NCBI GenBank assembly: GCA_015485385.1
Contig: WFTS01000087.1
Span: 1 to 38,648, forward strand
From: Kordiimonadales bacterium
GTDB lineage: Bacteria > Pseudomonadota > Alphaproteobacteria > Sphingomonadales > Kordiimonadaceae
DNA: 38,648 nucleotides
Direction of reading: 5' to 3'
The first letter of the stretch is position 1, and every line of letters starts with the position of its first letter. Of the stretch, positions 1-38,648 are shown piece after piece. The notes under the pieces were generated by a model that was given only the letters and a program-made list of their open reading frames with translations, had not been told where the DNA came from and did no database searches. The position numbers and the translations under genes are program-made.

Positions 1-1037
1 ACCCCTCCCAAGCCCCAAGTCTCACTATTGAGCATAACCGGTTTTTTGTCTGAGGCCCAGCGCCGCGCACGCAAGTAAAAATTCCTCTCAAAGGAGGCAT
101 AACTGCCCGGTAGCCCTTCAAGCTTACGGCGGGGAATATCAACAAGCCCACGCAAGTAAGCCCGCTTTTGGCTTGAGGGTGTTAGGGTGCGAATAAGGGC
201 GCTAAGGGTTTTGGCCCATACGCTCCACACCGGTTTCACACGTTTGTGGCTCATATTGCCGTGGATAATCTTATAAAGCCGACAGCTATCATCCAGGCGT
301 ATTTCCGTGCCGCCGCCCGCTGCTGCCGCATGAAGCGCAAGGCTATCGGTATCAAGGCAGGTTACATCGCAATTTTCAATTTGTCCGCGCTGTGTGTGCC
401 ACATGGTTTTGCTCATTAGCAGGAAATCTCCGGCTGCGTTGGTGTGGAGGTGCCTCAGCCCAAGCGGCTTTGCCATTTCTGTATCTTGGGGCGCGTGGTG
501 GCCAACGGTATTGGCCGCGCATAGCTCTATGAGAGCCCCCTCTCCGGCTGCCATGGTTGTGGCTTGTTTTAATACTGAAGGCGCAACGTCAAAGCGGTCC
601 AGACGGTAAATTTTCTGGTCTTGAAAGCCAACCGTTGCTGCATACTCAAAAACGGCATTTGTGAGAAAGCTATCGGATGAAAACGGCGTTACAAATTTCC
701 CGTGTGCCCGCCTATAGCCCACATTCAGTGCTCGTGCCGGGTGCAGCCCCTTAAGAGCAGCCCCTTTTACTTTGCTGTGCACCGAAGGCGGCACAGTGAT
801 AATTCTGACGGTTGCAAAATCTGCCCCCGCTGCCCCGTCCAACACTGTGTGGAGACGAGGTTTGTCAGCGGGTGGGTTCCATTCCACGATTAATATTTCA
901 ATCGGTACCCGGTAGTGTTCCGCCTGCCGTACAAGGGTTTTGGTCGTTAGGTTCATACGGTCAATATAATTGGGAGCATAGCCGTCATTACGGGCATAGC
1001 GCACAAAGCTTATCAGCGGGTCGTGGGCCATTGTCAT
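1..1037 (-). CDS. GT-A-like glycosyltransferase, 3' end beyond window
   Basis: The minus strand is open from the ATG at 1037 to the window edge, about 345 codons with no stop, so the C-terminus lies outside. The ATG directly follows the TAA of the upstream epimerase gene, giving zero spacing and probable translational coupling. The N-terminal 150 residues resemble a family-2-type GT-A nucleotide-sugar domain: a strand ending IEILIVEWNPP, then ARALNVGYRRAHGKFV followed by SSDSF where such enzymes carry ARNxGxxxAxGxxV and a DxD-like turn. The C-terminal part is unlike anything I recognise. The likely role is sugar transfer in the glycan pathway encoded next door; donor and acceptor are unknown. 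The fold assignment rests on motif resemblance only. A second in-frame ATG lies two codons downstream. Confidence 0.62.
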   Translation of the reverse strand, partial: MTMAHDPLISFVRYARNDGYAPNYIDRMNLTTKTLVRQAEHYRVPIEILIVEWNPPADKPRLHTVLDGAAGADFATVRIITVPPSVHSKVKGAALKGLHPARALNVGYRRAHGKFVTPFSSDSFLTNAVFEYAATVGFQDQKIYRLDRFDVAPSVLKQATTMAAGEGALIELCAANTVGHHAPQDTEMAKPLGLRHLHTNAAGDFLLMSKTMWHTQRGQIENCDVTCLDTDSLALHAAAAGGGTEIRLDDSCRLYKIIHGNMSHKRVKPVWSVWAKTLSALIRTLTPSSQKRAYLRGLVDIPRRKLEGLPGSYASFERNFYLRARRWASDKKPVMLNSETWGLGG

Positions 1038-2033
1038 TTAAGATTTAACCGCAAGCGTTAACGTGGCCGGGTCAATATTTTCCTGCCACCAATTTATGGT
1101 TTCCCGCAGGCCGTCCTCTAGCGAAACCTGCGGTTTCCAGCCAAGTTCTGCTTCGGCTTTTCTGCAATCAAGCGCCAGTGAAAAATCAATGGTAGGTTTT
1201 GTCGGATCATAAGTGATTTTGAGTGCTTTGCCCGATGCCGCGATGATTTTTTTGGTTAAATCCCGCACACTGATGGCCTTGCCTGCGCCGCAATTATACA
1301 GGCCGTAGTGCGTCCTTTGGTGGGTTGCTGCTCGGTCAACAAAGTTAACCAGATCACTGATAAACAGAAGATCCCGGCTTTCGCTACCCTTGCCCCACAC
1401 GGTTAAGCTCGCCTTGGCGGTCAGGGCTTTGCTGATGGTGGCGCCGCAAACATGGCTGCGCTCAAGATCAAATTTGTCGTGGGGGCCGTAAATATTGGAA
1501 TGACGGATTACCGTATGTTTCGTGCGCCCGAGGCCCGCATAAAATTCACACATGCGCTCCAGATAGACCTTGGTCCAGCCTGCGCCAAAATATTTTGGCT
1601 CAATCTCGCCTGAGAAATCACTTTCTTTCACAGGCACACGGCTAGAGCCGTACATTACAGAACAACTGAAGAATATAAAATGTGCGAGCGAGCGCTCATA
1701 GGCGGCCCGCAGAAGATGCGAATTCATCACAGCATTATCTGTGACATGGATCGCGGGTGAGGATGTGATATCCTTTGCGCCCGAGGTGGTGGCCGCCGCT
1801 TGAATAAGAATATCATGCCCTGCGACCACTTTGTCTGCTGCCTCTGGGTCACGCAAATCCGCCTGAACCCATGATACATTGCTGGGCGTTCTGTAAGGCG
1901 GCTTGCGGTGCCACACAGCCGTTACATGGGCATATTTTTTGGCAAAATACGCAACCATATTGCGGCCAATGAAGCCGGTGGCCCCGCAAATAACGACGCG
2001 TGTGTTGCTTAGATTTGTCTCAGTCGCCGCCAT
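1038..2033 (-). CDS. NAD(P)-dependent sugar-nucleotide epimerase/reductase, extended SDR
   Basis: 331 aa. The Rossmann nucleotide-binding motif GATGFIG is at residues 17-23, and the serine region FFSCSVMYG (121-129) matches the SSxxVYG signature of extended SDRs. The overall look is that of GDP-L-fucose-synthase-like reductase/epimerases. Oddly, the YxxxK catalytic pair reads AGWTK at 151-155: the lysine is present but the tyrosine position is alanine, and the nearest tyrosine is residue 148. Either the active site uses another residue or the enzyme has changed chemistry. It overlaps the 3' end of the GHMP kinase gene by 14 nt and abuts the glycosyltransferase gene with no gap, so the three form one operon likely making and transferring one sugar. 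Substrate unknown. Confidence 0.8.
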   Translation of the reverse strand: MAATETNLSNTRVVICGATGFIGRNMVAYFAKKYAHVTAVWHRKPPYRTPSNVSWVQADLRDPEAADKVVAGHDILIQAAATTSGAKDITSSPAIHVTDNAVMNSHLLRAAYERSLAHFIFFSCSVMYGSSRVPVKESDFSGEIEPKYFGAGWTKVYLERMCEFYAGLGRTKHTVIRHSNIYGPHDKFDLERSHVCGATISKALTAKASLTVWGKGSESRDLLFISDLVNFVDRAATHQRTHYGLYNCGAGKAISVRDLTKKIIAASGKALKITYDPTKPTIDFSLALDCRKAEAELGWKPQVSLEDGLRETINWWQENIDPATLTLAVKS

Positions 2034-3081
2034 CGCCGGGGCCTACTCCATTATGCGTGGTTTTTTGCCAAATACGGCGATACTCGTGGTCATATTTAGA
2101 CGGCATATTCAATAAAATTTGCGGCCCCGGAGCATCCAGTTTCACCGGTACTTGCACATAGGCTTTCAGTTGCTCTTCAATATGGGCTTTTTTGCCTTCG
2201 GGTGCAAAAAGCATCATAAACCCACCGCCCCCGGCCCCAAGCAGTTTTCCGCCAAGCGCCCCGGCTTTTCGGGCTTCTTCGTACAGTTCGTCGATAGGCT
2301 TGGGCGAAACAGCGTTTGATAATCCACGTTTCAGGCACCAGCTTTCATGCAAAAGCTCCCCAAAATTATCAAGCGGTTCGTCGTTTAAAAGTATATCGCG
2401 GGCCTCATAGGCCATTTGCCCCATGCGCCTTAGGTCGGTCTTTTTCTTGGAAAAATTCTCAACCTTGGTAGCCGCAACAGTGGAGGCATGCCGCGAAACG
2501 CCGGTGAAAATAAAGATCAACCGGTCGGATAGTTTTTTAAGGCGGTCCCCGGACAGACCGATCCGCTCTAGGCTAACAGAGCCATTTGGCGCAATCTTTC
2601 CAAAGTTAAAGCCGCCAAAGGCTGCTGCGAATTGGTCTTGAATGCCAACGGTTTCCTTGAGGACATTATGCTCAAGGTCGAAAACGGCGTTCGCGAGGTC
2701 GTAGCTGCTGCTCTCGGTCCCGTCCATCGCATTGAGGGCAGCAAGGAAAGCAACCCCAAAGGTGGAACTAGACCCTAAGCCTGCACCGTGGGGCAGATCG
2801 CCAAAATAGACCACATCAAGCCCGCTTTTTATGTTGCGTTCTTGCAAGGCGGCGCGCACGAACGGGTGTTTAATGGCGGAAATGGCTTCAACATCTTCCA
2901 GTTCGCGCCACACCACGCGGTAGCGAAAGCGGTCAAGCTTTGGTTTTTGCCTAAGCGTGATGGTAATATGATGATCAATAGCCGTAGACAGAAAGACGCC
3001 GCCGTTCTCACGGAACCATTCCGGATAGTCCGTTCCGCCGCCAAAAAAGGACACGCGGTAAGGCGCTCGACTTATAATCAT
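2020..3081 (-). CDS. GHMP-family sugar kinase (HddA-like)
   Basis: 353 aa from the ATG at 3081, chosen because AAAGGAGAG lies just upstream; an upstream in-frame extension to 3105 lacks such a site. The N-terminus RAPYRVSFFGGGTDYPEW is the substrate-binding signature of HddA-type kinases (D-glycero-D-manno-heptose 7-phosphate kinase and related enzymes), the ATP-binding GHMP loop is GAGLGSSSTF near residue 107, and the third motif LGAGGGGFMM is near the C-terminus. It should phosphorylate a sugar or sugar phosphate in the cytoplasm before nucleotide activation. The partner enzymes of GDP-heptose synthesis (GmhA, GmhB) are not in view, so heptose is only one possible substrate. First gene of a three-gene minus-strand operon with an epimerase and a glycosyltransferase. 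Confidence 0.82.
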   Translation of the reverse strand: MIISRAPYRVSFFGGGTDYPEWFRENGGVFLSTAIDHHITITLRQKPKLDRFRYRVVWRELEDVEAISAIKHPFVRAALQERNIKSGLDVVYFGDLPHGAGLGSSSTFGVAFLAALNAMDGTESSSYDLANAVFDLEHNVLKETVGIQDQFAAAFGGFNFGKIAPNGSVSLERIGLSGDRLKKLSDRLIFIFTGVSRHASTVAATKVENFSKKKTDLRRMGQMAYEARDILLNDEPLDNFGELLHESWCLKRGLSNAVSPKPIDELYEEARKAGALGGKLLGAGGGGFMMLFAPEGKKAHIEEQLKAYVQVPVKLDAPGPQILLNMPSKYDHEYRRIWQKTTHNGVGPGDGGD

Positions 3082-3315
3082 GCTCTCTCCTTTGCCCTCG
3101 GCCAAGAGCAGGATTTATCTTCAGGCCGAAAAATACAGTAACCCAAATAGTTTATAGGTAAACCACAAAGCAAAATAAGCGCCAGAATCAAGAGGCTTTT
3201 TAAAAAACCGCGTAGAATAAAAAGCATTTGTTGATTTGCTATAATTGGTTAGGCTGAATCTCAGTAAGAATTGGGGTGTGCTCACTTGAGCATACATGTG
3301 ACGAAGGAGCGCACT

Positions 3316-5139
3316 GTGGCATCACGGCGCGATAAGGCGAAAAAAACCAGAGCAACTATGGATGTGGCGGATGTGGTTCTCCAGCAACGTCAGCGTAGTG
3401 CGCTGAAAGAAGCGGCACGCGCACGTAAATTGCTTTTGGGCGGCGCTCTGCCTGCTGCCCGCAAGAGCTTTGAAGCCTCTATCGCCCAAGCTCCTTATGA
3501 TATGGATGTGGTGGCGCTGGTTGCCGATGGCCTAGCAGAAATGGGACACCGCGACCGAGCCATTGAAATATTGCAAGCTGCTCTGGCTCATAATCCTGCG
3601 AATGAAACTGTTTTGCTTATTGTGGGTAAGATTGCTCAGAATATGGACTGTCCAGATATTGCCGCCAAAGTCTTTGCTGCCGCGATTGACCTGAACCCTT
3701 CAGAGCCTAGCTATTATGTCAATTTGGCTGAAAGTTACCGTCAGCAAGAGCGTGTTGACGAGGCCGTTGATTTGGTGAAAGGGTCGCTGGAAATGTTCCC
3801 CGAAAGCGCGATGCTGTGGAACCTGATGGGGACCCTGATGATCAACCAGCGCAATAATGCATTGGCACTAACTTTCTACCAAGAAGCCCTGCGGCTAGAG
3901 CCCGGCAATGATGCTGTGCTTCTTAATATTGCTAATTTGGAATTTGATGGTGGGGACCCTACAAGCCGCTACCGCCGGGCTATTGCACTTAATCCAGACA
4001 ATCACGCTGCTCATGTGGGTCTTGCGACATATCTGCTTTTGAACGGCGACCTGAAAGAAGGCTGGGAGCATTATGAGCACCGGAAACTGGGCGATGAAGG
4101 CTACGGCAAGTCGGTGCGCTTTACGTTTGATCTGCCAGAATGGACTGGCCAGACACTCGCGGGTAAATCCATTTTGGTGATGGCAGAGCAAGGCCTTGGC
4201 GACGAGCTGTTGTTTGGGCTGAATTTCAAACGGCTCTATGAGGAGGCTGGTCAACTTTATATTGGCTGTGACCCACGTTTGGTTAGTATTTTCAAACGCA
4301 GTTTTCCAAATGCAATCATTGCAGGGTTTGAAGACCAACGCCTAGAGGGCAGGCGTTATAGAAGTTTTCCGTCCATCCAGCGGCATTTAAAGAAAATAGA
4401 TTACGGTGTTTGGGCAGGCTCAGTTCCCCAATATTGGTGGCCTGATACGGCCTCAATTCCACACATGGAAACAGGATATATAAAACCGGAAACAGGGCTG
4501 GTTGAAACATGCCGCCCGCTGGTGGCGCGAAGCGAAGGCCGCTTAAAAGTTGGTATATCTTGGCGCAGCGGGAACCTATCGTTTGAGCGGTCTGAATTTT
4601 ATATGGGATTACGCGGAATTCGTCGGGTTTTGGCGAACAGGCATATTGATTGTTACTGTTTCCAGTACGGCTGGGACCAATCCGAAATTGATTGGCTACA
4701 AAAAGAAATGGGTTACCCGGTTTTCACGTTTCCAGACATTGATCTGAAAGATGACCTTGAAGCCAATTTGGCGCTTATGGCGCATATGGATGTTGTTATT
4801 GGCCCTGCGACCGCAACCCAGCAATTGGCGATGAGCGCGGGCGTTCCTGCGTGGACCATCATGGGGGGAGCCCCTTGGTGGCAGTTCGGGCATAAGGGGG
4901 CAGGGCCAGCGTTTGCACCGGCGTCCGTTTGGTCATGGTGCCAACATGGGCTTGGCCAAGAGGGCCTCTGCCGTATCATTCAGGGCGTGATGGGAGTGTA
5001 TTTTGAAAAATACACGGAGATAAATCTTGCGCTTTTGAAGGCCACTGTTGACCGGGTCGTTGAGGATTATATGGCCGTATTTCCAGACGTTGACATCAAT
5101 GATTTTATGGACACATACGAACAGTCGCTGGTGATTTAA
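3316..5139 (+). CDS. TPR-glycosyltransferase fusion protein (FlmG-like architecture)
   Basis: 607 aa. I chose GTG 3316 because AAGGAG (3304-3309) sits 6 nt before it; the frame is open further upstream to a TTG at 3271. Roughly residues 30-245 are TPR repeats (for example AAKVFAAAIDLNPSEPSYYVNL and the following units). The C-terminal half is a GT-B-like domain as in GT9/GT41-related TPR proteins: EQGLGDELLFGLNF, then VGISWRSGN, then DVVIGPATATQQLAMSAG, which matches the conserved nucleotide-sugar site of that group. The same layout is found in Caulobacter FlmG, which transfers a nonulosonic acid to flagellin. Location next to legC and neuB supports a nonulosonate-transfer role, with the TPRs selecting a protein acceptor; this is inference. 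It converges with legC, with 4 nt between stops. Confidence 0.8.
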   Translation: MASRRDKAKKTRATMDVADVVLQQRQRSALKEAARARKLLLGGALPAARKSFEASIAQAPYDMDVVALVADGLAEMGHRDRAIEILQAALAHNPANETVLLIVGKIAQNMDCPDIAAKVFAAAIDLNPSEPSYYVNLAESYRQQERVDEAVDLVKGSLEMFPESAMLWNLMGTLMINQRNNALALTFYQEALRLEPGNDAVLLNIANLEFDGGDPTSRYRRAIALNPDNHAAHVGLATYLLLNGDLKEGWEHYEHRKLGDEGYGKSVRFTFDLPEWTGQTLAGKSILVMAEQGLGDELLFGLNFKRLYEEAGQLYIGCDPRLVSIFKRSFPNAIIAGFEDQRLEGRRYRSFPSIQRHLKKIDYGVWAGSVPQYWWPDTASIPHMETGYIKPETGLVETCRPLVARSEGRLKVGISWRSGNLSFERSEFYMGLRGIRRVLANRHIDCYCFQYGWDQSEIDWLQKEMGYPVFTFPDIDLKDDLEANLALMAHMDVVIGPATATQQLAMSAGVPAWTIMGGAPWWQFGHKGAGPAFAPASVWSWCQHGLGQEGLCRIIQGVMGVYFEKYTEINLALLKATVDRVVEDYMAVFPDVDINDFMDTYEQSLVI

Positions 5140-5143
5140 CGCC

Positions 5144-6286
5144 TTACTTCAGTGCGGATGCTACGGCTGCGACTGAAAGGGAAATGTCTGCGCCTGAACA
5201 GTGCGTCGAGCAAGGAAGCGGTAGGATACGTTTGTAAATATCCTCGGTGACCTCTAAAGAACCGCGCGGGCTTGCTTGATAAGGTTTTTGCAGATGAAGG
5301 GGTGTCCAGAAGGGACGGGCATCAATGCCGTTTTCACGCAAGGATACGAGAACGTCTTTAATCTGCTTTTCACCCACAGTGAGGAAAGCCCCTGAAAGCC
5401 AGTGCGCGCTTTGCGCCCATACAGGGGTTGGGAAACCCGTGACATGGTCTAAGCCTTTGAAGGCGTCCCGGTATGCATTGGCGATACGGCACTTTGCGCT
5501 TACAAAATCCTCAAAACGCTCTAGCTGCGCGCATCCCACGGCAGCTTGAATATTGGTCATACGGTAGTTATAGCCCACCGCGTCATGGTCATAATTTTCT
5601 CCGGTGCGTGCGGTGGTGGCTAAGTGATTGACCTTGTCGGTAAAGTTTTTGTCAGAGGACACAACCGCGCCGCCGCCGCCACAGGTGAAGGTTTTATTGC
5701 CGTTAAAGGAAAAAACCGTGGCGGTAACGTCTAGGCTGCCGATATTCTGGTCTTTGTAGCGTGCCCCAAGCGCCGCCGCAGCATCGCAGATAACCGGTAA
5801 ACCGTAGTTTTTTGCGGTCCTTGAGATGGCGTCCATATCAGCCGGGGTGCCGAGCATATAAACCGGCATAATAGCCGCGACCCGCCTGCCGGTTTTGGTG
5901 TGGATGATTTGGCTATCCTTTTGGTGGGTTTCTGTGGCCAGGTTTTTCTGCAAGTCTTCTGGGTCAAGTGTCCAACTGTTTGGGTTTACGTCCATAAGCC
6001 ATGGTTCCGCGCCGCAATAAGCGGCTGCATTCGCGGTGGCGATAAAAGTAAGCGACGGCATGATGACCAGATCATCCCGCCCTACGCCCGCCGCAACCAA
6101 GGCAATATGAAGCCCGGCTGTGCCTGAGGCCACAGGTGAACAGTAAGGTGCGCCGCTTACGGCTGCCACGCTGGTTGCGAAGCGGGCGACAAATGGTCCC
6201 ACAGATGAAACATAGCCGGTTTCAATACAGTCATTCAGGTATTTTTTTTCGTTGCCTGAGAGGTTGGGTATTGAAATCGGGATCAT
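5144..6286 (-). CDS. legC: LegC-family PLP-dependent aminotransferase
   Basis: 380 aa, DegT/DnrJ/EryC1 fold. The N-terminus IPNLSGNEKKYLNDCIETGYVSSVG is characteristic of LegC-type enzymes, which aminate the 4-keto-6-deoxy sugar nucleotide made by LegB. The PLP site is visible: CDAAAALGA (168-176) and the Schiff-base lysine K198 in FNGNKTFTCGGGG. Length is usual for the family. Its ATG overlaps the TGA of the neuB-like gene by 4 nt (ATGA), so the two are translationally coupled. The likely reaction is glutamate-dependent 4-amination of NDP-4-keto-6-deoxy-HexNAc in the legionaminic acid route. The symbol follows family similarity; a related nonulosonate or bacillosamine-like sugar is possible. 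Confidence 0.88.
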   Translation of the reverse strand: MIPISIPNLSGNEKKYLNDCIETGYVSSVGPFVARFATSVAAVSGAPYCSPVASGTAGLHIALVAAGVGRDDLVIMPSLTFIATANAAAYCGAEPWLMDVNPNSWTLDPEDLQKNLATETHQKDSQIIHTKTGRRVAAIMPVYMLGTPADMDAISRTAKNYGLPVICDAAAALGARYKDQNIGSLDVTATVFSFNGNKTFTCGGGGAVVSSDKNFTDKVNHLATTARTGENYDHDAVGYNYRMTNIQAAVGCAQLERFEDFVSAKCRIANAYRDAFKGLDHVTGFPTPVWAQSAHWLSGAFLTVGEKQIKDVLVSLRENGIDARPFWTPLHLQKPYQASPRGSLEVTEDIYKRILPLPCSTHCSGADISLSVAAVASALK

Positions 6287-7284
6287 TCAATATCGCCTTC
6301 AAACAAGACATGATTGGCGTCCATATCGCGTGCCGCTTGCTTGCCGATCACGCTTTGGTACATGCCGGGGTCAATGCCGTATTTGGGCGCACGCAGGATA
6401 TTCAGATCGGCGGCCTTTAGCGTACTGCCCTTTTTGATAGGGCGCGCTGTAACTAGGCTTTTCCTTGAATAGCTGCGGTATTTTGTTTCGGCCTCGGTTA
6501 AAGGCCGAAGCGTACCCCCTGCCAAAGCTTTGTCCAGATCACGCACCATGGCTGTGAAAGCTTGAAATTCGTCCGGGTTCAAGGCAGCTTGGTGGTCGGC
6601 GCCCTTGAGGCTGCGGTCATGGGTGATATGTTTTTCAACGATTGATACCCCAAGCCCGATTGCCGCCGCCGCCATAGCGTAACTACTGATATTTTCGGGT
6701 GGGGAATGGTCTTGATAACCAACGGGCAAACCCGTGATATTTTGCAAATTTTGCATATAAACCAGATCAATATCTTCTGGCGGGGTTGGGAAATTTTGCA
6801 AACCGTACATCAGCCAGATCGAGGGGCAGCCGTGTGTGCGCAGCATGTCTGATGCCTGCAATATCTCGTCGATAGAACACGCACCAACGCTAAGGTCAAT
6901 GCGCATTTTGCTGCGCCCCACTGCTTGGAGCAGCTCTAGGTTTGTGATATCTGCCGCGTGAAGTTTGAATGCATCCACGCCGATCTCGCTGCAAAAGTTC
7001 AGGCTTTCCTGTTCGTAGATGCAGGCGATAATATCCATATCGGGGTAATTGGCCCTGACATAAGCTGCGAGCGAACGCCACTGGTCATAACCAAGTTCGA
7101 GCGCTTTCAAAATGGCAAGATCAGGATGATCTGGTGTGACAAGCGCTTCTTTTTTCCAAATTTGAAACTGGATCGCGTTCGCACCGCTTTTGCCAGCGCA
7201 ATCAATGATAGTGCGGGCATGATTTTCGCTGCCGTCATGCGAACAGGCCATTTCGGCGATAATATAGGTGGGGTGCCGCTGCAT
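6283..7284 (-). CDS. neuB: N-acetylneuraminate/legionaminate synthase (NeuB family)
   Basis: 333 aa, normal for NeuB/LegI/PseI. It has a TIM-barrel start YIIAEMACSHDGS (the AEIGxNHxG motif of the family), FKLHAADITNLELL in mid-barrel, the highly conserved IVEKHITHDRSLKGADHQA, and a C-terminal SAF antifreeze-like domain (about 270-333, beginning SRKSLVTARPIKKG). The enzyme condenses phosphoenolpyruvate with a six-carbon diamino or acetamido sugar to form a nine-carbon nonulosonic acid. A GAGG-type ribosome site precedes the ATG. It lies 30 nt after the unknown-family gene at 7315-8592 and overlaps legC, giving a three-gene operon. With LegB and LegC present, legionaminic acid or a relative is favoured over N-acetylneuraminic acid. 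Confidence 0.92.
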   Translation of the reverse strand: MQRHPTYIIAEMACSHDGSENHARTIIDCAGKSGANAIQFQIWKKEALVTPDHPDLAILKALELGYDQWRSLAAYVRANYPDMDIIACIYEQESLNFCSEIGVDAFKLHAADITNLELLQAVGRSKMRIDLSVGACSIDEILQASDMLRTHGCPSIWLMYGLQNFPTPPEDIDLVYMQNLQNITGLPVGYQDHSPPENISSYAMAAAAIGLGVSIVEKHITHDRSLKGADHQAALNPDEFQAFTAMVRDLDKALAGGTLRPLTEAETKYRSYSRKSLVTARPIKKGSTLKAADLNILRAPKYGIDPGMYQSVIGKQAARDMDANHVLFEGDIE

Positions 7285-7314
7285 AGGGTGTGCCTCAAAA
7301 ATATTCTAATGGGC

Positions 7315-8592
7315 CTACAGGCCGCGTTCGGTCCGGATTTGGTCGATACAAGCTATAAAGTGCTTTTGGTAGTCTGTCTCATTTTCCAGCCATTCATAAA
7401 CATCAGGGCTTGGGTGTAGCCCTTTTTGTCCTGCTGGACGAGAGAGGAAATTAGTCAATATCCTATCAAGCTGGTGTGTGTCGCTGGTTCTGATGCGGTA
7501 GCGCGTGACCGACCAATAGAAAAGCTTTAGCACATCTTCGGCAGAAATTCGGGGAGCTGTCGCCTGTAGCCAGTCGTCAATATTTCTGAAGGGATCGCAG
7601 AAATCGGTATCGTGACTGGCATAATCAAACAGGGGTTTTTCGCAGATAAGCGCGTGCCAATAGGCTTTGCTCATCCAGCACATCATGCCGTCGCAGTGGG
7701 GCATAATGTTGGCGGTCGTAAATGTTTTTGGGTCAATATCAAGATCATCGGCGATGATAACTCGGTCGGTATCTGCAAAAATTTTTATTAGGTTTACCTG
7801 CACGTCTGGTGCGGGTGTGAAGGGGTGCGATGTGACAATCAGTGCGGCATCATCGTCAGCGTGTTCTAGAAAATGATAAATCACATCACACTGGGTCATA
7901 TAGCGTTGGTCATAGACATAATTTACATAGTCTGTCTCGCGCATGCCCGCGCACACAGGCATGGTGTATAGTTTACGGTATGTTTGCCTAAGGCCCTTGA
8001 AAACGGCCTCTATTTCCCCTTGTTGGCGAGGACTTAGTTGGTCCTGCGAATTCATCAGCCGGTAGCCTTCGGCAGCAATATCCGCCGGGATATCGATCGA
8101 AAGCGCTTGTGCTCGGTGGTGGGACAGAAACGAATTTCCATAGAAAAATTCGTCTTCTGTGAGGGCAAAACAGGCAGTGCCTCTGCCGTACCAAGGGGCA
8201 CCGATCGCATCAGCCATCGTAAGGATAACCACGCCCGGGAATAGTTTCTTCAAGTAACCGTGGCCATGGGTGCGCGTGATAATCACGTCCGGCTTTTGGC
8301 CCTTAAACACCGGACGCAGGGCCTCTGCGGCCCGGTCATCATCCATGACATGCAGCACAGATACAGCGGGATCGGCTATCACATGGATGTCTGGGTCATA
8401 GTGACTGGTATCAAAATTTTTGCGCCAATCCAAAGGGATGCCGACACCGAATTCATTCAGAGGCGGGAAAAAATATGTGGTTTTCCAGCCGTATTCATTC
8501 AGCCCCTCAAAGGTGGCTACCACAAAAGTAGGAAGCCAACCCGGTACACATTGTGGACCCCAAAAAAGGATATTCTTTTGCAGATTTGGCAT
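7315..8592 (-). CDS. Uncharacterised glycan-locus protein, paralogue of 11980-13593 protein; possible glycosyltransferase
   Basis: 425 aa; I do not recognise the family. AAAGG precedes the ATG. It aligns along its length with the protein at 11980-13593, sharing LFWGPxC near the N-terminus, YFFPPLNEF, (V/I)TRTxGHxYLKxLFP, VILTMAD, TTANI(M/L)P, SKxYWHAL and KLFYW. No signal peptide or membrane segment is apparent, so it is probably cytoplasmic. The block around 290-325 (a DGM, then SKAYWHALICEKPLFDY) recalls the donor-binding end of GT-B capsule or Kdo-type transferases, where an acidic/aromatic helix precedes a GKP-like turn; this is a structural guess. As first gene of the operon with neuB and legC, a role in handling or transferring the nonulosonic acid is plausible. 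Confidence 0.72.
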   Translation of the reverse strand: MPNLQKNILFWGPQCVPGWLPTFVVATFEGLNEYGWKTTYFFPPLNEFGVGIPLDWRKNFDTSHYDPDIHVIADPAVSVLHVMDDDRAAEALRPVFKGQKPDVIITRTHGHGYLKKLFPGVVILTMADAIGAPWYGRGTACFALTEDEFFYGNSFLSHHRAQALSIDIPADIAAEGYRLMNSQDQLSPRQQGEIEAVFKGLRQTYRKLYTMPVCAGMRETDYVNYVYDQRYMTQCDVIYHFLEHADDDAALIVTSHPFTPAPDVQVNLIKIFADTDRVIIADDLDIDPKTFTTANIMPHCDGMMCWMSKAYWHALICEKPLFDYASHDTDFCDPFRNIDDWLQATAPRISAEDVLKLFYWSVTRYRIRTSDTHQLDRILTNFLSRPAGQKGLHPSPDVYEWLENETDYQKHFIACIDQIRTERGL

Positions 8593-8835
8593 AAGGGCCT
8601 TTGCTTGACTAAAGTTAGAAAATTACCATAGTGTTTTTATAAGGCTATCAATTTTTATGCCAAAAAACCATAGATAGAATAAGGGGTTCCGGTTTGCTGG
8701 CTATGGCGGCTCTGTACTATGCGCTTCAAGGAAGGGCACTGTTGGCAGGGTTTTTGCGTTGTTGAAAACAATAGCGCCATCTTTTTAGGACTTTCACGCT
8801 ATACTGAGCGCAGCTAACAGGAAAAGACCGCTTTT

Positions 8836-9915
8836 ATGCATGATATGCGTATTGCCAACCATAAAGACGTGAAACATTTGTTTGTGACGCCCAATGACAG
8901 CATTTTGGCGGCGCTCGATGTGATTGACCGCGGCGGCCGCAAGACAGCCTTGGTGGTAGACAAGGATTTGCGGCTGGTTGGGATTATAGCTGACCCTGAT
9001 ATCCGACGCGCTCTGCTGAACGGCGTTTCGCTGGAGCAGCCAGTGCATACGGCTATGAATAGCAACCCTATAACGCTTGAACTGGGCATTTCTGACGTAC
9101 AAGCCCGGCAACAATTGCACCGCCATAAACGGGATTTGCTGCCAGTGCTCGATAGCGCAGGTCGGGTGGTTGATGTTGCTCTTCTTGTCGAAGCGCTCGG
9201 CGTACCGCAGATGGATAACGCTGTGGTCTTGATGGCAGGCGGCATGGGCAAGCGGTTATTGCCACTTACTAAAGATACCCCAAAGCCAATGCTTGAAGTG
9301 GGCTCTAAGCCCATGCTTGAAACATTGGTTGAGAATTTCGTCGCGGCAGGGTTTTCAAAATTTTACCTGTCAGTTAATTATTTGCAGGAAGCGATCGAAA
9401 GCCATTTTGGGGATGGGTCCAAATGGGGAGTGGATATTTCCTATTTGTATGAGGACGAGCCCCTAGGCACGGGTGGAGCGCTTTCGCTTTTGGACAAAAG
9501 GCTTTGCGACCCCTTTATCACTATGAACTGTGATGTGTTAACGAAAGTGAATTTTGAAAGCCTGCTCAAGCATCATGAAAATTCGGGCAGTTACGGCACC
9601 ATGTGCGTGTCTCAGCACGAAGTTTCAGTACCATTTGGTGTGGTGGAACACGAAAAATTCAAATTGAAACGCATCGTGGAAAAACCAGTTTGGAATTATT
9701 TTGTCAATGCGGGCATTTATGTGTTCGCGCCAGAAGTGCTTGGCCTTTTGAAGCGCGGCGAGGCTCTGGATATGCCGCATCTCATTTCCCGTATCGATAA
9801 GGCATTTGGCGAAGTGTCGCTGTTTCCCATACGGGAATACTGGCTGGATGTGGGCAGCCGCAGTGCGTTAGAGCAAGCGCGGCAGGATTACCACATCCAT
9901 TTTGGTGAAAAATAA
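8836..9915 (+). CDS. CBS-domain sugar-1-phosphate nucleotidyltransferase (PtmE-like)
   Basis: 359 aa. Two CBS repeats occupy about residues 1-125. A nucleotidyltransferase follows with LMAGGMGKRLLPLT and KPMLEVGSKPMLE (the GxGxRxxPxT...PKP signature), MNCDVL as metal site, and NAGIYVF. This arrangement is that of PtmE, the glucosamine-1-phosphate guanylyltransferase that starts the Campylobacter legionaminic pathway by giving GDP-GlcN. Here it would supply the GDP-sugar for LegB. The CBS pair may sense adenine nucleotides. HddC-like activation of the sugar phosphate made by the GHMP kinase is an alternative. It begins a plus-strand group with the formyltransferase and diverges from the operon ending in legC. 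Confidence 0.86.
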   Translation: MHDMRIANHKDVKHLFVTPNDSILAALDVIDRGGRKTALVVDKDLRLVGIIADPDIRRALLNGVSLEQPVHTAMNSNPITLELGISDVQARQQLHRHKRDLLPVLDSAGRVVDVALLVEALGVPQMDNAVVLMAGGMGKRLLPLTKDTPKPMLEVGSKPMLETLVENFVAAGFSKFYLSVNYLQEAIESHFGDGSKWGVDISYLYEDEPLGTGGALSLLDKRLCDPFITMNCDVLTKVNFESLLKHHENSGSYGTMCVSQHEVSVPFGVVEHEKFKLKRIVEKPVWNYFVNAGIYVFAPEVLGLLKRGEALDMPHLISRIDKAFGEVSLFPIREYWLDVGSRSALEQARQDYHIHFGEK

Positions 9916-9990
9916 TGGGCTTTTGGAAGGGGACTTTGGAAGGCCTAAGGCTTTTCTTATATGTTGCTGGACGCGCGGAAAGGTGCTGGC

Positions 9991-10680
9991 GTGAAAGATA
10001 AATCGGTCCTTTTCATCGGCAGGCAGGGTGACCGTCAGTGCGAAGACATTGTCGCGTACCTCAAGCAAAATTTTACGGATGTACAAGTTTTTTGGTCTGG
10101 CGGTTACGGCGCTGAACTTGACATCGACACACTTTCATGGCGCGGCGACTATATTTTTTGCTACCGCGCGCACGCGATCCTACCCGAAAGCCTGATAGAC
10201 CGCGCAAGCATTGCTGCAATAAATTTCCATCCTGGGCCACCGGAATACCGTGGGATTGGCTGTGTAAACTGGGCGCTTTATGACGAAGCGCATACATATG
10301 GCTCAACGGCTCATATAATGTCTGCTATTGTTGATGCTGGTCCTATATTGGATGTCTGCCGGTTTGATGTTTCCCCGAACGCTTCTCTTGAGGAGGTTCT
10401 TGGTGAAACATATCGCCAAATGGCAAAGCAAGCAAAGAGAGTGATCGGTCTTTTATACAGTGAGGGCCCGGCCGCGATTGATAAAATGCGCGGTCAATCA
10501 AGGGCCGAAAAATGGTCGGATCGGCTGTATAGTAAGCGTGAACTTGAGCAACTATATCAGATTGCCCCCAGTGCATCGTCAAACGAAGTTGCCAAAGTTA
10601 TTCGAGCGACTGTAATTGGTGACTGGAAACCTTTCATCCAGATAGGGCCTCATAGGTTTGATTTGAAAACAAGTGATTAG
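9991..10680 (+). CDS. Sugar N-formyltransferase (formyl-THF dependent)
   Basis: 229 aa from GTG 9991, which has GGAAAGG 7 nt upstream; an ATG at 9961 in the same frame would add 10 residues. The core AINFHPGPPEYRGIG carries the Asn-x-His pair of formyltransferases (compare Fmt and ArnA), and IVDAGPILD supplies the later catalytic aspartate in the expected place. GSTAHIM matches the conserved strand before it. It is shorter than methionyl-tRNA formyltransferase and lacks its C-terminal tRNA-binding domain, as do sugar formyltransferases. It should transfer a formyl group from N10-formyl-tetrahydrofolate to an amino sugar. In this locus the substrate could be the 4-amino sugar from LegC or the nonulosonate itself. 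Confidence 0.82.
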   Translation: MKDKSVLFIGRQGDRQCEDIVAYLKQNFTDVQVFWSGGYGAELDIDTLSWRGDYIFCYRAHAILPESLIDRASIAAINFHPGPPEYRGIGCVNWALYDEAHTYGSTAHIMSAIVDAGPILDVCRFDVSPNASLEEVLGETYRQMAKQAKRVIGLLYSEGPAAIDKMRGQSRAEKWSDRLYSKRELEQLYQIAPSASSNEVAKVIRATVIGDWKPFIQIGPHRFDLKTSD

Positions 10681-10698
10681 GCTCAGCCTGCTGCTCGG

Positions 10699-11727
10699 TT
10701 ATTCCATCATTTTCGGTAATGGGCAGCGGCGGCACATTTCGACATCATAATATTTGTTATCAGCCTGTGTGCGGCGGAAGGCGTTATAGGCATCACTGTT
10801 CCAAATATCATGCAGCTTTTCATCACGCCAATTGCCCATGACAATTTCATCTCTGTCATCAATACAGCAAACGGTAACATTGCCATTATATTTCAAGAAC
10901 ATACGCTGGAAGGGCATCGCACAGTGAAATCCTGGCCGCTCATCAAATTCATGTTGGGCATCGGGGGCGCGCTCGGTATATTTATTGATATTGACCCCAT
11001 CAGCCAAGCCTTCCCACATAATCTTTAGCGCTTCATACTGCCGCTGCCATTTGGGATCATCATACATGACCATTGAAAGCCGGACCTGACATGATGGCCG
11101 CAGTTCGTTGCGTAGCTGAATGAAATTATATGTATTATCAATCACGCGCCCCAGCGTAGTGCCAACGCGCTGCACGGCATAATCTGCAGGGTTAACCGCA
11201 TCGATTGATATGAACATATTGTCGAGGCCAGCGTCTAAGAGGTCACGGCTGTTTTTCTCAGTGAGAGCAGACCCGTTAGAATTCATCATGACATCTAAAA
11301 TGCCTTGTTCTTTAGCGTAGGCAACCTGCCAAACCACATCCTTGTGCAATAAAGGTTCACCTAGATAATTTAACTTGATCGCTTTCACGCCGTGCCGCAC
11401 GCCTTCATCAATGATTTTCTTATAGTCTTCACGACTGATGAAGCCGTAATCCTCAAATTTACCCTCCTCAACAAGAAGGGTTCTGGGGCACATGGGGCAT
11501 TTAAGATTGCAACGTGTTGTTGTTTCAATGTCGAGATGTAAGGGGAAGTCCAGAAAAACTTTGTCTTTTGGAACCCGGTCCCAATCTAACCGATATTGTT
11601 TATATTCTGCGTCGCGCAGTTTTTTCCATTCCTCGGACATCACGCCAATGACAATGTTGGGGCTGGTCTCAAAATCTGATTTTTCCAGTTTCTTGGTCAA
11701 GGCTCTGTCTTTCTTATCTGGGCTCAA
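10699..11727 (-). CDS. Radical SAM/SPASM-domain protein
   Basis: Up to 342 aa. The radical SAM cluster motif CNLKCPMC (CX3CX2C, C73, C77, C80) follows LDIETTTR, and YLGEPLLH is the typical GxP-like strand. The C-terminus has CCIDD, GNWRDEKLHDIWNSDAY and CRRCP, the cysteine pattern and WNS motif of SPASM auxiliary Fe-S domains. Such proteins occur in polysaccharide loci and in peptide modification; the substrate here is unknown. The start is uncertain: the longest form begins with TTG at 11727 without a clear ribosome site, and an internal ATG about 29 codons in leaves the whole core. It converges with the formyltransferase gene (18 nt between them) and is divergent from the 11980 gene. Confidence 0.85.
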   Translation of the reverse strand: MSPDKKDRALTKKLEKSDFETSPNIVIGVMSEEWKKLRDAEYKQYRLDWDRVPKDKVFLDFPLHLDIETTTRCNLKCPMCPRTLLVEEGKFEDYGFISREDYKKIIDEGVRHGVKAIKLNYLGEPLLHKDVVWQVAYAKEQGILDVMMNSNGSALTEKNSRDLLDAGLDNMFISIDAVNPADYAVQRVGTTLGRVIDNTYNFIQLRNELRPSCQVRLSMVMYDDPKWQRQYEALKIMWEGLADGVNINKYTERAPDAQHEFDERPGFHCAMPFQRMFLKYNGNVTVCCIDDRDEIVMGNWRDEKLHDIWNSDAYNAFRRTQADNKYYDVEMCRRCPLPKMME

Positions 11728-11979
11728 GAGGAGCTATCTGCTGTTAAATAGTAAGCAATAAGTATGCCCACACGCAACGGGATTAGTTTTCCCCATTCAG
11801 TTTTTGGGTGCTGCTGTTTCGATTGCTCGGGCTGTCACTATAGAAAGTGACCTTAGAAATTCTTCATAAAATATTTATAACATATTGATATTTAAATGGT
11901 AATCGCGCAGCGCCTTGACACGGATAGGGCGTGTAAATAGGTTGAATTTTGGATCATAACCAGGTGAGGTAGGGGCTGT

Positions 11980-13593
11980 ATGACGCAGGGCGACGATAAG
12001 AAAACACTCTTATTTTGGGGCCCGCACTGTGCGTTTTCATGGCTTGAAGGCTATGTTCTTCGAACCTTTGAGCCCCTTCGGGATCACGGCTGGGATGTTG
12101 TTTATTTTTTTCCGCCGCTGAACGAGTTTCGCCTTGGTATTCCCCTGAATTGGCGGGAAACCCTGATCGGGCAAGACCTTGACCCAAATGTGCATGTTAT
12201 CAAAAACCCGGCGCGGTCGTATATTTACGGAAACGACCATGAGAAAATTGCCGCATCGCTGAAAGGTGATTTTAAGGGCTATGATCCTGATGTGGTAGTG
12301 ACGCGCACGGGCGGACACGACTATCTTAAAATATTATTCCCGCACGCGGTGATATTAACCATGGCAGACGGTATGGGCGCCCCTTGGTTTGGGCCAAACG
12401 CCCACAGTTTTACGCTTACCGAAGACCCTTTGTATTTTGGCAATAGTTTCATGGCCAAATTTGCGGAAGATATTCGCCGCACAGACGTTAGCAAAAAGGC
12501 CCGAGACGCTTGCCTGTGGCTTATGAATGTGCAGGACCGTACCAATTTGTATCGGTCTGAAATTGATAATGCCAGCAGTGAAATTCAAGCATATTTTGAG
12601 ACGTTGTATCAAAGCTTTAAGAAGATTTACATCTATCCAAGTTGGTCCAATGTGCTTGATACACAGTATGTTTTATATTCAGATATGTTTGAATATGAAA
12701 CAAACGCCGACATCATTCATAATTTTCTAGCCGAAAGCGATGAAGATACGCTGTTGCTGGTAACGACCATGCCCAATCACGGCACCAAAGAAGCCGATAC
12801 GGCGTTAATTGATGCTTTTCGCCATACAGACAGAGTGCGTTTTATCAGCGAAGAAAATCTGGATATGTGGCAGTTTACCACCGCTAATATCCTCCCTTAT
12901 GCGGACGGAATGATAAATGCTCTTAGCAAATCTTATTGGCATGCCTTGGCGTGCGGGAAACCTTTTTATAGTTACTTAAAAAACGCGGTTGATTTTGCAC
13001 AGCCAGCCAAAGATCTGCCTTCTCTGGTGAATAAAAAGGCGGAGCCTCTGCCCGAGAAGGATGCTGTAAAGCTGTTTTACTGGTATATGACCCGGTTCCG
13101 TTTTACCCGTAATGATACCGAACGTTTAGCGAGAACGCTTGATAATTTTATCAGTTCATGCGCAAACGGCGAGGAAATACATGCCGATTTTCATGTTTAT
13201 GACTGGGCACAATCGCCTGAGGTGTATGACGCATACCTTTGGGACTGTACGGCCACGCTGAAGGCGGAAGCCCCGCTGAAGGCTCTTAAGAAATACCATA
13301 AAATATGGCTTTATGGGGCCAGCATCGGCGGGATGGACGCTCTGCGAGAATTCGCAGAGGCCGGCCTTGATGTTGCCGGTGTTGCAGACGGCTTTAAAGA
13401 CGGCAACTGGCAGGGCTATGCTGTTATAACACCGGCAGAGCTGCTTGAGGCCATAGGCCCAGATGATGCTGTCTTTATTGCCAGTTCTTTTTGGATGGAA
13501 ATTGTCTATGGCTTGCGCAACGAAGGCCTGACATGCCCTTGTTATTTGCTTAAAAAGCCGGGCATAACCGCAGAAATTTTAAGCTGGGGCTAA
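11980..13593 (+). CDS. Uncharacterised glycan-locus protein with C-terminal Rossmann-like extension, paralogue of 7315-8592 protein
   Basis: 537 aa. The first ~430 residues align with the 425-aa protein at 7315-8592 (shared blocks include LLFWGPHC, YFFPPLNEF, VVTRTGGHDYLK, VILTMADGMGAPW, TTANILPYADGM, SKSYWHALACGKP and KLFYWYMTRFR). The remaining ~100 residues begin IWLYGASIGGMDALREF and continue VAGVADGF, VITPAELL and VFIASSF. This is the nucleotide-binding pattern seen in small Rossmann-like domains attached to sugar-modifying proteins. GAGGT lies upstream of the ATG, and a TTGACA at 11915-11920 could be a -35, but its -10 is poor. Function unknown; a GT-B-type nonulosonate transferase is my best guess. 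It leads a plus-strand group with the cytidylyltransferase 29 nt downstream. Confidence 0.75.
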   Translation: MTQGDDKKTLLFWGPHCAFSWLEGYVLRTFEPLRDHGWDVVYFFPPLNEFRLGIPLNWRETLIGQDLDPNVHVIKNPARSYIYGNDHEKIAASLKGDFKGYDPDVVVTRTGGHDYLKILFPHAVILTMADGMGAPWFGPNAHSFTLTEDPLYFGNSFMAKFAEDIRRTDVSKKARDACLWLMNVQDRTNLYRSEIDNASSEIQAYFETLYQSFKKIYIYPSWSNVLDTQYVLYSDMFEYETNADIIHNFLAESDEDTLLLVTTMPNHGTKEADTALIDAFRHTDRVRFISEENLDMWQFTTANILPYADGMINALSKSYWHALACGKPFYSYLKNAVDFAQPAKDLPSLVNKKAEPLPEKDAVKLFYWYMTRFRFTRNDTERLARTLDNFISSCANGEEIHADFHVYDWAQSPEVYDAYLWDCTATLKAEAPLKALKKYHKIWLYGASIGGMDALREFAEAGLDVAGVADGFKDGNWQGYAVITPAELLEAIGPDDAVFIASSFWMEIVYGLRNEGLTCPCYLLKKPGITAEILSWG

Positions 13594-13622
13594 CCTAAAC
13601 TGGAAGGCGGCGATAGGAAAAT

Positions 13623-14366
13623 ATGACCACAGGAATATTAATAACAGCACGGCTTAAATCGTCACGTTTGCGCGAGAAAGTTTTAAAGCCGCTCGCGGGC
13701 CGCCCTATGCTGGCATATCTTATCGACCGGTTGCGGCTCTCGCGCCACGGCGACAATATCGTAGTATGTACATCAACGGTGGCACAGGATGATCCGCTGG
13801 AAGAGTTTGCCAAGCTTGAAGGTTTGGGCATCTTTCGTGGGCATCCAGATGATGTGCTCGCGCGCAATTTGGACGCTGCCAAGGCCTTTGGGTATGACCA
13901 TATTCTTAGCTGCACCGCTGATAACCCGTTCATCGACCCGGTGTGGCTAGATAAATTGGGGGATGCCATGGTTGAAGGGGGCTTTGATTTTGGGACCGTT
14001 ACAGGCCTGCCTTTTGGGTGTCACGGCTATAGTTTTACGCGGAATGCGGCTGAAAAAGCCTGCGCTCTTAAAGATGAAACCGATACTGAGGTTTGGGGTG
14101 GCTATTTCACGCAAACGGGGGTGTTTCGCTGCTTGTCGCTGGCGGTGGATGATCCGGCGTATGTGGCACCCCATTACCGGCTGACAGTGGACGAGCAGGC
14201 AGATTTTGATCTGGCTGAGGCCATTATCAAGGCCTTCAAAGGGCAAGATTTGCCAACACTGCCGCAAATCATTAGGTTTCTAAAGGACAATCCATTACTG
14301 GCGCGTACCAATGCCGGGGTGCAGCAAAAACCGGGCAAACCCATTAAAGTTAAGGACAGCCTCTAG
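13623..14366 (+). CDS. SpsF/NeuA-type cytidylyltransferase
   Basis: 247 aa. The N-terminus ILITARLKSSRLREKVLKPLAGRPML is the CTP-binding signature of the SpsF/KdsB/NeuA superfamily (ARxxSxRLxxKxLxxLxGxP). CTADNPFIDP provides the metal-binding aspartate and HYRLTVDEQADFDLAE is the conserved C-terminal block of the SpsF branch. It most likely activates the nonulosonic acid to its CMP form, the step done by LegF, PseF or NeuA. AGGA stands 5 nt before the ATG. Its place directly after the unknown-family gene suggests that gene's product uses the CMP-sugar. The last ~15 residues are poorly conserved and basic. Confidence 0.86.
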   Translation: MTTGILITARLKSSRLREKVLKPLAGRPMLAYLIDRLRLSRHGDNIVVCTSTVAQDDPLEEFAKLEGLGIFRGHPDDVLARNLDAAKAFGYDHILSCTADNPFIDPVWLDKLGDAMVEGGFDFGTVTGLPFGCHGYSFTRNAAEKACALKDETDTEVWGGYFTQTGVFRCLSLAVDDPAYVAPHYRLTVDEQADFDLAEAIIKAFKGQDLPTLPQIIRFLKDNPLLARTNAGVQQKPGKPIKVKDSL

Positions 14367-14505
14367 CGCTTAGGGAAGGCTACCGGAACTGTTGCTAACA
14401 GCTTGTAGCTAGACCGTTTTTGGCACCATATGTGCATTTATTAAGGCTTATTTGATAAATAATTTTGCAGCAAATTTTATGCGCGCAGTTTCCGGAGTAA
14501 CCTTT

Positions 14506-15720
14506 ATGACATTTCCCGGCACTTTTTATTTGCTCGATCCGCTGTTTTCTGGTCGGGCTGGGCATGCGATGAATTTTGGCGGCGGTGTTGCGCGGGCGGC
14601 GTCTCAGCGGAATATCCTCATGAAAATGGTGGTCAGCAAAAAAATTCCAGATGAAGCGGCAGCCAGTTATCATGCACTGCCGGTTTTCACTATTTCAGAC
14701 GAACTGCAAAAAGTGCGACACCAGCCTGTGACATCCCAAATTGACCCTGCATTTTATGCGGCCTATCGGGATAATTTGTGTGATCTTGAGACACAGTTAA
14801 CCAACGAAGATATTCTGTGGGATTATTATCTTTTGGGGCCGATACAGGTGGATATTTATTCCAGATGGTTGGAAAGCATTGCCCCTGAAAAGCGCCCTAA
14901 GGTGATGGTTGGTGTCGATGTTTATACCGACCTATGGTATGATTGGCTGGCACCAATTGCCGATAGGCTGCGTGCGCTGGAGCCGTGGTTCAGGGTCACA
15001 TCCACCAGCTTTATCAATGCGAAAAAAGTTGGGGAGCAGTTGGGTATCAAAGTACAGTGGATGCCGCGACCTAAAATGGCTCGGCCGGCCTCTGAGGCGG
15101 TTCAAGACCCGGCAATCGTTGAAAAATTAACCGCACCAGTGGGGCAAGACGGGCCGCTGGTTGGCTATTTTACTGATCCAAGCAAGATGAAATCCTTCCA
15201 TCTGTTGCAAGATATAATCCCGGTGCTTTTGCGTGAAACCAGCTTGCGGTTTCTGTTGCAAATTAGGGGGGAACCAGCAGAAGAGGACTGCAAGGCCAGT
15301 TTGGCTGTGTTGCGCAAAACCGCAGAAATGTATCCGGGCCGGCTAAAATTTGTTGAAGGTGTCTTGGATTATGATGCCTATAAAACCGCAATAGAACTGT
15401 GTGATGGTATGATTGTTGCCTATGATCCGCGCTCTCATTTTGCCAATACGCCGTCGGGTACGGTTTGCGAATCGCTTGCTGTCGGTACAATCCCGATTGC
15501 GGTTGCGGGCACCTCGATGGAAAAAGAAATGCGGCTGTTTGATATTGATATCCCTGTGCTACCAGAACAGACAACCGAAGATTTTCTGGCACTTTTGCGA
15601 GATTTTGAACAGAATAGCCAAACGTGGCTCACGCGGAACAAAACTCAGATTGAAAAATGGAACCAGTTCCAGTCGCACGATAACCTGTTTGAGCATCTGT
15701 TTAACACGGCGTGGCAATAG
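14506..15720 (+). CDS. GT-B-like glycosyltransferase family protein
   Basis: 404 aa from the ATG at 14506, chosen for the GGAG 8 nt upstream; in-frame TTG/ATG codons at 14452 and 14479 lack ribosome sites. Early FPGTFYLLDPLFSGRAGHAMNF resembles the N-terminal glycine-rich acceptor loop of GT-B enzymes. In the C-terminal half, LVGYFTDPSKMKSFHLL, FLLQIRGEP, LDYDAYKTAIELCDGMIVAYDP and SGTVCESLAVGTIPIAV correspond to GT4-type donor-site strands, including the ExxAxGxP helix. Cytoplasmic sugar transfer is expected; substrates are unknown. It follows the cytidylyltransferase by about 140 nt on the same strand. Confidence 0.75.
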   Translation: MTFPGTFYLLDPLFSGRAGHAMNFGGGVARAASQRNILMKMVVSKKIPDEAAASYHALPVFTISDELQKVRHQPVTSQIDPAFYAAYRDNLCDLETQLTNEDILWDYYLLGPIQVDIYSRWLESIAPEKRPKVMVGVDVYTDLWYDWLAPIADRLRALEPWFRVTSTSFINAKKVGEQLGIKVQWMPRPKMARPASEAVQDPAIVEKLTAPVGQDGPLVGYFTDPSKMKSFHLLQDIIPVLLRETSLRFLLQIRGEPAEEDCKASLAVLRKTAEMYPGRLKFVEGVLDYDAYKTAIELCDGMIVAYDPRSHFANTPSGTVCESLAVGTIPIAVAGTSMEKEMRLFDIDIPVLPEQTTEDFLALLRDFEQNSQTWLTRNKTQIEKWNQFQSHDNLFEHLFNTAWQ

Positions 15721-15754
15721 ACGGACGAACCACATTCCATAAAGGGACTTGTTG

Positions 15755-15844
15755 ATGGGAATCCTCCAATATTTACATTATACTGACCCTGATTTTTGTG
15801 AAGAATTTCTCGCGGATATGCAGCGCCCTTGCACGCTAGGTTAA
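15755..15844 (+). CDS. Possible 29-codon ORF or gene remnant
   Basis: Small open frame in the 237-nt gap between the GT-B gene and legB, with AAGGGA about 8 nt before its ATG. The peptide (MGILQYLHYTDPDF at its start) has no recognised motif. It might be a leader peptide or a fragment of a lost gene. Little else is visible in this gap. Support is weak. Confidence 0.2.
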   Translation: MGILQYLHYTDPDFCEEFLADMQRPCTLG

Positions 15845-15957
15845 CCGGTATCAAGGTACGGGGCGCACGAAGGCGCGGTTTGCTCCCGGTGGGGCGTTTA
15901 CCGCAAAAACTATTGGAGTTTGATAAGAGGCCTTGGGGCTAAGACAGGGGCCTAACA

Positions 15958-16971
15958 ATGGGGCCAAGAGGGGCGATTTTGGATATTCGGAACAAACATA
16001 TTTTGGTTACGGGGGCGGATGGCTTTATAGGGTCGCACCTTGTTGAAAAGCTTTTGTCGCATGGGTGCCGGGTTCGGGCGCTGGCGCAATATAACAGCTT
16101 TAATTCATGGGGGTGGTTAGAGGATATCGCTGGGCATGAAAGCTTGGAAATCATCAGCGGGGATGTACGCGACGCGGAATTTTGCCGTACGCTTTGCTCT
16201 GATATTGATGTGATATTCCATCTTGCCGCCTTGATTGCCATTCCTTATTCTTATATTGCCCCGCAAACCTATGTGGATACAAATGTTTCGGGCACATTAA
16301 ATATATGCCAAGCGGCGAAATCTGCAGGTGTTGAACGAGTTATAGTAACCTCAACAAGCGAGGTATACGGCACTGCGCTTTATGTCCCTATTGATGAAAA
16401 ACACCCCAAGCAGCCACAATCCCCTTACAGTGCCTCAAAAATTGGTGCAGACAGTATCGCTGAGAGTTTTTATCACGCATTTGACTTGCCGCTTGTGGTC
16501 GCACGGCCGTTCAATACTTATGGGCCTCGCCAGTCGGCGCGCGCAATCATTCCCACTATTATTTCACAGCTGGCGGCGGGTAAGGAAAAGATCAAACTGG
16601 GTGATTTATCGCCCACGCGTGACTTTAACTTTGTCACAGACGTATGTGACGGTTTTGTGCAACTTGCACAATGTGATACTGCGATTGGCCGCGAGGTGAA
16701 TATCGGTTCGGGGGTGGAAATATCTATCGGTGATTTGTTTGATATGATCCAGAGCGTTATGGGAACCAATGCAGAAGTTGTGACAGACAACATCCGAATG
16801 CGTCCCGAAAAATCTGAGGTTTTCCGTCTGCTGTGTGACAATAGCCTGATCACGGAGCTAACCGGCTATAGCGCTGCACACGACCTTAAAGCTGGCCTTC
16901 AAAAAACCGTAGATTGGCTTTTAAAGCCAGAAAATAAAGCCAAATATAAAGCCAATATCTATAATGTTTAA
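15958..16971 (+). CDS. legB: LegB-type NAD-dependent sugar-nucleotide 4,6-dehydratase
   Basis: 337 aa, extended SDR. VTGADGFIGSHLVEKL is the NAD site. ALAQYNSFNSWGWLE is a hallmark of LegB enzymes, HLAALIAIPYSY and TSTSEVYG give the active-site strand, SPYSASK the catalytic YxxxK, and RPFNTYGPRQSARAIIP the substrate-binding stretch. LegB converts GDP- or UDP-GlcNAc to the 4-keto-6-deoxy sugar, the first committed step toward legionaminic acid. AGGGG precedes the ATG at 15958. It is separated from legC and neuB by 9 kb and stands alone on the plus strand, converging with the aldo/keto reductase gene. Confidence 0.9.
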   Translation: MGPRGAILDIRNKHILVTGADGFIGSHLVEKLLSHGCRVRALAQYNSFNSWGWLEDIAGHESLEIISGDVRDAEFCRTLCSDIDVIFHLAALIAIPYSYIAPQTYVDTNVSGTLNICQAAKSAGVERVIVTSTSEVYGTALYVPIDEKHPKQPQSPYSASKIGADSIAESFYHAFDLPLVVARPFNTYGPRQSARAIIPTIISQLAAGKEKIKLGDLSPTRDFNFVTDVCDGFVQLAQCDTAIGREVNIGSGVEISIGDLFDMIQSVMGTNAEVVTDNIRMRPEKSEVFRLLCDNSLITELTGYSAAHDLKAGLQKTVDWLLKPENKAKYKANIYNV

Positions 16972-16975
16972 GCGG

Positions 16976-16997
16976 ATAGCGCCCAAGCATGCGCTAT
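16976..16997. other. Inverted repeat between convergent genes
   Basis: Arms ATAGCGC (16976-16982) and GCGCTAT (16991-16997) are a perfect 7-bp match around an 8-nt loop, just after the legB stop and before the convergent aldo/keto reductase stop. There is no U-tract, so a classic intrinsic terminator is not supported; it may still act as a 3'-end stabilising hairpin. Confidence 0.35.
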
Positions 16998-17042
16998 AGC
17001 ACTTGCCGTTGTTCTGTTGCTGCGTAAGCTTGAGCCTTTGCT

Positions 17043-18014
17043 CTAGCGCTTACTTAAAAACGAGCGCGAGGCATTTAACTGGGAAATTTCTTTTAGACAG
17101 GTCGTTTCAAGCGGCGGCATCGCACAGGCGGCGGCATTTTCGAGCGCTTCTGCCGGTGTCATTGGTCCCGTTAGGACGGACTTTACTGCTTTATGTAATA
17201 GGCAAAACCTTAGCGCTCTTGCGGCAGGGCTGGCGGTGATAGGGTCATGACGCGCCGCGATATTTTGCGCCTGCTGTGCGCCCGACGCCCATAGTGCCAA
17301 TTGTTCACGCGGCCAATGCGCCCTATGGTCAGCCTTGGCAAAGGTGGTATTTTCATCAACTTTCAAGCTGAGAAAACCAAAGCATAAGGGCGTGCGCGCC
17401 AAAACGGCAATCCCTTTTTCGGCGCAGTGATCCAACAGCCCGCTGGTGAGCGCACGCAGGTCCAGCATATTGAAATTCAACTGAATGGTTTCAAAAGGAT
17501 AGGCCTTTAAAAGGGCAAAGGCATCTGAAGGGGATTTGACCGAAACACCGATTAGGCTTGCCCGGCCATCAGCTTTTATTTGGTCTAGAAAACCCGCAAG
17601 GCATGTTTCACGTGAAAACACATCAGCTGTGGGATTATGCAGTTGATAGAGGTCGACATGGGGTGTCGCAAGCCGTTTAAGACTGGCGTCTAACCCTTCA
17701 TCGAGGGACGCAACGGAGAAATCAGCACCCTTGTCATAGTCATAAAGCCCGCCTTTGGTAGCAAGTATTATCTGCTTTCGGTGGGCCGCCAAGGCTTTGC
17801 CGAGGCGGGTTTCGCTTTGACCGTATCCGTAGACAGGAGCGGTATCAAAAAAACGCATACCAGCGCTGAAGGCGGCAGAGATGGTAGCCTGTGCTGTGTC
17901 TTCGTCAATGTCGCCGTAACTGGTGCCGCCCGGTGTCGCGCCGCCAATACCCCACGCCCCAAATCCGGTGGCCGAGCAGTTTTTATCCAGTCCCTGTATG
18001 CGGCGGTCTAGCAT
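17043..18014 (-). CDS. Aldo/keto reductase
   Basis: 323 aa from ATG 18014, which overlaps the TGA of the upstream radical SAM gene by 1 nt (TGATG). The catalytic tetrad of the family is visible: Asp in RFFDTAPVYG, Tyr in VYGYG, Lys in LATKGG and His in LYQLHNP. It reduces a carbonyl with NADPH in the cytoplasm. Translational coupling to the B12-type radical SAM protein implies they act on the same metabolite, perhaps a keto-sugar nucleotide or its modified form; aldo/keto reductases of this type recur in nonulosonate and deoxysugar loci. A parS-like sequence (17604-17619) lies inside the coding region. Confidence 0.87.
   Translation of the reverse strand: MLDRRIQGLDKNCSATGFGAWGIGGATPGGTSYGDIDEDTAQATISAAFSAGMRFFDTAPVYGYGQSETRLGKALAAHRKQIILATKGGLYDYDKGADFSVASLDEGLDASLKRLATPHVDLYQLHNPTADVFSRETCLAGFLDQIKADGRASLIGVSVKSPSDAFALLKAYPFETIQLNFNMLDLRALTSGLLDHCAEKGIAVLARTPLCFGFLSLKVDENTTFAKADHRAHWPREQLALWASGAQQAQNIAARHDPITASPAARALRFCLLHKAVKSVLTGPMTPAEALENAAACAMPPLETTCLKEISQLNASRSFLSKR
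17604..17619. promoter_or_regulatory. parS-like ParB-binding sequence
   Basis: TGTTTCACGTGAAAAC matches the bacterial parS consensus TGTTTCACGTGAAACA at the first 14 of 16 positions and contains the full palindromic core TTTCACGTGAAA. It lies inside the aldo/keto reductase gene, at codons for FSRET, which is not a conserved part of that family. ParB sites inside genes near the origin are common. A single match could be chance. Confidence 0.45.
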
Positions 18015-19999
18015 CAATAGTGCCCGGCGAGTTCGCGGCCTTTAACCTGTCTGCCGTATAGGTAAGCCCCTTTTTTATTGCCCCACCAAACCACTTCTTG
18101 GCACCATTTGTTGAAATCCGTATAAACGCGCTTCGAGCGCTCGATCACCAAGCGGTGGTCTTGTTTTTTAAGGGGCACGTCTTCACCAATTTTTATCGCG
18201 TCGCAAAACTCTAAAATATTATAGTGCAGGGTGATCTCAATATCGTCAGGGAGGTTCGGCTGGCTGACAAGCGCTTTGTTGGCCTTGACGGCATCTTTGA
18301 TAATGTCTTTGGCGCGCGGTGCATCCTTGGCTTCGCCCAGCAGCGACATAAGCAGGCGGCCCGCTTCATCATAAAAGGCGTCAAACTGGTTTTCGGCCAC
18401 TAGCTTAATATAAATATATTCGTCCGCAGGCCAAAATACGCCCAGCCAATCCTCTGAATAAACATATTCAGCCCCGCCTTCTTGGATGCGGCCTGCTTCT
18501 TCTGTAAAGAAGCGTGCAATTGAGGCAATGAGCGGATATTCATCAGGCGTTTCAGCCTGAGCCATAAAGGCTTTGAAAATACTGCTATAGGATAAGCCGG
18601 CCACTTCATGGGCCATAATCAGGGGATATTGCATGATTTTGTCAAAATGCAGAAAGCCTGCCATCCAGCAAAAGGCACGGGTTTTGCGCCACTCTTTTCT
18701 AGGTGTTGAGGCTGTGCAAATTACCAAATCTTGCCATTCGGGTACGTCATCCTCTAGTTCCTCTAAGGCGCCGTGGATGTTGATGATTTTACTGCGTACG
18801 GTCTCGACCCCGTGTTCGCGCCTGTAGGCTGGGTTGCCCATTTCAGCATTTGGCAAAATGGACAGATTGTTAAATTGTATCCGGTTGTGCTGGCCGCTTT
18901 CTATCAGCGCGTCTACCCCCCTAACAAAGCTTTCGTAAGTTTCCCCCGGCAGACCCAAAATAAGATCTGAATAGGTTTCTACTTTATCCTTTGTGAAGCG
19001 GCGCTGAAGTTCGAAATAGGTATCAAGTGCAATGTTCTGGCGTTTGATCGCGGTCAGTGTTGTTGTGTCCAAACTTTGCATCGACAGGGCTACACCCTTA
19101 TTGAGGCCGGAATCAGACAGTATTTTTTGGGCTTCATAGGCGCGCTCGGTGGCATTTTTGGTATTTTGCACCGAAAGAGCAACCGGATAGCCGGTTTCTT
19201 TTTTAATCGAAGCCACATGGCGCGCCAATTCAATGTCGCGCGGTAGAATGCCAAAATTGGCGTCGCAGCAGAAAATATAATCAATTTTGTTTTTGGAAAA
19301 CCAATTGACCTCGCCAAACAGACGGTCTTCTTCGAATTTATTAAGCTTGGAAGCGGTTGCTGATCCCCAGTCGCAAAAAGCGCACTGAAACGGACATCCC
19401 CGGTTGGTTTCCCATAGTCCAATCCAGCTTTCTTCAGGATTATCTGCCACCAGCTTGTCGAACATGCCGTTCAGGAAAGGCGACGGTATTTCTGCCAAAT
19501 CCTTGATACGCATCCCGTCTTTGTTGCGCTGATAGGTGCCGTTTGTGTCAATATAGCTTACGCCGTCCAAAGTGCTGAAATTCTGGTCGTCAAAATGGTC
19601 TAGTAGGGCGGCGAAATTGCGCTCGCCTTCATTATGAAGTGCGATGTCAATATAAGGATGATCTGTAAGGAACGCCTCTGCGTGATCGGGGACTTGTGGC
19701 CCACCAAAGACAATAAAAATATCTGGATTTTGTTCCTTTAGGCGTCTTGCGGCCTCGCACGATATATTGGCATTCCAAACATAAGTGGAAAAGCCAGCAA
19801 TATCGACACCTTCTAATTGGTCTACAATCTGGTGAATAGGCTGGCGTTTATAGATTGGCTGTCGGAAAGATAGCCTTTCGCGCGTGTCGCAATGGGCCTC
19901 GGCATAGCTTTGTAAGCAGGCGATAGAATACGGCAAATAGTTCTGGCCCGAGAAGCTATTGTTGATCTGGACCAGACCAATTGTAATCTGTTTGCTCAT
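18014..19999 (-). CDS. B12-binding-like radical SAM protein
   Basis: 661 aa. Residues 1-150 look like a cobalamin-binding-type Rossmann domain (VDIAGFSTYVWN, IFIVFGGPQVPDH, IALHNEGERNFAALL), but the His ligand motif DxHxxG is absent, as in many class B enzymes. The radical SAM motif CPFQCAFC is at C202, C206 and C209, and DLILGLPGETYESFV is the usual post-barrel strand. About 200 C-terminal residues are family-specific and unknown to me. Such proteins in glycan loci are thought to methylate or rearrange sugars or lipids; substrate unproven. It is the first gene of a two-gene operon with the aldo/keto reductase. Confidence 0.85.
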   Translation of the reverse strand: MSKQITIGLVQINNSFSGQNYLPYSIACLQSYAEAHCDTRERLSFRQPIYKRQPIHQIVDQLEGVDIAGFSTYVWNANISCEAARRLKEQNPDIFIVFGGPQVPDHAEAFLTDHPYIDIALHNEGERNFAALLDHFDDQNFSTLDGVSYIDTNGTYQRNKDGMRIKDLAEIPSPFLNGMFDKLVADNPEESWIGLWETNRGCPFQCAFCDWGSATASKLNKFEEDRLFGEVNWFSKNKIDYIFCCDANFGILPRDIELARHVASIKKETGYPVALSVQNTKNATERAYEAQKILSDSGLNKGVALSMQSLDTTTLTAIKRQNIALDTYFELQRRFTKDKVETYSDLILGLPGETYESFVRGVDALIESGQHNRIQFNNLSILPNAEMGNPAYRREHGVETVRSKIINIHGALEELEDDVPEWQDLVICTASTPRKEWRKTRAFCWMAGFLHFDKIMQYPLIMAHEVAGLSYSSIFKAFMAQAETPDEYPLIASIARFFTEEAGRIQEGGAEYVYSEDWLGVFWPADEYIYIKLVAENQFDAFYDEAGRLLMSLLGEAKDAPRAKDIIKDAVKANKALVSQPNLPDDIEITLHYNILEFCDAIKIGEDVPLKKQDHRLVIERSKRVYTDFNKWCQEVVWWGNKKGAYLYGRQVKGRELAGHY

Positions 20000-20143
20000 A
20001 TATCTTTAATCCGCCCGCATGTCATTGTAGGATTTATTAGGGATTGCCATGCAATATTTTTGCCAACTACGATATGGCCAGATGCATAAGGAGTCAACTA
20101 AGTTGAGGATTTCTTATAATAAAAACAAGGGGTTGATTGCTAA

Positions 20144-20899
20144 ATGAGCAGAACAGTTGTTGTCGGGGCGGGTGCGGGTATTGGCAAATATATTGCCGAA
20201 CGATTCGGGGCTATAGCGTTTGTGCGCGGGGACGTGTTGAGCAAACTTGAAGGTGTAGAGACCGTTATTTTTTGCGCTGCGAAGGCACGGTTTGAAACGG
20301 CGGCCTCTGATTTATATACGTCTCTTGAGGACAACTTATTTTTGTTAGAGCGTATATCCCGGTTGCCGCATCAGCGCTTTGTCTATTTCTCGACGGTTGA
20401 TCTCTACCCAAACGATGATGGTGTACACTGTGAAACAGAGGATATCAAAATCGAGGCGCTGCAGGGCGGTTATCCAGCTTTTAAACTCATGGGTGAGGCC
20501 ATTGTTCAGGCCAGATGTAAGCGGCCTTTGATCCTGCGTCCTACCTCGCTTTTTGGCAAAGGTATGCGCCCCAATAATATAGTGCGCCTCATCACCGAAG
20601 ACACTAAGGGGCTATCTCTTGCGAAAGATGCCAACTTTAACTGTATCACCTATGAAATGGTGACAGACCTGATTGAAGCGGCCATTCACGAGGATGAAAC
20701 GGGTATTATCAACTGTGCGGCCACGGGTCAGATAACGCTTGGCGAGGTGGCGGCTTTATGCGGCTACGAAGGGGCGTTTGGGCAATATAGCTATAGCGTC
20801 CGCCGAGTTGCCAATGAAAGGGCCTGCAAACTTGTCCCCAGCTTCAAACGGTCCAGCGCGGACATAGTTGGCGATCTCATAAAAAAGTGGCGAAAATAA
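20144..20899 (+). CDS. NAD(P)-dependent sugar reductase/epimerase, short extended-SDR form
   Basis: 251 aa. Cofactor motif VVVGAGAGIGKYIAERFG, active-site strand FVYFSTVDLYPND, and catalytic YPAFK (YxxxK), followed by LILRPTSLFGKGM. It is shorter than LegB-type enzymes (about 330 aa), closer to RmlD-like or sugar reductase proteins. It probably reduces or epimerises an NDP-sugar for the adjacent glycan pathway. A TATAAT at 20115-20120 sits about 24 nt before the ATG and may be its -10 element, without a good -35. It is divergent from the B12-type radical SAM gene and marks the right edge of the glycan locus. Confidence 0.78.
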   Translation: MSRTVVVGAGAGIGKYIAERFGAIAFVRGDVLSKLEGVETVIFCAAKARFETAASDLYTSLEDNLFLLERISRLPHQRFVYFSTVDLYPNDDGVHCETEDIKIEALQGGYPAFKLMGEAIVQARCKRPLILRPTSLFGKGMRPNNIVRLITEDTKGLSLAKDANFNCITYEMVTDLIEAAIHEDETGIINCAATGQITLGEVAALCGYEGAFGQYSYSVRRVANERACKLVPSFKRSSADIVGDLIKKWRK

Positions 20900-20921
20900 C
20901 CTGTTGAATATTTTGGCTAAA

Positions 20922-21617
20922 TTAGAAATCTAGTGGCGCGGTGAAGGTCATTTCTTTTTCTTGCTTTGGGTGAAATAAACTGAGCGATAACGCATGCAAC
21001 TGTAAGCGCTTGGCTGCGGCCTGAGACGCTTGGTTTCCATACAGTTTGTCTCCCAAAATGGGGTGGCCGAGCGTGGTTGCATGAACGCGCAATTGGTGAG
21101 ACCGCCCTGTGACAGGGGTGAATTGAACACGCGTTACTTCGCCGTGTCCTTCCCGCGTTACTTCGCGCTCTAGGACTTCATAATGGGTTACGGCTTGTTT
21201 GCCAGTTTTATGATCAACTATTTGCTTGGGCCGGTTTGGCCAGTCGCAGATCAAGGGTAGATCAATTGTGCCGCTTTCATTTTCCAGACGACCATAAAGT
21301 CGGGCGATATAGGTTTTTTTGGTTTTGCGCCGTTCGAACTGTTTGCTGATATTCCGGTGGGTGTCTCGGTCCAGCGCAATGGCGATCACGCCAGAGGTTT
21401 CCATATCCAGCCTGTGAATAATGCGCGCAGTGGGAAAGGATTGTAATACCCGACTTTCAAGGCAGTCGCGGTGGTCGATATGTTTGCCGGGTACAGAGAG
21501 AATCCCGCTTTGCTTATTTAAGATCACTATATGATCGTCTTGAAACAGGATATCAAGATACGGCGTTGTTGGGGGATTATAGGATTTCAATATATGCATA
21601 AGGCTTATGGATTTCAT
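20922..21617 (-). CDS. rluA: RluA-family RNA pseudouridine synthase
   Basis: About 231 aa. PPTTPYLDILFQDDHIVILNK and SGILSVPG match the start of RluA, and HRLDMETSG carries the catalytic aspartate. RPKQIVDHKTGKQAVTHYEV and TGRSHQLRVH are the remaining conserved blocks. No N-terminal S4 domain is present, as in RluA proper, which modifies 23S rRNA U746 and tRNA U32. The start is uncertain: ATGs at 21617 and 21599 both lack strong ribosome sites and the frame extends to 21659. The gene converges with the sugar reductase gene (22 nt apart). Confidence 0.88.
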   Translation of the reverse strand: MKSISLMHILKSYNPPTTPYLDILFQDDHIVILNKQSGILSVPGKHIDHRDCLESRVLQSFPTARIIHRLDMETSGVIAIALDRDTHRNISKQFERRKTKKTYIARLYGRLENESGTIDLPLICDWPNRPKQIVDHKTGKQAVTHYEVLEREVTREGHGEVTRVQFTPVTGRSHQLRVHATTLGHPILGDKLYGNQASQAAAKRLQLHALSLSLFHPKQEKEMTFTAPLDF

Positions 21618-21775
21618 GTAATTTTCCCGGCTTATATCATTGCGGGCGTGTTGGTGCACCTCAATTTTCTTGGTGCGCTATACCTTGAAAACAGGCATTT
21701 GATTGACTTATAGTTGTCCGCACGATAGGGAACCGCTTCGCTTCCTTGGCTTTATGCCAGAATAAAGATGAAATT

Positions 21776-23119
21776 ATGAACAAATTTGCCGACCACGGCC
21801 TGCGCGCACCCATTCTTCGAGCGATCGAGGAGGGCGGCTATACAACTATGACCCCCATTCAGGCGCAAGCGATCCCGATCATCCTTAGCGGCAAGGATTT
21901 GATCGGCGTTGCGCAAACAGGCACGGGTAAAACGGCGGCCTTTTCGCTGCCGATCATCCAGATGCTGCTGAAGGGCGAAGGCAAGCGCAAGCCTAAAACT
22001 GTCCGGTCCTTGATATTGGCGCCAACGCGCGAACTTGCGATCCAGATCGGCGAAAATATTCGGGCTTATTCCAAATATCTGCATTTGCGGTCGGCACTGG
22101 TTTTCGGCGGCGCATCAGACAAGCCGCAGATCAAGGCCATGCAGGGCGGGGTGGATATTCTTATCGCTACGCCGGGGCGGCTGTTGGATTTGATGCAACA
22201 AGGCCATGTGCGGCTGGGCGAGGCCGAGTTTCTGGTGCTGGACGAAGCCGACCGTATGCTGGATATGGGCTTTATCCGCGATATTACCAAAATTGTTGCG
22301 GCCCTGCCCAAAGATCGCCAAACCGTATTATTTTCAGCAACCATGCCTAAAAGCGTGGCGAAATTTGCCGCTGATATCCTGCGCTCGCCCAAGCGCGTGG
22401 ATGTCGCCCCCGCCGCCACCACGGCGGAAAAGGTTGACCAGCATGTGCTGATGGTGCCCAAAGAGCGCAAGCGTGAGCTGTTAGCCCATATGCTGAAAGA
22501 CGAAGCCATCAAGCGGGTGATTGTATTTACGCGCACCAAACACGGCGCCAACAAGGTTGCCAAGCATCTGGACCAGTTGGGTATTACCGCAGGCGCGATC
22601 CACGGCAATAAATCGCAAAACGCCCGCCAGAAAGCGCTGAAAGAGTTTCGCGACGGCGATATAAGGGCGCTGGTGGCCACGGATGTGGCGGCGCGCGGTA
22701 TTGATGTGGACGGCGTAACCCATGTGATTAATTACGAACTACCGAACGAGCCGGAAAGCTATGTGCACCGCATTGGGCGCACCGCGCGCGCGGGTGCAAC
22801 CGGTATCAGCTACAGCTTTTGTGATCATGAAGAACGCAGCTATTTGCGCGATATTGAAAAAATCATCCGCCAGCAAGTGCAGGTGTTGGAAGACCATCCC
22901 TTCCACCGGGAGGGCTTGGAAATTCGCTACGGCGATGACGGCAAGGAAATCACCGGCCCGGCCCCGCGCAAACCCGCACCGAAGCGGCGTTCGAACAGCG
23001 GTAAGCACAAGCAAAACCGCCGCGTAAACCAGCCAAAATCCCACAGCGCCAAACCCGGCGGCAGCAACCAGCGCAAAGGCAAACCCAGCCGAAGACGCGC
23101 CAGACCCGCGAAGGGCTGA
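21776..23119 (+). CDS. rhlE: DEAD-box ATP-dependent RNA helicase, RhlE-like
   Basis: 447 aa from ATG 21776. All helicase motifs are visible: Q-motif MTPIQAQAIP, motif I QTGTGKTAAF, PTRELAIQ, motif II DEADRMLDMG, motif III FSATMP, VFTRTKHGANK, and HRIGRTARAG. The core ends near residue 370 and is followed by a lysine/arginine-rich disordered tail (PAPKRRSNSGKHKQNRR and further), typical of RhlE helicases that bind rRNA during ribosome assembly or cold adaptation. The tail contains one copy of a 22-nt repeat found again beyond mazF. Confidence 0.92.
   Translation: MNKFADHGLRAPILRAIEEGGYTTMTPIQAQAIPIILSGKDLIGVAQTGTGKTAAFSLPIIQMLLKGEGKRKPKTVRSLILAPTRELAIQIGENIRAYSKYLHLRSALVFGGASDKPQIKAMQGGVDILIATPGRLLDLMQQGHVRLGEAEFLVLDEADRMLDMGFIRDITKIVAALPKDRQTVLFSATMPKSVAKFAADILRSPKRVDVAPAATTAEKVDQHVLMVPKERKRELLAHMLKDEAIKRVIVFTRTKHGANKVAKHLDQLGITAGAIHGNKSQNARQKALKEFRDGDIRALVATDVAARGIDVDGVTHVINYELPNEPESYVHRIGRTARAGATGISYSFCDHEERSYLRDIEKIIRQQVQVLEDHPFHREGLEIRYGDDGKEITGPAPRKPAPKRRSNSGKHKQNRRVNQPKSHSAKPGGSNQRKGKPSRRRARPAKG
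23036..23057 (+). repeat. 22-nt direct repeat, copy 1 (in helicase tail)
   Basis: Starts AAATCCCACAGCG and ends CAAACCCG, with one differing base (C) between; it recurs at 23869-23890 in the same orientation with T at that base. The copies flank mazEF, about 830 nt apart, with no similarity beyond the repeat. It may mark the recombination or insertion boundary of the toxin-antitoxin cassette. Confidence 0.6.
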
Positions 23120-23206
23120 GGGGCAAGCCAGCTAGGCGCGTTTGAGGGGCGAAAGGCCCTAAAAGCGGAAATGCTCTCATAGGCTGTTCCTCCTGTTTGT
23201 ATATAC

Positions 23207-23243
23207 AATGTTGACACATTCGCCGTAAGCCTGTAGTATCTAC
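23207..23243 (+). promoter_or_regulatory. mazEF promoter with operator-like inverted repeats
   Basis: TTGACA (23211-23216) and TAGTAT (23234-23239) are separated by 17 nt, a good sigma-70-type layout. The -35 lies within AATGT-TGAC-ACATT (23207-23220, 5-bp arms) and the -10 within GTAG-TAT-CTAC (23233-23243, 4-bp arms). MazE-type antitoxins repress their own promoters by binding such palindromes, so autoregulation is likely. Confidence 0.6.
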
Positions 23244-23270
23244 ACTGTATAAACATGTGTGGAGACCGCT

Positions 23271-23513
23271 ATGAAAGCAGTGATTAAAAAATGGGGGAAT
23301 AGTGCGGCTGTTAGGCTGCCGGCGGCGATCATGGAGGCGGCGCATCTTGCCCTAGAGCAAGAAATGGATGTTCGGGAAGAAAATGGTTTGATTATCATTG
23401 AACCGGTTTCCAGCACAGACATATCCCTTGCGGAACTGGTGGGGGGTATCACCCCGGAAAACAGCCATGACGAGGTTGATTTTGGGCCAGCTGTAGGCAG
23501 GGAAATTGATTGA
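23271..23513 (+). CDS. mazE: MazE-type antitoxin (AbrB/SpoVT fold)
   Basis: 80 aa from ATG 23271, with GGAG 6 nt upstream; a GTG at 23259 is in frame but less likely. MKAVIKKWGNSAAVRLP is the classic MazE/AbrB swapped-hairpin DNA-binding sequence and the acidic C-terminus (SHDEVDFGPAVGREID) would wrap around the toxin. It neutralises MazF and represses the operon with it. Its TGA overlaps the ATG of mazF by one base. Confidence 0.92.
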   Translation: MKAVIKKWGNSAAVRLPAAIMEAAHLALEQEMDVREENGLIIIEPVSSTDISLAELVGGITPENSHDEVDFGPAVGREID

Positions 23514-23845
23514 TGGGCGGCCTGTATGTGCCCGAAGCCGGGGATATTGTCTGGCTAGAATTTTCCCCGCAAGCGGGTCATGAGCAAGCCGGGCATCGGC
23601 CTGCGTTGGTATTGTCACCGGCGCTTTACAACAAAAAACGGGGCATGATGGTGTGTTGCCCGATGACAAGCCAGATTAAAGGCTACCCTTTTGAAGTTGT
23701 TGTAAACGCAAAAAGCGCGGTGTTATCTGATCAAGTAAAAAGTTTGGATTGGCGTGTTCGAAATGCTGATTTTAAAGGAAAAGTAAAACCCGCCGTGCTG
23801 GCCAAAGTGCTCGCCAGAATTAAAGTGCTTCTGGCCTTGAATTGA
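23513..23845 (+). CDS. mazF: MazF-type endoribonuclease toxin
   Basis: 110 aa. PEAGDIVWLEFSPQAGHEQAGHRPALVLSP contains the conserved GDIVW and GHRPALV blocks; MVCCPMTSQIKGYPFEV and DQVKSLDWR complete the PemK/MazF fold, with the catalytic Arg in GHRP and Thr/Ser in MTSQ. It cleaves mRNA at short sequence motifs when MazE is lost. The start overlaps the mazE stop by 1 nt. The last 115 nt overlap, on the opposite strand, the reading frame of the Phd-like gene. Confidence 0.93.
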   Translation: MGGLYVPEAGDIVWLEFSPQAGHEQAGHRPALVLSPALYNKKRGMMVCCPMTSQIKGYPFEVVVNAKSAVLSDQVKSLDWRVRNADFKGKVKPAVLAKVLARIKVLLALN

Positions 23846-24093
23846 GGGTTTTGGGACGGCTTTTCCCCAAATCCCACAGCGTCAAACCCGAGAAGGGGTA
23901 GGGCTTTACGGTTGTCCTCAGTGGCGACTTTCTTTAACAGGGCGAGCTTTTCGGCTTTGGTTTTTGCGGCGGCAAAAGGTTTTATCTCGGCCACGGGCCT
24001 GCCGTGTTTGGTTAGCAAAACCTGTTCGCCGTCCATCGCGGCCTTGATCAAGCCTGAAAGCTTGCCTTTGGTTTCGTGAATTGCGATTTCCAT
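23731..24093 (-). CDS. Phd/YefM-type antitoxin, orphan, with atypical read-through C-terminus
   Basis: The first ~60 residues (MEIAIHETKGKLSGLIKAAM, then GEQVLLTKHGRPVAEIKP) are a normal Phd/YefM DNA-binding domain, and AAGGAGG stands upstream of the ATG. The family is usually 75-90 aa; this frame runs to 120 aa and its tail is antisense to mazF, so the true C-terminus was probably lost and replaced by read-through. No PIN or Doc toxin gene follows, since the next gene downstream is mazF on the other strand. It looks like a toxin-antitoxin remnant, or a stand-alone repressor. Palindromic sites at 24110-24126 could be its operator. Confidence 0.7.
   Translation of the reverse strand: MEIAIHETKGKLSGLIKAAMDGEQVLLTKHGRPVAEIKPFAAAKTKAEKLALLKKVATEDNRKALPLLGFDAVGFGEKPSQNPQFKARSTLILASTLASTAGFTFPLKSAFRTRQSKLFT
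23869..23890 (+). repeat. 22-nt direct repeat, copy 2 (inside Phd-like gene)
   Basis: Partner of 23036-23057; 21 of 22 bases agree. It begins 24 nt after the mazF stop and lies in the region where the Phd-like protein departs from its family, which fits a recombination joint. Confidence 0.6.
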
Positions 24094-24109
24094 ACGGACC
24101 TCCTTAATT

Positions 24110-24126
24110 ATGGTCCACCATATGGT
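24110..24126 (-). promoter_or_regulatory. Operator-like palindromes upstream of the Phd-like gene
   Basis: ATGGTCCACCATATGGT contains overlapping inverted repeats: ATGGT-CC-ACCAT (24110-24121) and ACCATATGGT (24117-24126). They lie 17-33 nt upstream of the Phd-like ATG. Phd family proteins bind such paired palindromes to repress themselves. Confidence 0.5.
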
Positions 24127-24163
24127 CTATATTACCCTAAGCATTTCCGCCGGGTTCTAGCCC

Positions 24164-25090
24164 CTAAACGGCTCCGCCGTGCTCCAGCCACCGTGCGGCG
24201 TCGGGGGTTAGGGCTTTGCTTGCGGCGGCATCATATTGGGCTAGCTCAGTTTCGGTTAGCACACCGCGCCAGCGACCATTGGTGCCTTTGTTCATGAACC
24301 GATTGCCGCCGCCCTGCCAGATGTCGGCAGCTTCGGGCATGATGTTGGTGAAGTTTTTCTTCATCGAACCAAAGCTGATGCGGTCTAAAACGCCCGGCAA
24401 CAGGCTTTCTTCAATCTGGATATTCAGGAAACCGGCGATGGCGCGGATGGCTTTCTCTGGGTCGGCCAACAGATCAGCAAAATGGACAAAATGGATATTA
24501 TCCAGATGGCGGTAATCCCACCAGCTTTGCACATGGCTGAAGTGTGACCAGTAAGGGAAACCGTCGGCCTCCCAATCATACCAGCTGTGGCTGATCCAAT
24601 CAGCATACAAGGCGTGAATATCGGCGTAATCATGGGGAAAATGCCGCCCCACCGCCTCGGCGATATCGCCGGTTGCGGCTTTTAGGTCATCACTATATCC
24701 GCTGTGGTGGTTCCACATCGACATGAAAACATCGCGCCCATCGCGGCCCACATAAATATATTTGGCGGTGTCGAAAAACGGGATGCCGTCTAGGGGCAGG
24801 TGGGTTTTGATAAAGCGGCGATTTGTCTGTGCCTCTAGCCCGGCAGCCACTTCATCCAAGGGCGGCAGGCCCATATCCAACCACGGCGCCATTACGCTTA
24901 CGGGCGCAGGAAAATTGCCGTCTTGATAGAGCAAGTTGGCAACGATTGTCTGCATCCAAGTAGTGCCAGCTTTATAAGATGTGGTGATGATAATATCGTC
25001 TGGCCGGTGGTTATAAGCGCCCCACCGGGTGCCGTCGATAATCGGATGGCAATTATATTCGCGCGTTTTTTGTGGATGGTTTTGTATCAT
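24164..25090 (-). CDS. PAPS-dependent sulfotransferase
   Basis: 308 aa from ATG 25090, preceded by GAGGGG; an upstream TTG at 25117 is in frame but less likely. The 5'-phosphosulfate loop TSYKAGTTWMQ contains K40, KTHLP supplies the catalytic histidine, and YIYVGRDGRDVFMSMWNHH is the 3'-phosphate site. KGTNGRWRG near the C-terminus is the GxxGxWR/K motif. This is the cytosolic-type sulfotransferase 1 family, acting on small alcohols, phenols or sugars with 3'-phosphoadenylyl sulfate. No sulfate-activation genes are adjacent, so the acceptor cannot be inferred; a link to the glycan locus 4 kb away is possible but unsupported. Confidence 0.87.
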   Translation of the reverse strand: MIQNHPQKTREYNCHPIIDGTRWGAYNHRPDDIIITTSYKAGTTWMQTIVANLLYQDGNFPAPVSVMAPWLDMGLPPLDEVAAGLEAQTNRRFIKTHLPLDGIPFFDTAKYIYVGRDGRDVFMSMWNHHSGYSDDLKAATGDIAEAVGRHFPHDYADIHALYADWISHSWYDWEADGFPYWSHFSHVQSWWDYRHLDNIHFVHFADLLADPEKAIRAIAGFLNIQIEESLLPGVLDRISFGSMKKNFTNIMPEAADIWQGGGNRFMNKGTNGRWRGVLTETELAQYDAAASKALTPDAARWLEHGGAV

Positions 25091-25164
25091 TTTGGTCCCC
25101 TCATAGGCCCGATGCAAGCATCGGCATTCTGAATGGAGCCCGTATAAATGTAAAGCGGGGTGTA

Positions 25165-25770
25165 TTAGACACTCATGAAAACATCATATCGGGTGGATTT
25201 CCCAGTGATTTGGTGGGACGGTGCCTTTAGGCCGGGCATAGGGTTTGCCTTTTGCGGCCATTTTAAAACAACACGGTTGCTTGCTGTATTGAGCGCCACC
25301 TCCATCAAGGCTGCGGCATCTCTGTCTGTGCCAACAATATCTCGGATTAGGCGCATTTCCTTTTTCACCAAGCTGGACTTAGAGCGCGGAGGATGCATTG
25401 GGTCGATCAAGACCACTTCGGGATTGAGGCCAGCAAGCAAGTCTTTAGCATCTCCGTGCAGCAAGGTCATACGAGCGACAATATCGGCCAGGTCTCCGCC
25501 TTCCTTCTTAGCGCGCGTAAGGCCATCAGCCAGCAAACGGTGCATATGATCAGAGCGTTCAATAAGCGTAACATGCGCGCCAAGTGAAGCTAATAGAAAT
25601 GCATCGCGCCCAAGGCCCGCGGTGGCATCAACTACAGTGGGCGTTTTACCTGCTTTCAATCCTACGGCTTTGGGCAAGGCTTGTCCGCGCCCACCGCCAA
25701 AGCGCCGCCGGTGGCCAACGGCTCCGCCAACAAAATCAACAATAAGATTTTCTGTTTCTTTGGGCATCAT
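25165..25770 (-). CDS. rsmJ: RsmJ-type 16S rRNA (guanine-N2) methyltransferase
   Basis: 201 aa. DFVGGAVGHRRRFGGGRGQALPKAVG, VVDATAGLGRDAFLLASLG (SAM-binding), IDPMHPPRSKSSLVKKEMR and ITGKSTRYDVF are the signature blocks of RsmJ, which methylates G1516 of 16S rRNA. It is shorter at the N-terminus than the E. coli enzyme by about 50 residues, starting just before the conserved DFVGGA block. Whether the missing part is dispensable is unclear. IDPMHPP carries the catalytic DPM(F/H)P stretch. An intrinsic terminator of the upstream metallopeptidase gene separates the two. Confidence 0.88.
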   Translation of the reverse strand: MMPKETENLIVDFVGGAVGHRRRFGGGRGQALPKAVGLKAGKTPTVVDATAGLGRDAFLLASLGAHVTLIERSDHMHRLLADGLTRAKKEGGDLADIVARMTLLHGDAKDLLAGLNPEVVLIDPMHPPRSKSSLVKKEMRLIRDIVGTDRDAAALMEVALNTASNRVVLKWPQKANPMPGLKAPSHQITGKSTRYDVFMSV

Positions 25771-25863
25771 GGGTTTCTATTTGGTGAATGCGTGAAAATA
25801 GCGAACTTTTCAGTGAAACGCCCGCGCATGAAAACCAGATTTAACCACAAAAGACCTCTACTA

Positions 25864-25890
25864 AAAAGCCCCCACCGAAGTGGAGGCTTT
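25864..25890 (-). terminator. Rho-independent terminator of the metallopeptidase gene
   Basis: On the minus-strand RNA, GCCUCCAC (25887-25880) pairs with GUGGGGGC (25875-25868) around a UUCG loop, followed by a run of five U. It lies 33 nt beyond the metallopeptidase stop codon. Confidence 0.82.
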
Positions 25891-25922
25891 TAAAGATGCC
25901 CAAGGGCAGGTTTTGGTATTGG

Positions 25923-28430
25923 TCAGTTGTTTTCAAGCGCGTCTTTGATCTTGCCCGCCAAATTCATGAAATGGATACCAGACATGGTGCCAGAATTTTT
26001 ACGGCCTACACGGGTAAGCGTCTTTTGTAGATCGACCAAAGTCGCGCGACATAGCGCCTTGTAATCTTCACTGGCGTTTGCCGTGTCTCTATTGCGGCCT
26101 CGGCCTCGGCTTTCGACTTTCACCTTTTCTTTTGGTGGGGTAAGCCCCGCTATCAGAGTGTTTACCATTGAAGCCTGTAGAGTGCGGCGGTAAGCAGACA
26201 CATCTGGCTTGCGGCTTTCTAATTCTTCGAAAACAGCAGATTTTACGTCTGAAAACAGCGCCACAGGATCGTAAGTTTCAAGGCCTGCAGCGCGGAATTT
26301 GAAGAGACGGTCTATTTTTGCGGAAGACAAAAGCGCGCCAAGCGGCCGCGTACCTATACGCGAAACGGTATCCATATAAAAATCATAGCCAACACGTTTC
26401 ATCACCTCTTCATTGTTCCAAAAGGCGGGTAGTTTGAAAGCGTTTTCAGCGACAAATTTCATCGCAGCCTGCTGTTTTTTCATCGGATAAGAAATATAAA
26501 CGCTGGTATCTTCGTGACCCTGTGCCAGTTCGTTTCGGTACACGGCTGAGCCAACATATTTGGTCACATGACCAATTTCACGGGAAAATTGGCTTGCTAG
26601 AGCTCGGTAGGCCACCTTCACTTCTTCGTAGGTCATACCGTCTTCATAGGTTGCGGCATCAACGACGTTGGCCATGATACGCTCGAGGTTTTTCATGCCC
26701 AGACGCGTGGCTTCAATCGCATCATTGCTGATGTCTTCTGTCTGAATGCGAGGATCATAACGCGCCCCAGCGGAATAGGCATCCCAACGAAAGGCTTTAT
26801 TGGTCAACTGGCGATCAGCAATTTTATTGAGAAGGGACACTTCGTCCTCGGCACTTTGGTCGCCGGGGAATTCACGGTAGCCCCAATTGATCGCGAATTT
26901 ATCGTATGGGCCGGCAACATAGTCGATCGGTGATACACCGTCTTCAGGCTGCATCACATAGTTGAAGCGGGCATAATCCATGATGGAAGACGCTACACCA
27001 TTTTTTGCTACAAATTCCGGGTCGCGTAGTTGCTCAATTGTGTAGGCGTTGGAGCCAAGCATATTATGGTGCAGACCGATCGAATGGCCAACTTCGTGGG
27101 CAACCACAAAACGAACTAAATCAGACATAACATCATCTGGAAGCGGTAGCTTTTTTGCGCGAGGATCGGTGGCGCCAGCTTGGGCAAAATACCATTCTTC
27201 AACCAGTTTGATCACATTATGGTACATCCGCACGTCAGCTTCGATAATTTCGCCTGTGCGCGGGTCGGCCACATGTGGGCCATTCGCGTTCGGAATGGTG
27301 GACGGTACCCAGCGAACAACAGCGTATCGGGCGTCTTCAGGGTCCCAGTCTGGATCTTCTTCAATCGTTGGGGCCATTTTAGCAACTATGGCATTTTTAA
27401 AGCCGGCGGCTTCAAAGGCTGGTTGCCAAAACTCAATGCCTTCCCGCACGGCTTCGATGTAGCGCGTGGGTGTGCCGCGATCCACATACCAAGTGATAGG
27501 CTTTTTAGGCTCGCTAAGCTCTGCTGCGGGGTCTTTCTTTTCAAGACGCCAGCGTTTGATGAATTTTTTAGTTTCTACCTTATTTTTGGTGCCACTGAAA
27601 TCCGTATAGTTGGCATTAAAAAAACCAACACGGTGATTATAATACCGCGGCTTCATTGGCTTGTCGGGTAGGGCTAGGATGGAATGACGAATTTCGGCGG
27701 TGACATTTTCCTTTTCTTTACCGTCTTTCCGGCTGAAGCGCGCAAGCACACGGGCCTCAATATTGCGCTCAAAGGCTTTTACATTTTTCACCAATGATGC
27801 TTTGGCATCCATTTTACCTTTTCTGAGGCCCTCAAGGCCCTTGACGCCCCCGATAAATATGGATGTTACATCAACAACAGGTGTTTTGTTTTCGCCAAAC
27901 GTTACGATCGGTAATTTGGCAAGAACAGCCCCCAAATTAGAAGCATTCACGACAAAGGTTTCAGGCTCGCCCTCTTTCGAAATTACAGAATGGTCGCGCG
28001 CACGCAGCAGCAGATTATTACCAATGCGTTCAAAATAAACATACTGACGAGAGGAATCCGCGCTGATCATCCCCTTGTTGGTTTGAATTCCGGCAACTTT
28101 GACTTGCCAGACAAATTCCCGACCCAATTGGCTTTCTGGAATTTCAAAATAGACTTTTTCATCAACTTGATGAGTGGTAAAAACACCAACTTGGGTGATG
28201 GCTTTTTTGGTAATGACGTCAGCATATTTTTTGATTTTTGATTTTTTCTTCTTTGCCTTTTTCTCATCGCCACCTTTTTCTTCAGCGCTATTTTCTGGGT
28301 TATCTTGCGGCTTCGCGAGCGTATTTTCTCCAAAGAAAACATCCCCCTTGCTCAAGTCTGATGCAGAGGTGGCAACAGCAGCTAAGACCAATATACTTGT
28401 AGCGCAGATCAATTTGACCGGATAATTCAT
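25923..28430 (-). CDS. Secreted zinc metallopeptidase (DUF5117/DUF5118-type, metzincin)
   Basis: 835 aa from ATG 28430 (GGAGA upstream). The N-terminus MNYPVKLICATSILVLAAVATSAS is a signal peptide with a likely cut after TSA. Zinc motif VAHEVGHSIGLHH at about 444-456 is HExxHxxGxxH, followed by SIMDYARFNYVM, a Met-turn-like sequence, so this is a metzincin. The Lys/Glu-rich stretch near residues 45-70 and the preceding and following domains fit the DUF5118-DUF5117-metallopeptidase layout common in marine Bacteroidetes and Alphaproteobacteria. It probably degrades protein in the periplasm or outside. A 16-bp palindrome lies 54 nt upstream of the start. Confidence 0.88.
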   Translation of the reverse strand: MNYPVKLICATSILVLAAVATSASDLSKGDVFFGENTLAKPQDNPENSAEEKGGDEKKAKKKKSKIKKYADVITKKAITQVGVFTTHQVDEKVYFEIPESQLGREFVWQVKVAGIQTNKGMISADSSRQYVYFERIGNNLLLRARDHSVISKEGEPETFVVNASNLGAVLAKLPIVTFGENKTPVVDVTSIFIGGVKGLEGLRKGKMDAKASLVKNVKAFERNIEARVLARFSRKDGKEKENVTAEIRHSILALPDKPMKPRYYNHRVGFFNANYTDFSGTKNKVETKKFIKRWRLEKKDPAAELSEPKKPITWYVDRGTPTRYIEAVREGIEFWQPAFEAAGFKNAIVAKMAPTIEEDPDWDPEDARYAVVRWVPSTIPNANGPHVADPRTGEIIEADVRMYHNVIKLVEEWYFAQAGATDPRAKKLPLPDDVMSDLVRFVVAHEVGHSIGLHHNMLGSNAYTIEQLRDPEFVAKNGVASSIMDYARFNYVMQPEDGVSPIDYVAGPYDKFAINWGYREFPGDQSAEDEVSLLNKIADRQLTNKAFRWDAYSAGARYDPRIQTEDISNDAIEATRLGMKNLERIMANVVDAATYEDGMTYEEVKVAYRALASQFSREIGHVTKYVGSAVYRNELAQGHEDTSVYISYPMKKQQAAMKFVAENAFKLPAFWNNEEVMKRVGYDFYMDTVSRIGTRPLGALLSSAKIDRLFKFRAAGLETYDPVALFSDVKSAVFEELESRKPDVSAYRRTLQASMVNTLIAGLTPPKEKVKVESRGRGRNRDTANASEDYKALCRATLVDLQKTLTRVGRKNSGTMSGIHFMNLAGKIKDALENN

Positions 28431-28483
28431 GCGATTCTCCATTAAGGCGATAAGCAATAGATTTTAAATTTCAAAAAATTAGT

Positions 28484-28499
28484 TTCAGTTATAACTGAA
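28484..28499. promoter_or_regulatory. 16-bp perfect palindrome upstream of the metallopeptidase gene
   Basis: TTCAGTTATAACTGAA is a perfect 16-bp inverted repeat starting 54 nt upstream of the metallopeptidase ATG. A TATAAT reading in the gene's direction is at 28530-28535, without a convincing -35. It has the form of a dimeric repressor operator, but no regulator gene is adjacent. Confidence 0.45.
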
Positions 28500-28688
28500 T
28501 TAGGACATGCCGCTAGAATAATCGCGCGTATTATAACTTTGGATTAAATTCAAAAACTGCCCACCAATATGGCGGCAGAAAATAGCGCTTGAGGGACGGT
28601 TTTCTGTTCTGGTCGGCATATTGCCCGTCTCATTGCCGTCACGGTTTCAGGCTGAACGGTGATCAAACCTATTCGTCAGGCGATCACC

Positions 28689-28718
28689 AAAAAAAATCCC
28701 ACCCCAAAGGGCAGGATT
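28689..28718 (-). terminator. Rho-independent terminator of tRNA-Phe
   Basis: On the minus strand a 10-bp stem (arms 28718-28709 and 28704-28695, two G-U wobbles) with a UUUG loop is followed by a U run. It starts 10 nt after the tRNA CCA end. Confidence 0.78.
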
Positions 28719-28727
28719 GTTTTTAAG

Positions 28728-28802
28728 TGGTGCCCGAGGGTAGATTTGAACTACCGACACGCGGATTTTCAATCCGCTGCTCTACCCCTGAGCTACTCGG
28801 GC
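28728..28802 (-). tRNA. tRNA-Phe (anticodon GAA)
   Basis: 75 nt with encoded CCA. Acceptor GCCCGAG pairs with CTCGGGC, D-arm contains AGCTCAGGGGTAGAG, anticodon stem GCGGA/TCCGC has loop TTGAAAA with anticodon GAA, and the T-arm contains GTTCAAATC. It follows yacG on the same strand and has its own terminator. Confidence 0.97.
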
Positions 28803-28949
28803 ACATCATCAATGGCAAGCGGGGTTTGCTTGCGATGCGAAGGGGTGTGTAGCCAATATTCGTAAGGCTGTCCAGACCCTATTGTCTTTATTTTAGCCTA
28901 CCTAGCCATATTTGGCATACAAGGCTGTTTTGTCAGCTTGTTGTCCTTG

Positions 28950-29123
28950 TTATCGGCCATCATCGCAGCCATCCCCATCCTCTGGCATCTCACTGTCACC
29001 GGGTAATTGATAGCTTTCGTTAAACCAGTTTCCTAAGTCTAAGTCCGCGCAGCGCTTGCAGCAAAAGGGCCGGAAGTCTTGCACGGTATCTTTGCCGCAC
29101 TGTGGGCATTTGCTGGTTTTCAT
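28950..29123 (-). CDS. yacG: YacG family zinc-binding protein (DNA gyrase inhibitor)
   Basis: 57 aa from ATG 29123 with AGGA about 8 nt upstream; the frame is open to 29207 but upstream starts lack ribosome sites. The zinc ribbon is CPQC...CCKRC, and RPFCCKRCADLDLGNW is the YacG signature. In E. coli YacG binds zinc and inhibits gyrase. It lies 43 nt after the RNase E/G-like gene, the usual alphaproteobacterial arrangement. Confidence 0.9.
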   Translation of the reverse strand: MKTSKCPQCGKDTVQDFRPFCCKRCADLDLGNWFNESYQLPGDSEMPEDGDGCDDGR

Positions 29124-29166
29124 CTTTCGTTCCTGTGTGTCGGGGTCGTTCGGGTGCATTTTGATT

Positions 29167-30558
29167 CTATGATCGAATGAAGGTATCCGTTTTGCTGGCC
29201 ACCTCAAGAAGCAGCGCGCGCCCGGTACGGCTCTTTAAATCTGCGGTTAAGGCACTATGGTTTGAAAGCCAGTCCAACAATTTTTGCGAGCCAGTTATCA
29301 CCAAAGTGCCAACTTGATTGCTCTGGCCCTCACGTACAGCCCGGCCTAATAAAGCAAAAGCCAAAGCGGCAATGCGAGAGACAGGCGCGCGTGCTTGCAG
29401 CATACGGTCCCTAAGCGACAAGCCGCTGCGTTTGCGTGTAAATTCAACCAGCCCAAACGCCGAGAGGCCCGTATGCTGTACCGGCACTATATCACCAGAG
29501 AAAGTACGTTCGATCAGTCGCATGAGGTCTCGTGTGCTGCCTTTGCCCGACATAGTGATATAATCCACCACAATGATACCGCCGATATCTTGAAACCTAA
29601 GATGATACGCCAGCGCCAATGTGGCTTCCATATTCACAACCAGCTTGGCCTCGCCTGCGGACATGCCTTTTAGCGCCCCGCCCATATTTACGTCCACAGC
29701 CGTTAAGGCCGGCGTGGGGGTTATCGATATCCACCCCCCAGAAGGCAATATAATGCGGTCTCTAAGGGCTTCGTCGATAGCTTCATTGACACCAAGTGCC
29801 TCAAAGGCGCTGTCTGAGCCACTATAGGGCTTCAATCGGGCATGGAGGTCAGGCCAATGTTGGCCTGCAAGTGTTTTGACCGCTGCGAAATCGCTGCCCC
29901 CTTCGGTATATATCACAGTGTCGCCATCAGGGGCGGCTAACAAGGCCTTCTCGGCGGGTGTCCAGGCATGGACCAAGCGGGGTTTATCAATTGGGGCTGT
30001 TAGGGCCGCCATAAGACGTGTTGCTTCGGCCGTTATGGCCTCCATAGGGACCAAGCCTGCGCGTGACCGGATGATCAATGCGCAGTTTTGAACCAGTGGC
30101 GCGATTAGGGCTTTTAAATCTTTGGTGCGCCGCGCGGTCAGGTCCTTTGAGAAATTGAGCCGAGCAGCCCCTGTTTCCGCCACTAGATAGCGTCCTGTGA
30201 GCCGAGGTCGCGGAGTAACAGGTAAGGCTTTGCCTTCAAGCGCAGAGGGCTCAGACAGAACCTGTACGCGTATCATTTGGCCTTCGGACAGGCACGCGCC
30301 AATAGATTTGGCTTGGCCCTTAACAAGCAAGCGCGCCCTGCGAAAATTCATCACGCCTGTGCGCCCTGTCCCTAGATCGAGGAACGCCATATCAAGAGCC
30401 GTATCAACTTTGGTGACACGCGCATCAAAAATAGCGTCTAAGGGGCTGAAAGCCACATCATCGTGGAACCTAAGGTCTGTGGGCAGTTCGTCCTCGCCGA
30501 TATCTGCGCTGCGCCACTGCCCGATGCCGGGTTCTATGATTGTTGCAGGGAAATCCAT
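29167..30558 (-). CDS. RNase E/G-family protein, short form without Zn-link
   Basis: 463 aa. An S1-like segment (about 38-110, DARVTKVDTALDMAFLDLG) is followed by the RNase H/DNase-like catalytic core with the magnesium aspartates in LTAVDVNMGG and GGIIVVDYITM and the 5'-sensor region. The CPxCxG Zn-link that joins dimers in RNase E and RNase G is absent, and there is no scaffold tail, so this is not the main degradosome RNase E. It begins with a 1-nt TGATG overlap on maf and is followed by yacG. The gene is usually annotated as ribonuclease in this conserved cluster, but its RNA target is not known to me. Confidence 0.85.
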   Translation of the reverse strand: MDFPATIIEPGIGQWRSADIGEDELPTDLRFHDDVAFSPLDAIFDARVTKVDTALDMAFLDLGTGRTGVMNFRRARLLVKGQAKSIGACLSEGQMIRVQVLSEPSALEGKALPVTPRPRLTGRYLVAETGAARLNFSKDLTARRTKDLKALIAPLVQNCALIIRSRAGLVPMEAITAEATRLMAALTAPIDKPRLVHAWTPAEKALLAAPDGDTVIYTEGGSDFAAVKTLAGQHWPDLHARLKPYSGSDSAFEALGVNEAIDEALRDRIILPSGGWISITPTPALTAVDVNMGGALKGMSAGEAKLVVNMEATLALAYHLRFQDIGGIIVVDYITMSGKGSTRDLMRLIERTFSGDIVPVQHTGLSAFGLVEFTRKRSGLSLRDRMLQARAPVSRIAALAFALLGRAVREGQSNQVGTLVITGSQKLLDWLSNHSALTADLKSRTGRALLLEVASKTDTFIRS

Positions 30559-31190
30559 CAGGCTGTATTCGATTTCAGGTGATTCTCAAACCAACCCGCC
30601 ACCTCGAACAGTGGCAGGCCCACCACGTTTGAGTATGATCCAGAAATAAAGCGGATGAAAATCGCCCCCAGCCCTTGAATGGCATAACCGCCCGCTTTGC
30701 CACGCCATTCATCAGATGCGATATAGTGGTCGATATCGGTGGGGGACAAACGCTTGAAGGCGACAGTTGTGGAGACAGACTTGGTGTGTTGCTTGCCCTC
30801 AGCCGTAATTATCGAAATTCCGGAAATCACTCGGTGCCGTCGTCCAGAAAGCATCTTCAGGCATGCGCGCGCAGTTTTTTCGTCTTCGGCTTTTGGAAGG
30901 ATGCGCTTTCCGCAGGCCACCACTGTGTCGGCGGCTAATATAAGCTGGCCAGAATGCATTTGCGCGACCTTGGCCGCTTTTTCAGTGGCTAAACGCTCAG
31001 CATGGGGTTTGGGCAGCTCATTCTCAAATGGGTTTTCATCTATGTCAGCAGGTATAATCTGCGTTGGTGTTAGGCCAATTTGTGCCAAAAGTTCTTGGCG
31101 TCTTGGGGACGCAGACGCAAGGATGAAACCCGGCGCGCCCAATTGGTCAGCGGCTTGGGATGCGGACACATTAGAAGCGGAGGTGGTCAT
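30558..31190 (-). CDS. maf: Maf-family nucleoside triphosphate pyrophosphatase
   Basis: 210 aa. ILASASPRRQELL is the Maf signature; AADTVV carries the catalytic aspartate, and WRGKAGGYAIQG the conserved nucleotide site. Maf proteins hydrolyse modified or canonical pyrimidine NTPs (dTTP/UTP types) to monophosphates and are linked to septum control. The N-terminal ~20 residues are poorly conserved, so an internal start is possible. It lies 16 nt after infA. Confidence 0.92.
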   Translation of the reverse strand: MTTSASNVSASQAADQLGAPGFILASASPRRQELLAQIGLTPTQIIPADIDENPFENELPKPHAERLATEKAAKVAQMHSGQLILAADTVVACGKRILPKAEDEKTARACLKMLSGRRHRVISGISIITAEGKQHTKSVSTTVAFKRLSPTDIDHYIASDEWRGKAGGYAIQGLGAIFIRFISGSYSNVVGLPLFEVAGWFENHLKSNTA

Positions 31191-31206
31191 GGGGCCACCA
31201 TGCGAT

Positions 31207-31425
31207 CTATTTGAAGCGGTATGTGATACGGCCTTTTGACAGGTCGTAAGGCGTGAGCTCTACCAATACTTCGTCACCAGCCAGCACGCGGATACGGTTT
31301 TTACGCATCTTGCCCGCCGTATGGCCGAGGATTTCATGGTCGTTTTCAAGTTTCACGCGGAACATGGCGTTCGGCAGCAGTTCAGTGACTGTGCCGCGCA
31401 TTTCCAATACTTCTTCTTTAGCCAT
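31207..31425 (-). CDS. infA: Translation initiation factor IF-1
   Basis: 72 aa from ATG 31425, the usual length; [22 protein letters not shown] begins the S1-type OB fold and [16 protein letters not shown] is its conserved end. It binds the 30S A site during initiation. First gene of infA-maf-rne-like-yacG; the preceding 162 nt contain no other gene. Confidence 0.98.
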
Positions 31426-31587
31426 TATGGCTCCTTGTTTAGGGTCCCCGAAGGGCATCAATAGTTCAATTGCGCCCCTTCATGCCGCCCCTCTCACAGA
31501 AATGCAACTTTTTTGCGGGGTCTTTACCCATAAAAGATACCGATTTATAGAGAAAGATGTGCTGAGAACACGATTTTTAGGATGAAA

Positions 31588-32013
31588 TCAGGAGTTTAGC
31601 GCCAAACGGTCGGCGATACGAACTTCCAAATGGTCGCGTACCAGACGGTAGCTGTCCATCACCTGAGTCCGGTTGCCTTCGCTGTCGCTTGGGTCTGGAG
31701 TGACCCAAAATTCCATTTTAGTATTCGGGTATAATTTGGCCACATGATCACGGCTTTCTTGTGTAAGGGCAATCACCAGATCAAATTGGCTGATATCCAG
31801 ATCTTGCAGAGTTTGCGCGCTATGATCAGAGATATCAATATCGTTTTCAGCCATCGCTGCGACCGAAAAAGGATCGAGGGCCCCCGCGATTAGTCCCGCA
31901 GATGAAATGAAAATCCGGCGTTTGCAATGGCGCTCAGCCAAAGCTTTGGCCATTGGGCTACGAACTGCATTCTGATTGCACAAAAACAGCACACTTTTCG
32001 GGAGCGAAGGCAT
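31588..32013 (-). CDS. Low-molecular-weight phosphotyrosine phosphatase family protein
   Basis: 141 aa. LFLCNQNAVRSP holds the P-loop CX5RS (C12, R18), and PDPSDSEG provides the general-acid aspartate. This is the LMW-PTP/ArsC fold. In Alphaproteobacteria this gene is conserved between the UPF0262 gene and infA, which argues for a housekeeping role rather than arsenate resistance. Start overlaps the UPF0262 TGA by 1 nt. Confidence 0.86.
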   Translation of the reverse strand: MPSLPKSVLFLCNQNAVRSPMAKALAERHCKRRIFISSAGLIAGALDPFSVAAMAENDIDISDHSAQTLQDLDISQFDLVIALTQESRDHVAKLYPNTKMEFWVTPDPSDSEGNRTQVMDSYRLVRDHLEVRIADRLALNS

Positions 32014-32504
32014 CAGCGTGGTCCCCTTCCGTCTTTCAGGTGCAAGACGCAGATCAGGGTAAATAAACGCCGGGCGGTTTGTGTATCCACCCGAATTTTT
32101 CCGTCTAGGCGCTCAGCTAGCAGGTCGCTGCCTTCATTGTGAAGTCCGCGCCGCCCCATATCAATGGCTTCAATCTGGCTTGGGCTGGCAGTTTTAATGG
32201 CCTCATAATAGCTGTCACATATGGCAAAATAATCTCGGATAATGCGGCGAAAGGGGGTGACGGCTAATCGGAAGCTCATCAAGGGGCTATCGTCGGCGGC
32301 TTTGACCTCAAAAGCGAGGCGCCCATCGATGGTGCCAAGGTGCAACTTATAAGGGCCGGGGTAACGTTCGTCGGCAGATTTTAATAGCTCAAAGCTGTTT
32401 TCTTCCAACAGGTCAAAAATAGCGATGCGGCGCTCATGCTCAACATCGGCGCTCCAGCGCACCAACATACTGTCGTCAAGCGTGACATCTATGAGCTTCT
32501 TCAT
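32013..32504 (-). CDS. UPF0262 family protein
   Basis: 163 aa. It matches UPF0262 by recognisable blocks: ERRIAIFDLLEENSF, PYKLHLGTIDGRLAFEV, SFRLAVTPFRRIIRDYFAIC and RRGLHNEGSDLL. The family is restricted mainly to Alphaproteobacteria and has no known function. No membrane segment or signal peptide. It begins 4 nt after hisD and overlaps the phosphatase gene by 1 nt. Confidence 0.9.
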   Translation of the reverse strand: MKKLIDVTLDDSMLVRWSADVEHERRIAIFDLLEENSFELLKSADERYPGPYKLHLGTIDGRLAFEVKAADDSPLMSFRLAVTPFRRIIRDYFAICDSYYEAIKTASPSQIEAIDMGRRGLHNEGSDLLAERLDGKIRVDTQTARRLFTLICVLHLKDGRGPR

Positions 32505-32508
32505 GGGG

Positions 32509-33810
32509 TCATGTCTGCCCGTGGTTCAAGCGAATAGCAACTGAAAGTGCGTGCGCGCCAAGGCCTTCTTGTTCGGCCAGCCGAACGGCAGCAGGCCCGA
32601 TCGCGCGTAGACTTTCCTCTGTGCAGCCCACATGGGTGGTGCGTTTCATGAAATCAAGCACGCCAAGCCCACTGGAAAAGCGCGCCGTATGAACGGTTGG
32701 TAGCACATGGTTTGGACCGGCAACATAGTCCCCTATGGCCTCTGGTGTGTGACGCCCTAGAAAGATAGCTCCGGCATTGCGAATTTTATGGTGCAACTCA
32801 GTTGGGTTATCAAGTGCAAGCTCTAGGTGCTCTGGGGCGATGCGGTTAATAAGCGGCACTGCCGCCTTGAAGTTTTCGACAAGAATGACGGCGCCGTATT
32901 TGGACCAGCTTTCTAGGGCAATATCTTTGCGCGCCAGTGTCGGCAAGTGATCTTCAACCGCTTGGATGACCCTCTCGGCATATTCGGCGTCATCAGTGAT
33001 CAAGATGCTTTGTGCAACTGTGTCATGCTCGGCTTGGGACAAAAGGTCTGCGGCGATCCAGCGTGGATCATTCTTATTGTCTGCGACCACCAATATCTCG
33101 CTTGGTCCGGCTATGCTGTCAATTCCAACCTTGCCAAATACTTGTCGTTTAGCTTCGGCCACATAAGCGTTTCCGGGCCCAACGATTTTATCAACGGGGG
33201 AGATTGTGTCCGTTCCGTATGCAAGGGCTGCCACCGCTTGCGCGCCGCCGATACGGTATATCTCGGTGATGCCTGCAAGGTTTGCAGCCGCCAGCACCAA
33301 GGGGTTGAGCTTATCATCTGGTGTAGGCACAACCATCACCACGCGGTCAACACCCGCCACAATAGCCGGGATGGCATTCATTAATACCGAGGATGGGTAG
33401 CTTGCTGTACCGCCCGGTACATAAAGGCCAGCCGCTTCAACCGCTGTCCATGTTTGGCCCAGTCGCACACCAATATCATCCACATAATCCAGATCTTCAG
33501 GCAATTGTTTCTCGTGAAACATGCGAATGCGGTCAGCCGCGACAGTAAGAGCTTTCATAGTTTCATGGTCGATTTCAGCGCAAGCGGCGTCTATCTCTGA
33601 AGCTGTGACTGCCAAACCGCGCCCTGCAACATCAAAACGATCAAATTTCTGGGTCAGCTCTATTAGTGCCTGATCCCCGCGTTCAGCCACATCCTTGAGG
33701 ATTGCCTGCACTGCGGCGGCCACATCCGAAGATGTCTCGCGTTTGGTGTTTAACAGACTTTTGAAACTGGTTTCAAAATCTCTGTGAGTTGCGTTAAGCT
33801 GTAGTACCAT
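32509..33810 (-). CDS. hisD: Histidinol dehydrogenase
   Basis: 433 aa from ATG 33810 (GAGAGG upstream). [34 protein letters not shown] and APEHLEL contain the NAD/zinc-site and the catalytic Glu-His pair. It oxidises L-histidinol to histidine in two NAD-dependent steps. The start lies 17 nt inside the 3' end of hisG. A parS-like sequence (33506-33521) overlaps codons for the conserved MFHEKQ block. Confidence 0.97.
33506..33521. promoter_or_regulatory. parS-like sequence inside hisD
   Basis: TGTTTCTCGTGAAACA agrees with the parS consensus at 15 of 16 positions; the central A is T. It encodes part of the conserved FHEKQ motif of HisD, so codon choice alone could create it. Together with the site at 17604 it makes ParB binding worth testing. 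Confidence 0.4.
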
Positions 33811-34462
33811 CGCTAATCGCCTCTCTGAAACGGTCAATCCAATAGCTTACTTCGCTTGGGCGGGTTTTAAAGGCTGGTCGATTGACCACCAAACGCGAGG
33901 TGATATGCGTTAGAACCTCAACTTCTTTGAGCTGGTTGGCTTTCAAGGTTCCGCCCGTGGATACCAGATCAACGATACGCCTCGACAGCCCAAGCTTGGG
34001 GGCAAGCTCCATTGCACCGTTCAGCTTGATACATTCAGCCTGTACACCGCGCTGGGCATAATAATCACGTGTCATATTTGGATATTTGGTCGCCACACGA
34101 ATGTGCGACCATTCACGAGGATCAGCGCTATCTTCGCTTTCTGGCATAGCTAAGGACAGACGGCAGTGCCCAATATCCAAATCAAGCGGTGAATATAGGT
34201 CACTATAGCCAAATTCTTGCAAAACGTCATTGCCGACCACCCCTAAATGTGCTGCCCCGCAGGCGACAAAGGTGGCGGCATCAAAAGCCCGCACGCGGAT
34301 GATGGTCAAGTTTTGGATGTTGGTATCAAATTCCAGCTTGCGGGATTTTGGATCGTCAAAATCATCCTCAGGTATGATGCCTGCCTTGTTAACGAGCGGC
34401 ATAACCTCTTTAAGGATACGCCCCTTTGGTAAGGCCAATACCAGTTTTTCGCTCAGTTCCAT
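33794..34462 (-). CDS. hisG: ATP phosphoribosyltransferase, short form
   Basis: 222 aa from ATG 34462 (AGGA upstream); an earlier ATG at 34489 would add 9 residues. [28 protein letters not shown] and [14 protein letters not shown] are the HisG blocks. It lacks the C-terminal regulatory domain, so it needs HisZ, which is not in the window. It makes phosphoribosyl-ATP, the first step of histidine synthesis, and overlaps hisD. Confidence 0.95.
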
Positions 34463-34495
34463 TGTTATGGGTCCTGTTTTTGAAAGCATAGGTCT

Positions 34496-34948
34496 TTATT
34501 GGAAACCGGCATCGTCCAGATCATGGCGAGGGCGCGCAATCGCATCCCAGCTTTCGCCTATATCGGTGACAAGGCCGTCGATTGTCTCAGCGCTCAGGTG
34601 GATAGCAGGCCCCCCTGCAAACATGAGGCGAAAGGTTACGCCGCTGTCGTGCTCTTGCGCTTGTATGTCCAGCAATTCCAGTACAGTATCGCTGTCTTTA
34701 AGATCGATCTGGTGCAGTTTGGCGCTGGTAATACCGTTCAGATGAAACGCCGTCCTTATACGGGTGCCTTTAGGGCGACGGAACCAACCTTTTTTCTCCC
34801 AGCGAAAGCGATTGCCAACAAAGGCAAATTTTTGCTCATGGGGTAGCCAGGCCATATCGCCAATGCGCACAGTCATATCTTGTAGCGTTGCAGCGATGAT
34901 TTGCAGGTCTTTTTCAGACTGGGCGATTAATTTCAAAGGGTCGCTCAT
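34496..34948 (-). CDS. DUF2948 family protein
   Basis: 150 aa. DPLKLIAQSEKDLQIIAATLQD begins the domain and FAFVGNRFRWE and RIRTAFHLNGI are its conserved parts. Function unknown; the gene is a stable neighbour of murA and hisD across Alphaproteobacteria. It ends about 33 nt upstream of the hisG start used here. Confidence 0.86.
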   Translation of the reverse strand: MSDPLKLIAQSEKDLQIIAATLQDMTVRIGDMAWLPHEQKFAFVGNRFRWEKKGWFRRPKGTRIRTAFHLNGITSAKLHQIDLKDSDTVLELLDIQAQEHDSGVTFRLMFAGGPAIHLSAETIDGLVTDIGESWDAIARPRHDLDDAGFQ

Positions 34949-35032
34949 AAAGGCAGGTCCGCTTACAAATTCGGTAAAAACTTAGCAGTGACGCGCATAA
35001 TTGCGAATCACACTTTCCTCGGCAATGTAAGG

Positions 35033-36313
35033 CTATGAAGGCAGACGTTCAACCGCCGCGCCCACTTGGCGCAATTTTTCTTCCAGATGTTCGTAACCCC
35101 GGTCAAGATGATAGAGCCGGTTAATGGTGGTTTCACCAGAAGCCACCAGCCCTGCCAATGCAAGCCCCATGCTGGCGCGCAGGTCAGTTGCCATGACCTC
35201 AGCACCGACAAGGTCTTTAACGCCGCGAATGGTAGCACTTGCACCGTTGATCGCAATATCCGCCCCCATGCGGCTCAGTTCAGGCACATGCATAAAGCGG
35301 TTTTCAAAGATTGCTTCGGTGATTACACTGGCCCCATCAGCGATGGCGGCCAGCGCCATAAATTGCGCTTGCATATCGGTTGGGAAACCAGGGAAAGGGT
35401 GCGTTACAATATTGAAGCCGTGGATTTCGCCGCTTGAGCGTACACGCACGCCTGTAGCCTCCACCTCGACAATGCCGCCAGCCTCGACCAAAGTATCAAG
35501 GGCGGCTTGCATATCGTGGGCGCGCGCGCCTTTTAGGAAAACATCGCCGCCTGTCATCAAGGCTGCCACCGCGTATGAGCCAGCCTCAATCCGGTCTGGC
35601 ATTACCTCGTGACTGGTACCCTTTAAGTTTGCTACGCCCTCAATCGTTATGGTTTCGCTGCCGGCTCCGGATATTTTAGCGCCCATAGCATTAAGGCATT
35701 TTGCGAGATCGGCAATTTCAGGCTCACGCGCGGCATTTTCAATGGTGGTCTTACCCTTGGCAAGGGCAGCAGCCATCAGGATATTTTCGGTCGCTCCAAC
35801 TGAGACAAACGGAAAGCGTACAGTGCCACCCGATAAACCATTGGGCGCGGATGCGCGGACATAGCCGTGCTCTAATTCAATGGTGGCGCCAATGGCTTCT
35901 AGCGCTTTTAGGTGTAGATCAATTGGTCGATTGCCGATAGCACAGCCGCCGGGTAGGGAAACTGTGGCTTCTCCCATGCGGGCAACCAAAGCGCCAAGCA
36001 CAAGGATTGATGCCCGCATTTTCCTGACCATATCATAGGGGGCAACCGTATCATGGATGTCGTGTCCATCGAAGGTTAGGCTACGGCCTTGCAGGTTTTT
36101 GCGCCGACCGCCAGCAATGGTAACAGTAACGCCCAAATGATTAAGAAGGTCTGATAGCGTAGTGATATCCGCAAGGCGCGGCAGATTTGTTAAGGTAACA
36201 GGCTCGCTGGTTAACAAGCATGTACACATCAGTGGCAGCGCTGCATTTTTAGCGCCACTGATCGGGATCGTACCCGAAAGGGCCTTTCCGCCCTGAATGA
36301 CAAGTTTTTCCAT
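35033..36313 (-). CDS. murA: UDP-N-acetylglucosamine 1-carboxyvinyltransferase
   Basis: 426 aa, the full family length. [11 protein letters not shown] holds the substrate lysine, and [14 protein letters not shown] the fosfomycin-reactive catalytic Cys (C124). [13 protein letters not shown] and [12 protein letters not shown] follow. It transfers enolpyruvate from PEP to UDP-GlcNAc, the first committed step of peptidoglycan synthesis. With Cys in the loop the enzyme should be fosfomycin-sensitive. Confidence 0.97.
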
Positions 36314-36432
36314 TGCGTCGCTGCCTTGCTATTGTTTGATCATCTGGAGGACCATGCCCTGCAATAGCGGCACCATGAAGGCAAAGTAAAGCCCTGAGTG
36401 TGGCAGCTTGCCTGAAATTTTTTGGTTTTTGC

Positions 36433-36987
36433 TTAAAGTTTTGGCAAAGTTACGCCGCGCTGACCCATATATTTACCGCCTCGGTCGCTGTAGGTGGTTT
36501 CGCAAGGCTCATTTCCTTGCAAGAACAGAAATTGGCACGCGCCTTCGTTGGCGTAAATTTTGGCGGGTAGCGGGGTGGTGTTGGAAAACTCCAGCGTCAC
36601 ATGGCCTTCCCAGCCGGGTTCAAGCGGGGTGACATTGACGATAATTCCACAGCGCGCATAGGTGGATTTCCCAAGGCAAATCACCAGAACATCTTTGGGA
36701 ACGCGGAAATATTCGACGGTACGGGCCAATACAAAACTGTTAGGCGGGATCACACAAACATCTGTGTCACGATCAATGAAGCTATCGGTTGAGAAGTTTT
36801 TTGGATCCACAACGGCGCTATTGACATTGGTGAAGATTTTGAATTCGGGCGACACACGAGCGTCATAGCCATAAGATGACAGGCCATACGAAATATTATC
36901 CCCGCGCACTTGGCCATCAATGAAGGGTTCGATCATTCCGTGATCCTGTGACATTTCCCGGATCCATTTATCTGACATGATCGACAT
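36433..36987 (-). CDS. dcd: dCTP deaminase
   Basis: 184 aa; AAGGAG stands upstream of the ATG at 36987. [23 protein letters not shown] contains the catalytic Glu and the phosphate-binding residues, and [14 protein letters not shown] is the conserved N-terminal block. It converts dCTP to dUTP for thymidylate synthesis. About 120 nt separate it from murA on the same strand. Confidence 0.96.
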
Positions 36988-37174
36988 GATGTTTCTCCTT
37001 GAGAGCGTATAATATACGCGTTTGCAGGCATGACATAGAGCAAGCTACTAAGGGGCCTTTAGGCGTTTGTAAGAGATATATCCATGTCGCACAAGCGGGA
37101 ATTTGGCGAGGAATTAAAAGGCGAAATGCTGACAAAATGGTCAGGAATTCAGTGGTTTAGTTGGATCCGCGCCT

Positions 37175-37354
37175 TTAGGTTATATTGGCTTTTTTGCGCG
37201 CACGCACTTGTTCTTTGCGGCGCTTTAAATTGGCCCGCAGAGCCTCTGAAAGTTGGGCTTGCTTGGCCTCTGATTTCAGCTTATGAGCGCGCTGTTCGGC
37301 ACGTTCTGTATCGCTTTGGAGGGATTGTGGTTTTTTATTCTTCGGCTCTGTCAT
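37175..37354 (-). CDS. Small basic conserved protein
   Basis: 59 aa from ATG 37354. Lys/Arg/Glu-rich, predicted helical: AEQRAHKLKSEAKQAQLSEA, then LRANLKRRKEQVRARKKA. The LRANLxRRKxQxRAR ending occurs in small alphaproteobacterial hypothetical proteins; function unknown. It stands alone between dcd and tRNA-Thr. Confidence 0.6.
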   Translation of the reverse strand: MTEPKNKKPQSLQSDTERAEQRAHKLKSEAKQAQLSEALRANLKRRKEQVRARKKANIT

Positions 37355-37557
37355 AGCGCCCAGCATTAGCGAATTATTTGAAAACTTCAAGGATAAAGGC
37401 ATCAAAAACAGCCAAAATGGACGCGAGGTAGAAACGAGGCAGAAACGGAAAAATATCCAAAACTTCTATTCTTGAGCCAGCTTTTTCTTGCATCCATCTC
37501 AGCCCTGTGGCAAGAGGCGCTCCGGGCGTGGTTTCAAGCAAAGCCCTAGGCCCACGG

Positions 37558-37632
37558 GCCGCTGTAGCTCAGTGGTAGAGCGCACCATTGGTAATGGTGA
37601 GGCCGGGAGTTCAATTCTCCCCAGCGGCACCA
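37558..37632 (+). tRNA. tRNA-Thr (anticodon GGT)
   Basis: 75 nt with encoded CCA. Acceptor GCCGCTG/CAGCGGC, D-arm AGCTCAGTGGTAGAG, anticodon stem CACCA/TGGTG with loop TTGGTAA (anticodon GGT), T-arm GTTCAATTC. Mobile-element-like genes begin 160 nt beyond its 3' end, so the end of this gene is a candidate attachment site. Confidence 0.97.
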
Positions 37633-37739
37633 CCCACCTAGTATTATCAGGCACTTAACCCCTATATGGCGTAAATTTGGCGTAGTGCGTTGGGTCACTA
37701 TGCTCTTGTCCGTGAAACATTCAAGTCATATTGAGCGAT

Positions 37740-37766
37740 GGACGCGATACTTTTTGTACCACGTCC
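37740..37766 (-). other. Strand-specific hairpin downstream of AlpA-like gene
   Basis: Read as minus-strand RNA, arms 37766-37756 and 37750-37740 form an 11-bp stem (with two G-U wobbles) around an AAAAA loop; on the plus strand the same positions give C-A mismatches, so the structure suits only minus-strand transcripts. It lies 22 nt after the AlpA-like stop codon. No U-tract follows, so intrinsic termination is unproven. Confidence 0.45.
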
Positions 37767-37788
37767 AACAAAAAAGACTCCATGGTTG

Positions 37789-38058
37789 CTACTTCTTCTG
37801 GTGGCGTTTGACATAAGCCTTTACCTCATCCTGATACCAGAGCGGTCCAAGTTTGCCCGCACTGGTCGGAATGCGCACTGCGTCTGGGAAGTCAGGCTTG
37901 CAGGCCACACGCTGCTGAATGGTGATCTTGGACCGGCTAAGATAGGCGGCGATATCTGCAAGCGACCAGAGCCGTTTTGGCACTTTGGTCGTTCGAAGTT
38001 CTTCAAGGATGGAGATGAGAAGCTCCTCCACCCGTGGTTGGGGCCATCGCTTATCCAT
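37789..38058 (-). CDS. AlpA/excisionase-like helix-turn-helix protein
   Basis: 89 aa from ATG 38058, with AAGGAGG 7 nt upstream. RLWSLADIAAYLSRSKITIQQRV is a winged-helix/MerR-like DNA-binding segment as in AlpA and phage excisionases, followed by a basic wing (GPLWYQDEVKAYVKRHQKK). Such proteins control integrase expression or excision of prophages and islands. The start overlaps the Dam gene stop by 8 nt, so both are in one operon facing tRNA-Thr. Confidence 0.75.
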   Translation of the reverse strand: MDKRWPQPRVEELLISILEELRTTKVPKRLWSLADIAAYLSRSKITIQQRVACKPDFPDAVRIPTSAGKLGPLWYQDEVKAYVKRHQKK

Positions 38059-38648
38059 TCTCTGCCTCCTTTGTTGATACATGTCGGAACTGTTCCGCAC
38101 AGTTGGAGATGATTAGTTCACGAGCCAGTTTAGTGACCTTATGCGCAGTGGTGTAATTGACCGGAACCTCTTCAATCGCAAACGCATTGAAAATATCCCG
38201 TACCTCGGGCGTAGCATTAAGGGACAGAATGAACTTCCCTTTGATGCCTTCAAGCTGCGCAGCCATCTTGGCGAAGTCTTCCCGACTGAACAGTTCGCGG
38301 CCATAATAGTCTTCGACGCCATAGTATGGCGGGTCGAGATAGAAGAGGGTCGTGTTGCGGTCATAGCGGCGAATGAAGTCGTCATACGGCAGCTTCTCGA
38401 TGGATACGCCAGTTAATCTCTCATGCAAGTCCTCCAGCATTGGGCCAAGTTTGGTCACATCGAACCTTCCAGGATTCCTGACATCAATACCGAAGGACCG
38501 ATTTTTGATGATACCGCCGAAGCTGATCCGTTGCAGGTATAGAAAGCGGGCAGCACGTTCGAGGTCAGTAAGTGCGCAGGGATCAGTAGCGCGCAGACGT
38601 TCAAATTCCTGTCGCGTGGTGAGTTGGAATTTCAGCATTTCCATGAAG
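38051..38648 (-). CDS. Phage-type DNA adenine-N6 methyltransferase (Dam), 5' end beyond window
   Basis: The frame is open to the window edge; about 198 C-terminal residues are visible of a family usually near 270. FYLDPPYYG is the catalytic DPPY motif and LQRISFGGIIKNRSFG the upstream conserved block; the N-terminal SAM motif (FxGxG) would lie outside. This D12-class methylase is typical of prophages and would methylate adenine, perhaps at GATC. It precedes and overlaps the AlpA-like gene. Confidence 0.88.
   Translation of the reverse strand, partial: FMEMLKFQLTTRQEFERLRATDPCALTDLERAARFLYLQRISFGGIIKNRSFGIDVRNPGRFDVTKLGPMLEDLHERLTGVSIEKLPYDDFIRRYDRNTTLFYLDPPYYGVEDYYGRELFSREDFAKMAAQLEGIKGKFILSLNATPEVRDIFNAFAIEEVPVNYTTAHKVTKLARELIISNCAEQFRHVSTKEAENG

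Follow-up and report, generated by a model that had tools for sequence, protein, structure and literature searches.

A small, unnamed family of predicted CMP-ulosonate-dependent glycosyltransferases distantly related to KpsS in Kordiimonadales

Proteins A and B, encoded in a 38,648-nt stretch of DNA from a Kordiimonadales bacterium (contig WFTS01000087.1, referred to below as the window), are members of a rare and as yet unnamed family of enzymes, quite probably glycosyltransferases with a predicted GT-B fold that depend on CMP-ulosonate donors. On the best reading, the scope of this small family is wider than nonulosonates and covers C8 or C9 CMP-ulosonates. Its members probably transfer acidic sugars of eight or nine carbons to molecules of the cell surface. 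The paralogy of A and B, the homology to KpsS, the conserved residues, and the gene neighbourhoods are established here. A literature search combining PF05159 with nonulosonic acid found no publication; in a separate search, Kordiimonas was absent among the matches listed.

Proteins A and B and their neighbours in the window

Protein A (7315–8592, reverse strand, 425 aa) is a candidate CMP-ulosonate glycosyltransferase by its PF05159 and KpsS profile matches and its motif columns, and protein B (11980–13593, forward strand, 537 aa) is its paralogue. The two share 170 identical residues of 427 in a BLASTP alignment (40%, 338 bits, E 2e-116), and the blocks LFWGPxC, YFFPPLNEF, TRTxGHxYLK, VILTMAD, SKxYWHAL, and KLFYW are present in both, which confirms the paralogy; both reading frames lie at the coordinates given in an earlier note. 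The same note held that the pair matches no family. This is true of B, for which nothing in Pfam or NCBIfam exceeds the cut-off, but not of A, which passes the Pfam model PF05159, Capsule_synth (26.1 bits, E 7.5e-6, cut-off 20). NCBIfam returned no rows for B, and the single Pfam row, a poxvirus VLTF3-like model at 12.9 bits against a cut-off of 25, was rejected as chance. At its C-terminus, B has an additional domain of about 100 aa (residues 434–537; 13279–13593, forward strand) that is missing from A. This domain matches no Pfam family at cut-off and shows 37% identity over 99 aa with the C-terminus of another predicted transferase from the same genome (L046:3708-5504).

As the earlier note stated, A adjoins neuB and legC, and B adjoins a cytidylyltransferase gene. 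The NeuB-family synthase gene (6283–7284, reverse strand; PF03102, E 9.3e-46, under the NeuB/PseI equivalog cut-offs in the NCBIfam scan) lies 30 nt downstream of A on the same strand and overlaps by 4 nt the gene for a LegC-family aminotransferase (5144–6286, reverse strand), which scores 409.6 bits with TIGR04181, slightly under the cut-off of 420. The CMP-sugar synthetase, or cytidylyltransferase (13623–14366, forward strand; PF02348, E 5.9e-20), is encoded 29 nt downstream of B. The forward strand also encodes a LegB 4,6-dehydratase (15958–16971; TIGR04180, 494.7 bits, above the cut-off of 475), a CBS-domain sugar-1-phosphate nucleotidyltransferase (8836–9915; PF00483 and PF00571), which we take to be PtmE-like, and a formyltransferase-family protein (9961–10680; PF00551, E 6.5e-10) that is a candidate for N-formylation of the sugar.

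A rival transferase for the nonulosonate is a TPR-glycosyltransferase encoded at 3271–5139 (forward strand), which has TPR matches, is named FlmG-like by its layout, and shows 32% identity over 553 columns to a TPR protein on another contig (C78), where the latter adjoins a second neuB and flagellins. FlmG is described in PMC7591256 as a flagellin pseudaminate transferase of an alphaproteobacterium that uses NeuB products; it combines TPRs with a different transferase domain, whereas A and B have no TPR match at E up to 1. By eye, further apparent transferases are encoded at 14452–15720 and 1–1037. With such enzymes in the window, A and B might instead use a UDP-, GDP-, or dTDP-sugar and leave the ulosonate to another enzyme, such as the FlmG-like protein, but this is improbable, given that the donor half of the family is KpsS-like and that its relatives adjoin a cytidylyltransferase gene or kdsD-, synthetase-, and kdsA-type genes.

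Members of the family and their gene neighbourhoods

The family comprises A, B, their Eilatimonas homologue C, and eight relatives that belong to a different taxonomic family of the order and form a second clade. A profile of A, B, and C aligned in hhalign with five of the eight intact second-clade proteins over nearly the full length (columns 7–373; E 8.2e-14, score 106.7, the best of 200 shuffles reaching 25.2). A further second-clade gene (L057), split between two frames, was excluded from the alignments and the tree. The distribution of the family is narrow. Counting the own genome each time, whole-genome searches with A found it in 2 of 29 genomes of the taxonomic family and 1 of 385 of the class, and searches with the profile A1 in 1 of 398 genomes of the phylum and 2 of 99 of the order, while an order-wide search with A1 at E up to 0.01 matched 10 of 396. 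The 11-member profile matched 3 of 367 genomes of the class, including the own one; the matches in the other two (E 3e-4) are KpsS-like by eye. Among viral contigs, 2 stretches fitted the pattern with A and 32 with the profile A1, none of them confirmed; nothing was found on plasmids with A or in phages with B. Among genome contigs, A1 gave 22 fitting stretches, of which one, that of Eilatimonas, was confirmed. These pattern scans were tuned to the A/B/C clade, and the second clade escaped them.

A PF02348 match lies within 5.1 kb of the family gene in 11 of the 12 places that encode it, and within 3 kb in 10, against an expectation per place of 0.7–2.4% for the 5.1-kb distance, although the counts are not independent because members of one clade share descent. 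The only place without a nearby synthetase is the split gene. The arrangements differ: neuB and legC accompany the family gene in the window, neuB and an RraA-like gene in Eilatimonas, and in other relatives either a synthetase gene directly downstream or the set kdsD–synthetase/RraA–kdsA. A role as acidic-sugar transferases is probable because the relatives adjoin genes for the synthesis or activation of such sugars.

Co-occurrence with neuB had been proposed in the earlier note as a test that could refute a class of nonulosonate transferases, and the outcome is unfavourable. Within the 14 kb fetched, neuB occurs at none of the nine second-clade places, and at three of them kdsD- and kdsA-type genes accompany the family gene. 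At one of the three (L062), the neighbours pass the KdsA models, the KpsF/GutQ subfamily model, and the PF02348 and RraA models; at the other two (L064 and L065) the Kds-type genes were named by eye, while the synthetase–RraA fusions were scanned at all three. The restriction to nonulosonates thus fails, and the wider reading of C8 or C9 CMP-ulosonates stands. The part of the claim that survives is that of a CMP-sugar transferase with a GT-B-like donor site, which agrees with the KpsS homology and the neighbourhoods.

Homology to KpsS and the predicted fold

By sequence comparison, it is only the donor-binding half of A, B, C, and the eight relatives that is related to KpsS. C gives a PF05159 match in the same region as A, under the cut-off (16.7 bits, E 0.0053), B gives none, and none of the eight second-clade proteins scanned passes the model, a sub-threshold row appearing only for L059 (11.7). 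In hhalign, A/B/C against 18 KpsS sequences scored 46.1 (E 3.8e-5), compared with 27.1 for the best of 300 column shuffles and 13.7 for the reversed profile, and all 11 members scored 79.1 (E 8.1e-10); three other GT-B-like proteins of the genome scored 11, 15, and 25. The KpsS alignment consisted of the genome's own KpsS (L048:14454-15896) and 17 of 26 fetched KpsS loci, with L021, L025, L030, L032, L033, L035, L037, L038, and L039 left out. The genome carries its own KpsC and KpsS outside the window. Taken singly, B is marginal against KpsS (27.1, E 0.013), nearly equalled by the unrelated window protein 14452–15720 (25.2); L064 gives E 0.058, and with C the donor half is not found, the match (E 0.14) lying in another region. 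The N-terminal half of the family shows no similarity to KpsS in hhalign (E 0.68), and KpsC is weakly similar to the family (E 0.005–0.008). Therefore, the family is not wholly unrecognised, as had been claimed, since A and B are distant KpsS relatives.

Part of the KpsS signal is general GT-B likeness, because a NeuC-type epimerase also matches the second clade with a score that exceeds the shuffles (27.7, E 0.0067). The earlier suggestion that the C-terminal block resembles a GT-B donor site is supported by the PF05159/KpsS homology of this half and by a weak fold search headed by a CMP-sialate polysialyltransferase. The AlphaFold2 model of A, built from three sequences, is poor (mean pLDDT 62, pTM 0.60, below 50 in the loop with E219), and that of B (mean pLDDT 49.6) was set aside. 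In the fold search with the model of A, the GT38 polysialyltransferase structures 5wc6 and 5wcn ranked first and second (E 3e-6) and the UDP-GlcNAc 2-epimerase 1f6d third (E 6.4e-6); among the best 50 matches listed, query-normalised TM-scores were 0.18–0.27 and chains of KpsC, WbbB, and KrkA were absent. A viral fold search returned mostly generic glycosyltransferases and unnamed proteins. The GT-B fold is a prediction that draws on a model of low confidence and on a profile match that is partial.

Hydrolysing 2-epimerases have a GT-B-like fold, so the third rank and the epimerase match just mentioned also fit a proposal that A and B stand in for the 2-epimerase LegG, which is missing from the cluster: the profile scan found no Epimerase_2 (PF02350) match in the window. 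This is very improbable. The genome has a NeuC-type 2-epimerase gene beside another neuB on contig C127 (418 bits, cut-off 236), the only gene found in a PF02350 scan of the genome; its product does not match A/B/C (E 0.21), A and B gave no PF02350 match at E up to 1 in the Pfam scan, and a 2-epimerase has no evident use in relatives located beside kdsA-type genes.

Putative active site and mechanism

The family and KpsS share the order of a Pro, an acid, the HP motif, and an S/T motif. Of the features that characterise retaining Kdo-type transferases (GT99/107/118/140), the HP motif is found in 10 of the 11 members (Pro in all 11, His in all except B, which reads Met-Pro), being H256-P257 in A, while QXXXD is absent. 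An acid occupies the nucleophile position in all 11 (E219 in A, Asp in B), and D301 and K309 are invariant. No member has the QXXXD Gln, described in PMC10148158 and PMC12887879 as the residue that contacts the carboxylate of Kdo; its position reads C, W, D, or E, the acid stands one residue later, and the loop reads P-x(6)-[DE]. The family thus resembles the retaining beta-Kdo transferases GT99 (WbbB), GT107 (KpsC), and GT140 (KrkA) in the HP motif, the acid at the nucleophile position, and presumably the CMP-ulosonate donor, and differs from them, as from KpsS, in the loop without Gln; of the three, KpsC was compared by sequence. By description rather than by sequence, it can also be likened to GT118 KpsS1, a KpsS-related enzyme that has moved to a nine-carbon sugar and is reported in PMC12887879 as a retaining pseudaminate transferase with 30% identity to E. 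coli KpsS.

The C-terminal Rossmann domain, homologous to KpsS, would bind CMP through the HP motif and a phosphate-binding serine, S308, while the family-specific N-terminal domain would select the acceptor. The donor in the window would be a legionaminic-type nine-carbon acid made by LegB, LegC, and NeuB and activated by the cytidylyltransferase, and in some relatives it would be a Kdo-type eight-carbon acid. We infer a retaining mechanism, as in Kdo and Pse transferases, in which E219 of A or the Asp of B would be the nucleophile at the anomeric carbon and the acceptor hydroxyl would be activated by a further acid close to D128; this base is tentative because the candidate acids of the two clades, aligned in hhalign, are set one column apart by MAFFT.

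An unlikely alternative is that these enzymes invert configuration like GT38, by direct displacement with one base and no covalent sugar–enzyme intermediate. GT38 heads the fold search and, according to PMC5517516, contacts the CMP phosphate with an HP motif and a Ser; the lack of QXXXD in all aligned members would fit, and a sialic-type donor with its equatorial C5 is argued in PMC12887879 to be ill-suited to retaining Kdo-like enzymes. However, the sequence likeness is to KpsS, kin of retaining enzymes, and two hhalign alignments, both including A/B/C, set the invariant acid on the Asp of the KpsS nucleophile motif with a one-residue insertion. Moreover, polysialyltransferase chains are absent from the PDB matches of the family profile at E up to 10. 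The PDB profile searches returned no transferases at all; rows for endonuclease G and a kinase (E about 1) were set aside as chance.

A and B are not necessarily equivalent enzymes because B has lost the HP histidine. From its sequence, B may be catalytically weak or act as a partner subunit. That B alone is catalytically dead and acts in a complex with A or as its regulator is possible, though on balance doubtful: B is unique among the 11 in the HP change, its branch is longer than that of A (1.09 vs 0.46; its letter make-up was flagged in the same analysis), and HP-His mutants are described as severely compromised for KpsC (PMC10148158) and as devoid of activity for KrkA H227A (PMC12887879), but the Ser, K309, and the two acidic positions are kept in B, and the synthetase gene is its neighbour.

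Should A act on a sialate-type donor with retention of configuration, this would contradict the expectation published in PMC12887879 that the evolution of Kdo-like retaining enzymes towards sialate-type sugars may not be easy. A rather unlikely reading is that of an undescribed family that moves both C8 (Kdo-type) and C9 (legionaminate/sialate-type) CMP-ulosonates with the nucleophile loop rebuilt as P-x(6)-[DE]; A together with B would then form an active/inactive pair. In annotated nonulosonate and Kdo-like pathways, the step left unassigned is often that of the transferase. A delimited family with conserved residues and operon partners makes such a transferase recognisable, and its natural variants of the QXXXD site offer a means to ask how one scaffold shifts between C8 and C9 donors.

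Two paralogues in the nonulosonate cluster

Proteins A (7315-8592, minus strand, 425 aa) and B (11980-13593, plus strand, 537 aa) are 40% identical over 427 columns. Both reading frames were found, together with the sequence blocks by which the earlier note had paired them, and gene order and family matches agree with its placement of A beside neuB/legC and B beside a cytidylyltransferase: a NeuB-family gene follows A after 30 nt, with legC next, and the cytidylyltransferase follows B after 29 nt. LegB reaches its curated cut-off; LegC falls slightly below its own. Also in the cluster are genes for a CBS-nucleotidyltransferase, a member of the formyltransferase family, and a radical SAM protein. 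The radical SAM/SPASM protein (10699-11727, minus strand) shows only local similarity (30% over 120 columns) to a longer radical SAM protein adjoining a family member at locus L062 in another genome. At the left end of the contig, an epimerase is paired with a GHMP kinase (1038-3105, minus strand), possibly as a further sugar-activation branch.

The two proteins had been thought to match no known family. This holds for NCBIfam, which gave no row for A, B, their homologue C in Eilatimonas milleporae (29% identical to A), or two members tried from a second clade described below; it fails for A in Pfam, where A lies above the cut-off for PF05159 (Capsule_synth, the family of KpsS). C matches PF05159 over the same stretch but under the cut-off. 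A and B are distinct from the genome's own KpsC and KpsS, which are encoded on another contig, C135. The family is present in two of 29 Kordiimonadaceae genomes, the window's own counted, and in none of the 18 same-genus genomes searched, some of them incomplete. A same-genus genome carries a divergent PF05159 protein (L045:11006-12217; 33.6 bits against a cut-off of 20) after neuB, cytidylyltransferase, and flippase-like genes; it has HYFPE in place of QXXXD, is weakly similar to A/B/C (E 0.0095), and is perhaps an independent nonulosonate transferase.

Homology to KpsS and a second clade

Aligned by hhalign with 18 KpsS sequences from genomes of the family, A/B/C scored 46.1 (E 3.8e-5) over A residues 206-348, against 27.1 for the best of 300 column shuffles and 13.7 for the reversed profile, while the N-terminal half alone scored 12.3. 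Singly, the proteins gave E 6e-4 (A), 0.013 (B), and 0.14 (C, in another region). Three other GT-B-like proteins of the genome scored 11, 15, and 25, so B alone (27.1) is no proof of homology. By these profiles, the homology to KpsS is limited to the C-terminal donor half. An AlphaFold2 model of A from three sequences (mean pLDDT 62, pTM 0.60) supports a two-Rossmann GT-B-like protein and no more than that: CMP-sialate polysialyltransferase takes the first two Foldseek ranks (E 3e-6), and 35 of the 37 matches with E <= 0.001 are, judged mainly by their titles, glycosyl- or polyol-transferring enzymes, beside one UDP-GlcNAc 2-epimerase and one phosphofructokinase, but query TM-scores of 0.18-0.27 make the domain arrangement unreliable.

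A search of 396 genomes of the order with the A/B/C profile gave, besides A, B, and C themselves, nine places spread over eight genomes from another family, which we guess to be Sphingomonadaceae. The E-values ran from 6.6e-8 to 0.0076, and the matches covered the C-terminal half alone. At one place, L057:6137-7266, the gene is split between two reading frames, with no synthetase nearby. A profile built from five of the eight intact proteins matched A/B/C over columns 7-373 (E 8.2e-14, score 106.7; best of 200 shuffles 25.2) and KpsS at E 3.1e-7. Against these five, A, B, and C singly gave E 3.5e-8, 1e-7, and 2.7e-7, and the three control proteins scored 14.5 to 27.7 (best E 0.0067). The 11-protein alignment matched KpsS at E 8.1e-10 over 128 columns. 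In the tree, A, B, and C stand apart from the eight with full support; the branches of A, B, and C are long, and the tree gives no firm order among these three. Searched against 367 genomes of the class, the 11-protein profile found two places beyond the window's own genome (E 3e-4), which by context look like KpsS.

The aligned KpsS sequences retain Q and D of QXXXD, KxHP, and NST. The strand-end P212 is conserved in all 11 family members, as are R107, D301, K309, and an acidic residue seven positions after P212 (E219 in A, Asp in B and C); ten keep the HP histidine (Met in B), and ten keep S308 (Thr at L065). Allowing for one inserted residue, the acid at 219 is matched to the QXXXD Asp of KpsS in two hhalign alignments that are mutually non-independent. 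Published work on WbbB, KpsC, and KrkA places the sugar adduct on the QXXXD Asp and has the HP His serve CMP (PMC10148158; PMC12887879). The family resembles these enzymes in the acid at the nucleophile position and the HP His, but the Gln of QXXXD is absent from all 11 members. An acid near D128 is a candidate base, the alignment there being unsure.

Gene neighbourhoods

A cytidylyltransferase lies directly downstream of five second-clade genes (L058, L059, L060, L061, and L063), with a match to PF02348, the CMP-sugar synthetase family, at most 50 nt past the gene end in all five genomes; the cut-off is passed beside L058, L059, and, barely, L060. Downstream of L062, L064, and L065 come an isomerase of KdsD type, a fusion of cytidylyltransferase with RraA, and a synthase of KdsA type. 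Model scans covered the fusions beside all three (L062:4768-6078, L064:8414-9742, L065:8446-9945). The KdsD- and KdsA-type genes beside L062 were scanned too and passed the KpsF/GutQ subfamily and KdsA models; those beside L064 and L065 were named by eye. In Eilatimonas, a cytidylyltransferase, neuB, and an RraA-like gene lie 2.5 to 4.8 kb from C on the opposite strand; the RraA-like domain fused to the synthetase at the three loci is a free gene beside neuB there.

Altogether, a PF02348 match lies within 5.1 kb of 11 of the 12 family-encoding places and within 3 kb of ten, against 0.7 to 2.4% expected for random places within 5.1 kb, though places within one clade are not independent. A is only just within 5.1 kb, of a match shared with B; the one place that has no such match is L057 with its split gene. 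The same synthetase partner is found in four different arrangements. Co-occurrence with neuB, suggested earlier as a check, did not extend to the second clade: the 14 kb stretches taken at its nine places contain no neuB, and three of these places have kdsD-/kdsA-type genes. The closest neuB lies some 25 kb off, in genome G996, while three of these eight genomes have no neuB at all. A flagellin gene, named by eye, lies about 3 kb upstream of the L065 member (L065:2564-3478).

Proposed function and the sugar's possible acceptors

The most economical account is that A/B/C and the second clade form a family of CMP-ulosonate transferases. The donor half would share descent with KpsS, and the acceptor half would be the family's own; part of one clade would use Kdo-type sugars, and the window's proteins a sugar of legionaminate type. 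Transfer is likely retaining, a reading to be taken with caution because the Gln is lost and the presumed donor is of sialate type. B may be impaired. Its C-terminal domain (13279-13593), which reached no Pfam family, recurs (37% identity over 99 aa) at the C-terminus of a different predicted transferase of this genome (L046:3708-5504), whose neighbours on contig C127 are neuB and an epimerase of NeuC type; could this be an accessory domain that nonulosonate transferases share?

The genome (93% complete) has its sole Epimerase_2 match on C127, beside this second neuB. A third neuB, on C78, accompanies PseG-like and FlmG-like genes and flagellins (PseG and flagellin named by eye). The TPR protein there is 32% identical to an FlmG-like TPR-glycosyltransferase in the window (3271-5139, plus strand), and the genome seems to hold two FlmG-type enzymes with two nonulosonate clusters. 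The window's FlmG-like protein is a second candidate transferase for this sugar, with flagellin as its acceptor; A could therefore serve LPS or capsule.
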